A stretch of DNA of 64,000 nucleotides from Rhodobacteraceae bacterium F11138 (GTDB lineage: Bacteria > Pseudomonadota > Alphaproteobacteria > Rhodobacterales > Rhodobacteraceae), in contig JAEKDP010000001.1 of NCBI GenBank assembly GCA_016521575.1, positions 248,001 through 312,000 on the forward strand, read 5' to 3'. The position numbers and the translations under genes are program-made. Position 1 is the stretch's first letter, and each line of letters opens with the position of its first letter. The notes under the pieces were generated by a model. That model was given only the letters and a program-made list of their open reading frames with translations, was not told the DNA's origin and ran no database searches. Shown one piece after another: positions 1 to 64,000 of the stretch.

Positions 1-162
1 CACGAAAGTGAACGGATCAACGATGCCGGGCTCAACGATCACCAAAGGCTGTCGGACCGCGATCCCCCGGAACGGATTGCCGAAAAACTGGCCAGGTTCA
101 TGGGAATTCCGCACAATGAAGCGTTGGACATTGCGGCCACGCAACAGCTGCTGGCAGATTAA
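1..162 (+). CDS. C-terminal end of an unidentified protein (5' truncated by window)
   Basis: Frame 1 is open from the first base to a TAA at 160-162 and gives 53 residues ending ATQQLLAD. It is polar and probably helical, with no membrane segment. It converges on pssA with only 12 bases between the two stops. I do not recognise the family; the fragment is too short to assign. Confidence 0.5.
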   Translation, partial: HESERINDAGLNDHQRLSDRDPPERIAEKLARFMGIPHNEALDIAATQQLLAD

Positions 163-174
163 GCGTCGGCGCGG

Positions 175-924
175 TCAGGAGTCATTTTGCAACCGGCTCC
201 GGCTGATCCAGGCCCACAGAACACTGGCCGCATAGGCCAGATCCAGCACGACGAGCGTGGCCCATGTTCTGGTCAACAGGGCCGCCGCCAGAAAGGCAAA
301 ACCCAGCAGCAGAAACTTGACGTTGGTGCGGGACACCCGCGCACGTTTGAACGAATAGGTCGGAATACGGCTGATCATCAGCAGTCCGACGCAAACCATG
401 TAAAACGCCACCACGCCGCGCGGGATCAGTTCCGGGTCGTCAAACAGGAATGACAGGAACATCGGCAGCAGGACAAGAAAGGCCCCGGCCGGCGCCGGGA
501 CGCCGACGAAACGATTGCTCTGCTTGCCGCTCAGTTCCGATTTGCTGTCGATGTTGAACCGGGCCAGCCGCATCACACAGCTGATCCCGAAAATCAGCAC
601 GGCGATCCATCCGCCGCTGTTGGTGCCTTGCAGCGCCCAGGCATAGACCACCAGAGCCGGCGCAACGCCGAAATTCACGCAATCCGCCAGCGAATCCAGT
701 TCGGCCCCGATCTGGGATTCCGATTTCAGCAACCGTGCCAGCTTGCCGTCCAGCCCGTCCAGCACACAGGCAACCAGAATCAACACGACCGCCGTCTGAA
801 ACTGGCTTTCAAAGCCGAACCGGATGGCGGACATACCGGCGCAGATGGCGGCAATCGTGACAATATTCGGCAGCAACATGACAACAGGCATGTCCGGGCG
901 TTGCTGCGGCGAGCCCTGCTTCAT
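175..924 (-). CDS. pssA: CDP-diacylglycerol-serine O-phosphatidyltransferase
   Basis: 249 residues. It makes phosphatidylserine from CDP-diacylglycerol and L-serine at the inner membrane. The CDP-alcohol phosphatidyltransferase signature is clear: DGLDGKLARLL, then G and two further Asp residues in GAELDSLAD (about residues 57-82). Several hydrophobic segments follow, as expected for the membrane-embedded family. It lies 3 bases downstream of psd on the same strand, so the two consecutive steps of phosphatidylethanolamine synthesis are probably co-transcribed. Confidence 0.95.
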   Translation of the reverse strand: MKQGSPQQRPDMPVVMLLPNIVTIAAICAGMSAIRFGFESQFQTAVVLILVACVLDGLDGKLARLLKSESQIGAELDSLADCVNFGVAPALVVYAWALQGTNSGGWIAVLIFGISCVMRLARFNIDSKSELSGKQSNRFVGVPAPAGAFLVLLPMFLSFLFDDPELIPRGVVAFYMVCVGLLMISRIPTYSFKRARVSRTNVKFLLLGFAFLAAALLTRTWATLVVLDLAYAASVLWAWISRSRLQNDS

Positions 925-927
925 CGT

Positions 928-1620
928 CTAGGCCGTTCGCCCGGAGCGCGCAGGCTCGGTCCCGGTCAGATCGGCCAGAACGGTTTCCCCGGCGACCATG
1001 GTTTGTCCGACACTGACCATCGGGGCGACGCCGTCGGGCAGATAGACATCCAGACGCGACCCGAAACGGATAAGACCGAACCGTTCGCCAGTCATGATCG
1101 GCTGACCCTGCGAAACAAAGCAGACGATACGCCGCGCAACCAGACCGGCGATCTGAACCACCGCGATCTGACGCTGATCGGGCATGGTGATGCACAGGCT
1201 GTTGCGCTCGTTGTCATCGCTTGCCTTGTCCAGCGACGCGTTGAAGAATTTCCCGGGCCGATAGGCCACCGCGGATATCTCACCCTCGACCGGCGCGCGG
1301 TTCACATGGCAGTTGAACACATTCATGAACACGCTGACACGGGTCAGGGGCTGATCCGGCATGCCCAGTTCCGCGGGCGGGACCGCAGGCTCGATCAATG
1401 AAACGACACCATCGGCCGGGCTGACGACCAGCCCCTCGCGTATCGGGGTTGTGCGTTTCGGATCGCGAAAGAAATAGTAGCACCAGACCGTCAGCCCGAC
1501 CCCGATCCATCCCAATTCCTCGGTGATCAGAAACAACAGGGCTGATACCACCGCGAATGCGGCGACAAAGGGGATGCCCTCGCGGTGCATCGGTTTGATA
1601 AATGTTCCGAGCATGGTCAT
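928..1620 (-). CDS. psd: Phosphatidylserine decarboxylase (short, archaeal-type length)
   Basis: 230 residues. It converts phosphatidylserine to phosphatidylethanolamine. The Gly-Ser at which the proenzyme cleaves itself to form the pyruvoyl cofactor is in the C-terminal part ([12 protein letters not shown]). The N-terminus has hydrophobic stretches (about residues 18-48) that should anchor it to the membrane, and the motif FNCHVNRAP is typical of the family. It is the first gene of the psd-pssA pair. A second in-frame ATG two codons in could be the real start. Confidence 0.95.
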
Positions 1621-1693
1621 CGTGGATCCAATCGCTTTTGGTGCCGCAACTTCCTAGCCCAGTCCAGCGGCCCTGTACAACGTACTTGTCACG

Positions 1694-2338
1694 TCACTTT
1701 TGCCGTCGGCCGCCCAACCATTGACGCAAACGCCCCCGCCGTTCTGCCACCGCTTCGCCGGCCGCATCCATGCTGTCGCCCAGATCTTCCAGCACCGGAT
1801 CGATCCGGGCTCGGCGGAATCGCCGCCACCGCACCCAAACGGCCCAGAAAACGGCGGCCAGAATGGTCAGGAAGATGATGTTGAACCATGGAATCAGCCG
1901 CACGTCCGGGTCCTGAATCTGACGAATTCCGACCGCATTGGGATAGATCGAAATCAACTCGTTCCGCCAGCCATAGTGCCGGATCACAACCCATTTCGGG
2001 TTCTCTGCGGTTGATTTCAGATCGACGGCTTCGGCCTGAAGGTTCGAACTGTTGACCTTGAAATACGGCGGCCAGCTCCATCCTGTGTCCTCATTGCGAT
2101 AGACCATTACCTTGCCGTTTTTCAATCTCGTCTGGATGAAAAAGACGTCCCGGCTTTCCGCGGCCGCGTTGCTGCCGACATCCCGAGTGGCCCAGAACCA
2201 GCGATTCCCGCCCGGATCGATTCGCTTTTCATACGTGTCCGTGATCCGCCCGATGTCCTGCTGCGGCAGGGTATAGTGCAAGACCGAGGCGAGAAATCCC
2301 CAGAACACCAGGATAAACACCCATTTGACATAGACCAT
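1694..2338 (-). CDS. DUF1523 family membrane-anchored protein
   Basis: 214 residues, function unknown. One hydrophobic segment lies at the N-terminus (about 5-24) and a second near residues 146-166, followed by a basic Arg-rich tail. The middle carries WFWATRDVG and a run about VYRNEDTGWSWPPYFK, which I recall as characteristic of DUF1523 proteins in Rhodobacteraceae. An AGGGG ribosome site precedes the ATG. It reads toward psd but is separated by about 70 bases. The family name is from memory and the function is open. Confidence 0.75.
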   Translation of the reverse strand: MVYVKWVFILVFWGFLASVLHYTLPQQDIGRITDTYEKRIDPGGNRWFWATRDVGSNAAAESRDVFFIQTRLKNGKVMVYRNEDTGWSWPPYFKVNSSNLQAEAVDLKSTAENPKWVVIRHYGWRNELISIYPNAVGIRQIQDPDVRLIPWFNIIFLTILAAVFWAVWVRWRRFRRARIDPVLEDLGDSMDAAGEAVAERRGRLRQWLGGRRQK

Positions 2339-2729
2339 CGGTCAGCCCCTCAGTTGAGAGGTGTTACATAGACCAGGATCAAGACGAGGGACAGAGGCGC
2401 CGCACGGACTTGTGGGATTCATTTTCCGCCACGGTCAGCAGAGCCCGGAACCCGCAGCGGAACGCATTTAGCCGCAGACCCGAACTGAGATGAACAATTC
2501 ACCGACACCACGGCGAACAGCAGCATCGGCACCGCATAGCTGAACGGAATTGGTCTTGTCACATGACGCATGGATCTCAGGGAACAGCGCGCCAAGGCCC
2601 ACATGAAACAATAGCCCAGGATGCTTGCAGGCACGCTGACGTGCCACAGATAGCGCCAGTTGCCACCGACCCGGAGCCGCCCTCATGCCCCAATTCGCGC
2701 GGCCAAGCCTGCACTGGATATCAGTGCTT
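2339..2729. other. 391-base gap without a convincing gene
   Basis: No well-supported gene. On the minus strand one frame stays open with coding-like composition from about 2679 to 2419. It would start with a Trp-rich stretch (NWRYLWH) followed by two hydrophobic runs, but an in-frame TGA separates it from the nearest good ATG at 2735-2733. It may be a decayed small membrane protein. A second overlapping minus-strand frame (2468-2764) runs into the 3' end of the next gene and looks like a shadow. Confidence 0.4.
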
Positions 2730-4967
2730 TCATTCGGTACGCCGGGTTTCTTCAGTAAATTCAAGCAATTCTACGAGCTGCGATCGGGCGCTTTGGCTTT
2801 CGTCCAGCAGCGCGCGTGCCTGTGCCAGAGGTGTCTGTGGCAATGACTCCATGTCCTTTTCCAGCAGTTGACTGGAAACTTCAGCCATCCTTGCATAGGG
2901 TGAACTTTGGTCGTCCACGCCGGTTTCCCAATCTTCACCCAGCCAAAGATCTCGGGCAGCTTCAGCGTTCATCTCCGCATCCCGAAAAACCTGACCCGCA
3001 AGCCGGTGATCGCCGTTCTGGGCCATCGCTTGTGCCCTGAGCCGGACTGCCTCCGGACCTTGTACGCTCAGCAACTCAACCAACGCGCGATGAGGAAGAT
3101 TCAAAGCCAAAGCGGCTTCGGCTCGCATCAGCTTTCGTTCCGGAGCGACCTGTTGACTGCCAGAGGACGCAAGCAATGTCAGTGCGGGCTCTGCAAACCC
3201 CAGATCGATCAACCTGCGCGCCAGTTTATTGGTGAGTTCCGTGGGCAGTTTTGTATCGGGATCAGAGATCACGGAAAGACCGATCTTAAGAAAAGCTACA
3301 TCGCCCGCGTTTTCAGCAAGAAGATACAACAGCGGTATCAATGCTTGCCTTGTGTCTGTCTTCGGGTCTCGGCGTTGCAGAGTCTGATAAGCTTCATATG
3401 CAGTTTCGAAATCACCTGACAAGGCCAACGCAACGGTGCGTGTACGCTGCAGATCATCGCCAAGGTCGGTACCACGGTATTCTGCCGCGTATGATGCGGC
3501 CAATAGATGCATATCAGGCGCGACCGGCATACGTTCGCGCCAATGAGTATCTACTAGTTCAATCAAAGCCTGTGGCGAGAACTCGGAATCGGTGTCGATC
3601 ACTTCCGCCATTTTCGCCGCCGCAGCTTCGGCATCCCCATGAGATTTATCAATGGCAGCGCTGGCGAAGTTCTGATCGGGCTGCGGCGTTTCTTCCGAGA
3701 TCTCGATCTTCCGCAAGATCGCCGAAGCCAACTCCAATTCGTCGACATCAGTAAAGATGCGACTCAGGCGCGGACCCAGGTGAGATCGCAAATGTCCGGG
3801 CAAGCGAGAGAACGCCCGGGCAACGGCATCGGTATTGGCGTCCCACGCCTGTTTCGGGTTGGATAGCACGGCCCACATTGCGACATCTGTTTCGCAATTC
3901 TGCTGGTTCACAAAGGCGGAATGTTGAGATGTGTCACGATTGTCCAGAACATCGGCCATCGCCAGCATCACGTCGGTGTTCTCGACAGTATCCGAAGCAA
4001 GACCGATAGCTTCCCGTGCCTCTGCACCAAAGCCATAATACAAGTAGGCCTTCGCCAGATCCGCCACCGCTTCTGAGTTCAGGCGATCGAACTCGCTGTA
4101 CAGATTGGCGCGCAGGTTTCCAATTCTGTTCGCAAATTCTGCATCCTGACCCCAGTTCTGGACTCCAACCGCAGTCGGGTCCAAACATTCTTTTTCTTTC
4201 TGAAACCGGGATACAGAGTCCGAAATACGTGCGAATTCTTCATCCACAACGGTCATTGCCGAAACATTCCCGGACGCACGCTCAGGCATCTCGTTTGATG
4301 TTACAGAAATTGCGGCACCCTCGATTTCCGGCGCTTCAAGAATCGGTTGTATTGGTGACAGCAGCCCTTGTTCGCTCGCGCGCCCGATTTGTTCCAGCAA
4401 CCTGAGCTCCGACCTGTTGAGCCCGGAGGTTTCAGCGCCCTGCAAAGCAACCACTGCCGGCGCAAGGTTCTCGCCAGCGTCCGGCGCAGGATCAATCTGC
4501 AATGGCAATTTCATATCCGGTACGCTTTGAGAGCCATACGCTTGATTGAAGCGGTAAGAATGGCGCCCCAGATGCAAGGGTTGTGGCAGTTTCAGTACTT
4601 TCTCTGGTGGTTCGTCCCGTATATCCACAACCAACATTCTGCTTGAATGGTTGAAGCCGACAACACCGCAGTCGCAAGCCAGTTCCAGATTCAGCACCCC
4701 GCCTTCCTCTGTTTGCGCCAAACTGAGCAACCGTTTCTTACGAATGCGCTGAAACACCTGCCGCGTGTCAAACCGAACCCCAGGCAGAGCCAGGCGAACA
4801 GCCGCGTTCTGGTCGGCCTGATCTATCGACCATTCAGCGCCGGCCGGAATGTACAGAACCAGGCGCGTGAAAGTATCGTGTTCACCCGAGCGCACCGATA
4901 TCGTTTGCGCAGTCGCCGTCGATACAATCAGCGTCAATAGAACTGAAATGACGATGGTCGGTTTCAT
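2730..4967 (-). CDS. Large periplasmic protein in motility operon, AMIN-like N-terminus plus TPR-like helices
   Basis: 745 residues, no family name recognised. A signal peptide is clear at residues 1-20 (cleavage after TATA). Residues about 21-118 form a beta-rich segment (FTRLVLYIPAGAEWSI, RMLVVDIRDEPPE) resembling AMIN domains, which bind peptidoglycan or septal components. The rest is mainly Ala/Leu-rich helical pairs of TPR type, such as LAKAYLYYGFGAEAREAIG. The start overlaps the motA stop in ATGA, so it is translationally coupled to the stator gene. Position and architecture suggest a periplasmic stator or flagellar-structure partner comparable in role to rhizobial MotC; homology is not shown. 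Confidence 0.8.
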   Translation of the reverse strand: MKPTIVISVLLTLIVSTATAQTISVRSGEHDTFTRLVLYIPAGAEWSIDQADQNAAVRLALPGVRFDTRQVFQRIRKKRLLSLAQTEEGGVLNLELACDCGVVGFNHSSRMLVVDIRDEPPEKVLKLPQPLHLGRHSYRFNQAYGSQSVPDMKLPLQIDPAPDAGENLAPAVVALQGAETSGLNRSELRLLEQIGRASEQGLLSPIQPILEAPEIEGAAISVTSNEMPERASGNVSAMTVVDEEFARISDSVSRFQKEKECLDPTAVGVQNWGQDAEFANRIGNLRANLYSEFDRLNSEAVADLAKAYLYYGFGAEAREAIGLASDTVENTDVMLAMADVLDNRDTSQHSAFVNQQNCETDVAMWAVLSNPKQAWDANTDAVARAFSRLPGHLRSHLGPRLSRIFTDVDELELASAILRKIEISEETPQPDQNFASAAIDKSHGDAEAAAAKMAEVIDTDSEFSPQALIELVDTHWRERMPVAPDMHLLAASYAAEYRGTDLGDDLQRTRTVALALSGDFETAYEAYQTLQRRDPKTDTRQALIPLLYLLAENAGDVAFLKIGLSVISDPDTKLPTELTNKLARRLIDLGFAEPALTLLASSGSQQVAPERKLMRAEAALALNLPHRALVELLSVQGPEAVRLRAQAMAQNGDHRLAGQVFRDAEMNAEAARDLWLGEDWETGVDDQSSPYARMAEVSSQLLEKDMESLPQTPLAQARALLDESQSARSQLVELLEFTEETRRTE

Positions 4968-5833
4968 GCAGCATCCTGCTTGACGGCTTTCAGGGCTTCT
5001 TCGAGATCGGAGAACTTCGGTCGGTAGTGCGCCGGAGCGTTCTGTCGCCCGACCTCGATGCAGATGGCTGCGGCGTGATTGTGAAGATTGGCGATCAGGA
5101 CTTCACGGATCAAAAGATAAAAATGACTGTCTTCTTCAACCACCGTTTTGACCTTGGCTGCGAATGGGCCGACCAGACCGTAGGCCAAGAAGACGCCAAG
5201 AAAGGTTCCGACCAGCGCACCACCGATCAGTTTGCCCAATACTTCCGGAGGCTGATCGATGGACCCCATGGTTTTGATTACGCCCAGAACAGCAGCAACA
5301 ATGCCGAGCGCGGGCAACCCATCCGCAACGGTCTGCAAAGCATGGCTGGAATGCAGGGCGTGGTGCAGATTGACGTCCATGCGCTTGTCCAGAACCTCTT
5401 CGACTTGATGCGGGTCGTCATAGTTCATCGCGGCGGAACGCATCGTGTCGCAAATCAGATTGACCGCTTCCTGATCGGCCTGAATCTTGGGGTATTTCGA
5501 GAACAGCGAAGACGTATCCGGGTCTTCGATATGCTGTTCGACCTCGACGGGACTCTGGCGGGCGATTCGAATCAACGCAAACAGCAGACATAGCAGGTCC
5601 CGGTAATCTTCGGGCTTCCATTTCGGCCCCTTGAAGACTTTCGCGATATCCTTCGCCGTATGTTTGATGGCCGACATGTCGTTGCTGATCAGAAACGCGC
5701 CGGTCGCTGCGCCACCGATCATGATCATTTCAAACGGCAAGGTTTTCAGAATGATGGCCATCTTGCCGCCAGCAAGCAAATAGCCGCCGAACACCATCCC
5801 GAAAATTGTGACAATGCCGATAATGCCGATCAT
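4964..5833 (-). CDS. motA: Flagellar motor stator protein MotA
   Basis: 289 residues, the usual MotA length. Two hydrophobic segments lie at the N-terminus (about 1-20 and 31-50). A cytoplasmic loop with the conserved charged stretch follows, then two more segments (about 170-190 and 200-222) around LPALGIVAAVLGVIKTMGS and FLGVFLAYGLVGP. It forms the proton channel of the stator with MotB, which is not in this window. A GGAG ribosome site precedes the ATG. It lies 79 bases downstream of the motE-like gene and is coupled to the 745-residue gene. Confidence 0.95.
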   Translation of the reverse strand: MIGIIGIVTIFGMVFGGYLLAGGKMAIILKTLPFEMIMIGGAATGAFLISNDMSAIKHTAKDIAKVFKGPKWKPEDYRDLLCLLFALIRIARQSPVEVEQHIEDPDTSSLFSKYPKIQADQEAVNLICDTMRSAAMNYDDPHQVEEVLDKRMDVNLHHALHSSHALQTVADGLPALGIVAAVLGVIKTMGSIDQPPEVLGKLIGGALVGTFLGVFLAYGLVGPFAAKVKTVVEEDSHFYLLIREVLIANLHNHAAAICIEVGRQNAPAHYRPKFSDLEEALKAVKQDAA

Positions 5834-5912
5834 CTTGCGTCTCCGTACTGTATCATCAACTTGCTGCAGTCTGCGGTATTCGCCTTAACAAACCTTGAGT
5901 TTGCTTACGGTT

Positions 5913-6524
5913 TCAGTCGGTCGGAACAGATGCGTTTCGCCCGGCCAGGACAACGCTGATGGAATAGGCCGCCATCGGGCTCAGGCCGGCCATGATTTCC
6001 GCAGCGGCTTCGGGTTTCATCCGGGCAAGAAAGCCTGCGGCGAACTGTGGATCCATCTCTTCAAATAGTGCTGCGGATTGTTTGGCCTTCATTTTCTCGT
6101 AGACGATTGTCAGCGCCGATATGTCGTCTTCCGAGGCGCTGTCGGCCAGGGACAGGGTCTCGGACAGCTGGCGTTCCGCCACCTTCAAGGCCGTGAGCCT
6201 TTCATCTATCGCTTTTTGGGCGATTTCGAGCGTTTTCATCCGATCCTCAACCTGTTTTTCGCGAGACTTCAGGACCGCTTCTCTTTGCTGGAACGCCGCA
6301 AGAAGGGCCTGAAAGTCCTCGGACGTGGACAGGTTCTGGGAATCGGGGCGGCCAGGTTCGGGTGCGGGATCCTGCATTTCATCAACACCCGAGTCCCGCG
6401 CAAGCGCGGGTCCAGCCTGCAACATGATGCGCATCGATGCCGAACCGATCATGAGGATGGAAATCACCAGAAGCGCGCTACTGCGGATCCGGGGCTTGCG
6501 CGTCTTTTTCGACCTGCGGATCAT
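5913..6524 (-). CDS. MotE-like flagellar protein (coiled coil plus MgtE-N-type domain)
   Basis: 203 residues. A basic N-terminus is followed by one membrane or signal segment (about 16-38). A long coiled coil spans about residues 72-120 (QREAVLKSREKQVEDRMKTL). The C-terminal helical domain with MDPQFAAGFLARM and MKPEAAAEIMAGL resembles the MgtE N-terminal domain of MotE and FliG-like proteins. MotE proteins assist periplasmic stator components in alphaproteobacteria, which fits its place between fliL and motA. The start overlaps the preceding stop in ATGA. Confidence 0.8.
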   Translation of the reverse strand: MIRRSKKTRKPRIRSSALLVISILMIGSASMRIMLQAGPALARDSGVDEMQDPAPEPGRPDSQNLSTSEDFQALLAAFQQREAVLKSREKQVEDRMKTLEIAQKAIDERLTALKVAERQLSETLSLADSASEDDISALTIVYEKMKAKQSAALFEEMDPQFAAGFLARMKPEAAAEIMAGLSPMAAYSISVVLAGRNASVPTD

Positions 6525-6943
6525 TGTTGCATTCCCTGCGACGCGCGATCATGGCGCATGAACATGGGCCCGGCTTTGGTCGCGACAGTCGGCTGTTCCG
6601 GCTGGGGCTCCGCCGTTTGTACAGCTTCCACACCTTCCACTTCAGGCTCGGGTTGCGGTTCGGGCATATCGTGCATGGATGCCATCATAAGCTCCAACCG
6701 GGCTGCGACTGATTCTGCGCGCCCGGTCAATTCGGTCAGCGACGCATTCGACGTGTCCGCCGCGTCCCGTGCGGCGACCAGAGTCTTGTTCAGGTCATCC
6801 ACTTGCGCAGACAGGACCGCAACGGCGCCGCCGACGCCTTGTTCCAGGTTGTTGAACCGGTTCAACCGACGTGCAAGGACGAAACAATAGAACCCCGCGC
6901 CAAGCGCGCCGGCAACCATGAGTATATCTGCAATCAGTTCCAC
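6521..6943 (-). CDS. Small membrane-anchored flagellar-operon protein (DUF6468/PflI-like)
   Basis: 140 residues. One N-terminal membrane segment (about 4-24) is followed by a basic RRLNRF patch and a helical, coiled-coil-prone region to about residue 95, then a Pro/Glu-rich tail. Alphaproteobacterial flagellar operons commonly carry such a protein, listed as DUF6468 or PflI-like; I make that link from layout and memory, not a search. It sits 9 bases after fliL and overlaps the motE-like gene by 4, so all are one transcript. Confidence 0.65.
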   Translation of the reverse strand: MELIADILMVAGALGAGFYCFVLARRLNRFNNLEQGVGGAVAVLSAQVDDLNKTLVAARDAADTSNASLTELTGRAESVAARLELMMASMHDMPEPQPEPEVEGVEAVQTAEPQPEQPTVATKAGPMFMRHDRASQGMQQ

Positions 6944-6952
6944 AAGTTTCTC

Positions 6953-7441
6953 CTAGTTCAGTACAAATTCCATGATCAGAAGATCACGAATCCGACCCTT
7001 GCCGACCACGATCTGCACGCGGCGCAACATCTGCGCACGCAAGCGGGTCAGGGCCAAAGGATCTTCGAAATCTTCCAACCGGAGTGCTCTGAGATAGCTG
7101 TTCAGGACATCCACGATTCGTGGCAGCACATGCTCGACATCCGATTGATGGGCCGAAACAACTTCGAGCTGCGCGCGAAATCTCAGATGCTGGACATGTT
7201 GCCCGCCGGTCAACGATATTAGAATGGGCTCGATTTCAACAAACGCGATATCTGGCAATGCTTCCACATGGTCGGAAGAAGCGGCTGTCAGATCCGCGTC
7301 CCCATGCGATGACAACAGGCCCGAAGCCACTGCATAGAACCCGCCACCGGCCCCCAAAAGAGCAAGTACGAGCCCCAGAATCATGGGCAGTTTCTTGGAC
7401 TTGGCCGGTTCTACGGGCGGCTCGGCTACAGCATCGGACAT
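6953..7441 (-). CDS. fliL: Flagellar basal body-associated protein FliL
   Basis: About 162 residues from the ATG at 7441. FliL is a single-pass inner-membrane protein that surrounds the stator and supports torque. A Lys-rich cytoplasmic head is followed by a Gly/Ala membrane segment (PMILGLVLALLGAGGGFYAV) and a periplasmic domain ending in IRDLLIMEFVLN, typical of FliL C-termini. An ATG at 7474 is also in frame, but its GGG lies only two bases upstream; the start at 7441 has GGGGA at better spacing. It is the first gene of the minus-strand arm, divergent from fliF. Confidence 0.9.
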   Translation of the reverse strand: MSDAVAEPPVEPAKSKKLPMILGLVLALLGAGGGFYAVASGLLSSHGDADLTAASSDHVEALPDIAFVEIEPILISLTGGQHVQHLRFRAQLEVVSAHQSDVEHVLPRIVDVLNSYLRALRLEDFEDPLALTRLRAQMLRRVQIVVGKGRIRDLLIMEFVLN

Positions 7442-7487
7442 GGTGGTCCCCATCGTTTCGTTGAGCTTCTTCATAACCCTGCAGGAA

Positions 7488-7502
7488 CTAACCGATTGTT
7501 AA
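7488..7502. promoter_or_regulatory. Candidate CtrA box between fliL and fliF
   Basis: The sequence CTAA-N7-TTAA (TTAA-N7-TTAG on the minus strand) differs by one base from the CtrA consensus TTAA-N7-TTAA. CtrA controls motility genes in many Rhodobacteraceae. The site lies between the two divergent flagellar arms, upstream of both likely starts. One near-match in an AT-richer spacer can arise by chance. Confidence 0.4.
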
Positions 7503-7562
7503 GGCCAATCGACCAAACATGGCGGAACGTTGGCAGAACGTCGACGATACGGAGAGGACATC

Positions 7563-9182
7563 GTGCAGCAGATCAAAACCGTGTGGGTTGGACTGGACAA
7601 GCGCAAGCAGCTGGTGATCGCTTTGGCCACCGTGGCCGTGCTTGTCGCCCTTGTGGTCATGTCGAGAATGGCAACGGCCCCAACCATGAAATTGTTATAT
7701 GCCGGGCTTGAAAGCGGCCCGGCAGGAGAAGTCGTCAGCGCGTTGGAACAGCGCGGAACGACGTTCGAAGTGCGTGGCGGGTCAATTTATGTGCCCGCGA
7801 ATCAGCGCGACGAACTGCGGATGACGCTGGCCAGCGAAGGGTTGCCGGCCAATGGCGGGCAGGGCTATGAGCTGCTCGATTCGCTTACCGGGTTCGGAAC
7901 GACCTCTCAGATGTTCGATGCCGCATATTGGCGCGCCAAGGAAGGCGAGCTGGCCCGCACGATCGTTGCCAGCCCCCATGTGGCGCATGCGCGTGTGCAT
8001 ATTGCCAACAATGGGTCCAGCCCCTTTCAACGCAGCGTAGAACCGACAGCATCCGTATCGGTGGTTCCCGCAGGTGCTCCGATCACGCCCGCCCAGGCAA
8101 ACGCCCTGCGTTTTCTGGTCGCGTCAGCGGTTGCCGGGCTGACCGTGGAAAATGTCGCAATCATCGATGCCAACGGCGCGCTGATCGGCCCGGCCGACAC
8201 GACGGCCGGCCCCAATTCGGCCGATGATCGGGCACAGCTGCTCAAGGAACGCATCCTGCGGCTGGTCGAGGCCCGTGTCGGGGCCGGCAATGCGGTGGTC
8301 GAAGTCAGTGTCGACACGGTGACACAGACCGAATCGATCCGCGAACGCCGATTTGATCCCGAAGGCCGGGTGGCCATCAGCACCGACACCGAAGAGCGGA
8401 CGGACTCGTCCAGAAACGCCGCGGGCGGCGACGTGACCGTGGCATCGAACCTGCCGGACGGAGACGAAGCCGCCGGTGAAGGGTCGCAGGCAAAAGCCAG
8501 CGAAATACGAGAGCGAATCAACTACGAAGTGTCCGAGACCGAACATGAAATCATTCGGGCACCGGGTGCGATCAAACGGCTGACCGTCGCTGTTCTTGTC
8601 AATGGTCTGGACACCCAGGCCGAGGACGGAACTCAGGTGTTTCAGGAACGCCCCGAAGAAGAGCTGTCGGCCCTGCGGGACCTGGTTGCATCCGCGGTTG
8701 GTTTCGACGCCGAGCGCGGAGACGTCATCACCATGAAGTCGATGGAACTGCCGCAGGCCGCCACGTTCGGGACACCAACCGGCGAAAGTTTCGCTCAAAG
8801 CCTGGATCTGGATGTGATGTCGCTGATCCAGATGGCTGCGCTGGCCTTGGTGGCGCTGATACTGGGGCTGTTTGTCGTACGTCCCATCCTGTCCAAACCT
8901 GCCGAACTTTCCGCTTCAGGCGTTGGCGCCCTGCCCCCCGTCAGCGACGGACCTTCCACGCAGTCAGGCCCGGTCCTGACCGGCGAAATCGCGGATGAAG
9001 CCGGCGAATACTCCGCCGCGCAGTTGGGCGCGCAGGCGGGAGAGGGCGACGCCGGTGTTCCCGCTCTTGCGGATGACGGCCCGTCGCCTGTCGAACGACT
9101 GCGGTCCATGATCGGCGAGCGCCAGGAAGAAACCGTTGAGATCCTGCGCAGCTGGCTCGAAGAAAATGAGGAGAACGCATAA
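7563..9182 (+). CDS. fliF: Flagellar MS-ring protein FliF
   Basis: About 539 residues from a GTG at 7563, chosen because GGAGAGG (7551-7557) sits just upstream; the frame also opens at a TTG at 7530 with no such site. FliF forms the MS ring in the inner membrane. One membrane segment is near the N-terminus (QLVIALATVAVLVALVVM) and a second near the C-terminus (MAALALVALILGLFVV). Between them lie the YscJ-like ring-building motifs (LLYAGLESGPAGEVVSALE). The acidic C-terminal tail (RSWLEENEENA) is the FliG-binding end. Overlaps the next gene as TAATG. Confidence 0.93.
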   Translation: MQQIKTVWVGLDKRKQLVIALATVAVLVALVVMSRMATAPTMKLLYAGLESGPAGEVVSALEQRGTTFEVRGGSIYVPANQRDELRMTLASEGLPANGGQGYELLDSLTGFGTTSQMFDAAYWRAKEGELARTIVASPHVAHARVHIANNGSSPFQRSVEPTASVSVVPAGAPITPAQANALRFLVASAVAGLTVENVAIIDANGALIGPADTTAGPNSADDRAQLLKERILRLVEARVGAGNAVVEVSVDTVTQTESIRERRFDPEGRVAISTDTEERTDSSRNAAGGDVTVASNLPDGDEAAGEGSQAKASEIRERINYEVSETEHEIIRAPGAIKRLTVAVLVNGLDTQAEDGTQVFQERPEEELSALRDLVASAVGFDAERGDVITMKSMELPQAATFGTPTGESFAQSLDLDVMSLIQMAALALVALILGLFVVRPILSKPAELSASGVGALPPVSDGPSTQSGPVLTGEIADEAGEYSAAQLGAQAGEGDAGVPALADDGPSPVERLRSMIGERQEETVEILRSWLEENEENA

Positions 9183-9781
9183 TGGCAATTTCGCATCTGC
9201 TCGAAGATTTCGCGACGACGGATACCGACAACGAACCCTTGCAACTGATGAGCGAGGACGGCCTTGAAGACCTTCGCCTGGCCTCGTTCGAACAGGGATA
9301 TACCGCCGGCTGGGACGATGCGGTTCGCGCCCACCTGGAGGATCAGTCCCGAATCGCGGGGGCCCTGGGCAACAATCTGGAGGATCTGTCCTTTACCTAT
9401 CAGGAAGCGCTCGTCCAGATGATGACATCCGTCGAGCCGGTGTTCCGAGGGCTGATCGAAACCGTATTGCCCGAGGCGCTGATGCAGAGCGTGGGCGAGC
9501 AGATCGTTCAGCAATGCTGTGAAATGACCATGGGACAGGTCGCGCAGCCGGTGTCCTTGCTGGTGCCGCCAGGGGCCGGCCAGGCCATTCGCCCCGCGCT
9601 CGAACGCAACCTGTCCATGAAAGTCGACATTGTCGAAAGCGATGAGATGGGGCCAGGGCAGGTCTGCCTGAAGGTCGGCAATCGCGAGCGCGAGATCGAT
9701 TGCGGGCAGCTTCTGGCGACCCTGCGCACCGCGATCGATGCATTCTTCCACGACACAGCAAAGGCGACTCTTCATGGATAA
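9182..9781 (+). CDS. fliH: FliH-like flagellar assembly protein
   Basis: 199 residues. FliH regulates the export ATPase FliI and links it to the C-ring. The sequence has an N-terminal segment with GYTAGWDDAV, a helical middle, and a C-terminal domain with LVPPGAGQAI and a final acidic and hydrophobic stretch, matching the FliH/YscL layout. Similarity to named FliH proteins is modest, so the call leans on its place between fliF and fliN and its length. It overlaps fliF by one base and fliN by eight. Confidence 0.75.
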   Translation: MAISHLLEDFATTDTDNEPLQLMSEDGLEDLRLASFEQGYTAGWDDAVRAHLEDQSRIAGALGNNLEDLSFTYQEALVQMMTSVEPVFRGLIETVLPEALMQSVGEQIVQQCCEMTMGQVAQPVSLLVPPGAGQAIRPALERNLSMKVDIVESDEMGPGQVCLKVGNREREIDCGQLLATLRTAIDAFFHDTAKATLHG

Positions 9782-10070
9782 TCAATCCGACACCAACAGC
9801 GTTCCCCCCGAACACTCCAATCCCTTCGTTTCGGTTCCGATCGAAATAACCGTATCGGTCGGCAAGGCCCGCCCGTTGATCCGCGATCTGGTCAACCTGG
9901 GAGAAAACGCCGTTCTGACCCTGGACAAACGGGTCGAGGACCCGGTTGAGCTGTTCGTCGGCGACCGTCTTGTTGCTCGTGGCCAACTGGAGGAACTGGG
10001 TGGCGATCAGGCCGGGCAACTGGCGGTCAGGTTGACCGAAATCGCCGATTTCCGGAACGGTTTGGGATGA
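9774..10070 (+). CDS. fliN: Flagellar switch protein FliN
   Basis: 98 residues from the ATG at 9774; the frame extends 12 codons further upstream but inside fliH. The single SpoA domain (about residues 20-95) has the FliN hallmarks IEITVSVGKARPLIRDLVNL and VELFVGDRLVARGQL. FliN is part of the C-ring with FliG and FliM and takes part in switching and export-substrate docking. Its stop overlaps the fliP start as ATGA, so the four genes fliF-fliH-fliN-fliP are tightly coupled. Confidence 0.93.
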   Translation: MDNQSDTNSVPPEHSNPFVSVPIEITVSVGKARPLIRDLVNLGENAVLTLDKRVEDPVELFVGDRLVARGQLEELGGDQAGQLAVRLTEIADFRNGLG

Positions 10071-10813
10071 AATTCCCATACGGGCTTGCGCTGGCGCTGG
10101 CTTTAGCCATCGGCGCCACACTACTGCCGCAGGCTGCACTCGCACAGGAAATGACTCTGTCGCTGGGCGATGGGGGGTCGATCTCGGCGCGGTCAATCCA
10201 GCTGATACTGCTGATTACCGTGCTCAGCCTCGCGCCGGGGCTGGCGATCATGATCACCTGTTTTCCCTTTCTCGTGACAGTATTGGCGATCCTGCGTCAG
10301 GCCATCGGCTTGCAGCAGTCGCCGCCGAACATGCTGATCGTCAGTCTTGCGCTTTTTCTGACCTATTTCGTCATGGAGCCGGTCTTTACCGAGGCCTGGG
10401 ACGTGGGCATCAGCCCGCTGATGAACGAAGAGATTGATATTGAAACCGCGCTGGGACGCGCCTTGGAACCGTTCCGTGTGTTCATGGCTGCCCGGCTGGA
10501 TCCCGATACGTTCGGTGCCATGGCAGAGCTGCGACCAGATGCCGCCACGATCCAGTCGGGTCCGGACGCACCACTGTCGGTCCTGGTGCCCAGCTTCCTG
10601 CTTTCGGAAATCGCCCGCGCATTTCAGATCGGTTTTCTGGTGTTTCTCCCCTTCCTAATCATCGATCTTGTCGTCGCGGCGGTCCTGATGTCGATGGGCA
10701 TGATGATGGTTCCTCCGGCAATTGTTTCGCTTCCGTTCAAGTTGGCCTTTTTCGTGGTTGCGGATGGCTGGAGCTTGATCGCCAGCGCGCTTGTGCGAAG
10801 CTATTTTCCATAA
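10067..10813 (+). CDS. fliP: Flagellar type III export gate protein FliP
   Basis: 248 residues. A cleavable signal peptide ends at AALAQ (about residue 26), as in classical FliP. Conserved segments are MITCFPFLVTVLAILRQAIG, SPPNMLIVSLALFLTYFVM and a C-terminal block with AFQIGFLVFLPFLIIDLVVA and MGMMMVPPAIVSLPFKL. FliP with FliQ and FliR forms the core export gate; those partners are not seen here. It is the last gene of the plus-strand arm and is followed by an 11-bp inverted repeat. Confidence 0.95.
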   Translation: MKFPYGLALALALAIGATLLPQAALAQEMTLSLGDGGSISARSIQLILLITVLSLAPGLAIMITCFPFLVTVLAILRQAIGLQQSPPNMLIVSLALFLTYFVMEPVFTEAWDVGISPLMNEEIDIETALGRALEPFRVFMAARLDPDTFGAMAELRPDAATIQSGPDAPLSVLVPSFLLSEIARAFQIGFLVFLPFLIIDLVVAAVLMSMGMMMVPPAIVSLPFKLAFFVVADGWSLIASALVRSYFP

Positions 10814-10823
10814 ATATGCGGCC

Positions 10824-10857
10824 GTCTGTTCAACGTCAGGCGCGGGGTTGAACAGAC
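10824..10857 (+). terminator. Inverted repeat after fliP
   Basis: GTCTGTTCAAC (10824-10834) and GTTGAACAGAC (10847-10857) are perfect 11-bp complementary arms around a 12-base loop, 11 bases after the fliP stop. There is no clear T-run after it, so it may be a terminator, an RNA end-protecting hairpin or an operator. Confidence 0.5.
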
Positions 10858-10996
10858 TGTATTCATGCGCTGACATCCACAGGCCCGGCGGTATCGTGCC
10901 ACGTTGATTTCTCTGGCGCAGACCCTAGGCTAAGCATAGCCTGTACGCCGATGGAGGGCTGCACCACAGACAGTCCCGCTTTGACCCGAGGATTCG

Positions 10997-11875
10997 ATGT
11001 CCGAAATTCGCGACCTGAAACTGTTGGTCTCCCTGGCGCATCACAAGCATTTTTCCAGGGCGGCGGACGATTGCGGCATTTCGCAGCCGGCTTTTTCGGC
11101 TCGTATCCGCAAGATGGAGCACGAATTCGCCATCCCTCTGGTGCGCCGCGGCAACAAGTTCATCGGCTTCACCCGCGAGGGCGAAGTGGTTCTGAAATGG
11201 GCACGACGTCTGCTGAACGACGCCGAAGGGATGCGCCAGGAAATCGATGCCCTGCGCGGCAACCTGAGCGGCAAACTGGTGGTTGGCACCATCCCGACCG
11301 CTTTGCCCTTTGCGGCTTTGGTTTCCTCGCAATTGCGGGCGGCCCATCCGGATCTGTCACTGGAGCTGCAGTCGTTGTCTTCGCGCCAGATCGAAATCCG
11401 GTTGAACGACTATTCCCTGGATGCCGGTATAACCTATGTTCAGGGCGCAGGCCCCGACACGATTGAACGGCTCTATGACGAAAGCTATGTCCTGATCGCA
11501 CCGGACCACCTGGCGCCGCGCCAGACCGGTCAGGCCACCTGGGCCGAAGCGGCGCAGTTGCCTTTGTGCCTGTTGACGCCGGACATGCGCAATCGCCAAT
11601 TCGTGGACGACGTATTTCGCCGCATCGGCGTTCGCCCGACCGTGGTGATGGAAGCAAACGGCTTCACGGCCGTTCTGGTACAGGTCGCAGGCGGAAACGC
11701 GGCGACAATTGCGCCCAAATTCGTCGCCGAAACCTATTTTTCAGCCCGGGATTCAGTCAAACTGGAGCTGATCGAACCCGAAGTAACCCAGGCCATTGGC
11801 CTCACAATCAAAGAACAGACCCTGGTGCCGCCGATCATCACCGCCTTCCGAAAGGCGGTGCGAAAGTCCCTGTAG
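10997..11875 (+). CDS. LysR-family regulator of the formate dehydrogenase genes
   Basis: 292 residues. The N-terminal winged helix-turn-helix (about 5-65) has FSRAADDCGISQPAFSARI, followed by the LysR effector-binding domain (GKLVVGTIPTALPFAALVSS). GAGGA precedes the ATG. It lies directly upstream of and in the same direction as the fds genes, a common arrangement for a formate dehydrogenase regulator in this group. That target is inferred from position; the ligand is not known from the sequence. Confidence 0.88.
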   Translation: MSEIRDLKLLVSLAHHKHFSRAADDCGISQPAFSARIRKMEHEFAIPLVRRGNKFIGFTREGEVVLKWARRLLNDAEGMRQEIDALRGNLSGKLVVGTIPTALPFAALVSSQLRAAHPDLSLELQSLSSRQIEIRLNDYSLDAGITYVQGAGPDTIERLYDESYVLIAPDHLAPRQTGQATWAEAAQLPLCLLTPDMRNRQFVDDVFRRIGVRPTVVMEANGFTAVLVQVAGGNAATIAPKFVAETYFSARDSVKLELIEPEVTQAIGLTIKEQTLVPPIITAFRKAVRKSL

Positions 11876-11975
11876 GGCCGCCATCATAAGCAAAACAAAT
11901 GACGCGTTCGAGAATCGTGATTTGATTGAATGACATAATTCTGGAAAACAGACTCGATCAAGCGGAGTGTGGCAA

Positions 11976-13667
11976 ATGAACGTTTTGAACGCAGAGATGG
12001 GAGTTTGGAAGAGCGGCCGGGGTCGCGGTCGTGTTACTCCGAAGGGGCGTCAGTATGAGGATGACGCGCTTGCTACGGTTCGGGATGTGCTTGGGGATCG
12101 TCCCCGTCGGCGGGATTTGCTGATTGAGCATCTGCACTTGATTCAGGACCGGTTCGGGCATCTTGGGGCGGCGCATTTGCGGGCGTTGGCCGAGGAAATG
12201 GGTCTGAGCCAGGCCGAGGTATACGAGGTTGCGACGTTTTATGCCCATTTCGACGTGGTCAAGGAGGGCGAGACCCCGCCGCCGGCGCTGACCATCCGGG
12301 TCTGCGACAGCCTGTCCTGCGAGATGGCCGGGGCGCAGCAATTGAAAACGGCGTTGCAGGACGGGCTGGATCCGGCGCAGGTTCGTGTGCTGCGCGCGCC
12401 CTGCATGGGGCGGTGTGACACGGCGCCGGTTCTGGAGATCGGCCACAACCACATCGACCATGCCACGCCTGACAAGGTTCAGGCGGCGATCGCTGCGGGG
12501 GACACCCATGCCCGCATACCCGAATACGAGACGCTTGCGGCCTATCGCGCGGGCGGCGGATATGAGCGTTTGCAGGCCTTTCGCGCCGGGGCCGACACGC
12601 CGGACGCGGTACAGGATCGGGTGCTGTCCTCGGGGCTGCGCGGTCTGGGCGGGGCCGGATTCCCATCGGGCAAGAAATGGTCCTTCGTGCGCGCCGAGAC
12701 CGGGCCACGCTATCTGGCGGTAAACGGGGACGAGGGCGAGCCTGGCACCTTCAAGGACCGCTTTTATCTGGAACGCACGCCGCATCTGTTTCTCGAAGGC
12801 ATGCTGATCGCCGCCTGGGCGGTGCAGGCGGACACCTGTTTCATCTACATGCGCGACGAATATCCGGCGGTGCTGGAGATCCTGCGCCGCGAGATCGCCT
12901 CGCTGGAGGACGCCGGGCTGGTGCCGGCCGGGTATATCGACCTGCGCCGCGGGGCCGGGGCCTATATCTGCGGCGAGGAAAGCGCGATGATCGAAAGCAT
13001 CGAGGGCAAGCGCGGCATTCCGCGCCATCGCCCGCCGTTTGTCGCCCAGGTTGGGGTGTTCGACCGTCCGACACTGGTGCACAATGTCGAGACGCTGCAT
13101 TGGGTGGCGCGGATCTGCCGCGAAGGCCCCGAAGTTCTGAGCGGAACCCAGAAGAACGGGCGCAAGGGGCTGCGGTCGTTTTCGGTGTCCGGGCGCGTCA
13201 AGGCCCCCGGCGTGCACCTGCTGCCGGCGGGTTCGACCATCACCGACATCATCGCGGCGGCGGGCGGCATGCTGGATGGGCATGAATTCAAGGCCTATCA
13301 GCCGGGCGGCCCTTCGGCGGGTCTGTTGCCGGCGCATATGGACGACATTCCGATGGATTTCGACACGCTGCAACCGCATGGCAGCTTTATCGGGTCGGCG
13401 GCCATCGTGATCCTGTCCGATCAGGACCGGGCGCGGGATGCGGCGCTGAACATGCTGAAGTTCTTTGAAGACGAAAGCTGTGGCCAGTGCACCCCCTGCC
13501 GGGTCGGATGCGAGAAGGCGGTCAAGCTGATGCAGCAGGACCGCTGGGATCAGCCGCTGCTGGACGAGCTGTGCCAGGCGATGGTCGACGCCAGCATCTG
13601 CGGTCTGGGGCAGGCGGCGCCGAATCCGATCCTGCTGACGATGAAACATTTTGCCGACGAGGTCTGA
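11976..13667 (+). CDS. fdsB: NAD-dependent formate dehydrogenase, fused gamma-beta subunit (FdsG-FdsB)
   Basis: 563 residues from the ATG at 11976 (AGCGGAG eight bases upstream; a GTG at 11967 is also in frame). Two normally separate proteins are joined. Residues about 1-155 are a NuoE/FdsG thioredoxin-like [2Fe-2S] domain with CDSLSC and CMGRCDTAP. The rest is NuoF/FdsB with the FMN/NADH segment GGAGFPSGKKW, GEESAMIESIEGKRG and the [4Fe-4S] site ESCGQCTPCRVGCEK. It passes electrons from formate to NAD+. It is followed 3 bases later by the catalytic subunit. Confidence 0.93.
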   Translation: MNVLNAEMGVWKSGRGRGRVTPKGRQYEDDALATVRDVLGDRPRRRDLLIEHLHLIQDRFGHLGAAHLRALAEEMGLSQAEVYEVATFYAHFDVVKEGETPPPALTIRVCDSLSCEMAGAQQLKTALQDGLDPAQVRVLRAPCMGRCDTAPVLEIGHNHIDHATPDKVQAAIAAGDTHARIPEYETLAAYRAGGGYERLQAFRAGADTPDAVQDRVLSSGLRGLGGAGFPSGKKWSFVRAETGPRYLAVNGDEGEPGTFKDRFYLERTPHLFLEGMLIAAWAVQADTCFIYMRDEYPAVLEILRREIASLEDAGLVPAGYIDLRRGAGAYICGEESAMIESIEGKRGIPRHRPPFVAQVGVFDRPTLVHNVETLHWVARICREGPEVLSGTQKNGRKGLRSFSVSGRVKAPGVHLLPAGSTITDIIAAAGGMLDGHEFKAYQPGGPSAGLLPAHMDDIPMDFDTLQPHGSFIGSAAIVILSDQDRARDAALNMLKFFEDESCGQCTPCRVGCEKAVKLMQQDRWDQPLLDELCQAMVDASICGLGQAAPNPILLTMKHFADEV

Positions 13668-13670
13668 GCC

Positions 13671-16436
13671 ATGAGCGAGACAACAGTCACCTTCACCCTG
13701 GATGGCGAAGAGGTCACCGCCGAGGCGGGTCTGACGATCTGGGAAGTCGCCCACGGACGCGGACTGAAGATCCCGCATCTGTGTCACAAACCGGCGCCGG
13801 GCTACCGTCCGGACGGCAATTGCCGCGCCTGCATGGTCGAGATCGAGGGCGAACGGGTGCTGGCCGCAAGCTGCATCCGCGAACCGGCCCCGGGCATGGT
13901 GGTCAAAACGGCCACGACACGGGCCCAAAGCGCGCGCAAGATGGTGATGGAACTGCTGGTGGCCGATCAGCCCGCGCAGGATGTGGCGCATGACAAATCC
14001 AGCCATCTGTGGGACATGGCGGCGCTGAACGGCGTCGACTCCAGCCGTTTCCCCAAACTGGAAGACGGCCGGATCCCGCTGCTGGACGACAGCCATGTGG
14101 CGATGTCGGTCAACCTGGATGCCTGCATCCAGTGCGGCCTGTGCGTGCGCGCCTGCCGCGAGGTCCAGGTCAACGACGTGATCGGCATGTCGGGTCGCGG
14201 CCATGATGCGTATCCGACCTTCGATTTCGCCGACCCGATGGGGGACAGCACCTGCGTGGCCTGCGGCGAATGCGTGCAGGCCTGCCCGACCGGGGCGTTG
14301 ATGCCCTCCAGCGTGGTCGATGCGGACCAGATCGGCGACCGGGCCGATTTCGACAAGGCCGTCGACAGTGTCTGCCCGTTCTGCGGCGTCGGCTGTCAGG
14401 TCAGTCTCAAGGTCAAGGATGGCCGGGTCAAATATGTCGAGGGTATCAACGGCCCCGCCAACGAGGGCCGACTGTGCGTCAAGGGCCGGTTCGGCTATGA
14501 TTACATCCACCACCCGCACCGGCTGACCAAGCCGATGATCCGGCGCGCCGACGCGCCGCCCAAGGGGCTGAACGTGGATCCCGGCGATCTGTCGACCCAC
14601 TTCCGCGAAGCCAGCTGGGACGAGGCGCTGGATTTTGCCGCCGGGGGCATGGCAAAGCTGGCCCAGGCCCATGGCGGGCGGGCGGTGGCCGGGTTTGGAT
14701 CCGCCAAATGCACCAACGAAGAAGCCTATCTGTTCCAGCGCCTGATCCGCGAAGGGTTCGGGCACAACAACGTCGATCACTGCACCCGGCTGTGTCACGC
14801 CTCTTCGGTGGCGGCGCTGATCGAGAATGTTGGCTCGGGTGCAGTGACGGCAACGTTCAACGAGATCGAAAACGCCGATGTGGCGATCGTGATCGGTGCC
14901 AACCCGGTCGAAAACCACCCGGTGGCGGCGACCTATTTCAAACAGTTCACCAAACGCGGCGGCAAGCTGATCGTGATGGATCCGCGCGGCGTCGGATTGC
15001 GCCGGTTCGCCAGCCACATGCTGCAGTTCCGCCCCGGCGCGGATGTGGCGATGCTGAACGCGATCATGAACGTGATCGCCACCGAAAAGCTGTACGACCA
15101 GCAATACATCGACACCTGGACCGAAAACTGGGAGGCCGAGAAGGCCCATCTGGCCGACTTCACCCCCGAAGCGATGGCGCCGATCTGCGGCATCGAACCC
15201 GAAATGCTGCGCGACGTGGCCCGCACCTTTGCCGGGGCGAAATCGGCAATGATCTTCTGGGGCATGGGGGTCAGCCAGCATATCCACGGCACCGACAATT
15301 CCCGCTGCCTGATCAGCCTGGCCCTGATGTGCGGCCAGATCGGCCGTCCCGGCACCGGGCTGCATCCGCTGCGCGGTCAGAACAACGTTCAGGGCGCGTC
15401 CGATGCCGGCCTGATCCCGATGTTTTTGCCCGACTACCAGAGCGTCGCCGATGACGGCGTGCGCCGCGCGTTCACCGATGTCTGGGGCAGCGAGGATTTC
15501 AGCGCCACGCCGGGGTTGACCGTCACCGAGATCGTCGATGACATCCACGCCGGACACATCAAGTCGATGTATATCCTGGGCGAAAACCCGGCCATGTCGG
15601 ACCCGGATGTGGACCACGCCCGCGAGGCATTCGCGTCGCTTGAACATCTGGTGGTGCAGGACATCTTCCTGACCGAAACGGCGAATTACGCCGATGTGCT
15701 GCTGCCGGCCTCGACGCTGTATGAAAAGACCGGAACCGTCTCCAATACCAACCGGCAGGTGCAGATGGTGCGCCCTGCCGTCAGCCCGCCGGGCGACGCG
15801 CGCGAAGACTGGTGGATCGAAGTCGAACTGGCCAGACGCCTGGGGCTGGACTGGGGTTTCACCCACCCCGGCCAAGTCTATACGGAAATGGCGAAAAACA
15901 TGCGCAGCCTGGACAATATCACCTGGTCGCGGCTGCAGAACGAGGCAGTGACCTACCCCAGTCTCAGCCCCGAGGACCCGGGCCAGGCGGTGGTGTTCGG
16001 CGACGGCTTTCCGCGCCCGGACGGCCGCGCCCGGTTCACCCCGGCCAAGGTGATCGCCCCCGACGAGGCCCCGGATGACGAATACCCGATGATCATGACC
16101 ACGGGGCGGCAGCTGGAACACTGGCACACCGGCTCGATGACCCGGCGCGCCAGCGTGCTGGACGCGGTGGAACCCGAAGCCAACGCCTCGCTGCATCCAA
16201 AAACCCTGCGCAAGCTCGGGGTGACGCCCGGGGACATGATCGCCCTGCAAACCCGCCGCGGCACGATCGAGATCATGGCCCGCGCCGACCGCGCCGTCGC
16301 CACCGACATGGTCTTCGTCCCCTTCGCCTATGTCGAAGCCGCCGCCAACATCCTCACAAACCCCGCTATCGACCCATACGGCAAAATCCCCGAATTCAAG
16401 TTCGCCGCATGCAAGGTCCAAAAAGCAAAATCATAA
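13671..16436 (+). CDS. fdsA: Formate dehydrogenase catalytic alpha subunit (Mo-bis-MGD)
   Basis: 921 residues, full length. It oxidises formate to CO2 in the cytoplasm. The N-terminus is NuoG-like: [2Fe-2S] Cys at about 38, 51, 54 and 68; two ferredoxin clusters at C152-x2-C-x2-C-x3-C and C195-x2-C-x2-C-x3-C; then C235PFCGVGC for a further [4Fe-4S]. The Mo-ligand position is Cys375 followed by His376 in CTRLCHASS, encoded by TGT, so this is the Cys and not the selenocysteine form. The C-terminal MopB-binding domain is present. No fdsC or fdsD follows within the window. Confidence 0.95.
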   Translation: MSETTVTFTLDGEEVTAEAGLTIWEVAHGRGLKIPHLCHKPAPGYRPDGNCRACMVEIEGERVLAASCIREPAPGMVVKTATTRAQSARKMVMELLVADQPAQDVAHDKSSHLWDMAALNGVDSSRFPKLEDGRIPLLDDSHVAMSVNLDACIQCGLCVRACREVQVNDVIGMSGRGHDAYPTFDFADPMGDSTCVACGECVQACPTGALMPSSVVDADQIGDRADFDKAVDSVCPFCGVGCQVSLKVKDGRVKYVEGINGPANEGRLCVKGRFGYDYIHHPHRLTKPMIRRADAPPKGLNVDPGDLSTHFREASWDEALDFAAGGMAKLAQAHGGRAVAGFGSAKCTNEEAYLFQRLIREGFGHNNVDHCTRLCHASSVAALIENVGSGAVTATFNEIENADVAIVIGANPVENHPVAATYFKQFTKRGGKLIVMDPRGVGLRRFASHMLQFRPGADVAMLNAIMNVIATEKLYDQQYIDTWTENWEAEKAHLADFTPEAMAPICGIEPEMLRDVARTFAGAKSAMIFWGMGVSQHIHGTDNSRCLISLALMCGQIGRPGTGLHPLRGQNNVQGASDAGLIPMFLPDYQSVADDGVRRAFTDVWGSEDFSATPGLTVTEIVDDIHAGHIKSMYILGENPAMSDPDVDHAREAFASLEHLVVQDIFLTETANYADVLLPASTLYEKTGTVSNTNRQVQMVRPAVSPPGDAREDWWIEVELARRLGLDWGFTHPGQVYTEMAKNMRSLDNITWSRLQNEAVTYPSLSPEDPGQAVVFGDGFPRPDGRARFTPAKVIAPDEAPDDEYPMIMTTGRQLEHWHTGSMTRRASVLDAVEPEANASLHPKTLRKLGVTPGDMIALQTRRGTIEIMARADRAVATDMVFVPFAYVEAAANILTNPAIDPYGKIPEFKFAACKVQKAKS

Positions 16437-16444
16437 TCACCAGA

Positions 16445-16470
16445 CCCGGTCCGCTGACAGGCGGGCCGGG
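16445..16470 (+). terminator. Hairpin after fdsA
   Basis: CCCGGTCCGC (16445-16454) pairs with GCGGGCCGGG (16461-16470), a 10-bp stem with one G-U pair and a 6-base loop, nine bases after the fdsA stop. No T-run follows. It separates the formate dehydrogenase genes from the TRAP genes. Confidence 0.55.
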
Positions 16471-16659
16471 CGAATGCATCATGCGGGATCTGCCCGAAAC
16501 GCCCCGGATTGTTGAGTCCGCACCTGACAGAGCGGGCGCGGCACCGGCGACTTGCAACCTAAACCATATGCAATCCCTGCCAATTTGAACACTCGGCATT
16601 GCCGCTGTCCGCAAATCCATTCTAATGTTGCGCAAACTTGGTCATCAGGGAGAAAATTA

Positions 16660-17706
16660 ATGACCTATCGAAGAACGTTGCTGTCCGCACTGGGTGCGGC
16701 GGCGGTTGTGGCGCTGTCCACCGGCTTCACGTCGACATCGGCAATGGCGCAGGAGGTGACGCTGAAGTTGCACCAGTTCCTGCCGGCGCAGGCCAATGTG
16801 CCGAAGCTGGTTCTCGACGTCTGGGCGGACAATGTCGAAAAGGATTCAGATGGCCGCATCAAGGTGGATCGCTACCCGTCGATGCAATTGGGCGGACGCC
16901 CGCCCGAACTGATGGATCAGGTGGTCGATGGGGTGGCCGATGTTGTCTGGACGGTTGTGGGCTATACGCCGGGCCGTTTCCCCAGCACCGAAGTGTTCGA
17001 ACTGCCATTCATGATGACAAATGCCCGTGCGGTCAGCCGCGCCTATTGGGAAATGTTCGAAAAACACTGGAAAGACACAGACTTCAAGGATGTGCACATT
17101 CTGGGCACCTGGGTGCATGGACCTGGATTGATCCACAGCAACAAGCCAGTGGAAAATCCCGAAGATCTGCAAGGCATGAAAATCCGCGGTGGGTCGCGGT
17201 CGATCAATTCGCTGTTGACCGAGCTGGGCGCGACACCGGTTGGCATGCCCGTTCCGGCCGTGTCCGAAGGCCTGTCCAAAGGGGTGATTGACGGAACGAC
17301 CATCCCGTGGGAAGTGACCTCGTCTTTGAAAGTGCCCGAACTCGTGCACAATCACACCGAATTCACCGGCAATGCCTTGTATTCGCTGACGTTTGTCCTG
17401 GCCATGAACAAGGACAAATACGAAAGCCTGCCGGATGATCTGAAAAAGGTGATCGATGACAATTCGGGGCTGGAATTTTCGGTCTTCGCGGGTGGAACCC
17501 AGGCCGATTCGGATGGCCCGGCGCGTCAGGTCGCGGTGGATATGGGCAACAACATCATCACTCTGGATGCCGAACAAACCGCCATCTGGAAAGAAGCAAG
17601 CCAGCCGATTTATGATGCCTGGGTCGAGGACATGAACGGCAAGGGTATCGACGGGCAGGCGCTGATCGACGAAGCGCGGACGTTGATTGATAAATATACC
17701 GAGTAA
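16660..17706 (+). CDS. dctP: TRAP transporter solute-binding protein (DctP family)
   Basis: 348 residues from the ATG at 16660, preceded by AGGGAG. Signal peptide of about 30 residues ending at SAMAQ. The mature protein carries the DctP signature region MKIRGGSRSINSLLTELGAT with the Arg that contacts substrate carboxylates (about 170-190). It captures a carboxylate in the periplasm and hands it to the two membrane subunits that follow. The substrate cannot be told from sequence; a carboxylate or keto-acid is likely from the family. Confidence 0.9.
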   Translation: MTYRRTLLSALGAAAVVALSTGFTSTSAMAQEVTLKLHQFLPAQANVPKLVLDVWADNVEKDSDGRIKVDRYPSMQLGGRPPELMDQVVDGVADVVWTVVGYTPGRFPSTEVFELPFMMTNARAVSRAYWEMFEKHWKDTDFKDVHILGTWVHGPGLIHSNKPVENPEDLQGMKIRGGSRSINSLLTELGATPVGMPVPAVSEGLSKGVIDGTTIPWEVTSSLKVPELVHNHTEFTGNALYSLTFVLAMNKDKYESLPDDLKKVIDDNSGLEFSVFAGGTQADSDGPARQVAVDMGNNIITLDAEQTAIWKEASQPIYDAWVEDMNGKGIDGQALIDEARTLIDKYTE

Positions 17707-17781
17707 TGTCATCGGAACGCGCGGACCGTGGTGGCCCTGTCGTCACGGCCCGCGCGTTTCTGACAAATGGCAGGGTAGAAA

Positions 17782-18366
17782 ATGAAGAATTTCATGATGG
17801 CGCTGGCCCGGTTCATGGCGTTTCTGGGCGGGATAGTCCTGACGATATTGATTGTTCTCACTTGTATTTCCATCATCGGTCGCTTGTTGAATGGCGTCTT
17901 TCACAGTGCGCTGATGGAATCGGTTGCACCCGGGTTTTCCCAATGGATGATCGAATTGGGCGTCGGCCCGCTGAACGGCGACTTTGAACTGGTCGAAGCC
18001 GGCGTAGCCTTTGCGATTTTTGCGTTCCTGCCCCTGTGTCAGATCACGGCCGGTCACGCGTCGGTCGATATTCTGACCAACAGCTTCCCGGCTGGTGTGA
18101 ACCGGCTTTTGCGGATGATCACCGAACTCGTCTTTGCCGCTGTTCTGATCCTGATCGCCTGGAAACTCTACGAAGGTATGCTGTCCAAGATGCGCTATAA
18201 TGAAACCAGCTTCCTGTTGCAGTTCCCGATCTGGTGGGCCTATGCGGCCAGCCTGTTTGGCGCAATCATAGCAGCATGCGTGGGCGTCTATGTGGCCCTG
18301 GTGCGCTGCTACGAATTTTTTACCGGCCGCATCGTGATCCACGACGGCGTGGAGACCGGCACATGA
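17782..18366 (+). CDS. dctQ: TRAP transporter small permease (DctQ family)
   Basis: 194 residues with four hydrophobic segments, the expected number for DctQ: about 8-38, 70-90, 108-132 and 150-175. The second includes VEAGVAFAIFAFLPLCQIT followed by AGHASVDIL, a common DctQ motif. GGCAGGG precedes the start. The stop overlaps the dctM start as ATGA. Confidence 0.88.
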   Translation: MKNFMMALARFMAFLGGIVLTILIVLTCISIIGRLLNGVFHSALMESVAPGFSQWMIELGVGPLNGDFELVEAGVAFAIFAFLPLCQITAGHASVDILTNSFPAGVNRLLRMITELVFAAVLILIAWKLYEGMLSKMRYNETSFLLQFPIWWAYAASLFGAIIAACVGVYVALVRCYEFFTGRIVIHDGVETGT

Positions 18367-19679
18367 GTGCGCTGGAGATCGGGATCGCGTCCTTTCCCGC
18401 CCTGATGGTGCTGATTTTTCTGCGAGTTCCGATCGGGCTTTCGATGTTTCTGACCGGGTTGGTCGGTTTGATCATCGTGACCGACGGAACCAACATGGCG
18501 TTCTCGCGGCTCAAGAACGAAACCTACACCACCTTTTCCAGCTATTCCCTGACAATTGTGCCGATGTTCCTGCTGATGGGCCATTTTGCCACCCTTGGCG
18601 GGATGAGTTCCTCGCTGTTCAAGGCCGCCGAGGGGTTTCTGGGGCACCGCAAGGGCGGCGTGGCCATGGCTGCCATTGGGGCCTGCGCCGGTTTTGGTGC
18701 GATCTGCGGCAGTTCGTTGGCCACGGCGGCCACCATGGGACGGGTCGCCTTGCCCGAGCTGAAGCAATATGGCTATGCGGGGGGCTTTTCGACCGCGACG
18801 CTGGCCGCCGGTGGTACGCTGGGAATCCTGATCCCGCCTTCTGTTGTGTTGGTCATCTATGCCATCCTGACCGAACAGAATATCGCGAAACTGTTCCTGG
18901 CGGCTTTCGTTCCCGGTCTTCTGGCGGCGCTGGGATATGTCATAGCGATTTCCATCTATGTCAGGCTGAATCCCGACGCTGCGGGGGTCCGGCCCCCGGT
19001 CCCGATGTCACAAAGGTTCGCTGCGCTGTTTAAGGTCTGGCCGGTCCTCCTGGTGTTTCTGCTGGTCGTCGGCGGCATTTATATTGGATGGTTCACCCCG
19101 ACCGAAGGCGCGGCCGTCGGTGCAGCCGGAACCGGGATCATCGCGCTGCTGAACGGTGGTCTGACCTGGTCCACCCTGATGGAAAGCTTCCATGTCACGG
19201 CGCGTTCCACCGCAATGATCTTTTTCATCGTTCTGGGGGCCGGGTTCTACAACGGTTTCCTGGCTTTGACGCAGGTGCCGCAGGAATTGTCGAACTATGT
19301 GGTCAGCCAGGGCTTCAGCCCCTGGACCGTTCTGACGCTGATTCTGGTGTTCTATTTGCTGTTTGGATGTCTGATGGACAGTCTCAGCATGATCCTGCTG
19401 ACAATCCCGATCTTTTTTCCGGTGATCAGCGTACTGGATTTCGGTCTCAGCCCCGAGCACCTGGCGATCTGGTTCGGGATTCTCGTGCTGATTGTGGTCG
19501 AAGTCGGATTGATTACGCCACCTGTCGGGATGAATCTGTTCATTATCAACGCGATGGACCGCCAGACGTCGATGCTGGAAACCTACAAGGCCGTCATGTT
19601 CTTTGTCGGCTCTGACCTGATAAGAGTGGTTATTCTGGTGCTGTTCCCGGCGATCACCCTGTTTTTGTTGCCGGGTTAG
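18363..19679 (+). CDS. dctM: TRAP transporter large permease (DctM family)
   Basis: 438 residues from the ATG overlapping the dctQ stop; the open frame extends upstream only through dctQ. It has about a dozen hydrophobic segments and the DctM landmarks CGSSLATAATMGRVALPE, GGTLGILIPPSVVLVIYAI and VEVGLITPPVGMNLFIINAM. It is the ion-coupled transport subunit. Its stop overlaps the convergent glycosylase gene by four bases. Confidence 0.93.
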   Translation: MSALEIGIASFPALMVLIFLRVPIGLSMFLTGLVGLIIVTDGTNMAFSRLKNETYTTFSSYSLTIVPMFLLMGHFATLGGMSSSLFKAAEGFLGHRKGGVAMAAIGACAGFGAICGSSLATAATMGRVALPELKQYGYAGGFSTATLAAGGTLGILIPPSVVLVIYAILTEQNIAKLFLAAFVPGLLAALGYVIAISIYVRLNPDAAGVRPPVPMSQRFAALFKVWPVLLVFLLVVGGIYIGWFTPTEGAAVGAAGTGIIALLNGGLTWSTLMESFHVTARSTAMIFFIVLGAGFYNGFLALTQVPQELSNYVVSQGFSPWTVLTLILVFYLLFGCLMDSLSMILLTIPIFFPVISVLDFGLSPEHLAIWFGILVLIVVEVGLITPPVGMNLFIINAMDRQTSMLETYKAVMFFVGSDLIRVVILVLFPAITLFLLPG

Positions 19680-20902
19680 GCCGTACTCGGGCTTGTGTCC
19701 CGCAGCCATCCGTCGCGAAAATCCACCTGTGTCAGCCCGGCAAAGCGGGCGACACGATCCAATTCCGACTCAAGCCGACGCACGCGGCCCTGCGACCAGC
19801 GGACCCCCTGTTCCGGCCAGACCGCTGAAACCAACAGCCGGTTTTCGCCGCGTTGTGCCTTCATGTCGATGCGCCCGATCAAACGGTCCCCTTCCAGCAG
19901 CGGAAACACATAGTACCCATAGGTACGTTTCGCCGCGGGCACGAAAACCTCGATACGGTAATGGAACCCGAACAGACGTTGCGCCCGGGCGCGATCACGC
20001 AAGGCCGGATCAAACGGGCTGAGCACCCGGATCCGCCCGGGCGGCGGACCCTGCTTTTCCGCCTGGGCAAACACATCCGGACGCGCGAAACAGCGGCGAA
20101 GCTGCCCATCGAAACAAACAACGTCTATGGGCACGATCCGTCCAGCCGCCTGTTGCGACATGCACCAGTCGCGGGTCTCGCGCGCGGTGGCTGTTGCCCA
20201 GAATGCGGCCAGCTCACCCGATGTGGCAAAGCCCAGCCGGTCCAATGCCGCATTGCAACACCAATCTATGGTCGCCGCAGGATCCGGGTGAACGTTGCGG
20301 GCTTGCAGGCCGGTTTCTATCACCCGTTCGGTCAGATCGTAGCGTTTCTGAAAACCGTCCCGCCCGATCACGGTCAGCGCCCCGCTGCGCCAAAGATACT
20401 CCAGCGCGGTCTTGGACGGATGCCAGTCCCACCATCCGCCGCTGCCCTTTTTTTCGTCGGTGCCCACCTCAGAGGAAGACACCGGGCCGTGATCCCGCAC
20501 ATGGGCCAAAACCGCATCGAAACGGGCTTCGAAACCGTCGCGTCGCCAATTGCGCCACCGCGCTTTCAGGGTTTCCGCATCGCGTCTGAATCTGAGATGC
20601 CAGTGACGGTAGAACGCCATCGGGATCATCGCCGCGTCATGTGTCCAATGCTCGAACAGGGCACGGTCGGTTTCATAGAGCCGTTTCAGATTTCTGCCGC
20701 GATACGCCGGTCGACGGGAATAAAGGATCATGTCGTGGGCGCGGGCGACCGTGTTGATACTGTCCAGCTGCACGAACCCCAGCCGCCGGATCAAATCCAG
20801 CAGATCCGCGCCCCGCGCGTTGCCCGACGGTGGTTCAACCAACGCATGGCGGTCCATGAACAGCCGTCGGGCGTGCCGATTGCCAAGCTGCGGGACCGTC
20901 AC
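19676..20902 (-). CDS. YcaQ-like winged-helix DNA glycosylase (HTH_42 family)
   Basis: 408 residues, the usual length. The N-terminal part holds LGFVQLDSINTVARAHD; the Q-hydrophobic-D triad (QLD) marks the YcaQ-like subgroup that unhooks interstrand crosslinks and alkylated bases, in contrast to the Q-x-Q AlkZ-like subgroup linked to antibiotic self-resistance. It starts six bases after the LacI-type gene on the same strand, though a functional link with it is not obvious. Subgroup assignment is from the motif only. Confidence 0.82.
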   Translation of the reverse strand: MTVPQLGNRHARRLFMDRHALVEPPSGNARGADLLDLIRRLGFVQLDSINTVARAHDMILYSRRPAYRGRNLKRLYETDRALFEHWTHDAAMIPMAFYRHWHLRFRRDAETLKARWRNWRRDGFEARFDAVLAHVRDHGPVSSSEVGTDEKKGSGGWWDWHPSKTALEYLWRSGALTVIGRDGFQKRYDLTERVIETGLQARNVHPDPAATIDWCCNAALDRLGFATSGELAAFWATATARETRDWCMSQQAAGRIVPIDVVCFDGQLRRCFARPDVFAQAEKQGPPPGRIRVLSPFDPALRDRARAQRLFGFHYRIEVFVPAAKRTYGYYVFPLLEGDRLIGRIDMKAQRGENRLLVSAVWPEQGVRWSQGRVRRLESELDRVARFAGLTQVDFRDGWLRDTSPSTA

Positions 20903-20908
20903 CGGGGG

Positions 20909-21934
20909 TCAGCGCCGCTTCAGCGTATCGCCAAATGCGATGGTGGGGGTCAAGGTGATCGCGGTTTCGGTCTCTTTCGGCGGTTCGGACAATCTGGCAT
21001 GGATGATTTCCGCCGCCTTGCGCCCGATTTCCTGCCGGCAGGCATCCATCGTGGCCAGCTTGCGTGGCAAACCCTGCAACAATTCGACACCGTTGAACCC
21101 GGCCAGACCGATCTGCCCGGGAACATCGATGCCCTGATCCAGCAGGTACAACAAGCCCCCAGCGCCGATCATATCATTGGAATAATACAGAAAATCCAGA
21201 TCCGGGGATCGTTCCAACATGGTCTGCGTCATCTCGCGGCCCTTGGCCAACGCCGATCCGCCGGAATAGAATGCACGATCCTCGATTTCGACGCCGTTCT
21301 TGGCCAGAATTTCCGTAAAGCCTTCGAACCGTTTGCGGGCGCGGTGATCCAGAGGCATCTTCGTGCCCATGAATCCGATGTGGCGGTAGCCCGCTTTCAG
21401 GATCGCCTGTGCCATCTCGCGCCCTGCGCGCCGATGGGAAATTCCGACCATCGAATCGACAGCCCTGCCATCGGTGTCCATGATTTCGACCACCGGAATT
21501 CCGGCCGCCTGCAGCATGGCGCGGCTGGCGTCCGAATGTTCGAGCCCGGCAATGATAACCCCCGAGGGCCGCCAGGACAGCATTTCGAACAGGACCTTTT
21601 CTTCCTTCTCCGGCATGTAATCCGTTACGGCGACAATCGGCTGCAATTCGGTGTCTTCGAACACCTGGTTGATACCTGTCAGAACCTCGGGGAACACCAT
21701 ATTGGACAGGGACGGAATGATCACCGCAATCAGGTTCACCCGGCTGCTGGCCAGGGCTCCGGCGATCTTGTTGGGTACATATCCAAGTTCCTTGGCCGCG
21801 GCCAACACCCGGGCGCGTGTGGTATCGGACACATCCCCCCGATTGCGCAGAACGCGGCTGACGGTCATTTCCGAAACCCCCGACGCTTCGGATACATCGC
21901 GCAGGGTCAACGGGCGTTTTTGTTCAAGCGTCAC
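20909..21934 (-). CDS. LacI/GntR-type transcriptional regulator
   Basis: 341 residues. The N-terminal LacI helix-turn-helix is typical: LRDVSEASGVSEMTVSRVLR, with the hinge helix region NKIAGALASSR (about 55-67). The C-terminal periplasmic-binding-like domain starts NLIAVIIPSLSNMVFPEVL. It follows bhcD by 126 bases on the same strand. It may regulate a sugar-acid gene elsewhere; no clear target is adjacent. Confidence 0.88.
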   Translation of the reverse strand: MTLEQKRPLTLRDVSEASGVSEMTVSRVLRNRGDVSDTTRARVLAAAKELGYVPNKIAGALASSRVNLIAVIIPSLSNMVFPEVLTGINQVFEDTELQPIVAVTDYMPEKEEKVLFEMLSWRPSGVIIAGLEHSDASRAMLQAAGIPVVEIMDTDGRAVDSMVGISHRRAGREMAQAILKAGYRHIGFMGTKMPLDHRARKRFEGFTEILAKNGVEIEDRAFYSGGSALAKGREMTQTMLERSPDLDFLYYSNDMIGAGGLLYLLDQGIDVPGQIGLAGFNGVELLQGLPRKLATMDACRQEIGRKAAEIIHARLSEPPKETETAITLTPTIAFGDTLKRR

Positions 21935-22060
21935 AGGCCGGACTTTCCATGTTGTGTCGGCATGATGTTATCGCGAACAAAGCTGCGGGATCAACCACGC
22001 GGCAAAGCCCATGACAACCCGGCCGATGCAGCGGCGCACGCGCCTGTCTGTTGCGCCGGT

Positions 22061-23029
22061 TCAGAAATCCACTTCCTGTGCGACCCCGCGCGCCACCGCC
22101 AGATCGACCACGCTGGCCGCGACCGCCAGATCCTGCAGGCCAACGCCGGTTCCGTCAAACAGGGTGATCTCTTCGGCCGAAGTCCGGCCCGGATGGGTCT
22201 TGTTGATCACTTCGCCGATCTGCGTGATATCATGTTCCGTGATCAATTCCTTGGCGACGGCATGTTGCGCCTCTCCGATGCTGATCGATTGGGCGACTTC
22301 GTCGGTGAACACGGTGGCCCGCGCCAAGAGCGCGGCGTCGACCTCTTGCTTGCCCTTGGTGTCGGTGCCCATACAGGCGATGTGAGCACCGGGGCTGACC
22401 TGATCCGCCTGCAGTATCGGCGCAAAAGACGACGTTATCGAGATCAGAACATCTGCCTCGCGCAAACCATCCAGTTCGACCGCTTCGAACGGCAGGCCCG
22501 CCTCATCCGCGACTTTCTGCAGGTTCGGCAACATCTCGGGATGCAGGTTCCAGCCGATGATCTTGGCAAAGTCCCGTTGCGCCAACGCCGCGCGCAACTG
22601 AAACGCCGCCTGATGCCCCGCACCGATCATTCCGATCACCTTGGCATCCGGACGCGCCAAGTGTCTGATCGACACCGAAGAAGCCGCCGCCGTACGCAGG
22701 GCAGTCAGCAGATTGCCCCCGACCATGGCCCGGACGCGCCCGGTATCCGGGTCAAACAGGAACACGGTGGACTGATGATTGATGATCCCGTGCTTGTCCA
22801 GGTTGTTGGGCCAATAGCCACCCGCCTTCAGGCCCAGGCTGTGCCCCGTCCGGTCAAACCCGCCTTTGAACCCGTACAGCGCATCTTCATGGCCGATCGC
22901 CTCGCGGATTACCGGGAAATTATAGGCATCCCCGGTCGCCATCGCGGCAAACACTTTTTCGACAGCGTCAAACGCCGCCTCTCGGGTCATCAGATCGGCA
23001 ATCGCCGCTTCGGGAACGATCAGCATCAT
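22061..23029 (-). CDS. bhcD: Iminosuccinate reductase of the beta-hydroxyaspartate cycle
   Basis: 322 residues of the ornithine cyclodeaminase/mu-crystallin family. The NAD(P)-binding Rossmann motif is VIGMIGAGHQAAFQL (about 130-145), and the substrate segment YGFKGGFDRTGHSLGLKAGG is conserved. In the BHA cycle BhcD reduces iminosuccinate to aspartate, regenerating the amino donor used by BhcA. The role is set by its place as the fourth gene after bhcABC. A 119-base spacer with two hairpins separates it from bhcC, unlike the tight bhcA-bhcB join. Confidence 0.92.
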   Translation of the reverse strand: MMLIVPEAAIADLMTREAAFDAVEKVFAAMATGDAYNFPVIREAIGHEDALYGFKGGFDRTGHSLGLKAGGYWPNNLDKHGIINHQSTVFLFDPDTGRVRAMVGGNLLTALRTAAASSVSIRHLARPDAKVIGMIGAGHQAAFQLRAALAQRDFAKIIGWNLHPEMLPNLQKVADEAGLPFEAVELDGLREADVLISITSSFAPILQADQVSPGAHIACMGTDTKGKQEVDAALLARATVFTDEVAQSISIGEAQHAVAKELITEHDITQIGEVINKTHPGRTSAEEITLFDGTGVGLQDLAVAASVVDLAVARGVAQEVDF

Positions 23030-23095
23030 ATGTCTCCTGAAAAAGCAGTCAGTCGCCTGACAGGTCTTTTTCTTGCAATAGTGTATTCAGGGGGT

Positions 23096-23116
23096 CCGGG
23101 GGCAGAATGCCCCCGG
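23096..23116 (-). repeat. Perfect GC hairpin in the bhcC-bhcD spacer
   Basis: CCGGGGGCA and TGCCCCCGG form a perfect 9-bp stem with a 3-base loop. It is the second hairpin met by the bhc transcript before bhcD. Similar CCCCCGG hairpins occur between genes in roseobacter genomes as I recall, so it may belong to a dispersed repeat. Confidence 0.65.
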
Positions 23117-23120
23117 TTGG

Positions 23121-23142
23121 TCGGATCGCGTCAGCGATCCGA
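23121..23142 (-). repeat. Perfect hairpin just after bhcC
   Basis: TCGGATCGC and GCGATCCGA form a perfect 9-bp stem with loop GTCA, six bases beyond the bhcC stop. Together with the neighbouring hairpin it could protect the bhcABC message or partly terminate it before bhcD. Confidence 0.65.
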
Positions 23143-23148
23143 TCCTGC

Positions 23149-24312
23149 TCAAAAGGCTTTGCCGCGTGCACTGACAGGCCACAGGGTTTCGACCTTGCCG
23201 TTGCGCACGCCGACATACCAGTCGTGCACATTGCAGGTGGGGTCGCAATGGCCAGGCACCAGCCGCAGCTTGTCGTTCACTTTCAAGACGCCGCCGGCAT
23301 CGGCCACCACGCCATGTTCGTCCGAGCACTTCAGATATTCCACGTCGTCGCGTCCAAACACGGTCGGCAATCCGCTGTCCACCGATTGCGCCTTCAACCC
23401 GGCATCCACGATCGCCTTGTCGGATTTGGCATGGCTCATCACCGTGGTCAGAATGAACAGCGCATTCTCCCATTCGCCACGGTCGATCCGGTTGCCGTCC
23501 TCGTCCAGAATCCGGCCATAATCCGCATCCATGAACGCATAGGACCCGCACTGCAGTTCGTTGTAGACCCCCGAGTTGCTTTCGAAATAATAGGATCCGG
23601 TGCCGCCACCGCCGACAATGTCACATTCCAGACCCACGGCCTTCAGCCCCTGCACCGCGTCCGTCACCTGCGAAATGGCCGCGTCCAGCTTGGTCTTGCG
23701 GTCCGCATAGCTGTCCATGTGCTGCATCGCGCCCTGATAGGCCTGGATTCCGGCAAATTTCAGCCCGTCGGCCGCATCGATCAATTTGGCGATATTGACC
23801 ACATCCTGCGTGGTCGTCACGCCACAGCGGCCCGCACCGCAGTCGATTTCCACCAGGGCCTCGATTTCGGTTCCATGCCGGACCGCCGCCGCCGACAGGT
23901 CGGCCACGTTGTCCGGATCGTCGACACAGACCAGAACCCGTGCGCCCAGCTTGGGCATGCGGGCCAGACGGTCGATCTTGGCCGGGTCGGTGACCTGGTT
24001 GCTGACCATCACGTCCTTGATGCCGCCCCGGGCGAAAACCTCGGCTTCCGATACTTTCTGACAGCAGACACCGCAGGCCCCGCCCAGTTGTTCCTGCAGC
24101 CTGGCCACATCCACGGACTTGTGCATCTTGCCATGCACCCGGTGCCGCATCCCGTGGGCCTTGGCGTAGTCCCCCATCTTCTTGATATTGCGCTCCAGGG
24201 CATCCAGATCCAGGATCAGACAGGGGGTCTGAATATCCGCCTCGTCCATCCCCGGCAGCGCGGGCACATCAAAGCCGACTTCAAGGTCATCGAAATTTGT
24301 CGGTGCGTTCAT
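23149..24312 (-). CDS. bhcC: Beta-hydroxyaspartate aldolase
   Basis: 387 residues of the D-threonine aldolase/alanine-racemase-like PLP family. The N-terminal barrel has CLILDLDALERNIKKM and the PLP-Lys region VHGKMHKSVDV (about 45-65); the metal-site residues are near the C-terminus in GHCDPTCNVHDWY. BhcC condenses glycine with glyoxylate to give (2R,3S)-beta-hydroxyaspartate. GGGAG precedes the ATG, 16 bases after bhcB. Alone it would be called a D-threonine aldolase; the neighbours decide. Confidence 0.92.
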   Translation of the reverse strand: MNAPTNFDDLEVGFDVPALPGMDEADIQTPCLILDLDALERNIKKMGDYAKAHGMRHRVHGKMHKSVDVARLQEQLGGACGVCCQKVSEAEVFARGGIKDVMVSNQVTDPAKIDRLARMPKLGARVLVCVDDPDNVADLSAAAVRHGTEIEALVEIDCGAGRCGVTTTQDVVNIAKLIDAADGLKFAGIQAYQGAMQHMDSYADRKTKLDAAISQVTDAVQGLKAVGLECDIVGGGGTGSYYFESNSGVYNELQCGSYAFMDADYGRILDEDGNRIDRGEWENALFILTTVMSHAKSDKAIVDAGLKAQSVDSGLPTVFGRDDVEYLKCSDEHGVVADAGGVLKVNDKLRLVPGHCDPTCNVHDWYVGVRNGKVETLWPVSARGKAF

Positions 24313-24328
24313 TTTGGTTTCTCCCAGA

Positions 24329-25300
24329 TCAGATGTTCATCCACGGCAGTTTGTCCAGATCGACATTCCCGCCGGTTACGATCACGCCCACGCGTTTGCC
24401 CGCGAAGACGTCCCGGTTCTTGAGTATGGTCGCCAGCGGCACGGCGCTGGACGGCTCCATCACGATTTTCATACGCGCCCAGATCATCCGCATGGCATCG
24501 ATGATTTCCTGCTCACCCGCCGTCAGGATGTCGGTCACGTGATTGGACACGAAATGCCATGTCAGATCCTTCAGCGGCACCTTCAGCCCGTCGGCCACGG
24601 TAACCGGCGCGTCATCGGCGATGATGTGCCCCGCCCGGAAACTGCGCGCGGCGTCGTCGGCCTGTTCCGGTTCGGCGGCGTAAATCTTTACCTCCGGCGC
24701 CAGGTTGGACAGGCTCAGACAGGTGCCCGAGATCATGCCGCCGCCGCCAATCGGTGCGATCACCGCATCCAGATCCTGCACCTGTTCCAGCAACTCGCGC
24801 GAACACGTCCCCTGCCCCGCGATCACCCGCGGATCATTATAGGGATGCACGAAATCCGCGCCGGTCTGCTGCTGCACTTCGGCAAACACTGCCTCGCGAC
24901 TGCTGGTCGAGGGCTCGCATTCCGTGATCTTGCCACCGTAACCAATCACCGCGTCCTTCTTGGCCTGCGGGGCGGTGCGCGGCATCACCACATGGCACGG
25001 GATTCCCCGTCGCCCGGCGGCATAGGACAACGACAGCGCATGGTTGCCCGACGAATGAGTCGCAACACCGCGTTTGGCCTGTTCATCAGTCAGACCAAAC
25101 ACCGCGTTGCTTGCGCCACGCACCTTGAACGCCGCCGCCTTTTGAAAGTTCTCACATTTGAAGAACAGTTGCGCACCGGTCAGTTCGTTCAGAAAACTGG
25201 ATGTCAGAACCGGAGTCCGATGCACATGCGGTTTGATCCGCTCATGCGCGACCAGCATGTCTTCGAAGGTCGGAACATACATTTCGCTTGCATCCTTCAT
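24329..25300 (-). CDS. bhcB: Beta-hydroxyaspartate dehydratase
   Basis: 323 residues from the ATG overlapping the bhcA stop (TGATG); a GTG one codon upstream is also possible. It is a fold-type II PLP enzyme of the threonine dehydratase family, with PLP-Lys in FQKAAAFKVRGASNAVF, phosphate-binding SSGNHALSLSYAAG and a Gly-rich loop PIGGGGMISG. It eliminates water from beta-hydroxyaspartate to give iminosuccinate, the substrate of BhcD. Confidence 0.93.
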   Translation of the reverse strand: MKDASEMYVPTFEDMLVAHERIKPHVHRTPVLTSSFLNELTGAQLFFKCENFQKAAAFKVRGASNAVFGLTDEQAKRGVATHSSGNHALSLSYAAGRRGIPCHVVMPRTAPQAKKDAVIGYGGKITECEPSTSSREAVFAEVQQQTGADFVHPYNDPRVIAGQGTCSRELLEQVQDLDAVIAPIGGGGMISGTCLSLSNLAPEVKIYAAEPEQADDAARSFRAGHIIADDAPVTVADGLKVPLKDLTWHFVSNHVTDILTAGEQEIIDAMRMIWARMKIVMEPSSAVPLATILKNRDVFAGKRVGVIVTGGNVDLDKLPWMNI

Positions 25301-26490
25301 CACGCGGCCGCCTTGGCCGCTTTGTCCGATCCGTGGCGATAGAATTCCTGTGCGGCCGCCACGCCCGAGCCCAGCTTGATGTCCAGCCCCAGATCGACCA
25401 TCACCATTTCGGCAGTAGCCAGGCCCGACAGCATCATCGCATCGGTCAGACTGCCCAGATGCCCGATGCGGAACACCTTGCCCGCAACCTCGCCCAGACC
25501 GACCCCGAATGCCATGTCGTATTCGCTGGCCGCCCGGGTCACGATGTCGGTGGCGTTGAACCCTTCGGGCGTTCGCACCGCGGTCACCGTATCCGAATAG
25601 AGATCGGGCGATACCGCGCAGAGTTCCAGCCCCCAGGCATCCACCGCACGGCGTACACCTTCGGCGATGCGATGATGGCGGGCGAACACATTGTCCAGCC
25701 CCTCGTCCAGAAGCACGTCCAGCGATAGCTTCAGCCCGTTCATCAGCCCGACCGGCGGCGTATAGGGAAAGGCATTGGCATCATACCCTTTGCCCATGTC
25801 GCGTACATCGAAATAGGTGCGTGGCAGGGTGGCGGTTTCGACCGCATTCATAGCTTTTTCGCTGAAACCGACGATGGCCAGACCGGCGGGCAGCATGAAT
25901 CCCTTCTGGCTGCCGGTAACGGCGACATCCACGCCCCATTCATCCATCCGGAAGTCCATCGAAGCAATGGAGCTGACACCATCGACGAACAGCAACGCCG
26001 GATGACCGGCCGCGTCCAGGGCGCGGCGCACGGCCGCAATATCGGATCTCACCCCTGTGGCGGTTTCATTGTGCGTGGCCAGGACCACCTTGATGTCGTG
26101 GTTGGTGTCCGCTTTCAGGATCTCTTCGTAGCGGTCCGCCGGCAGCCCCTGCCCCCACGGGGTTTCAACGACCGTGACATTCAGCCCGTGGCGCTGGCAC
26201 ATATCGATCCAGCGGTGGCTGAACATCCCGTTGCGGGCTGCCAGAACACCATCGCCCGCCGACAGGGTATTGCTCAGCGCGGTTTCCCAACCACCGGTTC
26301 CCGACGACGGAAAGATGAAAATACTGGCGGAGTCCGATTTCAGAACCTTGCGCACGCCGCTCAGACAGGGGTTCAGGATATTCCCGAACACAGGCGAGCG
26401 ATGGTCGATCGTGCTCATATCGCACGCCCGGCGCAGAAATTCGGGCATGTTGGTCGGACCGGGAATGAAAACAGGATTTTGAAAGCTCAT
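25300..26490 (-). CDS. bhcA: Aspartate-glyoxylate aminotransferase
   Basis: 396 residues from the ATG at 26490, which has a perfect AGGAGG seven bases upstream; the frame opens 10 codons earlier without one. Class V aminotransferase with FIPGPTNMP at the N-terminus, HRSPVF, and the PLP-Lys in TGSQKGFMLPAG (about residue 195). BhcA transfers the amino group from aspartate to glyoxylate, giving glycine and oxaloacetate, and so both feeds and closes the cycle. First gene of the operon, divergent from bhcR. Confidence 0.94.
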   Translation of the reverse strand: MSFQNPVFIPGPTNMPEFLRRACDMSTIDHRSPVFGNILNPCLSGVRKVLKSDSASIFIFPSSGTGGWETALSNTLSAGDGVLAARNGMFSHRWIDMCQRHGLNVTVVETPWGQGLPADRYEEILKADTNHDIKVVLATHNETATGVRSDIAAVRRALDAAGHPALLFVDGVSSIASMDFRMDEWGVDVAVTGSQKGFMLPAGLAIVGFSEKAMNAVETATLPRTYFDVRDMGKGYDANAFPYTPPVGLMNGLKLSLDVLLDEGLDNVFARHHRIAEGVRRAVDAWGLELCAVSPDLYSDTVTAVRTPEGFNATDIVTRAASEYDMAFGVGLGEVAGKVFRIGHLGSLTDAMMLSGLATAEMVMVDLGLDIKLGSGVAAAQEFYRHGSDKAAKAAA

Positions 26491-26553
26491 GCGGTGTCCT
26501 CCTAAGGCGTTTGAATACACCTTACCCTAGCCCGCGTGAGTCTTAAACTTTTT

Positions 26554-26655
26554 TGAAATCCGTTTTCATTTACTGACGAATCACACTTTGTTGATATATT
26601 TCAATGTATTGCTTTTTTCACTAGGCAGAAACGATTTTCAACATTATGCAGAAAC
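26554..26655. promoter_or_regulatory. bhcA-bhcR intergenic operator region
   Basis: This AT-rich divergent spacer holds TGAAA-N5-TTTCA (26554-26568), a second weaker GAAA/TTTC inverted pair (26628-26638) and a direct repeat of GCAGAAAC at 26625-26632 and 26648-26655, 23 bases apart. The regulator BhcR is known to bind the bhc promoter region in Paracoccus; these are the best candidates for its sites and for the two promoters. The exact operator cannot be told by eye. Confidence 0.45.
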
Positions 26656-26679
26656 AGCCTATCCACCGGAGATTCGGCC

Positions 26680-27498
26680 ATGAAACCCACTGCCCGGCGC
26701 AAGGGCCGCCCCAAGGCCTTTGACAGCAAACCTGCCCAGACCACGATTCAGTCTCTGGACCGCGCGCTTGAAGTCCTGGACCGGCTGGCACAGGAAAACG
26801 GGATGACCCTGACCGGGTTGTCCGAAGAGCTGGATCAATCCCCCGCCACGATGTACCGGGTTCTGTCCACGTTGCAGGCGCGTGGATTTGTGGAAATCGA
26901 CCCGGCGACGCAGGCCTGGCATGTCGGCGCGATGGCGTTTCGGCTGGGCTCGGCTTTTTTGCGCCGCAGCAGCGTGGCGGAACGCAGCCGCCCCGTGATG
27001 CGTGACCTCATGGAAACCACCGGGGAAACCTCGAACCTGGGCATCGAACGCGACGGAGAGGTCATGTTCATCGGTCAGGTCGAAACGCCGGAAACCATCC
27101 GGGCCTTTTTTCCGCCGGGCACCCTGTCCCCGATGCATGCCTCCGGCATCGGCAAGGCCCTGCTCAGCCAACGCGATCCCGACACCTTGGCGCGGTTCCT
27201 GCGCGGGCGGTCGTTGGAACGTTTCACCGACAAGACGATCACCACGCTTGACGCATTGCAAACCGAGATGGAGACCATTCGCCAAACGGGCTATGCCTAT
27301 GACGATGAAGAGCGCACCATCGGAATGCGCTGTGTCGCAGCCCCGATCCTGAACCTTTATGGCGAAACCATCGCCGGAATCTCTGTATCCGGTCCGACGC
27401 ACCGCATGTCTTCGGAACGCATTCACGATATCGGACACCGGGTTCGGCAAGCGGCCCGTATCGTGTCCCGCGGCCTGGGCAATGCCGAAAGCGACTGA
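26680..27498 (+). CDS. bhcR: IclR-family regulator of the beta-hydroxyaspartate cycle
   Basis: 272 residues. A basic N-terminus is followed by the IclR winged helix (LTGLSEELDQSPATMYRVLS, about 45-70) and the effector-binding domain (PVMRDLMETTGETSNLGIER to the C-terminus). CGGAG precedes the ATG. It is divergent from bhcA, the arrangement described for BhcR, which responds to glyoxylate. The ligand is taken from the known family, not seen here. Confidence 0.92.
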   Translation: MKPTARRKGRPKAFDSKPAQTTIQSLDRALEVLDRLAQENGMTLTGLSEELDQSPATMYRVLSTLQARGFVEIDPATQAWHVGAMAFRLGSAFLRRSSVAERSRPVMRDLMETTGETSNLGIERDGEVMFIGQVETPETIRAFFPPGTLSPMHASGIGKALLSQRDPDTLARFLRGRSLERFTDKTITTLDALQTEMETIRQTGYAYDDEERTIGMRCVAAPILNLYGETIAGISVSGPTHRMSSERIHDIGHRVRQAARIVSRGLGNAESD

Positions 27499-27628
27499 GC
27501 CCGTTCCCGCCTGCCCAAACCGGCCCGATGGCGCAAGTCGGCGAATGGGTCTGGACTTTGCGACATCGAACAAGGCAGATTTGCGTGGATGGCAGTAGCG
27601 TACAGCCCCCGCGGCAAAGACATGACCG

Positions 27629-30016
27629 ATGCATAGACTTGTTCTAATCCTTGCCTTCCTTGTGTTGCAACTGGTCCCGGCCAATGCACAGCAAGATCAG
27701 GCACGCGATCAGGTTGCCGCGACCATCTCGCGGGCCGAGGCTGCAATCGAATCCGGGCGGGCCTCAGTCGAAGCGCTGGATGCGCTGCGCTCGGATCTGG
27801 ACGCGATCCGTGAAACCACATCGGACACCGTTGAAGATGGCAGCGTGCAGGCGCGCACGATAGAAGCCCAGATCGAGGCATTGGGACCCGAACCGGCGGA
27901 AAACGAGAACGAACCGGACGCCATCGCCACGCGCCGAGAGGAATTGCAGAACCAGCTGGCAGAAGCAAATCGCCCGATCCGGGAAGCGCAGGCGCAATTG
28001 AACCAGGTCGAGCTTTTGATCCGCGAGCTGGACAGGCTGGTGCGGCAGAAATCCACCAGAAAACTGTTGCAGCGATTTCCAAGCATCCTGATGCCGGACA
28101 CCCTGACAACCGGCATACAGGAACTGGCCGGGGTCGGGGGAGAACTGGCCGACGACATCCGGCAGGGCTTTGGATCCGACGATTTCAATGCCCGCAGGAC
28201 CGAAACGCTGGTCGGGGCCGCGCTTCTGGCGATCGTGGGCCTGACCCTTGTGTTCGGCGTGCGCTGGGTTCAGTCCAGATTCCTGGACTACAAATTCGAA
28301 CATTCGACCCGGCGCAAACGCCTGTTCTGGGCCGTTCTTTCATCGCTGATCAGTCTGGTATTGCCCACGCTGGGCATGGTTGCGCTGGCAACGATTGTGC
28401 CCGTTTTGGGGTTTCATTCCCGCATCTTCGATTATTCCGGGCAGTTCGTTCTGCATGTGCTGGTGGTGATCGTGATCGCCAACTGGCTGGGCCAGACCGT
28501 GTTTGCGCCCGGCGCACCCAGCCGCCGGCTGCTGAACCTGGATGACCAGATGGCGCGACGCGGCTTGCACCTGTGCCGCGCGCTGGGACTGATCGAGGCG
28601 GCGGAATTGTTTGCCGAAGCAATTTCAATCGGCTTGCTGGATTACCGGGAAACCATTTCCACCCTCGCGGTGCCGATCATTTTCGTGGTGTCATTCCTGC
28701 TTTGGCAACTCGCGTCCCTTTTGCGGCGCGGTCTCAAACAACAACAGCAGGCGGCAGAAGCGGCCGCAAATGAAGACAGCAACGAGGTCAATACCGCCAA
28801 CAAGGGTCTGGTCAACGTTCTGATCTTCCTGCTGCGCGCCTCTGCCATCGTGGTCATTCCGCTGGTTCTGGCCGGATACGTCAATCTGGCCCGGCATGTA
28901 TCGGACGCAATGGTCATGTCGACCGCCCTGCTGGGCTTTGCCCTGTTCATCTATACGGTCATCGTGGTGGGCATCCGTGCCATGACCGGGCACAGCGCAA
29001 CCGAAACCGAAGAGACCCTGCCGCTCTTGCCGTTTGTGGTCGGTTTTCTGCTGATGCTGGGCACCTTGCCGTTGCTGGCGCTCATCTGGGGCGCGCGCAC
29101 GGCGGATGTGGCCGAAATCTGGCGGCTGATCATCGAAGGCGTGGAAGTCGGCGGCGTGACACTGTCCCTGGGTGTTGTGGTGTCCCTGCTGGTCGTTTTT
29201 GGGCTGGGGGCGATCGCGACGCGCTGGCTGCAACGCGGGCTGCGCGAGACCGTATTGCCGCGCACCCGCCTGGACACGGGCGCGCGCAACGCGCTGGTCA
29301 CCGGGATCGGCTATGTCGGCCTGACCCTGTCGGCCCTGATCGCGGCCTCTGCGGCAGGTCTGAGCATGTCCAGCCTGGCGGTTGTCGCCGGGGCACTGTC
29401 GTTGGGTATCGGGTTCGGCTTGCAGACCATCGTATCCAATTTCGTATCCGGGATCATCCTGCTGATCGAACGCCCCATAGCAGAAGGCGACTGGATCGAG
29501 GTGTCCGGCCACTCGGGCATCGTCAAGAAGATCGCGGTCCGTTCGACCCAGATATCGACCTTTGACAAACATGACGTCATCGTTCCGAACCAGGATCTGA
29601 TCGCCAGTTCGGTCAAGAACATGACGCTTTCGTCGCGGCACGGGCGGTTGATCATCCCGGTTGGCGTCGCCTATGGCAGCGATCTGGAAAAGACCAAAGA
29701 GATCCTGGAACAGGCGGCGGCGGACCAGTCGACGCTGCTGAAATACCCGGCCCCCGTGGTTCTGTTTCGCGGGTTGGGGGACAGCTCTCTGGATTTCGAA
29801 CTGCGATGCTATCTGGCCGATGTCGACAACCTGCTGGGCACTCAATCCGACCTGTTGTTCCGGATCTATATCGACCTGGACAAGGCGGGGATCGAAATCC
29901 CCTTCCCACAGCGCGATGTGAACCTGCGCGGCGCCTCGATCCAAGAACTGATCTCCGGGGACGCGAAACCGGACATTGCGCCCGAAGACCCGGACGGGTC
30001 CCCGGCGCCGGCCTAG
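27629..30016 (+). CDS. Large MscS-family mechanosensitive channel (DUF3772 N-terminus)
   Basis: 795 residues. Signal peptide (1-20, ending ANAQQ), then a periplasmic helical domain of DUF3772 type (about 22-165) with coiled-coil character, about ten membrane segments, and the MscS core near residues 560-760. The pore helix region is SSLAVVAGALSLGIGFGLQT, followed by IVSNFVSGIILLIERPI and the beta domain (GDWIEVSGHSGIVKKIAVRS). It releases solutes on hypo-osmotic shock. Its stop shares CTAG with the convergent M20 gene. Confidence 0.93.
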   Translation: MHRLVLILAFLVLQLVPANAQQDQARDQVAATISRAEAAIESGRASVEALDALRSDLDAIRETTSDTVEDGSVQARTIEAQIEALGPEPAENENEPDAIATRREELQNQLAEANRPIREAQAQLNQVELLIRELDRLVRQKSTRKLLQRFPSILMPDTLTTGIQELAGVGGELADDIRQGFGSDDFNARRTETLVGAALLAIVGLTLVFGVRWVQSRFLDYKFEHSTRRKRLFWAVLSSLISLVLPTLGMVALATIVPVLGFHSRIFDYSGQFVLHVLVVIVIANWLGQTVFAPGAPSRRLLNLDDQMARRGLHLCRALGLIEAAELFAEAISIGLLDYRETISTLAVPIIFVVSFLLWQLASLLRRGLKQQQQAAEAAANEDSNEVNTANKGLVNVLIFLLRASAIVVIPLVLAGYVNLARHVSDAMVMSTALLGFALFIYTVIVVGIRAMTGHSATETEETLPLLPFVVGFLLMLGTLPLLALIWGARTADVAEIWRLIIEGVEVGGVTLSLGVVVSLLVVFGLGAIATRWLQRGLRETVLPRTRLDTGARNALVTGIGYVGLTLSALIAASAAGLSMSSLAVVAGALSLGIGFGLQTIVSNFVSGIILLIERPIAEGDWIEVSGHSGIVKKIAVRSTQISTFDKHDVIVPNQDLIASSVKNMTLSSRHGRLIIPVGVAYGSDLEKTKEILEQAAADQSTLLKYPAPVVLFRGLGDSSLDFELRCYLADVDNLLGTQSDLLFRIYIDLDKAGIEIPFPQRDVNLRGASIQELISGDAKPDIAPEDPDGSPAPA

Positions 30017-31404
30017 GGGCGCGCAGGCACGGGGCCGTCGCCAATATCCCAGAACAACCCGGCCATCAGGCGCAGCGCATCGCGGCAGATCGGTTTCAAC
30101 ACATGCTCGTCCGGGGCGTGTTGCGAACAGCCGCGATAGGAGTGCGGAACCCAGACCGTCGGCAGCCCCAATATGTCGGAAAAACTGTCATTGGGCAGCG
30201 ACCCGGCCAGGTTGGGCAACACATGCGGCGGCTGCCCGGCGGTGCGGGTCAGGCTGTCGCGCACGAAACCGACCCAGGGATGGCCGGGATCCAGACGGGT
30301 GGCGCGAAAGAAACCCCGGTCGTGTGGCGTGATCTGAACCGCCTGAAAGCCGTTCTTGTCCAGATGGCGGCGCAGGGCGGGCAGGATATCGTCGGGATCC
30401 GTTCCCACGACATAGCGCAGCTGACAGGTGGCGCGGGCGCTGGCTGAAATCGCGTTCACCGGCGCATCCGGCACGCCCGAAGTCATCGCCAGCACAGCGA
30501 AACTGTTCCAGCCATAGGCGCGTTCAACCGGCGTCAGGCTGGCTTCGCCCCAATCCTCGTTCACTTCGGGCCCTTCGCCCCCGGCCACGGGCAGATCGCG
30601 CAGCGCCGCGCGCACGGCATCGGTCAGACTGTCCGGGCGCCACTCGGGAATGGCGATCTGGCCCCGCACATCGGTGATGCACGCCAGCGCATGCGCCAGG
30701 ATCATCGCCGGATCCGCCAGCAAACCACCCCAATTGCCGGAATGGTGGGCCCCGTCGCGCAGATCAATCCGCAAATCAAAGCTGACACCGCCCCGGCTGC
30801 CCATGAACATGGTCGGCGTTTCAGGTTGCAGACGCGGCCCGTCCGACGCGATCAACACGTCCGCCGCCAGCCGGTCCTTGTGCGCAGCAAAGAATTCGGG
30901 CAACCCGGCCGAGCCGGTCTCTTCGCTCATCTCGATGACGATCTTGACGTTGAATCCCAGCTTGCCGCGTTCCGCCAGAACGCTTTCAAGCGCGGCGATG
31001 TTGATCAGGTGCTGGCTTTTGTTGTCCGCCGTACCCCGGCCATACAGCCGTTCGCCATCTTCGATCAGCTGAAATGGCTGCAACCCTTCGCGCCACTGGT
31101 CGGTTTGGGCGCGGATCACATCGCCGTGACCATATGTCAGAACAGTCGGCAAGCCCGCGTCCTCGATCCGCGCACCAACCAGAATGGGGCCGCCATTGGG
31201 GGCAGGATTGTCGAAAATCTCGCAGTCGAAACCCGCCGCCTGCAATCTAGGCTGCATCGCTTCGCGCAGATAGCGGTACAGATGCGGTGCGCTGTCGGGG
31301 TTCTGGCTTTCGGTCGGGTATGCGACCAGATCGCCCAGTTCCGACTGAAATGTTCCGGCGTCGAAATAGTCGGAAATACGGGAAATGGCGGCGTCGCGGC
31401 TCAT
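30013..31404 (-). CDS. M20 family dipeptidase/carboxypeptidase
   Basis: 463 residues. The M20 zinc sites are visible: YGHGDVIRAQTDQW (His-x-Asp, about 92-96), GRGTADNKSQH (bridging Asp near 128) and MSEETGSAGLPEF (catalytic and metal Glu pair). It probably cleaves short peptides in the cytoplasm; no signal peptide. It is the last gene of the peptide ABC transporter operon and overlaps the GGT stop as ATGA, so it likely acts on the imported peptide or on the Cys-Gly-like product of GGT. Confidence 0.88.
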   Translation of the reverse strand: MSRDAAISRISDYFDAGTFQSELGDLVAYPTESQNPDSAPHLYRYLREAMQPRLQAAGFDCEIFDNPAPNGGPILVGARIEDAGLPTVLTYGHGDVIRAQTDQWREGLQPFQLIEDGERLYGRGTADNKSQHLINIAALESVLAERGKLGFNVKIVIEMSEETGSAGLPEFFAAHKDRLAADVLIASDGPRLQPETPTMFMGSRGGVSFDLRIDLRDGAHHSGNWGGLLADPAMILAHALACITDVRGQIAIPEWRPDSLTDAVRAALRDLPVAGGEGPEVNEDWGEASLTPVERAYGWNSFAVLAMTSGVPDAPVNAISASARATCQLRYVVGTDPDDILPALRRHLDKNGFQAVQITPHDRGFFRATRLDPGHPWVGFVRDSLTRTAGQPPHVLPNLAGSLPNDSFSDILGLPTVWVPHSYRGCSQHAPDEHVLKPICRDALRLMAGLFWDIGDGPVPARP

Positions 31405-32978
31405 ACTTGCTCCTCAGCGATGGCGTCACCCCAGGGCGACATGATTTCGGTGCATCCGGCGTTGCGCCCGTCCCGCCGCATCACGCCCGCCGGGCACGCA
31501 AAGGCATAGGGGAACACCGTGCGCCGCGTGGTCGTGACCTGGTGGTCCGCGCGCAGGGCCGCAAGGGTTTCATCCGGCAGGCTGTCATCCGCCACCACAA
31601 CCGGCCCGCCAGACACGTCGATCCGCGGCTGATGAAACGCCGCCCCCACATCCATGCCGAAATCGATCACGAAAGACGACAGCTGTGACATCGCGGAAAC
31701 GATCTTGCGTCCGCCCGACGCACCGAAAGCGAACCGCGCGCCGTCTTCGGTTTCACCGATCACCGGGCAGACGTTCATCAGGCAGGTCTTGTCCGGCCCC
31801 AGGGAATTCGGGCGTCCCTGAACCGGATCGAACCACATGATGCCATTGTTCATCAGGAACCCTGTGCCCGGTGACACCACACGGCTGCCAAAGATCGACA
31901 GCAGAGTCTGGGTCAGCGCCACCATATTGCCATGACGGTCCACCACTGAAAAATGGGTGGTGCATCCAGGGGCATCCGGGGTTTCACCATCGTCCCCCAT
32001 GCCCGAAAGCCGCTTGGCATAGGCCGATTTCAGCGCGGCGGCATAGCCTGTATAGGCGCGCGCGTCCGGAACCTGGCCGCCGATGTCACCCAGCCCGGCG
32101 AACACGTCGCGGAACGTGGGGCCGGCCGTCAGCCCCGGCATGACGTGAAACGCGCCCGCGCCGTGGGCAAAGCTGAGCGGGGTCTGGAACCGGGCACGAT
32201 AGGCCCGCAGATCGTCATGTGACAGGCTTCCGCCCTTGGCCTGCACGTCAGCAGCCAACACCGCACCCATATCCCCGTCATAGAATTCGCGCGCGCCCTT
32301 GTCGGCCAGTTCGGACAGGGACGTCGCCATGGCGCTCATGTCCAGCCGCTTGTCCGACAGGCTGGTCCAGCCCGCTATGGTCGGCCATTGTCCGTCTTCC
32401 AGAAACAAGTCCGCCGCATCCGGGTCCTGAGCCAGCGCGCGGGTGGTCGAAGCGATGATAAGCGCCGCGTACCAATCCACATGCAACCCTTCGCGGGCCA
32501 GTTCGACGGCAGGCAACAGCAGATCGCGCCAAGGCATCCGTCCGAACCGGTCATGAGCCTGCCCGACCCCGTCCACCAGACCGGGAACTGCAATGGCCGT
32601 TGCGCCCTGAACATTGCGATCGTCGACCACGCGCTCCCACGGGAACAGGTCCCCCGCGATACCTTCGCCCGACAGGGGATAGTCGGCGGGGTTCAACGCT
32701 TTTGGGGACCGCATTCCGTAGTTCAGCGCATGGGCACAACCTTCGTCAGCGCGCCAGATCATCATCGCACCGCCGCCCGCAGGGCCGGACATCCAGGGTT
32801 CGACAACGCCGATGGCGAAGGAAACCGCCACCGCGGCATCCACCGCATCGCCGCCAGCGGCCAGAACCTGCGCCCCGATCCGGGCGGCCCGGCTGTGCTG
32901 GGCGGCAACGACACCGCCGGTGGTTTCGATCACCGTCTTGGTGATGGACTGGGTATCGGACAAGTTTGAAAGCATCAT
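31401..32978 (-). CDS. ggt: Gamma-glutamyltransferase, cytoplasmic form
   Basis: 525 residues from the ATG overlapping the upstream stop as ATGA. The self-cleavage site with the nucleophile Thr is GCTTHFSVVDRHGN (about residue 345). No signal peptide is present, unlike classical periplasmic GGT, so it should act inside the cell on imported substrate. Family members remove gamma-glutamyl groups from glutathione and similar peptides; some relatives are cephalosporin or oligo-glutamyl hydrolases, so the substrate is open. Coupled to the ABC transporter and to the M20 peptidase. Confidence 0.9.
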   Translation of the reverse strand: MMLSNLSDTQSITKTVIETTGGVVAAQHSRAARIGAQVLAAGGDAVDAAVAVSFAIGVVEPWMSGPAGGGAMMIWRADEGCAHALNYGMRSPKALNPADYPLSGEGIAGDLFPWERVVDDRNVQGATAIAVPGLVDGVGQAHDRFGRMPWRDLLLPAVELAREGLHVDWYAALIIASTTRALAQDPDAADLFLEDGQWPTIAGWTSLSDKRLDMSAMATSLSELADKGAREFYDGDMGAVLAADVQAKGGSLSHDDLRAYRARFQTPLSFAHGAGAFHVMPGLTAGPTFRDVFAGLGDIGGQVPDARAYTGYAAALKSAYAKRLSGMGDDGETPDAPGCTTHFSVVDRHGNMVALTQTLLSIFGSRVVSPGTGFLMNNGIMWFDPVQGRPNSLGPDKTCLMNVCPVIGETEDGARFAFGASGGRKIVSAMSQLSSFVIDFGMDVGAAFHQPRIDVSGGPVVVADDSLPDETLAALRADHQVTTTRRTVFPYAFACPAGVMRRDGRNAGCTEIMSPWGDAIAEEQV

Positions 32979-33976
32979 GCACTCTTCGTGGGTTGTGTCT
33001 GCTCGCCGCCAAACAGGTGGCATTCCACATGGCCATCCGGTGTGGCAACGGGATACGGCCGGTCGGTGCGGCATTTGTCCATCGCAACCGGACAACGGGG
33101 ATGGAAATGGCATCCCGGCGGAGGCGCGATCGGGTTGGGGTATTCCATGCCCAGTTCCGTATCGGGCACGCCCTGGCCGGGGTCGGGCGTCAACACCGAT
33201 TTCAGCAAGGCCTGTGTATAGGGATGGCGCGGCGTGTCGAACAGGTCGGCGACCTGCGTCTCTTCGACGATCCGGCCCAGGTACATCACCGCCACGCGGG
33301 TCGCCAGATGCTCGACCACCGCCAGATCGTGACTGATGAACAGATAGGTCAACCCGAATTCCGCCCGCAGGTCGCCCAACAGGTTCAGAATCTGGCTTTG
33401 CACCGATACATCCAGCGCGCTGGTCGGTTCATCGCAAATCACGATTTCCGGCTTCATGATCAGGGCCCGCGCGATGGCGACGCGCTGGCGCTGGCCACCG
33501 GACATCTGACTGGGATAGGTCTGCATGACCCGCGCGGGCAAGCCGACGATATCCAGAATTTCGCGCACCGCCTTGCTGCGGCTGGCAGAATCGCCGACAT
33601 CATGCACCAGCAACGGCAGGGACACGATGTCTTCGATGCTTTTGCGCGGGTTCAGCGAAGAATAGGGATCCTGAAAGATCGGCTGGATGCGGCGCGCCAG
33701 CTTGCGGCGATCCGCGGCGTCGATACGTTCGCCATCGACGCGGACTTCGCCCTGGGTCGGCGCTTCGAGACCCAGCAGGATCTTGGCCAAAGTGGACTTG
33801 CCGCAGCCGGATTCCCCCACCAGGCCCAGAACCTGGCCACGGCCCAGAGACAGGGATACGTCGTTGACCGCCGTCAGCGGCTTGGCGGTGCCGAACAGGC
33901 CCTGCTTGACGCTATAGGTCTTGGTGACCCCACGCAGTTCCAGAACCGGTGTTTCTGCTTTGGACGTTGCTGTCAT
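32975..33976 (-). CDS. Peptide ABC transporter ATP-binding protein (DppF/OppF type)
   Basis: 333 residues. Walker A GESGCGKSTL, signature SGGQRQRVAIARALI, Walker B IVICDEPTSALD and the C-terminal Cys-rich oligopeptide-type extension (PGCHFHPRCPVAMDKCR) are all present. It energises uptake with the DppD-like partner, whose stop overlaps its start as ATGA. Confidence 0.93.
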   Translation of the reverse strand: MTATSKAETPVLELRGVTKTYSVKQGLFGTAKPLTAVNDVSLSLGRGQVLGLVGESGCGKSTLAKILLGLEAPTQGEVRVDGERIDAADRRKLARRIQPIFQDPYSSLNPRKSIEDIVSLPLLVHDVGDSASRSKAVREILDIVGLPARVMQTYPSQMSGGQRQRVAIARALIMKPEIVICDEPTSALDVSVQSQILNLLGDLRAEFGLTYLFISHDLAVVEHLATRVAVMYLGRIVEETQVADLFDTPRHPYTQALLKSVLTPDPGQGVPDTELGMEYPNPIAPPPGCHFHPRCPVAMDKCRTDRPYPVATPDGHVECHLFGGEQTQPTKSA

Positions 33977-34989
33977 GTCACGACCTCGCCCCCCGCGCGC
34001 AATCCGTTTTCATGTACACACCGGAACGCATGCTCGCCTGCGCCGGGGTGGCGGTGGGGCACATCTTGGCGGCAGGCATCCACCACCTGATCGCAACGGG
34101 TGCGGAACGGACACCCCGACACCTTTCCCACAAGGCTGGGTACGATGCCGGGAATGGTGCCCAGACGCGCGCCGCGTTCGGTTTTTCCGGGTTGAGGAAT
34201 GCAGCGCAACAGGCCGCGCGTGTACGGGTGCATGGGCGCGTTGAAGACTTCGTCCGCGCTGCCGGTTTCGACCAGCTCGCCGGCATACATCACCGCCACC
34301 TTGTCCGCGACCCGCGCCACAACGCCCAGATCATGGGTGATCAGGATCATCGCCATGTTCATCTCGCGCCCCAACTCCACCAACAGGCGCAGGATCTGGG
34401 CCTGAATGGTCACATCCAGCGCGGTCGTCGGTTCATCCGCGATGATCAGTTCGGGTTCACACATCAGCGCCATGGCAATCATCACCCGCTGGCGCAATCC
34501 GCCGGACAATTGGTGCGGATATTGCCCCAGGCGGCTGGCGGCAGCCGTGATCCCGACCTTTTCCAGCAGCTCGACAGCGCGGGCACGGGCAGCATCGCGG
34601 CTTATGTCCCGATGCAGCAACAGGGCCTCGGTCAGTTGATCGCCGATGCTGTAGGCCGGATTCAACGAGGTCATGGGTTCCTGAAAGATCATCGACATGC
34701 GATCTCCGCGCAACGCGCGCATGGTGCGCTTGTTGGCGCCTGTAAGGTCGATGCCGTCAAATTCCATCCGGGCCGCGCGCCGGTCGATCCGCCCGCCCAG
34801 CAACCCCATCAGCGCAAGCGAGGTCAGCGATTTTCCGGATCCGCTTTCTCCGACGATGCACAGGGTTTCACCGCGGTTCACGTCGAAATCGATACCGCGC
34901 ACGGCGTGCAGCGTTCCGCCGCCGACAGGGATGTCGATGGTCAGGCCGCGCACGGTCAACAAGGGTTCTGGCAACAAAGGGTCTGGCAT
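33973..34989 (-). CDS. Peptide ABC transporter ATP-binding protein (DppD/OppD type)
   Basis: 338 residues from the ATG at 34989, four bases after the upstream permease stop; the frame also opens at 35022 inside that gene without a good ribosome site. Walker A GESGSGKSLTSLALMG, signature SGGLRQRVMIAMAL, Walker B LIIADEPTTALD and the C-terminal SGCPFRTRCDQV extension typical of peptide importers are present. Confidence 0.92.
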   Translation of the reverse strand: MPDPLLPEPLLTVRGLTIDIPVGGGTLHAVRGIDFDVNRGETLCIVGESGSGKSLTSLALMGLLGGRIDRRAARMEFDGIDLTGANKRTMRALRGDRMSMIFQEPMTSLNPAYSIGDQLTEALLLHRDISRDAARARAVELLEKVGITAAASRLGQYPHQLSGGLRQRVMIAMALMCEPELIIADEPTTALDVTIQAQILRLLVELGREMNMAMILITHDLGVVARVADKVAVMYAGELVETGSADEVFNAPMHPYTRGLLRCIPQPGKTERGARLGTIPGIVPSLVGKVSGCPFRTRCDQVVDACRQDVPHRHPGAGEHAFRCVHENGLRAGGEVVT

Positions 34990-34993
34990 CGGG

Positions 34994-35893
34994 TCAGCTC
35001 CGGTTTTCGGGTGCGGTGACATCGCGCAGCCCGTCGCCCATCAGGTTGATCGCCAGCACCAGAACGAACAGCACGGCCCCGGGGATCAGCACCATCCAGG
35101 GTTCGAACAGCATCATGTTCTTGCCCTCGGACACCATCAGGCCCCAGCTGGGCGTGGGCGGCTGCACCCCAAGCCCCAGGAAAGACAATGCCGCCTCCAG
35201 CAGGATCGCATGGGCCATTTCCAGCGTCACCACCACGATCAGGTTGTTGACGATATTGGGCATGATTTCGGACAACAGGATTCGCGGCGTCGAACACCCG
35301 ACCGCGCGTGCGGCGGCGACATATTCGCGCCCCCGCACCTGCAATGTACTGGACCGCATGACCACCGCGAACCGGTCCCACAGCAACAGGCCCAGCACCA
35401 CGATCACCACCTGCAGCGATCCGCCCATGATCGCCACCACCGCCAGCGCCACCAGCACCACCGGCATTGCAAGGCGCACGTTGATGAGAAACGTGACAAC
35501 CGCATCGACACGACCCCCGAAATACCCCGCGGCAACGCCCATGGCGGTGCCGATCAGTCCGGAAATCAGCGCCGCTATGGTGCCGATCAACAGCGACACC
35601 CGCGCGCCATAGATCAGCCGGGACAGATAATCCCTGCCCAGATGATCCGTGCCCAGAGGATGATTCCATGTCCCCCCCAGAAAGACCGGCGGCTGCATCC
35701 GTTCGAGCAGGTTTTGCGCATAGGGATCATGCGGCGCCAGGACAGGCGCAAAAAGCGCAACCAGCACCAACAGCGCCAGCACGACGGCTCCGATCAACAA
35801 TCCCTGGTGGCCGAAGATGCGCCGCCGCAGCAACTGCCCCGGTGTCGGCCCCGTGATCTGAGCCAGAAGCGGGTCTGTGGTCATGTCGCTCAT
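34994..35893 (-). CDS. Peptide ABC transporter permease (DppC type)
   Basis: 299 residues with six hydrophobic segments. The N-terminal OppC-type segment (GLLIGAVVLALLVLVALFAP) and DPYAQNLLERMQPP are typical, as is GTDHLGRDYLSRLIYGARVS. The EAA loop region AARAVGCSTPRILLSEIMPN contacts the ATPases. Overlaps the DppB stop as TGATG. Confidence 0.92.
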   Translation of the reverse strand: MSDMTTDPLLAQITGPTPGQLLRRRIFGHQGLLIGAVVLALLVLVALFAPVLAPHDPYAQNLLERMQPPVFLGGTWNHPLGTDHLGRDYLSRLIYGARVSLLIGTIAALISGLIGTAMGVAAGYFGGRVDAVVTFLINVRLAMPVVLVALAVVAIMGGSLQVVIVVLGLLLWDRFAVVMRSSTLQVRGREYVAAARAVGCSTPRILLSEIMPNIVNNLIVVVTLEMAHAILLEAALSFLGLGVQPPTPSWGLMVSEGKNMMLFEPWMVLIPGAVLFVLVLAINLMGDGLRDVTAPENRS

Positions 35894-36810
35894 CAGCCGG
35901 CCCTCATGCGGGGATCCAGCCAGGCGTTCAGAACATCGGACAGGAAGGTGAAAATGATATAGAACAGCGAAAACACGAGGATCAGCGCCTGTACTGTCGG
36001 CAGGTCATTGCGCGCGATGCTTTCCCAGGCCAGATAGCCGGCACCGTGCAGCGCGAAAATGCTTTCCACGACGATCGAACCGCCCAGCATGAACCCCATC
36101 TGGACAGCCGCCAGACTGACAACCGGTATGATCGCGTTGCGCAACGCATGCTTGAACAGCACCCGGCCCTCGGGCGCGCCCTTGGCCCGTGCAGTCCGGA
36201 TATAGTCAGACGACAACACGTCCAGCATCCCCGCCCGGGTCAGCCGCATGATGGCGGGCATGGCATAATATCCCAAAACTATGGTCGGCATCACGAAATG
36301 CGCCGCGCTGGCCGTGCCGGATGGCGGCAGCCAGCCAAGCTGGATGGCAAAGACCACGATCAGGATCAGACCGAACCAGAACGAAGGCATCGCCTGCCCC
36401 GCCACGGACAGGAACAGCGCCAGTCGGTCGATGAATGAATTCGGCCGGATCGCCGCCACGACACCCAGCGGAACCGCCGTCAGCAGCGCAAAGGTGATCC
36501 CGCAGACGCCCAGCAGCATGGTGATCTGCAACCGATCGACAATCAGGGTCGCAACCGGAAGTTTGAAGTAATAGCTTTCGCCCAGATCACCCGCCAGCGC
36601 GCTGGACAGCCAGTCCCAGTACTGCACCGGCAACGGGCGGTCGAATCCATACAGCACCCGGATCGCTTCGATGTCCTGATCGGTCGCAGTTTCTCCGCCG
36701 ATCGCTGCCGCCGGATCACCCGACAGAAACAGCAATGAAAAGCTGATGATCGATACGGTCAGCGCCACCAGCAACGCCAGACCCAGTCGTTTCAGAATGA
36801 ATTGCAGCAC
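35893..36810 (-). CDS. Peptide ABC transporter permease (DppB type)
   Basis: 305 residues. N-terminal helix FILKRLGLALLVALTVSIIS, LYGFDRPLPVQYWDWLSSAL and the EAA-type loop RTARAKGAPEGRVLFKHALR are classical DppB features. It follows the binding-protein gene after a 52-base spacer that carries a strong hairpin. Confidence 0.92.
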   Translation of the reverse strand: MLQFILKRLGLALLVALTVSIISFSLLFLSGDPAAAIGGETATDQDIEAIRVLYGFDRPLPVQYWDWLSSALAGDLGESYYFKLPVATLIVDRLQITMLLGVCGITFALLTAVPLGVVAAIRPNSFIDRLALFLSVAGQAMPSFWFGLILIVVFAIQLGWLPPSGTASAAHFVMPTIVLGYYAMPAIMRLTRAGMLDVLSSDYIRTARAKGAPEGRVLFKHALRNAIIPVVSLAAVQMGFMLGGSIVVESIFALHGAGYLAWESIARNDLPTVQALILVFSLFYIIFTFLSDVLNAWLDPRMRAG

Positions 36811-36834
36811 GCGTGATGCCCCTGTCCATCAAGA

Positions 36835-36856
36835 CGGGGGCCCGGTCGGGCCCCCG
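36835..36856 (-). repeat. Hairpin between binding-protein and permease genes
   Basis: CGGGGGCCC and GGGCCCCCG form a perfect 9-bp GC stem with a 4-base loop, seven bases after the stop of the solute-binding gene. Such hairpins commonly stabilise the binding-protein message and lower downstream expression. Confidence 0.65.
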
Positions 36857-36862
36857 CGGGGT

Positions 36863-38383
36863 TCAGTTCCAGCGCATCGTGGTAAAGCGCAACACTTCGT
36901 CGGGCGTGGGGGTATAGCTCACGTCTTTGATGAACACATAATTGGTGTTGTAGCTGAACATGGGCACCCAATAGGCCTGATCCGCGATTTTCTTGAGCGC
37001 CTTGGAATAGTATTCCTTGCGCTCTTCGGGATCGGTAGAGCTGTCCGCAATATCGAGCCAGTCCTTGATTTCCTGATCGCGCGAGTCATCCAGAGAACCG
37101 AATTTGAAAAACTGGCTGGTGATGGCCGACGCATCGTTGATCGAATAGCTGCCCCAGGTCTGGAACGACACCGGAGAGCCCTCTTTCATGCGCAATTCGC
37201 GTAGCGCCGAATATTGCAGCATGTTGAAGTTGGTTTCGATCCCGACCGCGTTCAGGAAGGATGCAATCGCTTCGGCATAGTCACGGTTGCGATAGGCGTA
37301 ATATTCCGTCGAGAACCCATCGGGATACCCGGCCTCGGCCAGCAGCGCCTTGGCCTTTTCGGGATCGTATTCATAGCTGGTCACATCCTGCGTGCACCCG
37401 AACTGGCTGGGATAGCAAGCGGTCGAGATCACCTGGCTCTTGCCTTTGAGCAACGCGCTGACCAGCGCCTCGCGGTCGATGGCATGGGCCACGGCCTGCC
37501 GCACCTTCAGCTTGGTGAACGGGTTGTCCTCACCCGTGCGCCCGGCGGCATCCAGCGTCAGATACCCGATCCGCATGGTGCTTTCGTTGGCAACTGTGAA
37601 CTGATCCATCGTCGCCAGCTTTTCGGCCTGGTCCGCCGGAGTCTGCCAGATCAGGTCCAGACTGCCGGAAAACAACTCGGCGATCTGAGTATTCACATCC
37701 GGAATCGTGCGGATGTCGATCTTGCCGATTTCGGGCTGCCCCTTGGGGCTGTCGTGATAGTTTTCGTTCTTTTCCAGAACGAAATGCGCGCCCGGTACGA
37801 CTTCGACGGCCTTGTACGGGCCGGTTCCGACCGGTTTCAGGCCCATGCCGGTGGGGCCTGCCTCGGCATAATATTCGTTCGGGTACATGGATACCGGGCC
37901 AGACAGGAATTCGATCGCGGCCGGGAACGGCTTTTTCAGCAGAATCCGCACAGTATGGTCATCGACCTTCTCGGCCGATTTCATCCAGTTCACATTCCGC
38001 TGGGTTTTCACGCCATTGGCTTCATCCGCAACGAAATTGACCGTGTACACCACGTCATCGGCATTGAACGGTTCACCATTGTGAAAGGTGACGCCTTCGC
38101 GCAGTTTGAATTCCAGCGTGGTATCGTCGATCCATTCCCAAGACGTGGCCAGATTGCCGACATATTCGTTGGTGACCGGATCGCGATAGATCAGCCCGTC
38201 CCAGATCGCCCGCTGCAGCACGACGCCCTCGCGCGACGAATTGAAATAGCTGTCGACGTTTTCCAGTTCCTTGGTAAAGGCGGCGTTCAGCGTGTCGTCC
38301 GCCTTGCCGGCCCATGCGGCCCCGGCGCAGACCATGCCAAGCGCGGCAACGGCCGTGGTCCATTTCGATCGTAGATGTGTCAT
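36863..38383 (-). CDS. Peptide ABC transporter substrate-binding protein (SBP family 5)
   Basis: 506 residues. Signal peptide of about 26 residues ending GAAWA. The mature protein has the family 5 layout: LRRG-like start, LATSWEWIDDTTLEFKLREG (about 75-95), FHNGEPFNADDVVYTVNF, and KPVGTGPYK. It binds the peptide in the periplasm. It is the first gene of a seven-gene operon with two permeases, two ATPases, GGT and an M20 peptidase, so a gamma-glutamyl peptide is a reasonable but unproved ligand. Confidence 0.92.
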   Translation of the reverse strand: MTHLRSKWTTAVAALGMVCAGAAWAGKADDTLNAAFTKELENVDSYFNSSREGVVLQRAIWDGLIYRDPVTNEYVGNLATSWEWIDDTTLEFKLREGVTFHNGEPFNADDVVYTVNFVADEANGVKTQRNVNWMKSAEKVDDHTVRILLKKPFPAAIEFLSGPVSMYPNEYYAEAGPTGMGLKPVGTGPYKAVEVVPGAHFVLEKNENYHDSPKGQPEIGKIDIRTIPDVNTQIAELFSGSLDLIWQTPADQAEKLATMDQFTVANESTMRIGYLTLDAAGRTGEDNPFTKLKVRQAVAHAIDREALVSALLKGKSQVISTACYPSQFGCTQDVTSYEYDPEKAKALLAEAGYPDGFSTEYYAYRNRDYAEAIASFLNAVGIETNFNMLQYSALRELRMKEGSPVSFQTWGSYSINDASAITSQFFKFGSLDDSRDQEIKDWLDIADSSTDPEERKEYYSKALKKIADQAYWVPMFSYNTNYVFIKDVSYTPTPDEVLRFTTMRWN

Positions 38384-38550
38384 GTCAACTCCCTTGGTGT
38401 CAGCGCCGGTTTGGACGGCATTCTTGGCTATGGTATTATATTGTAATAATTATCATTGATATATAACAACGTAAGCAACTTCAAAGCGGCTCGGCAACCC
38501 CTTTTGTGAACGAACGCACCCCAAAGCCGGCATCAGGAAGATATTCGCCC
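38384..38550. promoter_or_regulatory. Divergent promoter region of peptide operon and IclR gene
   Basis: An AT-rich core (about 38431-38472) lies between the SBP gene and the divergent IclR gene. It includes the imperfect palindrome ATTAT-N6-ATAAT within a run rich in TTATT/AATAA words. It is the likely place for both promoters and the IclR operator; no exact site can be assigned. Confidence 0.4.
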
Positions 38551-39327
38551 ATGCAATCCAGACAAAACACTCTGTTCGTGTCCTCGCTGGCAAAGGGTCT
38601 GCAATTGCTGCGCGCGTTCGATGAAAGCCATACCGAGCTGACCTTGTCCGAGCTCATTTCCCGCACTGGCCTGGAGCGCAGCGCGGTGCAGCGCCTTGCC
38701 AACACCCTGCATATCGAAGGCATGCTGAACAAGGACCCGACAACCCGGCGTTTCCGCCCGTCCCATGCCTGGCTGCAACTGGCCTATGCCTACTACTGGT
38801 CCGACGCATTGCTGCCCATCGCCATGCCCAAGTTGATCGACCTGTCACAGCGGCTGGGAGAAAGCATCAATCTTGCCGAAATGTCGGGTGAACACGTCAT
38901 CTATGTCACCCGCCTGCCCAGCCAGCACACCTATTTCGCCGCCAGCGTCATCGGCCGCCGCGTTCCGGCGTTAAGCGCGTCTTCCGGCCTGGTGATGCTG
39001 GCGACGCATGACCCCCGGGACAGATCGCAGGCCGTGGCCGATTGGACGTTGCAACGGTTCACGCCGCGCACCGAAATGAACCGCGCCGTGCTGGCACAGA
39101 AGATCGTGCAGGCACAGCAGGACGGATTCGCGATTGCGCACGAACAAGTCATGCCCAATGAAATCGGCATCGCCGTGGCAATCCGTGGCCCCGCAGGCGG
39201 AGCCGCACGATCAGCGGTGCAATGCTCGGTTTCGGCCTCGCGCTGGAGCGAAGACCGCATTCGCGAAACCATCGTTCCCGCGTTGCAGGACACCGCAAAC
39301 GCCATTTCACCCGATCCGCGACACTGA
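38551..39327 (+). CDS. IclR-family regulator next to peptide/GGT operon
   Basis: 258 residues from the ATG at 38551 (AGGAAG upstream); a GTG at 38506 is also in frame. Helix-turn-helix around LSELISRTGLERSAVQRLAN, then the IclR ligand domain (LIDLSQRLGESINLAEMSGE). Divergent from the solute-binding gene, so it probably controls the operon. It ends two bases before the convergent dihaem cytochrome gene. Confidence 0.88.
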   Translation: MQSRQNTLFVSSLAKGLQLLRAFDESHTELTLSELISRTGLERSAVQRLANTLHIEGMLNKDPTTRRFRPSHAWLQLAYAYYWSDALLPIAMPKLIDLSQRLGESINLAEMSGEHVIYVTRLPSQHTYFAASVIGRRVPALSASSGLVMLATHDPRDRSQAVADWTLQRFTPRTEMNRAVLAQKIVQAQQDGFAIAHEQVMPNEIGIAVAIRGPAGGAARSAVQCSVSASRWSEDRIRETIVPALQDTANAISPDPRH

Positions 39328-39329
39328 GG

Positions 39330-40547
39330 TCAATGATTGTCGGGCGGCGCGCTGCGGGCTTCGGCGGCCAGACAATTCAGACTGGATCCCGTCAGGCCCT
39401 GCAGAAACGCGACCAGATCGGCGATTTCGCCCGGGTTCAGCCCCAGAGGACGGATGCGCGGGTCCTGACGGGCATGTCCCGATCCGCCATCATTGTAGAA
39501 CTCGACCACCTCCTGCAATGTCGTCAATCCGCCGTCATGCATATAGGGCCGTGTCATCGCGACATTGCGCAGCGACGGCGTTCGGATCTTCCAGCGATCG
39601 GCCGGATCCTCGGTGACTTCGTAGCGCCCCAGATCCGCCTCGCGCGGCCCCGAAACGCTGGCGACCATCGCGGCCGGCACGTCGAAATAAACACCGGGCG
39701 CGGCCTGGACACGGGTGGTGGACGGTGGGTTCTGCCGGTCCTGTTCGCGCGTCCAGCCATAGCCGGTGTCATGAAACAACTGATCCGTGAACAGGGCCGC
39801 ATCCTCGTCGATCAGATGGCAGCTGGCGCAATCCGCCTTGCCGGTGAACACGGAAAACCCGCGTTGTTGCGCCGGAGTCATGGACGCGCTGTCCCCGCCA
39901 TAATACCAGCGGTCGAAATCCGAATTCCCGGATACCAGCGAACGTTGATAGGCCGCCAATGCCATTCCGATCCGATCCAGAGAGGGCGGCGCGTCGAATG
40001 TTGCATCGAACAAGGCGCGATATTCCGGCTGTGTCTTCAGAAAGGCGACCACCGTGCCGACCGACGGGTTGGCCATTTCGTTTCGGGCCACCATTGGCGC
40101 AACAAACTGGGTCTCCAGCGCCAGATCGCGGCCATCGTGAAACAGAACCTCCATATAGCCCACGTTCACAAGCGTCGGCGCATTGCGTTTGACGCTGCGA
40201 CCTTCGACACCGACCGAGGTACGCAACTCCCAGTTTGCGAAGCCCTGTTCCGGAACATGGCACATGGCGCATGACATGGTCTTGTTGATCGACAGGCGGC
40301 GGTCGAAGAACAGTTTGCGCCCCAGTTCGATCTTTTCGATTGTCGGCGGATTGTCCGGCGGATGCGGCACCAAAGGCAATCCCAGCGGGCTGGACAAGCT
40401 GCGCGCCAATGCGTTTTCGGCCCAGTCATTATCAGACTCTTCGCAGGATGCCGGATCGATCTGCCCCCGGGCCGGTCCGTATTCTTCGGCGCAGACGGCG
40501 GCGGTCGCAACCGTCAGAACCAGCGACAGAACGCCGATGTGCTTCAT
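39330..40547 (-). CDS. MauG-like dihaem cytochrome c peroxidase family protein
   Basis: 405 residues. Signal peptide of about 20 residues (ending AVCA). Two c-haem motifs: CAMCHVPEQGF (about residue 95) and CASCHLID (about 237). The family includes cytochrome c peroxidases and MauG, which builds protein-derived cofactors. mtoX clusters in methylotrophs typically carry a MauG-like gene and a SCO gene, thought to mature the copper enzyme. Start overlaps the SCO stop as ATGA. Confidence 0.9.
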   Translation of the reverse strand: MKHIGVLSLVLTVATAAVCAEEYGPARGQIDPASCEESDNDWAENALARSLSSPLGLPLVPHPPDNPPTIEKIELGRKLFFDRRLSINKTMSCAMCHVPEQGFANWELRTSVGVEGRSVKRNAPTLVNVGYMEVLFHDGRDLALETQFVAPMVARNEMANPSVGTVVAFLKTQPEYRALFDATFDAPPSLDRIGMALAAYQRSLVSGNSDFDRWYYGGDSASMTPAQQRGFSVFTGKADCASCHLIDEDAALFTDQLFHDTGYGWTREQDRQNPPSTTRVQAAPGVYFDVPAAMVASVSGPREADLGRYEVTEDPADRWKIRTPSLRNVAMTRPYMHDGGLTTLQEVVEFYNDGGSGHARQDPRIRPLGLNPGEIADLVAFLQGLTGSSLNCLAAEARSAPPDNH

Positions 40548-41266
40548 GTGCCGCTCTCCTGCATCAACAGGGTTTCGACATCGGTCATCAGCAGCCGCGG
40601 ATCGATCAGACCCAGACCATAGACATTGCGGATCTGCCCGCGCCCATCGACCAGATAGATCCGCAGCAGGTGGCTGATGCTGTCCTGATCCGGCGCACGA
40701 TCGACCACCTGCCCATAGCCGTCGAGAATCGGTTGCAGATCTGTTTGACCCGCCGTGGTCAGAACCTGCCAGGGCACCCTCTGATCCGCCTCGCCGTCGT
40801 TCCGGATCGGATAGGCGAACGCGTCGATGGCTTCGACCGTGTCGCGTTCCGGATCAAAGCTGATGGTCAGCAATTGCAACCGGTCCCGCAAACCGGGGAT
40901 TTCGCCGCTGGCATAGTAGATGTCGAACAGCGTCGACATGGCCAGAGGACAACCGTTGACATCACCGCATGTCAGATAGACGAAACTGACCAGCGAGACC
41001 TTGCCCCCGGTGATCCCCGACAACGATCTGACCTGGCCGTCGATATCCAGCACCCGACCGTCCGGTGCCTGTTTGATGACCGGCAGATCATAGCTGCCCG
41101 CCGGGGGCGGGTCGAACTGGAACGACTCGTCCGGGGGAAACACCGACGCATAGGGCGCAGCCGGGCTGCTGGCACCAAGCCATCCGAATTGCCAACCTGC
41201 CAGCACCAGGAAAACAGCCGGCACAAGCACGGACACAAGCGCGGGCACGATCAGGTTCAGTCGCAC
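40544..41266 (-). CDS. SCO1/SenC-family copper chaperone
   Basis: 240 residues from a GTG at 41266, with AGAGGTGG just upstream; the frame extends further but into mtoX. One N-terminal membrane anchor (LIVPALVSVLVPAVFLVLAG) is followed by a thioredoxin-like domain. The usual CxxxC copper site appears as YLTCGDVNGCPLAMS, that is C-x4-C, similar to cases where spacing varies. It probably delivers copper to MtoX. Sits between mtoX and the MauG-like gene. Confidence 0.85.
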   Translation of the reverse strand: MRLNLIVPALVSVLVPAVFLVLAGWQFGWLGASSPAAPYASVFPPDESFQFDPPPAGSYDLPVIKQAPDGRVLDIDGQVRSLSGITGGKVSLVSFVYLTCGDVNGCPLAMSTLFDIYYASGEIPGLRDRLQLLTISFDPERDTVEAIDAFAYPIRNDGEADQRVPWQVLTTAGQTDLQPILDGYGQVVDRAPDQDSISHLLRIYLVDGRGQIRNVYGLGLIDPRLLMTDVETLLMQESGT

Positions 41267-41330
41267 GTCGCCACCTCTCGTTGCAAAGCCACGACAGCGG
41301 GAACCGTCACCGGTTCCCGCGATCCGTTTC

Positions 41331-42641
41331 TCAGGCGTACAGCGCGGCGCTGCCAAAGCGCATGATATGGGCGCGCCCCAGCTTCAACGCATTGAAATCG
41401 ATTTCGAAATCATCGATCAGTTCGCTGCCGTTCCAGGTATAGGCCTTCAGATACTGGGCATTGTCGTCGCCCTTCTTGTCCCAGTTGGCCAGCAACGACG
41501 AGGTGAAATAGACCCGTTCGCCATCCCAGCTTTGGCTGACCATGTTCACCTGCCGGTCGATGACCTTTTCATAGACCATGCGCGGGTTGTGCGGATCGGA
41601 TACGTCGAACAACCGGGTCATGCCATCCATGAAGGTGTTCACCCACAGGGTCTGATCGTCTGCGGCAATCGAGATATCCACCGGCAGCGGAACATCCGCC
41701 GGGTTGCCGATGTCGCCGACATCCTTGGCCTGCCATTCGCCGGTGTCATCCTCATAGATCAGCCACAGTTTCGACGTCAGCGCGGTGGTGGAAAAGGCAT
41801 AATTGGCGTTGGCCCCCCAGGGAAAGCGGATTTCCAGCGGCGCGCCCGGAACGTTGAACACCTTGCGCGGCTGTCGCGTGTGCAGATCCCATTGCACGAT
41901 GGTGTTGCCGAACCGTTTCATGGCTTCGGGATCGCCCAGCATCTGACCGAAATCCATCATGTAGTTGGACCAGCCGGTGAACGAAGACGTCAGCATGATA
42001 TTCTTGCGGATCAGGGCGCGGATATCATACCCGTAGCCGTCCGCGACCGCGCCATCGACTGCGACCGCACCCTGCATATCGGCCTCGGTCGGCATCCAGT
42101 GGGTCGCTACAAAATCGCCATCGTCGTTATACTCGACCAGCGCGGTGCGCCCGCCATGATCGTCGTCATTGGACAAGCCGGTGATCAGCATACGGCCGGG
42201 CAGCGCAAAGAACGTGTGCGGGCCGACGACTCCGCCGCTGTCCTTGACGAACGTATCGATGACCTTGTGCAGCGTGGGGTTGGAAGGGTCGGAATGCACG
42301 TCGAAAATGAAGATCCGGTTGGTGTCCAGTCCCCCGGCCCAGAAATAGCGCCGGTCGGCCGAGAACCCGCCGTGATGCGCTTCGTTCCGGCCACCGACCG
42401 AGACGCTGTTGATGACCTCGCCGCGCGTGTCTGATCCGGGGCGCACGTCGACAGTGACCAGCTTGTCCTGTTCATCGCCCATGCCTTCGACACCCAGCGT
42501 CCAGACATAGATGTATTCTTCGTGGCCGGTGATCATCGGCATGTAGGGCGATTGACAGGTTTCGTCCGCAAAACCGCGCAACGGCAGCCCGCCCATTGCC
42601 AATGCGGCCGCAGCCAGCCCGGTGAATTCACGTCTTTTCAT
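41331..42641 (-). CDS. mtoX: Methanethiol oxidase (SBP56 family)
   Basis: 436 residues from the ATG at 42641, preceded by GGGAGGAAACC. Twin-arginine-like signal (KRREFTGLAAAALAMGG), so likely exported folded. SBP56 features include RNEAHHGGFSADRRYFWAGG and the C-terminal GRAHIMRFGSAALYA, with His residues suited to copper binding. MtoX oxidises methanethiol to formaldehyde, H2S and H2O2. The SCO and MauG-like partners next to it match the known mtoX cluster and make this call much safer than selenium-binding protein. Confidence 0.92.
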   Translation of the reverse strand: MKRREFTGLAAAALAMGGLPLRGFADETCQSPYMPMITGHEEYIYVWTLGVEGMGDEQDKLVTVDVRPGSDTRGEVINSVSVGGRNEAHHGGFSADRRYFWAGGLDTNRIFIFDVHSDPSNPTLHKVIDTFVKDSGGVVGPHTFFALPGRMLITGLSNDDDHGGRTALVEYNDDGDFVATHWMPTEADMQGAVAVDGAVADGYGYDIRALIRKNIMLTSSFTGWSNYMMDFGQMLGDPEAMKRFGNTIVQWDLHTRQPRKVFNVPGAPLEIRFPWGANANYAFSTTALTSKLWLIYEDDTGEWQAKDVGDIGNPADVPLPVDISIAADDQTLWVNTFMDGMTRLFDVSDPHNPRMVYEKVIDRQVNMVSQSWDGERVYFTSSLLANWDKKGDDNAQYLKAYTWNGSELIDDFEIDFNALKLGRAHIMRFGSAALYA

Positions 42642-42663
42642 GGTTTCCTCCCTTGGTTTCAGT

Positions 42664-43479
42664 TCAGTGTGGCATGTGTTCATCCTTGGGTTTCACATCA
42701 GACAGAGCACCCCGGTTGGTTGTCTCGGCCTCGGTGACAGAACAATGTTGAATCGCGGCAGCCGCGCGGATCGCTTCGGCATTCAATACCGGCAGAATGC
42801 GGTCTTGCAGATTGGGAAGTATCCGCGCTTGCGGACCGACCACGCCAATCGAAAACACCGCGCCCAGGCGCTCGATCCCGATCGGAACCGCCACGCTGGT
42901 GACACCTTCGTCGATCTCGCCGTCGCACAGCGCATAGCCATCCCGCCGCACCCGGTTCAGTTCAAGGTCGAAATCGGACCGCGTCGTGATGGTCCGGCCC
43001 GTGAACCGATCCATCTGAGCGTCCAGCAACTGTTCGCGCAGTTCAGGCAGGATAAAGGCGGCAATGGCCTTGGCCGAAGAACAGGCATGCGCCGGGCGCG
43101 CACCCAGACCGGGATAGATGAAAGAGACGGTCGGGTCGGTGGGCATTTCCACATGAACCAGATCCACGCGCCCGCCGCGAAACCGCGCCAGAAAAGAGGT
43201 CTCGGCCGTGTCCTTTGCCACCCGGTACATCAAGGGAGACACGGCTTTGATCACATGCGCATCCGACTTTCCGGTCAATGCGATCTTGACGAACCGCATC
43301 CCCAGCACATACCGGCTGCCGTCTTCCGTTTCCTCGACGAACCCGCAGTCCACAAGCGATCCGATGTTGCGATAAATGCTGGCCTTGGGGAAGCCGGTGA
43401 CCCGTGTCAGCTCGGCCACGGTGACCGGAGCGTTTGCCCCGGCAATGGCCTCCAGCAACAGGATCAGGCGCTCTTGCAT
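42664..43479 (-). CDS. IclR-family regulator preceding mtoX
   Basis: 271 residues. Helix-turn-helix around VAELTRVTGFPKASIYRNIG (about 20-40), then the IclR ligand domain with MYRVAKDTAETSFLARFRGG. It is codirectional with mtoX and only 22 bases upstream, so the regulator probably sits at the head of the mtoX-SCO-mauG transcript and controls it together with itself. A paired GATTCTCG/CGAGAATC repeat lies right upstream of its start. Confidence 0.87.
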   Translation of the reverse strand: MQERLILLLEAIAGANAPVTVAELTRVTGFPKASIYRNIGSLVDCGFVEETEDGSRYVLGMRFVKIALTGKSDAHVIKAVSPLMYRVAKDTAETSFLARFRGGRVDLVHVEMPTDPTVSFIYPGLGARPAHACSSAKAIAAFILPELREQLLDAQMDRFTGRTITTRSDFDLELNRVRRDGYALCDGEIDEGVTSVAVPIGIERLGAVFSIGVVGPQARILPNLQDRILPVLNAEAIRAAAAIQHCSVTEAETTNRGALSDVKPKDEHMPH

Positions 43480-43481
43480 AT

Positions 43482-43522
43482 GATTCTCGTATTTCGGATG
43501 TTTTTATCATAACCCGAGAATC
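43482..43522. promoter_or_regulatory. Inverted repeat upstream of the mtoX-cluster IclR gene
   Basis: GATTCTCG (43482-43489) and CGAGAATC (43515-43522) are exact reverse complements, with centres 33 bases apart, in the 73-base AT-rich spacer before the IclR start. This is a strong candidate for an autoregulatory operator of the IclR-mtoX transcript. Confidence 0.5.
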
Positions 43523-43552
43523 GAAAATTCAATAGCTTTTTATGCGGTCCCC

Positions 43553-44467
43553 CTAGGACCGGCCGGTATCGGCCAGCCGGGCCGTATTCTTGATCACGAA
43601 ATCGACGAACTGGCGGATTTTCGGATCCTGCAGCTTGCGGTGCGGATACAGGCATCCGAAGATCGCCGACACTGGTGGCGTATCGGGCAGGACTTCGATC
43701 AGCGACCCGTCGCGCAGCTGTTGGGTGACTTCGAACCGGGGCTTGTTGACAATACCACGTCCGCCCAGCGCCCAGTCGGTCAGCACGTCGCCATCATCCG
43801 CGTCGAATTTTCCCGCCACGTCCAGCTTGCGCGGCCCGGCGTCGGTCTCGAGAACCCAGAAATATTCCGGCGATCTTGGATACCGCAACAACAGACAGTT
43901 ATGGTCCGGCGACAGCAGGTCATCCGGGGTTTGTGGCACGCCGCATCGCGCCAGATATTCGGGCGATGCACATAGAACCCGCCGGCAATCCATGATCTTG
44001 CGCAGCTTCAGGTTCGAATCCCGTGGCGCACCGATAAAGAATGCCAGATCCAGCTTGTCGGCCAGAATATCCACCACACGATCCGACAGGCGCATCTGGA
44101 CCCGCGTGTCGGGATAGGCTTCGACGAAACGCGGAACCAGCGGCGCGATGATACGCCGCCCGGCCCCCAAAGGCGCGGTCAGGCGGATCACGCCACGCGG
44201 AGACCCCGAGTAATTGGCCACCACGGCTTCGGCGTTGTCGATCGAGTCCAGCACCTTGAGCGCGTGATCGTAAAATGTCTTGCCCACCTCCGTCGGCGAC
44301 AGAGACCGCGTGGTCCGGTTGAACAGCCGCACTCCGAGATGCTTTTCCAGCTCCTTGATGCGCTTGCTTGCGACGGCCGGCGTAAGGCGCAGATCACGCC
44401 CCCCCGACGTGATGCTGCCAAGTTCGACCACACGGGCAAAAACCCGCAGGCTTTCCACATAGGGCAT
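43553..44467 (-). CDS. LysR-family regulator divergent from xdh genes
   Basis: 304 residues. Helix-turn-helix GSITSGGRDLRLTPAVASKR (about 17-36), followed by the effector domain (GVIRLTAPLGAGRRIIAPLV). AGGTGA precedes the ATG. The 169-base spacer to xdhA is shared and divergent, so it probably regulates purine oxidation. Its 3' end is 73 bases upstream of the IclR gene. Confidence 0.88.
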   Translation of the reverse strand: MPYVESLRVFARVVELGSITSGGRDLRLTPAVASKRIKELEKHLGVRLFNRTTRSLSPTEVGKTFYDHALKVLDSIDNAEAVVANYSGSPRGVIRLTAPLGAGRRIIAPLVPRFVEAYPDTRVQMRLSDRVVDILADKLDLAFFIGAPRDSNLKLRKIMDCRRVLCASPEYLARCGVPQTPDDLLSPDHNCLLLRYPRSPEYFWVLETDAGPRKLDVAGKFDADDGDVLTDWALGGRGIVNKPRFEVTQQLRDGSLIEVLPDTPPVSAIFGCLYPHRKLQDPKIRQFVDFVIKNTARLADTGRS

Positions 44468-44636
44468 GTTTGTTCACCTGAACTGTGTGCGTTTTCACAA
44501 CCAGCATAGCCCATCTGGACCATTATCAACAGATCGTTGAAAGAATTTTTCGAATGGCGGCGTATCCAGAAGAAATGAAATCCGCTACGGTCATATCAAT
44601 CCCAGACCGTAGCGACGAAACCGACCCGGAGGTCCG

Positions 44637-46100
44637 ATGACACACCGCGATGAAATCCGTTTCCTGCTGAATGGGCGCGACATCGCGCTGAACGATGTGG
44701 GCGCCGGGCAGACCCTGCTGGACTTTCTTCGGCTGGATCGTCGCCTGACCGGAACCAAGGAAGGCTGCGCCGAAGGCGACTGTGGTGCCTGCACGGTTCT
44801 GGTGGGCCGTCTGCACGATGGGCAATTGCGCTATGAAACGGTCAATGCCTGCATCCGGTTCCTGGCCATGCTGGACGGCTGCCATGTGGTAACGGTCGAG
44901 CACCTGTCGGGCCCCGACGGGCGGCTGCATCCGGTTCAACAGGCAATGGTCGACCACCACGGCAGCCAATGCGGGTTCTGCACACCGGGCTTTGTGATGT
45001 CGCTGTACGCGCTGTGGATGCAGACGCCCGAGCCGACCGAACAACAAGTCGAAAGCGCCCTGCAGGGCAATCTTTGCCGCTGTACGGGATATGAACCCAT
45101 CGTGCGCGCCGCCGTCGCCGTCAGCCGATATGGCACGCCCGCATCGGATCACCTGAACACCGAACGCGATCACGTCACCGCCCGGCTGGCCGCTCTGCGG
45201 GATGGCCGGCGGGTCGTGACCGGCCCTGCCGAAAACCTGGGCATCCTGCCCGCCGATGTGGACGATCTGGCGCGGGTGCTGGGGGAACACCCCGATGCCA
45301 CCATTGTCGCCGGATCGACCGATGTGGGGCTTTGGGTCACCAAGTTCCTGCGCCCGATCAGCCCGGCGGTCTTCATCGGACATCTCGATGAACTGAAATC
45401 CATCAGGACCACAGACAGCGGGCTGACCATCGGTGCCGGGGTGACATATTCCGAATGTCAGGATGCAATCACCGGGATGTTCCCGCACCTGGCCGCCTAT
45501 TGGGACCGCATCGCGGGCTGGCAGGTGCGCAACATGGGCACCGTGGGCGGCAATATCGCCAATGGCTCGCCAATCGGAGACACGCCGCCGGTCCTGATCG
45601 CATTGGGTGCGCAGATCACCCTGCGGTGTGGCAATGACCGGCGCGACATGCCGTTGCAGGACTTCTTTATCGATTACGGCAAACAGGACCGGCAACCGGG
45701 GGAATTCGTCGAAAGCATCCACATCCCACGGGCTGCGCCGGGGCAACTGGACGCGGCCTACAAGATTTCGAAACGGCGGGACGAGGACATTTCCTCGGTT
45801 GCTGCCGGTCTCAGTGTCACCGTCCGCGACAACACCATTCAGGATTGCCGCATCGCCTTTGGCGGTATGGCGGCCACCCCGAAACGCGCGGCAACGGCCG
45901 AGGCCGCGCTGTCCGGACAGCCCTGGGGCGAAGCCGCGTTCCGTGCGGCGGCACAGGCCCTGGGTGACGATTTTACCCCGATGACCGACATGCGGGCCTC
46001 GTCCGGGTATCGGATGCTGTCGGCCCGAAACCTGCTGCTGCGGTTCTACCTGGAACATGACGCGGCAACGGACACGCCGGTGCAACTGGCCACAGCCTGA
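44637..46100 (+). CDS. xdhA: Xanthine dehydrogenase small subunit (FeS and FAD)
   Basis: 487 residues. Two [2Fe-2S] sites: GCAEGDCGACTV with the following Cys in VNACIRF, and QCGFCTPGFVMS with NLCRCTGYEPIV. The FAD domain (about 190-370) has TIVAGSTDVGLWVTKFLRP and MGTVGGNIANGSPIGD. It carries electrons from the Mo subunit to NAD+. CGGAGG precedes the ATG. First gene of xdhABC plus a permease. Confidence 0.95.
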   Translation: MTHRDEIRFLLNGRDIALNDVGAGQTLLDFLRLDRRLTGTKEGCAEGDCGACTVLVGRLHDGQLRYETVNACIRFLAMLDGCHVVTVEHLSGPDGRLHPVQQAMVDHHGSQCGFCTPGFVMSLYALWMQTPEPTEQQVESALQGNLCRCTGYEPIVRAAVAVSRYGTPASDHLNTERDHVTARLAALRDGRRVVTGPAENLGILPADVDDLARVLGEHPDATIVAGSTDVGLWVTKFLRPISPAVFIGHLDELKSIRTTDSGLTIGAGVTYSECQDAITGMFPHLAAYWDRIAGWQVRNMGTVGGNIANGSPIGDTPPVLIALGAQITLRCGNDRRDMPLQDFFIDYGKQDRQPGEFVESIHIPRAAPGQLDAAYKISKRRDEDISSVAAGLSVTVRDNTIQDCRIAFGGMAATPKRAATAEAALSGQPWGEAAFRAAAQALGDDFTPMTDMRASSGYRMLSARNLLLRFYLEHDAATDTPVQLATA

Positions 46101-46115
46101 GAAAGGGATACCGCG

Positions 46116-48434
46116 ATGAAGGACAATGTGACCATCAAGGGCGGCGCCCACACTGACCACGCCCATGACAGCGCAATCAAGCATGTCACCGGGCGCGCCG
46201 ATTATACCGATGACATCACCGAACCCGTCGGCACCCTGCACGCCTATCTGGGGTGTTCGACAGTGGCCCATGCCCGGATCGAAAAACTGGATCTGTCCGC
46301 GGTGCGCGCCGCGCCCGGTGTGATCGGCGTTCTGACCGCCGACGACGTCCCTGGGGTCAACGACATCAGCCCGACGGGCCGCGATGACGAACCGATTTTC
46401 CCCACCGACAAGGTCGAATTCCACGGCCAGCCCCTGTTCGCCGTGATTGCGGAATCCCGCGATATGGCGCGCCGTGCCGCCGAACGGGCCGAGGTCAGCT
46501 ATGACACCATGCCCCATGCGCTGGATCCGGTCGCTGCGCAGCAGGCGGGGTATCCGCATGTCACCGACCCCCTGAAACTGGAGCGCGGCGACGTGGCGAC
46601 CGGTCTGAGCACGGCGGAACATCGGATACAGGGGCGGATCACCGTGGGCGGCCAGGACCACATGTATCTCGAAGGTCAGATCGCCTTTGCCATGCCCGGC
46701 GAAGACGACGACGTGATCGTGCACTGTTCGACCCAGCACCCCAGCGAGGCCCAGCACATGGTCGCGCATGCCCTGGGCGTGCCGTCCAATGCGGTCACAG
46801 TGAACGTGCGGCGCATGGGTGGCGGGTTTGGCGGCAAGGAAAGCCAGATGAACCTGTTCTGCGCCGTGGCGGCCATTGCAGCCAAGAAATGGAACCGGGC
46901 GGTCAAGATACGCCCCGACCGGGACCAGGACATGACCGCCACCGGAAAACGGCATGACTTTGTCATTGATTATGACGTTGCCTTTGACGATGAGGGGCGC
47001 ATTCAGGCCGTGGACGGCAGTTTTGCCGCCCGCTGCGGATTTTCGTCCGACCTGTCCGGCCCGGTCACCGACCGTGCGCTTTTCCATGCCGACAATGCCT
47101 ATTTCTATCCCCATGTGCGGCTGGTCAGTCATCCGATGAAGACCAACACCGTCAGCAACACGGCGTTCCGCGGCTTTGGAGGGCCACAAGGCGTGGTCGC
47201 CGCCGAGCGCATGATCGAAGAGATCGCATATGCCCTGGACAAGGATCCGCTGGAAATCCGCAAGGCGAATTTCTACGGGGCCGACGGGCGCGACGTGACA
47301 CCGTACCATCAACAGGTCGAGGACAATATTCTCGATCGCCTGATCGGCGAACTGGAAACGGCAACCGATTATCAGGCCCGGCGCAAGGCGGTGCTGGCGT
47401 TCAACGCGGCTTCGCCGGTCATTCGCAAGGGCATTGCCCTGACCCCGGTCAAGTTCGGCATCTCGTTCACCGCTACCTGGTACAATCAGGCCGGGGCATT
47501 GATCCATATCTACAACGACGGGTCGATCCATCTGAACCATGGCGGCACCGAGATGGGGCAGGGGCTGAACACAAAGGTCGCCCAGGTCGTGGCCGAAGCG
47601 TTTCAGGTCGATTTCGACCGTATCAAGATCACCAAGACCACGACCGAAAAGGTTCCCAACACGTCAGCCACCGCCGCGTCCTCGGGCACCGATCTGAACG
47701 GCATGGCGGCGCTGGACGGGTGCGAACAGATCAAGGCGCGCCTGATCGAATTTGCCGCGGCCAAGTGGGATGTGGCCCCTGATCAGGTTCTGTTTCTGCC
47801 CAACATGGTGCAGATCGGCGATACCAGCCTCAGCTTTGATGCCTTCATCAAAGAGGCGTACATGGCGCGGGTACAACTGTCGGCGGCCGGTTTCTACAAG
47901 ACGCCGAAAATCCATTGGGACCGGACCACCGGCAAAGGCCGGCCGTTCTACTACTATGCCTATGGCGCGGCTTGCTCTGAGGTGTCCATTGACACGCTGA
48001 CAGGCGAATACCGGGTGGATCGCACCGATATTCTGCATGATGTGGGCAAATCCCTGAACCCGATTCTGGACAAGGGCCAGGTCGAAGGCGCGTTCATACA
48101 GGGCATGGGCTGGCTGACCTCTGAAGAACTGTGGTGGGACGGTGACGGCCGCCTGCGCACCCATGCCCCCAGCACCTACAAGATCCCGCTGGCCTCGGAT
48201 CGGCCCCGCATCTTCAACGTCAGCCTGGCGGATTGGTCGGAAAACAAGGAACGCAGCATCAAGCGGTCCAAGGCCGTGGGCGAACCGCCCTTCATGCTGG
48301 GGATTTCGGTGCTCGAAGCGCTGTCGATGGCGGTGGCAAGTGTCGGCGATTACAAGACCTGTCCGCGTCTGGATACCCCGGCGACACCCGAACGGGTGTT
48401 GATGGCGGTACAGCGCCTGAAAGACCCATCGTGA
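46116..48434 (+). CDS. xdhB: Xanthine dehydrogenase large, molybdopterin-binding subunit
   Basis: 772 residues. Molybdopterin-binding motifs include MGGGFGGKESQ, NTAFRGFGGPQG and GGTEMGQGLNTK. The catalytic Glu near the C-terminus is in KAVGEPPFMLGISV. It oxidises hypoxanthine and xanthine to urate in the cytoplasm. It lies 15 bases after xdhA and overlaps xdhC. Confidence 0.95.
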   Translation: MKDNVTIKGGAHTDHAHDSAIKHVTGRADYTDDITEPVGTLHAYLGCSTVAHARIEKLDLSAVRAAPGVIGVLTADDVPGVNDISPTGRDDEPIFPTDKVEFHGQPLFAVIAESRDMARRAAERAEVSYDTMPHALDPVAAQQAGYPHVTDPLKLERGDVATGLSTAEHRIQGRITVGGQDHMYLEGQIAFAMPGEDDDVIVHCSTQHPSEAQHMVAHALGVPSNAVTVNVRRMGGGFGGKESQMNLFCAVAAIAAKKWNRAVKIRPDRDQDMTATGKRHDFVIDYDVAFDDEGRIQAVDGSFAARCGFSSDLSGPVTDRALFHADNAYFYPHVRLVSHPMKTNTVSNTAFRGFGGPQGVVAAERMIEEIAYALDKDPLEIRKANFYGADGRDVTPYHQQVEDNILDRLIGELETATDYQARRKAVLAFNAASPVIRKGIALTPVKFGISFTATWYNQAGALIHIYNDGSIHLNHGGTEMGQGLNTKVAQVVAEAFQVDFDRIKITKTTTEKVPNTSATAASSGTDLNGMAALDGCEQIKARLIEFAAAKWDVAPDQVLFLPNMVQIGDTSLSFDAFIKEAYMARVQLSAAGFYKTPKIHWDRTTGKGRPFYYYAYGAACSEVSIDTLTGEYRVDRTDILHDVGKSLNPILDKGQVEGAFIQGMGWLTSEELWWDGDGRLRTHAPSTYKIPLASDRPRIFNVSLADWSENKERSIKRSKAVGEPPFMLGISVLEALSMAVASVGDYKTCPRLDTPATPERVLMAVQRLKDPS

Positions 48435-49303
48435 CGCTGGCCCGGTTCCTGTCCCGGCACGACCGCGTGGTGCGGCTGGTGCTGACGCGGGTGCGCGGAT
48501 CATCGCCGCGCAATACCGGCACTGAAATGTACGTCGCGCCAAACGCCCAATGGGGCACCCTGGGCGGCGGACAGCTGGAATACCGCGCCATCCAGCGCGC
48601 CCGCCAGATGTTCGACGACTGCGAAGTCAGCGCCACGCTGGATATCCCGCTTGGCCCGGAAATCGGGCAATGCTGCGGCGGACGGGTGGAAATGACACTG
48701 GCCCGCATGGGCCAGGGCGACAAACGCGACGCCATTGCCCGCCATGACGCAGCCCATGCGGCGCAGCCCCATGTCTATGTCATGGGTGCGGGTCATGTGG
48801 GCCGGGCGCTGGCGGATCTGTTGCAACATCTGCCCGTGCGCACCATCATGGTCGACCCGCGCGCCGACGAACTGGCACAATGCACGGCAGCGGTCGAAAC
48901 CCGCCTGACCCCGATCCCCGAAGCCGAAATCGACCGCGCCCCGCCCGGCAGCGCCTTTGTCGTGCTGACCCACGATCACGCGCTGGATTTCCTGGTCGCC
49001 AGTTCCGCGCTGACCCGGGGAGACGCGGCCTATGTGGGGATGATCGGCTCGGCCACGAAGCGCATCAAGTTCCGCAACTGGTGCAACAGCCAATGCGATG
49101 GCCTGCCCATCGATACCTTGATCTGCCCCATCGGGGCAAACGGCAGCCGCGACAAGCGGCCCGGCGTCATCGCTGCCTTCGTGGTGGCGGAACTGATGGC
49201 CGAATTGACCTCTGAAACTGCCGTCACGACCCCGCAAGGGGACACCGAACGGTCCGGAAGGGACCACAAACGGGACGCAGGGATCAGGCGGACAAAAATC
49301 TGA
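48431..49303 (+). CDS. xdhC: XdhC molybdenum cofactor insertion/sulfuration factor
   Basis: 290 residues from a GTG overlapping the xdhB stop (GTGA). N-terminal XdhC domain VRGSSPRNTGTEMYVAP and GPEIGQCCGGRVE; C-terminal Rossmann domain HVYVMGAGHVGRALADLL and the family hallmark YVGMIGSATKRIKF. XdhC binds Mo cofactor, has it sulfurated and delivers it to XdhB. The last 25 residues are polar and variable. Confidence 0.93.
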   Translation: MTLARFLSRHDRVVRLVLTRVRGSSPRNTGTEMYVAPNAQWGTLGGGQLEYRAIQRARQMFDDCEVSATLDIPLGPEIGQCCGGRVEMTLARMGQGDKRDAIARHDAAHAAQPHVYVMGAGHVGRALADLLQHLPVRTIMVDPRADELAQCTAAVETRLTPIPEAEIDRAPPGSAFVVLTHDHALDFLVASSALTRGDAAYVGMIGSATKRIKFRNWCNSQCDGLPIDTLICPIGANGSRDKRPGVIAAFVVAELMAELTSETAVTTPQGDTERSGRDHKRDAGIRRTKI

Positions 49304-49334
49304 TTCCGCGACCATTCTGGAGGAGGAGGCCGGG

Positions 49335-50918
49335 ATGACCGCGCCAAGCTATACTTACAAACTGTTCTCGCGCCATGATTTCAGCGCGTTCTGGGCCTTG
49401 TTCACGGACAACCTGATCAACCTGATCGTCCTGTCAGGTATCTGCCAGTTCGTGTTCCAGATGCCTGCCGAAATCGTGTACGGCCGCATCGTGCCCGGAG
49501 CGGCAGTGGCCATTCTGGCTGGAATCGCGGTCTATGTGCTACTGGCCAAACGCGCCGCGGAACGGACCGGGCGCGATGTCACCGCCCTGCCCTATGGCAT
49601 CAGCACGCCGGTGATGTTCGTCTATCTGTTCGGCGTCATCGGGCCGATCTACTGGGCCACCGAAGATCCGATGCTGGCCTGGCAGGTGGGCATCGGCGCG
49701 GGCTTCATGGGCGGTATCGTGGCCGCATTTGGCGCCATCATCGGCCCCTGGCTGAAACGCGTGACACCCCGCGCCGGGATGCTGGGCACGCTGTGCGGCA
49801 TCGCTCTGGTGTTTATTGGGACCGTGCCTCTGGCCACGGTATTCGAAAACCCGCTGATCGGTTTCGCGTCGATGATCATCATCCTCTGGGGGTTGGTCGG
49901 GCGGTTCCGTCTTCCGTTCAACATCCCGGCGGGTTTGCTGGCGCTGGGGGTCGGCACGCTGGTGGCACTGCTGGTGGGCGAAGCACGCATCACGTTCGAA
50001 GGCGTCGGATTTTATCCGCCCCTGCCCTATATCGGGGATCTGATCGCCGGAATTCAGCATCTGTTCGCCAACCCGGAATTGTTCCTGGTGCTGGTTCCCG
50101 TGCAGATCTACAATTTCATCGAAACCATGAACAACGTCGAAAGTGCCGATGCGGTGGGCGATCACTATCCGGTGGCGACCTGCCAGATCACGGACGGGCT
50201 GGGTACGATGATCGGCGCGGTGTTCGGATCGCCCTTTCCCACGACAGCCTATATCGGTCACCCGGCCTATAAGCGGATGGGCGCGCATGCCGGGTATATC
50301 ATCGGTGTCGCCACCATCATCCCGCTTGCCGCGTTCTTTGGGCTGCTGGCGTTTCTCAACAATCTGATCCCCGTGGCGGCCGCCGCTCCGGTTCTGGTCT
50401 TCGTCGCCTTGTCGCTCATCACCAACACGGCCCACGCGGTCAAGACCGACCACATGGCGGCCGTAACCATCGCGATGATGCCGCATGTATCCGCCTTCGT
50501 GATCCTCAAATGGGGGGCTCTTCTGGGTGCGCTGGGGGCGGTCGGGGCCACCGGGTTGCCGCAACTGGGCGACCCCGAGCTGACCGCCGCGCTATTGCAG
50601 CAGGGTGCCCATTTCCAGGGACACCTGGCGTTGAGCCAGGGCGCGATCCTGACCGGGCTGATCTGGGGGGCAATTGTCGCCAGCGTCATTGACGGACGGT
50701 TCCGCAATGCCGGGGGGTTTGCACTGGCGGCCTGCATCATGTCCTCGCTCGGCGTGATCCACGGTGCCAGCCTGCATTGGCCCCAGCTCAGCACCGTCAG
50801 CATGGGATACCTGATCGCGGCAGCATTCCTGTACATCTATCCGGTCTTCCACAAGGACGAGACGCTGGCAAACCCGGATCTGCCGATCGATGATCTGACC
50901 CCGGTGCCGGGCAAGTAG
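49335..50918 (+). CDS. NCS2-type xanthine/uracil family permease
   Basis: 527 residues with at least 12 hydrophobic segments. The conserved central segment VQIYNFIETMNNVESADAVG and GSPFPTTAYIGHPAYKRMGA correspond to NCS2 transport motifs. GGAGG precedes the ATG. Placed directly after xdhABC, it probably imports the purine oxidised by Xdh, such as xanthine or hypoxanthine. It is on the divergent, longer branch of NCS2, so the exact substrate is open. Confidence 0.87.
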   Translation: MTAPSYTYKLFSRHDFSAFWALFTDNLINLIVLSGICQFVFQMPAEIVYGRIVPGAAVAILAGIAVYVLLAKRAAERTGRDVTALPYGISTPVMFVYLFGVIGPIYWATEDPMLAWQVGIGAGFMGGIVAAFGAIIGPWLKRVTPRAGMLGTLCGIALVFIGTVPLATVFENPLIGFASMIIILWGLVGRFRLPFNIPAGLLALGVGTLVALLVGEARITFEGVGFYPPLPYIGDLIAGIQHLFANPELFLVLVPVQIYNFIETMNNVESADAVGDHYPVATCQITDGLGTMIGAVFGSPFPTTAYIGHPAYKRMGAHAGYIIGVATIIPLAAFFGLLAFLNNLIPVAAAAPVLVFVALSLITNTAHAVKTDHMAAVTIAMMPHVSAFVILKWGALLGALGAVGATGLPQLGDPELTAALLQQGAHFQGHLALSQGAILTGLIWGAIVASVIDGRFRNAGGFALAACIMSSLGVIHGASLHWPQLSTVSMGYLIAAAFLYIYPVFHKDETLANPDLPIDDLTPVPGK

Positions 50919-50948
50919 ACCAACGGCAAGACCACGGAACAAGACCAC

Positions 50949-50983
50949 TGGCCGGGACAGGCGGAAACGAACTGTCCCGGCCA
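50949..50983 (+). terminator. Strong terminator hairpin after the xdh-permease operon
   Basis: TGGCCGGGACAG (50949-50960) and CTGTCCCGGCCA (50972-50983) make a perfect 12-bp stem with an 11-base loop, 30 bases after the permease stop and followed by a short T-run. Confidence 0.75.
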
Positions 50984-51008
50984 TTTCGCGCATAGCGGGG
51001 CTGGCCTG

Positions 51009-51025
51009 ATGACATGAAATGTCAT
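51009..51025. promoter_or_regulatory. Palindrome upstream of the WYL regulator
   Basis: ATGACAT-GAA-ATGTCAT is a perfect palindrome with 7-bp arms, centred 31 bases before the regulator start. It is a likely operator, most simply for autoregulation by the gene it precedes. Confidence 0.55.
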
Positions 51026-51047
51026 TATACCCGGGTTAGAGTACGCC

Positions 51048-51776
51048 ATGTCCAGAACCGCCCGCCTTTTCCAGTTGATGCAAAGCCTGCGCGCCGGTGC
51101 GCCACCGCACACGGCCCGGAATCTTGCGCACGACCTGGGGGTTTCGGCCAGGACCATCCATCGCGATATTGATACGCTGCGCAGCCTTGGCGCCGTGATC
51201 GACGGCGCGGCCGGGTTCGGTTTCACCCTGATCGAAGACGCCACGCTGCCGCCGCTGGGTTTCAACGACGAGGAACTTGAGGCGCTTGTGCTGGGGCTGC
51301 GCGAAGTGCAACAGGTCGGCGACCCCGATCTGGCACAAGCCGCCAAAGCCGCATTGGCCAAACTGCAGGGTCGGCTGCCTCCACGCCAGGCCCATCGCCT
51401 GACCCATTCCGTCCTTTCCGCACACCGGTTCAGCCCGCCGGCCCCGCCGACAATCCCGGTTGCCGCCCTGCGCCGCGCCACATGGGAAGAAATGATTGTC
51501 GAGTTTTCCTATTCCGACGCCAGGAACGCACGCACCCGGCGGCGGGTCAGCCCATTGGGGCTGTCCTACATGGATCGCTCGACGGTGATGATCGCATGGT
51601 GCCATTTGCGACAGGACTTCCGGACCTTCCGGCTGGATCGCATGACCGACCTGCGCGTGACCGAAGAAAGTTTCCGCCCCAAACGTGTCCCCCTGCTGCG
51701 CACAGCCATAGCGTCATTCAAAGAAGAGGCCAGATTGGCGGAACATTGCAGCCCGGCGGATACAACGCTTTCGTGA
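51048..51776 (+). CDS. HTH/WYL-domain transcriptional regulator (YafY type)
   Basis: 242 residues. N-terminal HTH_11 winged helix (ARDLGVSARTIHRDIDTLRS-like, about 25-45) and a C-terminal WYL domain around EFSYSDARNARTRRRVSPLG and LDRMTDLRVTEESF. WYL domains bind ligands or nucleic acid ends and many family members regulate stress or defence genes. No defence genes are adjacent on this side; the perfect palindrome upstream suggests autoregulation. Confidence 0.88.
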   Translation: MSRTARLFQLMQSLRAGAPPHTARNLAHDLGVSARTIHRDIDTLRSLGAVIDGAAGFGFTLIEDATLPPLGFNDEELEALVLGLREVQQVGDPDLAQAAKAALAKLQGRLPPRQAHRLTHSVLSAHRFSPPAPPTIPVAALRRATWEEMIVEFSYSDARNARTRRRVSPLGLSYMDRSTVMIAWCHLRQDFRTFRLDRMTDLRVTEESFRPKRVPLLRTAIASFKEEARLAEHCSPADTTLS

Positions 51777-51827
51777 TTCCCGAATTTGCAGTAGCATGGC
51801 GCCGAGCAGGCAATCGGGGTAACAACG

Positions 51828-53162
51828 ATGCGTATTTGCACAAGCGCCGGGATTCTGATCCTGGCCATGACAGGCAGTCTGGCAGACGAAACCATCGACA
51901 ATTCAATACGCCCGGAAAGCCGGGCAGATGCGGCACCCGCCGAAATCCGCATGGCATCGGCAGATATCGACACATCGTTGCGCCCTGTCCTGCGCCCTCG
52001 GTCGATCAAAACCAGCGAGTCCCCCGTGATGGAACAAGAAGCCGACCAGCGTTTCCAGGACTGGGTAGAAACGTTCAGGCCACGGGCACAGGCGCAAGGC
52101 ATCAGCGCGGCGGTTCTGGACCGGGCCTTTGCCGGGGTGACCTATGATGCGAACATCATCCGACGCGACCGCAACCAGAGCGAATTTTCCAAAACCATAT
52201 GGGAATATCTGGATAGCGCCGCCAGTCAAACCCGCATCAGCAACGGTCAGTCCGCGCTGCGCAAACACGACAGCAGCCTGAACGCAATCGAAGCCCGCTA
52301 TGGGGTCGAAAAGGAAGTCGTGGTTGCGATCTGGGGTCTGGAAAGCGCCTACGGGACGTATCGCGGCAACACCGATATCGTCCGCGCCCTGTCCACGCTG
52401 GCGTTCGATGCCCGTCGCAGCGCGTTCTTCGAAACCCAGCTGATCGCGGCGCTTAAAATCCTGCAAAGCGGCGACACCGCGCCGCGCGACATGACCGGCA
52501 GCTGGGCCGGGGCAATGGGGCATACCCAGTTCATTCCGACCTCTTATCTGGATTACGCGGTCGATTTCACCGGCGACGGTCGGCGCGACATCTGGTCGGA
52601 CGATCCCAGCGACGCGCTGGCTTCGACCGCCGCCTATCTGGCGCGATTCGGCTGGACCAAGGGTCAACCCTGGGGCGTCGAGATCAAGCTGCCCGACGAT
52701 TTCGATTTCCAGCTCGCAGACCGCAAAATACGCAAATCCGCCACCGAATGGTCCCGTATGGGCGTGGTTGGTGTGAATGGCAAACCCGTGCCCGATCACG
52801 GCCCGGCATCCATCCTGACACCCGCCGGCAGCGGCGGGGCCGTGTTCATGATATTCAAGAATTTCAGCGTGATCGAACGCTATAACGCCGCGGATGCCTA
52901 TGTCATCGGAGTCGGCCACCTGTCCGATCGCATTGCCGGAGGCGCTGCCATTCAGGCCCCATGGCCACGCGGAGACCGCGCCCTGACCCTGAAGGAACGC
53001 AAGGAAATGCAGCAGCGCCTGACCGCACGCGGGTTTGACACCCAGGGCATAGACGGCAGGATCGGTCCGCTGACCATCGACGCGGTACGCGCATATCAAG
53101 TCGCGTCAGGGCTGACACCCGACGGGTATGCGTCATTGAACCTGCTGAGCCGCCTGCGATAA
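51828..53162 (+). CDS. Lytic murein transglycosylase (MltB/SLT_2 family) with peptidoglycan-binding domain
   Basis: 444 residues. Signal peptide of about 20 residues (ILILAMTGSLADE), then an SLT_2 domain (about 75-365). The catalytic Glu is in VVAIWGLESAYGTY, with MGHTQFIPTSYLDYAVDF further on. The C-terminal PG_binding_1 domain (about 385-442) has GFDTQGIDGRIGPLTIDAVR. It cleaves peptidoglycan glycan strands in the periplasm. Confidence 0.93.
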   Translation: MRICTSAGILILAMTGSLADETIDNSIRPESRADAAPAEIRMASADIDTSLRPVLRPRSIKTSESPVMEQEADQRFQDWVETFRPRAQAQGISAAVLDRAFAGVTYDANIIRRDRNQSEFSKTIWEYLDSAASQTRISNGQSALRKHDSSLNAIEARYGVEKEVVVAIWGLESAYGTYRGNTDIVRALSTLAFDARRSAFFETQLIAALKILQSGDTAPRDMTGSWAGAMGHTQFIPTSYLDYAVDFTGDGRRDIWSDDPSDALASTAAYLARFGWTKGQPWGVEIKLPDDFDFQLADRKIRKSATEWSRMGVVGVNGKPVPDHGPASILTPAGSGGAVFMIFKNFSVIERYNAADAYVIGVGHLSDRIAGGAAIQAPWPRGDRALTLKERKEMQQRLTARGFDTQGIDGRIGPLTIDAVRAYQVASGLTPDGYASLNLLSRLR

Positions 53163-53206
53163 CATGGTAATCCGCCCATTTTTTTGCGAAGGTTTGGGCG
53201 CAGGAT

Positions 53207-53551
53207 TCACGCAGGCATCTTCAGTTTCTGTGCTGGCGTCATCCCGCCGTTGCCCATGTTCGGACGCTCGTTGTTGTAGGGCCAGAGCCACGCGGTGGCA
53301 ATCTGCTGCACCTCGTCGATGCTTTCGAATATCCAGCCATTCATGCCCGACCGTCCGGTTGTAGCATTCGACAAAAGCATTCTGCTGTGGTTTTCCGGCT
53401 GAATATGGACCAAGGCGATGCCCTTGTTTTCGGCCCATTCCATAAGGGTGCCGCTGATATATTCCGGACCGTTGTCGACTCGAATGGTTCGCAGCGCACC
53501 GCGCCATGCGATGATCTGGTTCAACGCCCTGCCGGCGCGTTCCGCGGGTAG
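53207..53551 (-). mobile_element. 3' fragment of an IS3-family (IS407/IS51-like) transposase gene
   Basis: The minus-strand frame from about 53551 begins at LPAERAGRALNQIIAWRG and holds IRVDNGPEYISGTL (one catalytic Asp) and the C-terminal WLWPYNNERPNMGNGGMTPA of IS3 OrfB proteins. The block normally read PGKPQQNAFVECYNRTVGHEW is in another frame. A one-base and a nearby eight-base deletion relative to the remembered family consensus would explain this and restore the frame. The 5' part of the transposase and OrfA are missing. Confidence 0.85.
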
Positions 53552-53745
53552 CGTGAACCCAAAATGATCGAGCAGCAGATCAAGCTTTACCTGAGCGGGA
53601 CCATCAGCCGCGCTACGCTGCACGAGAGCCTTCAAAAGGGTAAGATCGTCCGCGCGGGTCGCTCCTGGGACGATAAAAAGGATATGATCTTCGAGCACGG
53701 AGGCGATACTTCCCCCGATCATGGGCACGCGCGAGGTGGGAGCTA

Positions 53746-54392
53746 TCAGGGTATGAGGTTTGCTCCCAATGAAAACGCCCCACCAATGGCAGCGCAAAGC
53801 GCCAAGACTGCCGACCAAAGTTGAGCGGGCTTGAGAGAGCCGATCAACTGAGCCACTGACATCTTCTCGATGTTCTTTTCCTCTTTGCTGCGATTTCCAT
53901 TTGGCTTGGTGCCGCTGACCTTGGTCTTCCAGCTTGCTAATACGCCATTAAACTCGGTCGAGTTCAGGTAGTCCTTATTCAATGGAACCGTTTGAACATA
54001 CCAGTCATATCCGGGTTCGAGCAGGCCTTCGTGCTTGACGCCTTCCTCGACAATAACCAATAGAGGTAGTCCACGACTGTAAGCCATTGTTGCCTCAATC
54101 TGGTTCCAAGGCGTCGCAAGCACAGTGTTAGAAAGAGCTTTCTCTTTATCTCCACCACGACGTTCAGTTCCCGTTGGAAAATGTGTGCGTTCGAGTGCAA
54201 GCACAATGGTGCCGACGCAACGATCCATCAGGGTTTCTACTGTCTTTAGGGGGCGTCGACTGAGAAAGTATTTCGGCCAACCGTATTGGGTACAAGTCCT
54301 TCTGCTCTAAGCCGAGTTTCTACGGCTTGGACAAATTCTTCTTGTGCGTCATTGGCCGTACCACCGACACTTAGAAATACGTCCTTGCCCAT
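53746..54392 (-). pseudogene. Frameshifted effector-like protein with C-terminal membrane segment
   Basis: An ATG at 54392 with GGAGG upstream opens a frame for 48 residues (KDVFLSVGGTANDAQEEF, then EGLVPNTVGRNTFSV) and stops at TAA 54248-54246. The adjacent frame continues the same protein in good register (LKTVETLMDRCVGTIVLALE) to 53746. Together they give about 215 residues: a beta-alpha nucleotide-binding-like domain with WNQIEATMAYSRGLPLLVIV, and a C-terminal hydrophobic helix (PAQLWSAVLALCAAIGGAF). The break falls on a run of five C, so it could be a mutation, a sequencing error or programmed slippage. The fold reminds me of TIR/SLOG-type defence effectors; not recognised by name. Confidence 0.6.
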
Positions 54393-54562
54393 GGTTTCCT
54401 CCGGGCCAAATTGGTTTGCCTATACTTTTGCCAACAAGGCGCCCAAATTGCAATATTCAGGTGTCGAACAACAAAAGCCTTTTCCTTTATTTTATTGATT
54501 AATACCAATTACTTACTTTGAATTCTCGGACAGGACGTCAGGCATCTTCATGTTTATTGGAC

Positions 54563-54586
54563 GGCAGGCTCCCGAGCCTGCCTTTC
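54563..54586 (+). terminator. Hairpin with T-run upstream of the integrase remnant
   Basis: GGCAGGCT (54563-54570) and AGCCTGCC (54575-54582) form a perfect 8-bp stem with loop CCCG followed by TTTCT, a good plus-strand intrinsic terminator. It no longer has an obvious gene to serve, in keeping with a decayed island. Confidence 0.6.
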
Positions 54587-54599
54587 TCTATAAGCGAAC

Positions 54600-54872
54600 G
54601 TGCCCCAGTGTTCCTCTCACGGGCTGCGACAGGCTTGCGCGCGCCGATTGGCCGAGACCAGAGCCACCACGCACGAGATCGGCGCGGTCACTGACCACAA
54701 AACACTGGCGCTGATCCAGCGCTACACCGGGGCCGCCGGCCGCGAAGGCATGGCCGATTCCGCGATTGAGAAACTCGTCGCCCGCCCGAATGGCGAGCGC
54801 AATTTGACGAACCTTCCCAATCGGTTCGTGAAATCCGACACCAAACCCAAGCAGGGAAAGGAAATTTTATGA
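54600..54872 (+). pseudogene. C-terminal remnant of a tyrosine recombinase (integrase)
   Basis: About 90 residues. SHGLRQACARRLAE carries the conserved H-x-x-R of the catalytic box; the following TDHKTLALIQRYT holds the second His and the nucleophile Tyr. The catalytic core upstream is missing. It ends four bases from the 3' end of tRNA-Lys, the usual place of an integrase at its attachment site. The open frame starts at a GTG just before the remnant, so it is unlikely to be a functional gene. Confidence 0.8.
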
Positions 54873-54876
54873 TCAG

Positions 54877-54952
54877 TGGTGAGCCGTGCAGGATTCGAAC
54901 CTGCGACCCACTGATTAAAAGTCAGTTGCTCTACCAACTGAGCTAACGGCCC
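54877..54952 (-). tRNA. tRNA-Lys (anticodon TTT)
   Basis: 76 bases with encoded 3' CCA. The acceptor stem pairs GGGCCGT with ACGGCTC (one G-U), the D arm is TTAGCTCAGTTGGTAGAGC, the anticodon loop CTTTTAA centres on TTT, and the T arm has GGTTCGAATCC. A decayed integrase abuts its 3' end, so this gene served as an attachment site for an island. Confidence 0.96.
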
Positions 54953-55162
54953 ACTCTGTTAGGGTTCGGCGCTGCGATCCCTGGCGCTGTCTATTCCAAT
55001 TGTTCCGGCGGGATCAACTGTAAAAAACGCGGTTTTCCGTTCTGGTTTCGATTTTCCCGAAGCCGAACATGGCGGCCTTCCTAGAAAAGTCGCCAAGGCG
55101 GGTCAAGCCCCGATTGAAAGTTTCCGCATCACGCTCTGGATTCACCCTGCACGCGGCGCTAT

Positions 55163-56005
55163 ATGGCGGCCATGCGCAACCTTTCGGACACCGGTTTGCC
55201 CTTCATGAAGATGCATGGGCTGGGCAACGACTTTTTTGTCGTGGATGCCCGCGCGCATGAATATGCTATTGATCCGGCCCTGGCAAAAGCCATCGCGGAT
55301 CGCCATCGCGGAATCGGATTCGATCAGCTGGCGGTGATTTCCCGGGGCGCCGGTGATGCCCATTTGACGTTCTATAACGCTGACGGTTCAACCTCGGCGG
55401 CCTGCGGCAACGCCACCCGCTGTATCGCGCGATATCTGATTGCCGAAACAGGCAAGGTGCAGCTGACCCTGACCACCGACCGCGGCGAACTGGCTGCGCG
55501 GGACATGGGCGGCGGGCTGACGTCGGTCAACATGGGTGCCCCGCAGCTGGAATGGCAGGATATCCCCCTGGCGGAAGAGATGGAAACCCTGGAATTGCCG
55601 ATCGAGGGCTCGCCCACAGCAACCGGCATGGGCAATCCGCATTGTACCTTCTTCGTGCCAGACGCCGAAGCCATTCCGCTGGCGGAATTCGGTGCGCGGT
55701 ATGAACTTCATCCGCTCTATCCGGAACGCACCAATGTTCAGGTGGCGCAGATCACAGGTCCGGACCAGATCCGCATGCGCGTCTGGGAGCGCGGGGTCGG
55801 CATCACCCTGGCTTCGGGGTCGTCTTCTTGTGCGACCGCCGTGGCGGCGGCGCGGCGCGGATTGACCGGCCGGCAGGTGAGCATCCAGTTGGATGGTGGC
55901 ACATTGCAGGTCGCGTGGCAGGAGGACGGCGTCTGGATGACCGGACCCACCATGCATGTCGCTTCGGGCAGGCTGACCCCCGAATTTCTGGCCAGCATCA
56001 CATGA
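55163..56005 (+). CDS. dapF: Diaminopimelate epimerase
   Basis: 280 residues. It converts LL- to meso-diaminopimelate for lysine and peptidoglycan. Both catalytic cysteines are present: STSAACGNATRCIARY and ASGSSSCATAVAAARRG. The N-terminal hallmark is MKMHGLGNDFFVVDAR. A second ATG three codons in (55172) is an equally possible start, as neither has a strong ribosome site. It overlaps mtaB as ATGA. Confidence 0.95.
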   Translation: MAAMRNLSDTGLPFMKMHGLGNDFFVVDARAHEYAIDPALAKAIADRHRGIGFDQLAVISRGAGDAHLTFYNADGSTSAACGNATRCIARYLIAETGKVQLTLTTDRGELAARDMGGGLTSVNMGAPQLEWQDIPLAEEMETLELPIEGSPTATGMGNPHCTFFVPDAEAIPLAEFGARYELHPLYPERTNVQVAQITGPDQIRMRVWERGVGITLASGSSSCATAVAAARRGLTGRQVSIQLDGGTLQVAWQEDGVWMTGPTMHVASGRLTPEFLASIT

Positions 56006-57252
56006 GCGCGCCCAAATTCACCACATTGGGTTGCCGCCTGAACGCCTATGAAACCGAGGCGATGAAGGATCTGACCGCGCGGGCGGGGCTGGAAAACGCG
56101 GTCATCGTCAATACCTGCGCCGTCACGGCAGAAGCAGTGCGCAAGGCGCGCCAAGAGATCCGGAAACTGCGGCGGGAAAACCCCCAGGCGCAGATCATCG
56201 TCACCGGTTGTGCGGCACAGACCGAACCCAGCACGTTTGCGGCCATGGATGAGGTCAACGCGGTCATCGGCAACACCGAAAAGATGCAACCCGCCACCTG
56301 GGCCGGTCTTGCCGGCGATTTCGGAACCGAGCCGGTGCAGGTCGATGACATCATGTCCGTGACCGAAACCGCAGGGCATCTGATCGATGGGTTCGGCACC
56401 CGCAGCCGGGCCTATGTGCAGGTCCAGAACGGATGCGACCACCGCTGCACCTTCTGCATCATCCCCTATGGTCGCGGCAACTCGCGCAGCGTACCTGCCG
56501 GGGTCGTGGTGGATCAGATCAAACGGCTCGTGCAGCGCGGATACAACGAGGTCGTGCTGACCGGGGTGGATCTGACCAGCTGGGGTGCGGACCTGCCATC
56601 ACAACCCCGTCTGGGCGATCTGGTGATGCGCATTCTGCGGCTGGTGCCGGATCTGCCGCGCCTGCGGATCAGCAGCATTGACAGCATCGAGGTAGACGAG
56701 AACCTGATGCAGGCCATCGCCACCGAGCCCCGATTGATGCCACATCTGCATCTGTCGCTGCAACATGGCGACGATTTGATCCTGAAGAGAATGAAGCGGC
56801 GGCACCTGCGCGACGATGCCATCCGTTTTGCCGAAACCGCCCGTTCACTGCGCCCCGACATGACCTTCGGCGCGGATATCATCGCCGGTTTTCCGACCGA
56901 AACGGACGATCATTTCGAGAATTCGCTCAAGCTGATTCGGGATTGCGACCTGACCTGGCTGCACGTTTTTCCCTATTCCCGGCGGGCGGACACCCCTGCC
57001 GCACGCATCCCCGCCCAGGTCGATGGCAAAATCATCAAGACCCGCGCCGCCCGCCTGAGGGCCGCCGGGAAGCAGCAGGTCGCGCGCCACCTTTCCGCGC
57101 AGGTCGGGCAGACCCACCACATCCTGATGGAAAACCCGCACATGGGCCGGACCGAACAATTCGCCGAGGTCACCTTTGGCAAACCCCAGCCCGAAGGTCG
57201 GATCGTCACCGCAGCAATTTCCGGGGTTTCCGGAAACCAGCTGCAAGCCTGA
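56002..57252 (+). CDS. mtaB: tRNA t6A37 methylthiotransferase MtaB
   Basis: 416 residues from the ATG overlapping the dapF stop. UPF0004 N-terminal domain (FTTLGCRLNAYETEAM, with Cys also in VNTCAVTAEA and TGCAAQTEP), then the radical SAM site CDHRCTFCIIPYGRG (C-x3-C-x2-C), and a C-terminal TRAM-like part. It adds a methylthio group to t6A37 in tRNAs reading ANN codons. The dapF-mtaB pair is common in alphaproteobacteria. Confidence 0.94.
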   Translation: MSAPKFTTLGCRLNAYETEAMKDLTARAGLENAVIVNTCAVTAEAVRKARQEIRKLRRENPQAQIIVTGCAAQTEPSTFAAMDEVNAVIGNTEKMQPATWAGLAGDFGTEPVQVDDIMSVTETAGHLIDGFGTRSRAYVQVQNGCDHRCTFCIIPYGRGNSRSVPAGVVVDQIKRLVQRGYNEVVLTGVDLTSWGADLPSQPRLGDLVMRILRLVPDLPRLRISSIDSIEVDENLMQAIATEPRLMPHLHLSLQHGDDLILKRMKRRHLRDDAIRFAETARSLRPDMTFGADIIAGFPTETDDHFENSLKLIRDCDLTWLHVFPYSRRADTPAARIPAQVDGKIIKTRAARLRAAGKQQVARHLSAQVGQTHHILMENPHMGRTEQFAEVTFGKPQPEGRIVTAAISGVSGNQLQA

Positions 57253-57438
57253 GCGCCACCCGCAAGCCACATGCGCAACAATGGGATTGCCGACAGCGGG
57301 GTCGCGCAAACGAAAACCCCCGCGCCGCAGGGTGACGCATTCCGGGATTTGTAGATCACCGCTTTGGAACTTGAACGACTTCGGACGATCCCGGCCCGAG
57401 GTATTGCCGTGGCTCGAACCAGTTGTATTAAACCCGAT

Positions 57439-58252
57439 GGTGATGTCACGTTAACCGCTGTTCGATTGCTCTTGCCTGGAATAGGACGTAGACGGCGCCG
57501 ATGAATTCATCGCCTATCAGCTACAAGCGTCACCGATTTCCCCCTCAGATCATCGCCCATGCAGTGTGTTATGCGTTCGTTTCAATCCAAGCCTGCGCGA
57601 AGTTGAAGAGATGCTGCTGCAGCGTGGGATCGGCACGTCTTACGAGACTGTCCAGCGTTGGGTCATAAAGTTCAAGCCGTAGATCGCTCGCAAATTGCGA
57701 CAGCGACAAGACCGTCCCGGCGATGTCTGGCATCTGGCTGAGGTTGTCGTGAGAATTTCTGGTCGCAAGCATTGGCTTTGGCGCGCGGTCGATCAACATG
57801 GTGTTGTGCTGGACGAAATACTCCAACCGAAACGGGATAAAGGCGCAGCAAAACGGCTGTTGCGCCGCCTGACTAAGCGTCTTGGTTTTGTTCCCAAGCG
57901 GATCATCACGGACAAACTGCGCTCATATGGCGCTGCCAAGCGAGAGGTCGCGCCGGGGTTGGATCATTGGTCGCACAAGGGCCTCAACAACCGCGCCGAA
58001 AATAGCCGTCTACCGTTTCGAAAGCGAGAACGGACGATGCAAGGCCATCGGTCTCCGGGCGGGTTGCAAGGGTTTGTGGCTATCTGTTCAGCCGTTCGGA
58101 ATTGCTTCAGTGTTCCAACTCGCCGTCGCTTCGCCTTGAAAATCAGATATCACCGTCTCGAAGCGTTTGACGCCTGGATTGCCGCCACTGGAGCAACTTG
58201 AAATCTGAACATCAGCGTTTCTTGGTGGGTTCAAAGTTAATGTGACAACACC
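57439..58252 (+). mobile_element. Dead IS6-family-like insertion sequence
   Basis: 814 bases bounded by imperfect terminal repeats, GGTGATGTCACGTTAAC on the left (57439-57455) and the reverse complement GGTGTTGTCACATTAAC on the right (58236-58252), 15 of 17 bases matching. The transposase inside is broken. The adjacent 8-base flanks differ, so no target duplication remains. It separates mtaB from the RpiR-led catabolic cluster. Confidence 0.82.
57501..58201 (+). pseudogene. IS6-family transposase, frameshifted and with a stop codon
   Basis: The start MNSSPISYKRHRFPPQIIAH is in one frame; LREVEEMLLQRGIGTSYETV follows in another, showing an indel near 57570. A TAG at 57680-57682 interrupts KFKP-IARKLRQRQ. 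The IS6 catalytic motif normally WHLDE reads WHLAE, so the first catalytic Asp is lost too. The later ITDKLRSYGAA and NNRAENSR blocks keep the second Asp and the Glu. Inactive by three independent changes. Confidence 0.88.
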
Positions 58253-58292
58253 GTTCACCCCCTCTGGTTAATTTCAAACGAACTGCGGCTGT

Positions 58293-59183
58293 CTATTCGA
58301 ACTCACCCAACTCTGAATGCAGCGCTTCCATCCGTTCCATATAGGTGCGGCTCGCCTTGCCAAGTTTGCGATAACTTTCGTAGGCGAGCAGGCGCAAGAC
58401 CGCTTGAACACCCGAATAGCTGTCGAAGATATGGGGCGTTTCCACCGGACATGTAATAATCCAACGTGCATATGCGGGAATGACACGGGCCGATGAGTCG
58501 GTGACTAGAAGAATTGGGACCTCGCGATCATGCATCAATTTCATATATTGTTTCAAAAGGCCCACAATACGCCGTAGACCAATGATCACGATGACATCTT
58601 CCGATCCTAAGTCTGATGTGCGTTCTGCTACTGTTTCGCCCGGTCCTGGCACGATCCGCGTGGCGCCCCGAAAATGCAGGAACTGAGTCCGGGCATAACT
58701 GGCCAAGAAATAGCTATTGCGGAACCCCATGAATACCAAGTTGCGCGCACCCACCAGCGCGTCGGTGATCTCGTTCATTTCGTCCGGTTTCAGCCCATTG
58801 AGTGCTTCGGTAAGATTGCGCACCTCTGCTTCGGCGAAACGGGACAGGAATGTATCATTCTCGACCTCGCCCTGATGGGGAGCAGCGGCAGATTGAAACA
58901 GCGGTGCGCCCCAGTTTCGCGCGTCTCTTGCTGCAATTCGCATTTCTTCGTAGTTGCCAAAGCCGGCCCGGCGCACAAAGCGCGTGATGGTGGCATTGGA
59001 CACTCCGGCAAGTCGCGCCAGCTCGGACGCCGCATAGACAGAAAGCTCTCCCGGCGATTCGAGGACAAGGTCCGCTACCTGTTTTTCCTGGGCACTGAAC
59101 TTGTCATACACCTTGTGAATGGCAGTGACTATTGACCCTTGGGGTCGGATATTTTTGTCATCCTTTTCAGGGGCCTGCGCCAA
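58293..59183 (-). CDS. RpiR/MurR-family regulator of the diaminopropionate cluster
   Basis: 296 residues from a TTG at 59183, chosen for AAGGAAG four bases upstream; the frame also opens at an ATG at 59261 without a ribosome site. N-terminal HTH_6 (ELARLAGVSNATITRFVRRA, about 55-75) and a C-terminal SIS domain (ARNLVFMGFRNSYFLASYAR to GLRRIVGLLKQYMKLMHDRE). SIS domains usually bind phosphosugars, but RpiR relatives also regulate amino-acid catabolism. Divergent from the lyase gene, with repeats between. Confidence 0.88.
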   Translation of the reverse strand: MAQAPEKDDKNIRPQGSIVTAIHKVYDKFSAQEKQVADLVLESPGELSVYAASELARLAGVSNATITRFVRRAGFGNYEEMRIAARDARNWGAPLFQSAAAPHQGEVENDTFLSRFAEAEVRNLTEALNGLKPDEMNEITDALVGARNLVFMGFRNSYFLASYARTQFLHFRGATRIVPGPGETVAERTSDLGSEDVIVIIGLRRIVGLLKQYMKLMHDREVPILLVTDSSARVIPAYARWIITCPVETPHIFDSYSGVQAVLRLLAYESYRKLGKASRTYMERMEALHSELGEFE

Positions 59184-59267
59184 TTTTCTTCCTTTCTCAG
59201 AATACGGGAATGAAAAATTATTTTCGTTGAAGTTGACATACAGAAAACTACGTATCAACATGATAAT

Positions 59268-59301
59268 TGATTTTCAAACGAGTGAAATCTGATTTTCAAA
59301 C
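59268..59301. promoter_or_regulatory. 12-bp direct repeat, likely RpiR operator
   Basis: TGATTTTCAAAC occurs at 59268-59279 and again at 59290-59301, 22 bases apart, two helical turns. A TGAAA word in between gives inverted TTTCA/TGAAA pairs, and a further GAAAA/TTTTC pair lies near 59211-59225. The repeats lie in the divergent spacer of the RpiR regulator and the lyase gene. Confidence 0.5.
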
Positions 59302-59429
59302 CGGAGAGGGTGACGTAACCATGCCATCGGGATCTGCTGTTTGGTTTATACCTCACACGGCCGCAGCGGCAGCGATGAAGCTCGCGCCCTGTCGATCGAG
59401 ATACTTCAAATAGCAAGAGGACGAGCACC

Positions 59430-60665
59430 ATGCGCATAAAAAATAATCTTGGCCAGGGCTGCGAGAACGAGCTGTTGATCAACGATCTGGCTGATCGTGA
59501 CGCAGCCTACGGGCAGGAGCAATCAGCCGTGTTAAATGACGCTGCCTTTGCACAGGCCCTGGAGACCATCACCGCCTGGCCCGGCTATGGGGCGACGCAG
59601 TTGGTCTCCTTGCCAGCATTGGCCAGACAGGCGCGTGTCACCAGCGTTCACTACAAGGATGAAGGCCGGCGTTTTGGGCTCGGTAGCTTCAAAGCGCTCG
59701 GGGGGGCGTATGCCGTGTCACAATTGTTGCGCCGCGAAGTGGCTCGGATCAAGTCTCTTCCTCTGCCGCCAATCAGGGAAATTCTGGACCGCAAACATGC
59801 AGATGTCATCGAGGGAACCACTGTTTGTTGCGCTACAGATGGCAATCATGGGAAATCGGTTGCCTGGGGGGCCCGGACCTTCGGCTGCAAATGTGTGATC
59901 TTCATTCATGAAACCGTCAGCGAAGGCCGCAAGCAAGCGATCGAAGCCTATGGCGCGCAGGTGATCCGTACCAAAGGCAACTATGACGAAAGCGTGCGTG
60001 AAGCGCAGGAAACCGCCACGCGTGAAGGATGGTTTGTAGTCTCTGATACGTCCTATCCGGGATATACCGAAGTGCCAAAGGATGTGATGCAGGGCTACGA
60101 GATCATGGCGGCCGAGGCCTGTGACGCGCTGGATGTGCCGCCGACCCATATCTTTCTGCAAACCGGAGTAGGGGGTATGGCTGCTGCTGTCGCAGCGCAT
60201 TTCAAACGCCGGTATGCGAGCGATAGACCGATGGTCGTTTTGGCCGATCCGGATAAATCTGCCTGTTGGCTCGAAAGTATCCGCCTGGGTGCACCAACCT
60301 CAGTGCATGGCGATCTTGATACGCTGATGGCGGGGCTTGCTTGTGGTGAGATCAGCCTTATTGCCTGGGACATCCTGCGGGAAACCGCTGATGCGGTTGT
60401 TTCGGTCGCTGATGAGGACGCGGTGGCACTGATGCGGCGCCTGGCCGATCCGGAAACGGGGGATCCCCTGATCGTCGCCGGTGAATCCGCCGTGGCAGGG
60501 CTGGCGGCGTTGCTGGGCTGCGCCGGGAACGATGAGGCGCGCAGAAAGCTCGGGCTTGATGAAAACGCGCGCATTCTGGTTTTTGGCACAGAAGGTGATA
60601 CCGATCCAGTGCTGTATAAGAAACTGGTTGGTTGCGAGGGCGATGCGGTGCGAGGTGCGGCATGA
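59430..60665 (+). CDS. dpaL: Diaminopropionate ammonia-lyase
   Basis: 411 residues, the usual length of DpaL/YgeX. Fold-type II PLP enzyme with the PLP-Lys in RRFGLGSFKALGGAYAV (about residue 78), the segment ATDGNHGKSVAWGARTFG and the Gly-rich loop LQTGVGGMAAAVAAHF. It splits 2,3-diaminopropionate to pyruvate and two ammonia. GAGGA precedes the ATG. Head of a unit with two N-carbamoyl hydrolases; stop overlaps the next start as ATGA. Confidence 0.93.
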   Translation: MRIKNNLGQGCENELLINDLADRDAAYGQEQSAVLNDAAFAQALETITAWPGYGATQLVSLPALARQARVTSVHYKDEGRRFGLGSFKALGGAYAVSQLLRREVARIKSLPLPPIREILDRKHADVIEGTTVCCATDGNHGKSVAWGARTFGCKCVIFIHETVSEGRKQAIEAYGAQVIRTKGNYDESVREAQETATREGWFVVSDTSYPGYTEVPKDVMQGYEIMAAEACDALDVPPTHIFLQTGVGGMAAAVAAHFKRRYASDRPMVVLADPDKSACWLESIRLGAPTSVHGDLDTLMAGLACGEISLIAWDILRETADAVVSVADEDAVALMRRLADPETGDPLIVAGESAVAGLAALLGCAGNDEARRKLGLDENARILVFGTEGDTDPVLYKKLVGCEGDAVRGAA

Positions 60666-61894
60666 TTGTCCAGATCAACCTTGACCGCCTCATGAGCCGG
60701 ATCATGGAATTGGGCAAGATCGGCGCTCTCGAAAAGGGCGGCGTTAAGCGGCTAGCGCTTACTGACGAAGACCGCATGGGCCGAGATCTTGTTTGTCGCT
60801 GGATGGCCGAAGCCGGCCTGACGGTGACGACCGACTTGATTGGCAACACCTGGGGGATCCGTGAAGGACGGGAAGATGATGCACCTGTCATAATGGGGTC
60901 CCATATCGACAGCGTGGCCACCGGTGGGCTTTATGACGGAGTGCTTGGTGTGTTGGCGGGGCTTGAGGTCATCGAGTCGCTGAATGATGCGGGCATTCCG
61001 ACCAAGCGTCCTGTCGGAATGGCCTTTTTCACCAACGAAGAAGGCGCACGATTTGCTCCGGACATGATGGGGTCGGGGGTCGCTCAGAAAGCGCTTGATC
61101 TCGACGAAATGCTGGCGGTGACCGGCATTGACGGCACGACCGTGCGCGAGGAGCTGAATCGGATCGGGTATGCCGGCACGGCGCCGGTGATGGCCCTTCG
61201 GCCGCATTGCTTTCTAGAACTTCACGTTGAACAGGGGCCGGTTCTGGAAAACGAGAACGTGGCAATTGGAGCGGTCACGGGGGTGCAAGGTATCTCTTGG
61301 ACCGAGTATGTGGTCGAGGGTCGGTCAAGCCATGCGGGAACAACTCCCATGACGATGCGCCGGGATGCGGGAGTCGTTGCCGCGCGCATTGCTGCCGAGG
61401 CCCGAGCCATTGCTGATGACTTTGGTGCACCGCAGGTAGCGACAGTAGGCATGTTCGAGTTGTCGCCGGGCCTTGTGAATGTTGTTCCCGAAAGGGCCAT
61501 GTTGACGGTGGATCTGCGGAACACCGACGATGCCCTGTTGCTTGATGCAGAAACGCGGCTGAATGCTTTCGCCGAGACAGTGGCTGCGGCTGAGGATTGT
61601 ACGCTCAGACGACGCAGTCTTGCGCGCTTTGCGCCCGTTGAATTCGATCAGGACCTGGTAGCGGCAGTTGAGGAACAGGCAAGTGCGCTTGGTCATACCG
61701 TACGACGGATGCCATCGGGGGCAGGGCATGACGCACAGATGTTCGCGCCAAACTGTCCGACAGCGATGATTTTTGTCCCGTCTCGCGACGGGCTGAGCCA
61801 CAACATCCATGAATTCACCGCACCCGAACAGATCGGAGCCGGCGTTGATGTCTTGATGCAGGTTGTTTTGAACGAGGCTGGCACCAGCCGGTAA
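60662..61894 (+). CDS. N-carbamoyl-L-amino-acid hydrolase/allantoate amidohydrolase-type M20 enzyme
   Basis: 410 residues from the ATG overlapping the dpaL stop. Zinc-site motifs of the HyuC/AllC group: MGSHIDSVATGGLYDGVLGV (His and bridging Asp), FFTNEEGARFAPDMMGSG and LELHVEQGPVLE. The dimerisation domain has SSHAGTTPMTMRRDAG. Members remove carbamoyl groups from N-carbamoyl-L-amino acids, allantoate or ureidoglycolate. Beside dpaL, a carbamoyl-diaminopropionate substrate is plausible; E. coli pairs ygeX with the M20 gene ygeY in a similar way. Confidence 0.87.
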   Translation: MIVQINLDRLMSRIMELGKIGALEKGGVKRLALTDEDRMGRDLVCRWMAEAGLTVTTDLIGNTWGIREGREDDAPVIMGSHIDSVATGGLYDGVLGVLAGLEVIESLNDAGIPTKRPVGMAFFTNEEGARFAPDMMGSGVAQKALDLDEMLAVTGIDGTTVREELNRIGYAGTAPVMALRPHCFLELHVEQGPVLENENVAIGAVTGVQGISWTEYVVEGRSSHAGTTPMTMRRDAGVVAARIAAEARAIADDFGAPQVATVGMFELSPGLVNVVPERAMLTVDLRNTDDALLLDAETRLNAFAETVAAAEDCTLRRRSLARFAPVEFDQDLVAAVEEQASALGHTVRRMPSGAGHDAQMFAPNCPTAMIFVPSRDGLSHNIHEFTAPEQIGAGVDVLMQVVLNEAGTSR

Positions 61895-61906
61895 GGAGTA
61901 AGTTAA

Positions 61907-62830
61907 ATGAAACGCAGGTTTATTGCCGCAGCGGCCCAACTCGGCCCGATCGCTAGGGACGAACCCCGCAGTTCAGCAGTTGCCCGGATGGTTGCCTTGA
62001 TGCGCGAAGCGCACGGGCGCGGCGCCGAGGTGGTGGTCTTTCCCGAACTGGCACTGACCACGTTCTTTTCACGTTGGTATACCGAGGATGATGCTGAAAT
62101 CGACTCCTGGTTTGAAACCGAAATGCCCAATGACGAAGTTCAGCCCTTGTTTGACGCTGCGCGTGACTTGGGGATCGGATTTTATCTAGGCTATGCGGAA
62201 CTGACGACGGAAGATGGCCGAAAACGCCGGTTCAACACGTCGATCATTGTCGACAGTACCGGCAAGATCGTTGGAAAATATCGCAAAATTCATCTACCCG
62301 GGCACCGGGACAACGAACCGTGGCGCGCATTCCAGCACTTGGAGAAACGCTATTTCGAACATGGCAATATGGGCTTTCCTGTGTTCGAAGCATTCGGTGG
62401 CAGGATGGGGATGTGCCTGTGCAATGACCGTCGCTGGCCTGAAACCTTTCGTGTGTTGGGGTTGCGCGGCGCCGAAATGGTGATGTTGGGCTACAACACG
62501 CCACTGCATTATCCGCCAGCCCCGGAACATGACCACCTGCAGTATTTTCACAACCACCTTTGCATGCAGGGCAGCGCCTACGCCAACGGGATATGGGTGA
62601 TCGGAACGGCAAAGGCTGGCAGGGAAGAAGGCTGTGACCTGATTGGTGGTAGCTGCATCATTGCCCCTACGGGTGAAATCGTGGCCCAGGCTCAGGGTGT
62701 GGGCGACGAAGTCATCACCGCAGAAGTGGATTTGGACCGCTGTCGCGAACTCCGAGACAATGTCTTCAATTTTTCCCTGCACCGTGAACCTGAAGATTAC
62801 AGCCCGATCTGTGCGTCCAAAGACCGGTGA
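61907..62830 (+). CDS. N-carbamoyl-D-amino-acid hydrolase (nitrilase superfamily)
   Basis: 307 residues, the length of Agrobacterium D-carbamoylases, which it resembles throughout as I recall them (VVFPELALTTFFSRW, RRFNTSIIVDSTGKIVGKYR, NDRRWPETFRVLGLRGAEMV). The catalytic triad is Glu in FPELA (about 46), Lys in YRKIHLPG (about 127) and Cys in MCLCNDRRW (about 172). It releases CO2, NH3 and a D-amino acid from a carbamoyl D-amino acid. GGAG precedes the start, 12 bases after the M20 gene. Confidence 0.92.
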   Translation: MKRRFIAAAAQLGPIARDEPRSSAVARMVALMREAHGRGAEVVVFPELALTTFFSRWYTEDDAEIDSWFETEMPNDEVQPLFDAARDLGIGFYLGYAELTTEDGRKRRFNTSIIVDSTGKIVGKYRKIHLPGHRDNEPWRAFQHLEKRYFEHGNMGFPVFEAFGGRMGMCLCNDRRWPETFRVLGLRGAEMVMLGYNTPLHYPPAPEHDHLQYFHNHLCMQGSAYANGIWVIGTAKAGREEGCDLIGGSCIIAPTGEIVAQAQGVGDEVITAEVDLDRCRELRDNVFNFSLHREPEDYSPICASKDR

Positions 62831-62870
62831 TGGAACGCCATTCAATTACAAGCCAACGGAGGAGAATAAA

Positions 62871-63950
62871 ATGAAAAATCGGATGACCCGTCGAAGTCTG
62901 CTGCAGACGCTCTGCGGGGCGACTGCGCTTGGATCCTTGGGCGCAATGCCATCGCTCGCAGGATCAAATGAATTCGTCTGGATGACGTGGGAAAACTTGG
63001 CCAAGGATGACTATCTGGCCAAACTTCTAGCCGCTTCACCGATCGACCTTCGCAAGAACTTTATCGGCACGGATGACGAACAATTCGCTAAACTCCGAGC
63101 CGGGGGGGCCTCATCGGTCGATTTGATCACGCCGGGGTTGGACAAGGTGGAATTCTATGTCGAATCCGGGCTGCTTCAGCCAGTCGATCTGGATCGCGTG
63201 CCAAATGCCGCCGCACTTTATGACACGTTCCGCAATACGCCGCTCGGCAAGAAGAACGGTGAAACCTATGGCGTTCCCTTCTATTGGGGCATCAACCCCA
63301 TTGTTTACCGTGCCGACCTGATGGACGGAGAACCCGATTGGTCGGTGTTCTTTGAAGGCGACAAGCATGCCGGGAAACTGGCTATGCGTGATTACGCCTT
63401 GGAGGGCATCATGATCGCGGCGATGTACCTGGGTATTCCACAGGACAGGATGTTCCACATGGATGACGCCGAATTGGGCGAAGTGAAGAAGGCCCTTATC
63501 GCGCAGAAGAAAAAGCTTCGCACCTATTGGAACTCGATTAGTGATCTGACCAACCTGTTTGCTTCTGGCGAAGTGGTCTGTGCCTTTTCCTGGGTGCCCC
63601 CCTATCACGAGTTGCGTGCGCGCGGCCTTGAAATGGGCATGGCGCTACCTGAGGCCGGGGTTATCGGCTGGTGTGATACAGTTGCCGTTCCTGCCGGTGT
63701 CGAAGGGCAGAAGCTGGAGGTCGCACATGATCTGATCAACTACCTGCTGGGCCCGGTATACGGCGAAAAACTGGCTTATGGTGGCCCCTATGCCACGAGC
63801 ACGTCACTCATTCGCGATCAGTTGCCGCTTGACCAGCAAGAAAAAATCTTCGTCAAGGATTTGTCGATCATGGATACTTTCGTCTGGAAGCAAAACCCAC
63901 CACGATACAACGAATGGGTGGCGCTTTGGAATGAAGTAAAGGCCAGCTGA
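62871..63950 (+). CDS. PotD-like extracellular solute-binding protein of an ABC importer
   Basis: 359 residues from the ATG at 62871 with GGAGGAG upstream; the longer open frame runs back into the hydrolase gene. Twin-arginine-like signal peptide (TRRSLLQTLCGATALGSLGA, about 5-32). The mature protein has the family 1/polyamine-type layout (LITPGLDKVEFYVESGLLQP, VPFYWGINPIVYRADL, and SGEVVCAFSWVPPYHELRAR). It should bind the substrate fed to the preceding enzymes; cationic or ureido amino acids fit the family range. Confidence 0.85.
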   Translation: MKNRMTRRSLLQTLCGATALGSLGAMPSLAGSNEFVWMTWENLAKDDYLAKLLAASPIDLRKNFIGTDDEQFAKLRAGGASSVDLITPGLDKVEFYVESGLLQPVDLDRVPNAAALYDTFRNTPLGKKNGETYGVPFYWGINPIVYRADLMDGEPDWSVFFEGDKHAGKLAMRDYALEGIMIAAMYLGIPQDRMFHMDDAELGEVKKALIAQKKKLRTYWNSISDLTNLFASGEVVCAFSWVPPYHELRARGLEMGMALPEAGVIGWCDTVAVPAGVEGQKLEVAHDLINYLLGPVYGEKLAYGGPYATSTSLIRDQLPLDQQEKIFVKDLSIMDTFVWKQNPPRYNEWVALWNEVKAS

Positions 63951-63951
63951 G

Positions 63952-64000
63952 ATGCAGTCGATTCCCAATAAGCAGCCTTTAAATGGAGGGCGTAGGCCCT
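63952..64000 (+). CDS. Start of next gene, probably the ABC importer's membrane or ATPase subunit (cut by window)
   Basis: An ATG one base after the binding-protein stop opens a frame of 16 codons (MQSIPNKQPLNGGRRP) to the end. Its position after a binding-protein gene suggests the next transporter component. Too short to identify. Confidence 0.35.
   Translation, partial: MQSIPNKQPLNGGRRP

Follow-up and report, generated by a model that had tools for sequence, protein, structure and literature searches.

A diaminopropionate ammonia-lyase operon that probably serves import and breakdown of carbamoylated 2,3-diaminopropionate in Rhodobacteraceae bacterium F11138 and other bacteria

In a 64,000-nucleotide stretch of the genome of Rhodobacteraceae bacterium F11138 (the window), a gene for diaminopropionate ammonia-lyase (DpaL) stands beside genes for two hydrolases of carbamoyl-removing families and for a transporter, which raises the question of what compound this operon breaks down. 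The layout described in the initial annotation, an RpiR regulator divergent from genes for DpaL, an M20 hydrolase, a D-carbamoylase, and a PotD-like protein, was confirmed by domain and PDB matches. The genes in the window and just beyond it (the latter in L007 coordinates) are as follows.

57695-58201, plus strand, IS240-type transposase open reading frame (Pfam), left flank
58293-59261, minus strand, RpiR/MurR-type regulator (HTH_6 and SIS over Pfam cut-off), divergent from the operon
59430-60665, plus strand, diaminopropionate ammonia-lyase (DpaL, PRK08206; family models)
60662-61894, plus strand, M20 hydantoinase/carbamoylase-family hydrolase (TIGR01879); ATG at 60662 is the probable start
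61907-62830, plus strand, N-carbamoyl-D-amino-acid hydrolase (DCase) of the nitrilase superfamily (phmmer against PDB)
62871-63950, plus strand, PotD-like periplasmic binding protein (SBP_bac_8); start at 62871 likely, preceded by GGAGGAG
63952-64000, plus strand, 5' part of an ABC ATPase gene that runs past the end of the window
L007 8032-9716, two permeases, downstream of the ATPase and outside the window
L007 9960-10781, rve-type transposase open reading frame (Pfam), right flank, outside the window

Beyond the window end, the ATPase and the two permeases (L007 6953-9716) are followed by the transposase; one of the permeases scored 26.3 bits, just under the Pfam cut-off of 26.4. The M20 start overlaps the DpaL stop as ATGA, which makes the translational coupling claimed earlier plausible. 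The regulator presumably controls the operon. No carbamate kinase was found among the eight genes of the operon plus regulator. The N terminus of the binding protein, judged by eye, resembles a signal peptide.

The lyase exceeded the cut-offs of PRK08206 (490 bits; cut-off, 276) and TIGR01747 (296 bits; cut-off, 274) and stayed below that of the narrower TIGR03528 model (329 of 532 bits). The Lys and two Asp residues aligning with YgeX K77, D120, and D189 (K88, D137, and D206 in the window), which we take to be catalytic, were kept in all 43 aligned rows, and on family model and residues together the protein is predicted to be a DpaL/YgeX enzyme. The nitrilase-type protein matched solved N-carbamoyl-D-amino-acid hydrolases over its full length (closest PDB relatives 2ggk, 1fo6, and 1erz; phmmer E value about 1e-129). 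Its presumed Glu-Lys-Cys triad (E47, K127, and C172) and presumed substrate His and Arg residues (H144, R175, and R176) were kept in 43 rows, except for one row gapped at E47, which argues for a DCase.

The M20 protein scored 411 bits with TIGR01879 (cut-off, 204), and 10 residues, presumably metal ligands and the substrate site, were kept in 43 of 43 rows, consistent with an N-carbamoyl-L-amino-acid hydrolase or beta-ureidopropionase. Its best PDB matches (5thw, 5i4m, and 4wjb) are entries without assigned function, followed by the N-carbamoyl-beta-alanine amidohydrolase 8c46, closely trailed by the N-carbamoyl-L-amino-acid hydrolase 8apz; with solved relatives of both names at similar scores, its sequence is compatible with either a 3-ureido or an L-2-ureido group as target. 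Two NCBIfam "allantoate amidohydrolase" subfamily models were exceeded (464 of 452 and 426 of 399 bits), but the protein fell far under the AllC equivalog cut-off (263 of 598 bits) and matched a solved allantoate amidohydrolase at 190 bits, versus 320 bits for the N-carbamoyl-beta-alanine enzyme. It is also about 44% identical to an F11138 paralogue beside PydA- and PydX-type genes (labels assigned from domain make-up), recalling reductive pyrimidine catabolism (PydA/PydB/PydC); the window operon, however, is without a dihydropyrimidine dehydrogenase and has a lyase and a DCase instead.

The initial annotation had made its proposal depend on the gene set being kept together in other genomes, as indeed it is. 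Among 80 named DpaL loci, the best of a longer list, all three enzymes were encoded near each other in 42 and in the same order and on the same strand in 41, with ABC genes between the M20 and DCase genes in two of the latter (L213 and L223). The evolutionary distances of the three enzymes were correlated (r of 0.74 to 0.86, against at most 0.20 in 999 permutations); part of this signal comes from shared species history. Given this recurring arrangement and these correlations, the grouping is more than chance. Of the 42 three-enzyme loci, 34 had an RpiR-like gene no more than 9 kb away (tblastn, at least 24% identity), and importers differed between loci carrying the enzyme set. Among 40 DCase-family neighbourhoods, 13 of 20 with closer DCases had DpaL nearby, versus none of the 20 with more distant ones; on a DCase tree, most rows of which had been found through DpaL, the DpaL label needed 7 changes versus a shuffled mean of 23.6.

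The M20 gene was missing beside DpaL and DCase in 11 of the best 80 named loci; in all six genomes with such loci that were searched, a paralogue (41 to 44% identity) was present elsewhere. Some M20-less loci carry an amidase. Neither hydrolase was near DpaL in 23 of the best 80 loci (5 of these loci truncated), and the DpaLs closest to that of the window stand without either (L174, 76%; L175, 69%; and L177, 67%), as do those of L154, L155, and L156 (60 to 70%). The L174, L175, and L177 enzymes look solitary; 10 proteins from these loci, considered as clues to the substrate, belonged to unrelated families such as pyruvate dehydrogenase, transhydrogenase, and sulfatase. Our own gene caller, a simple composition score that misses or misframes genes, placed DpaL in 73 of 81 loci, so that counts of gene clusters (YgeY-type, D-aminoacylase-type, MFS, and amino-acid ABC) are lower bounds.

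Among described routes, the closest is a reductive urate pathway, published in 2025 and recently found in gut anaerobes, that runs via 2,3-diureidopropionate (DUPA) (PMC12507026; PMC12990295). Its lower arm consists of HyuA, YgeW or UacY, YgeY, and YgeX in Escherichia coli and Clostridioides difficile (PMC12507026); the C. difficile enzyme assigned to the 2-ureido group, UacY, is homologous to the D-aminoacylase family, YgeY and YgeX convert albizziin to pyruvate, and YgeX has equal activity with both enantiomers of diaminopropionate (DAP). The initial annotation knew of no described pathway with exactly the window's set, which holds for these enzymes in the literature searched; a similar route, from ureido-diaminopropionates to pyruvate via YgeX/DpaL, is nonetheless in print, with enzymes other than those of the window (PMC12507026). 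Both systems end with YgeX/DpaL acting on DAP once the ureido groups are gone, D-stereochemistry is suggested, and the D-type hydantoinase that the urate route uses has a counterpart in some operons with the enzyme set, whereas the window has a nitrilase-type DCase and a HyuC-type M20 enzyme in place of YgeW/UacY and YgeY, and its operon has its own importer and no carbamate kinase. The operon could be a hydrolytic, importer-fed equivalent of the lower arm. A complete reductive urate pathway in F11138 was ruled out by the upstream marker SsnA (best score, 142 bits; cut-off, 455.5), and no YgeY-family protein matched elsewhere in its genome at an E value of 1e-50. SsnA exceeded the cut-off in none of 40 cluster genomes (31 with all three enzymes and 9 with DpaL and DCase, from 53 named DCase-bearing loci), so that DUPA would have to be imported.

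The operon probably lets many bacteria import carbamoylated DAP, decarbamoylate it, and convert it to pyruvate and ammonia; the initial proposal is supported in part, its substrate class included, uptake of a carbamoylated amino acid followed by decarbamoylation and DpaL cleavage being probable. As the best and most specific explanation we tentatively suggest, short of calling it probable, uptake and complete breakdown of DUPA, or of ureidomethyl-hydantoin (UMH) in loci with a hydantoinase. The ABC transporter would import the substrate, DCase would hydrolyze the ureido group at position 2 of the D (R) form to give D-albizziin (family chemistry is known), the M20 enzyme would then hydrolyze the beta-ureidopropionate-like bond of the ureido group left at position 3 to give DAP, and DpaL would cleave DAP of either configuration to pyruvate and two ammonia, a reaction known for E. 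coli YgeX. Each DUPA would yield pyruvate, four ammonia, and two CO2. Albizziine itself, named earlier as a compound that might be imported, is an unlikely DCase substrate, since this family acts on alpha-ureido acids and the alpha-amino group of albizziine is free.

Besides enzyme families, kept residues, and the recurring gene set, linked accessory genes support the DUPA reading. A hydantoinase stands at the end of a Pot-type transporter operon in four genomes, two of them on Rhizobium plasmids: a PRK13404-type enzyme closes the operon in Seohaeicola, the same annotated order is found in Rhizobium sp. ACO-34A and R. daejeonense, and a genome titled Marinicella sp. W31 has a similar operon with a partial hydantoinase match. 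The ACO-34A cluster also has molybdenum hydroxylase, cytochrome, and aromatic lyase genes at its side; as these lie on the opposite strand and are not annotated in the R. daejeonense plasmid stretches covered, whose gene table is incomplete, we took them as a separate unit and not as pathway members. Genes of one sequence cluster, of YgeY type, occurred in at least 8 of the best 80 loci; three members scanned exceeded the PRK13004 YgeY-family cut-off (407, 370, and 365 of 321) but missed the second YgeY model, TIGR03526 (212 to 232 of 321.5 bits), and no YgeY-type hydrolase was found in F11138 and 19 cluster genomes chosen for loci without such a gene. A D-aminoacylase-type gene occurred in at least 10 of the best 80 loci, one member matching solved D-aminoacylases at an E value of 1e-160.

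Counting against DUPA are the M20 regiochemistry, which sequence leaves unfixed, the hydrolase-less loci, including the closest DpaLs, and the 11 of 28 cluster genomes without a related hydantoinase at an E value of 1e-60 (F11138 has four over cut-off, elsewhere than in the operon). In the M20-less loci, a paralogue elsewhere or, in some, an amidase would have to act, and where a YgeY-type gene is present, M20 would be redundant for the 3-ureido group. Moreover, we know of no environmental pool of DUPA. The earlier idea of removal of carbamoyl groups by either enantiomer route would instead start from racemic N2-carbamoyl-DAP, which 5-(aminomethyl)hydantoin or a similar compound could supply, with DCase taking the D form, M20 the L form, and DpaL both forms of DAP, rather than both hydrolases acting on the two ureido groups of one molecule. 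Such a division of labour is rather unlikely in our estimate, although N-carbamoyl-L-amino-acid hydrolases are among the M20 relatives, hydantoinases are linked in some loci, M20-less loci would simply handle the D form, and YgeX accepts both DAP enantiomers equally (PMC12507026). The YgeY-type genes point away from it, to a 3-ureido or other N3 group, as does the lack, to our knowledge, of a natural source of aminomethyl-hydantoin or N2-carbamoyl-DAP.

We consider it improbable that another beta-substituted D-amino acid, for instance D-serine, is the main substrate of the lyase, in which case the operon would degrade N-carbamoyl-D-serine, derived from 5-hydroxymethylhydantoin, or a comparable product of D-hydantoins. 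DpaL-type enzymes have a side activity on D-serine, DCases are broad on D-alpha-ureido acids, and F11138 encodes a PLP lyase next to a DCase and a hydantoinase in a second cluster (L065); yet the PRK08206 equivalog cut-off was exceeded, even if that of TIGR03528 was not, and both Asp residues aligning with YgeX D120 and D189 are invariant. Agrobacterium-type D-hydantoinase/D-carbamoylase clusters share the DCase family, and in some loci the hydantoinase, with the operon, but the added DpaL sets the side chain, and DpaL-linked and hydantoinase-linked rows fall largely, not wholly, on separate branches of the DCase tree. General scavenging, in which an importer and amidohydrolases (D-carbamoylase, D-aminoacylase, and amidase) serve N-acylated or N-carbamoylated natural-product DAP with no single substrate, would suit the variation of partner hydrolases and importers between loci, but this too has a low probability, as recurrence of the ordered DpaL-M20-DCase core in distant genera suggests one main substrate.

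If DUPA or UMH is the substrate, a widespread guild of aerobes might import what anaerobic urate degraders release and complete its degradation with hydrolases of unrelated or distant families, so that the later half of the reductive urate pathway would run in cross-fed partners; we regard this as doubtful. Ureido-diaminopropionates are known to us from plants (albizziin) and from the gut urate route of 2025 and, with four ammonia per DUPA, may be a wider nitrogen source. The D-carbamoylase and M20 hydrolase would offer other enzymes for working out in which order and with which stereochemistry ureido groups are removed, a question stated as open in PMC12990295. The DUPA reading gives a testable role to a gene set conserved across many proteobacterial genera and also carried by plasmids; DpaL and DCase lay within about 4 kb of each other in 5 of 14 plasmid records holding a DpaL at an E value of 1e-90.

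All five genes that the initial annotation described at positions 58293 to 64000 were found as proposed, with corrected starts. The RpiR-type regulator contained HTH_6 and SIS domains, diaminopropionate ammonia-lyase (DpaL) scored above the PRK08206 and TIGR01747 cut-offs and below that of the narrower TIGR03528, and the HyuC-type carbamoylase (M20) scored above the thresholds of TIGR01879 and of a pair of subfamily models named "allantoate amidohydrolase". The nitrilase-type protein (DCase) showed full-length kinship to solved N-carbamoyl-D-amino-acid hydrolases. An ATGA overlap connects the DpaL and M20 genes, which makes the translational coupling proposed for them plausible. The operon runs past the window end, where an ATPase and two permeases come next in the same genome. 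The G+C content of 58293 to 64000 was 0.559, and the rest of the window, in 5.7-kb stretches, had a mean of 0.608 (sd, 0.018) and a minimum also of 0.559; transposase ORFs flank the operon on both sides, and G106, the sole other genome of the genus searched, gave no DCase at E 1e-60. The G+C content, these ORFs, and the result for G106 hint at horizontal acquisition of the operon but do not show it. To its left, an IS240-type transposase-like ORF lies at 57695 to 58201 and a transposase-like ORF, judged by eye, at 53207 to 53818.

Conservation of the gene set was assessed in named genomes by a DpaL profile scan, from which the best 80 of at least 596 confirmed relatives were kept, a set therefore biased toward close kin. 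Among these 80 loci, M20 (≥45% identity) and DCase (≥50%) were both present within 10 kb of DpaL in 42, DCase without M20 in 11, M20 without DCase in 4 (2 of them cut short), and neither in 23 (5 cut short); the same-strand order DpaL, M20, DCase was found in 41, in two of which ABC genes separate M20 from DCase. Record titles and tree labels placed the taxa in Roseobacteraceae, Paracoccaceae, Stappiaceae, Pleomorphomonadaceae, Burkholderiaceae, Comamonadaceae, Alcaligenaceae, Zoogloeaceae, and Halomonadaceae, which we take to represent Alpha-, Beta-, and Gammaproteobacteria. Two MAG records titled Bordetella parapertussis (L228 and L238) contain the cluster, under names that look doubtful. 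In 13 neighbourhoods of less similar DpaLs (43 to 52% identity), neither gene was present in 12 and M20 in one (L164). Counting against the functional reading proposed below, three loci (L154, L155, and L156) encode a DpaL 60 to 70% identical to that of the window yet have neither hydrolase, and L158 has M20 and lacks DCase. On the DpaL tree, the closest row to the window (L174) was unlinked, and the linked/neither label took 11 changes; linkage was therefore repeatedly gained or lost. Pairwise distances of DpaL, M20, and DCase correlated, a correlation that species history by itself also raises.

In the family sample, DCase was found at E 1e-60 in 56 of 394 genomes (own genome counted), and 40 stretches around such matches were examined, three of them own paralogues. 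DpaL lay near DCase in 13 of the 20 stretches with closer DCases (63 to 80% identity), with M20 between them in 7 of the 13 (one a partial match), and in none of the second 20. Beyond the family, the regulator, TRAP genes, DpaL, M20, and DCase also occurred together in two genomes, L157 and L159. Among plasmid records, 49 matched DCase (E 1e-60) and 14 matched DpaL (E 1e-90); by coordinates, the two lay within about 4 kb in 5 of the 14, three from Cupriavidus and two from Rhizobium. M20 is annotated between them in both Rhizobium records, and the Cupriavidus records inspected are unannotated at that site.

A carbamoylated 2,3-diaminopropionate (DAP) is the probable substrate class. Within it, 2,3-diureidopropionate (DUPA) or ureidomethyl-hydantoin (UMH) is our tentative choice, at somewhat less than an even chance. 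In the urate study (PMC12507026), HyuA cleaves UMH, HyuA with UacY or YgeW forms albizziin from UMH, and YgeY with YgeX forms pyruvate from albizziin; here the D-carbamoylase would stand in for UacY/YgeW and the HyuC-type M20 for YgeY. A commentary (PMC12990295) names the order of ureido removal, on which two studies disagree, as open, and lists the proposed R configuration likewise. The compound would need to be imported, since SsnA above cut-off was found neither in the own genome nor in any of 40 cluster genomes (out of 53 named loci with DCase, among the best 80 of at least 596), and the own genome gave no YgeY match.

The enantiomer reading of the initial annotation, with racemic N2-carbamoyl-DAP taken by DCase in the D form and by M20 in the L form, appears less likely than DUPA or UMH. 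It gains support from the M20-less loci, in some of which amidase-signature genes lie near DpaL or DCase and in several of which, of TRAP type, no second hydrolase was seen. Loci with a YgeY-type gene support a 3-ureido group, although M20 would be redundant in them; such clusters occurred in 8 of the 80 loci (best 80 of at least 596; Cupriavidus, Achromobacter, Pandoraea, and Alcaligenes), and all three proteins scanned scored above PRK13004 and below TIGR03526. Among solved relatives, M20 matched N-carbamoyl-beta-alanine hydrolase at 320 bits and N-carbamoyl-L-amino-acid hydrolase at 308, and its own PydC-like paralogue matched both strongly (672 and 697 bits). A literature search covering few subscription journals gave no recognised description of this gene set and no co-mention of diaminopropionate and N-carbamoyl-D-amino; two papers mention diureidopropionate.

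A hydantoinase begins directly after permC in Seohaeicola (L094, same record as L227; 695 of 647 bits for PRK13404 and 516 of 393 for TIGR02033). The annotated order on the Rhizobium sp. ACO-34A and R. daejeonense plasmids is dihydropyrimidinase, two permeases, ATPase, binding protein, regulator (hypothetical in ACO-34A, RpiR by Pfam), DpaL, Zn-dependent hydrolase, and N-carbamoyl-D-amino-acid hydrolase. The arrangement is similar in a genome titled Marinicella sp. W31, where the hydantoinase match spans just residues 141 to 469 of 473, and in two Roseibium loci a hydantoinase lies about 8 kb from DpaL, beyond an Opp operon. Because just 9 of the 28 cluster genomes searched, the own one among them, encode such a hydantoinase at ≥55% identity, and 11 of the 28 gave none at E 1e-60, an open-chain ureido acid is likelier as the common substrate.

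A D-aminoacylase-type gene was present in 10 of the 80 loci (best 80 of at least 596), 7 of them three-enzyme loci; the protein of one (L214) matched solved D-aminoacylases at E 1e-160, and PRK09061 was the best NCBIfam model for it and those of L195 and L238, yet all fell below its cut-off. Importers varied among the 42 three-enzyme loci drawn from the best 80 of at least 596, in overlapping classes: TRAP DctM like that of L040 in 9, an amino-acid ABC binding-protein cluster in 8, an Opp-type binding protein in 7 (some possibly unrelated, given a threshold of 20% identity), an MFS permease in 6, and the window's Pot-type permease in 5; an RpiR-like gene lay near in 34. Pfam confirmed the TRAP assignment for L040 and for one protein each from L047 and L049.

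Related genes also occur elsewhere in the own genome and in the family. L065 (C1:450000-468000) has a second cluster at 6662 to 15639, with a PLP lyase, D-carbamoylase, and hydantoinase and, labelled by eye, dehydrogenase-like, TRAP-type, and Asp/Glu/hydantoin-racemase-like genes. L066 (C13:1-17000, on a 22.8-kb contig) has a D-hydantoinase, a D-carbamoylase, two SsnA-like amidohydrolases, both under the SsnA cut-off, and adjoining ABC ATPases. A recurrent family neighbourhood (L069, L070, L072, L073, and L077) combines a divergent D-carbamoylase branch, an ABC transporter, and an SsnA-like amidohydrolase (33 to 35% to that of L066), without DpaL. In L064, which covers C1:575500-592500 of the own genome, D-carbamoylase and D-hydantoinase genes adjoin a gene for a cytosine/purine/hydantoin-type permease, with an M20 gene divergent.
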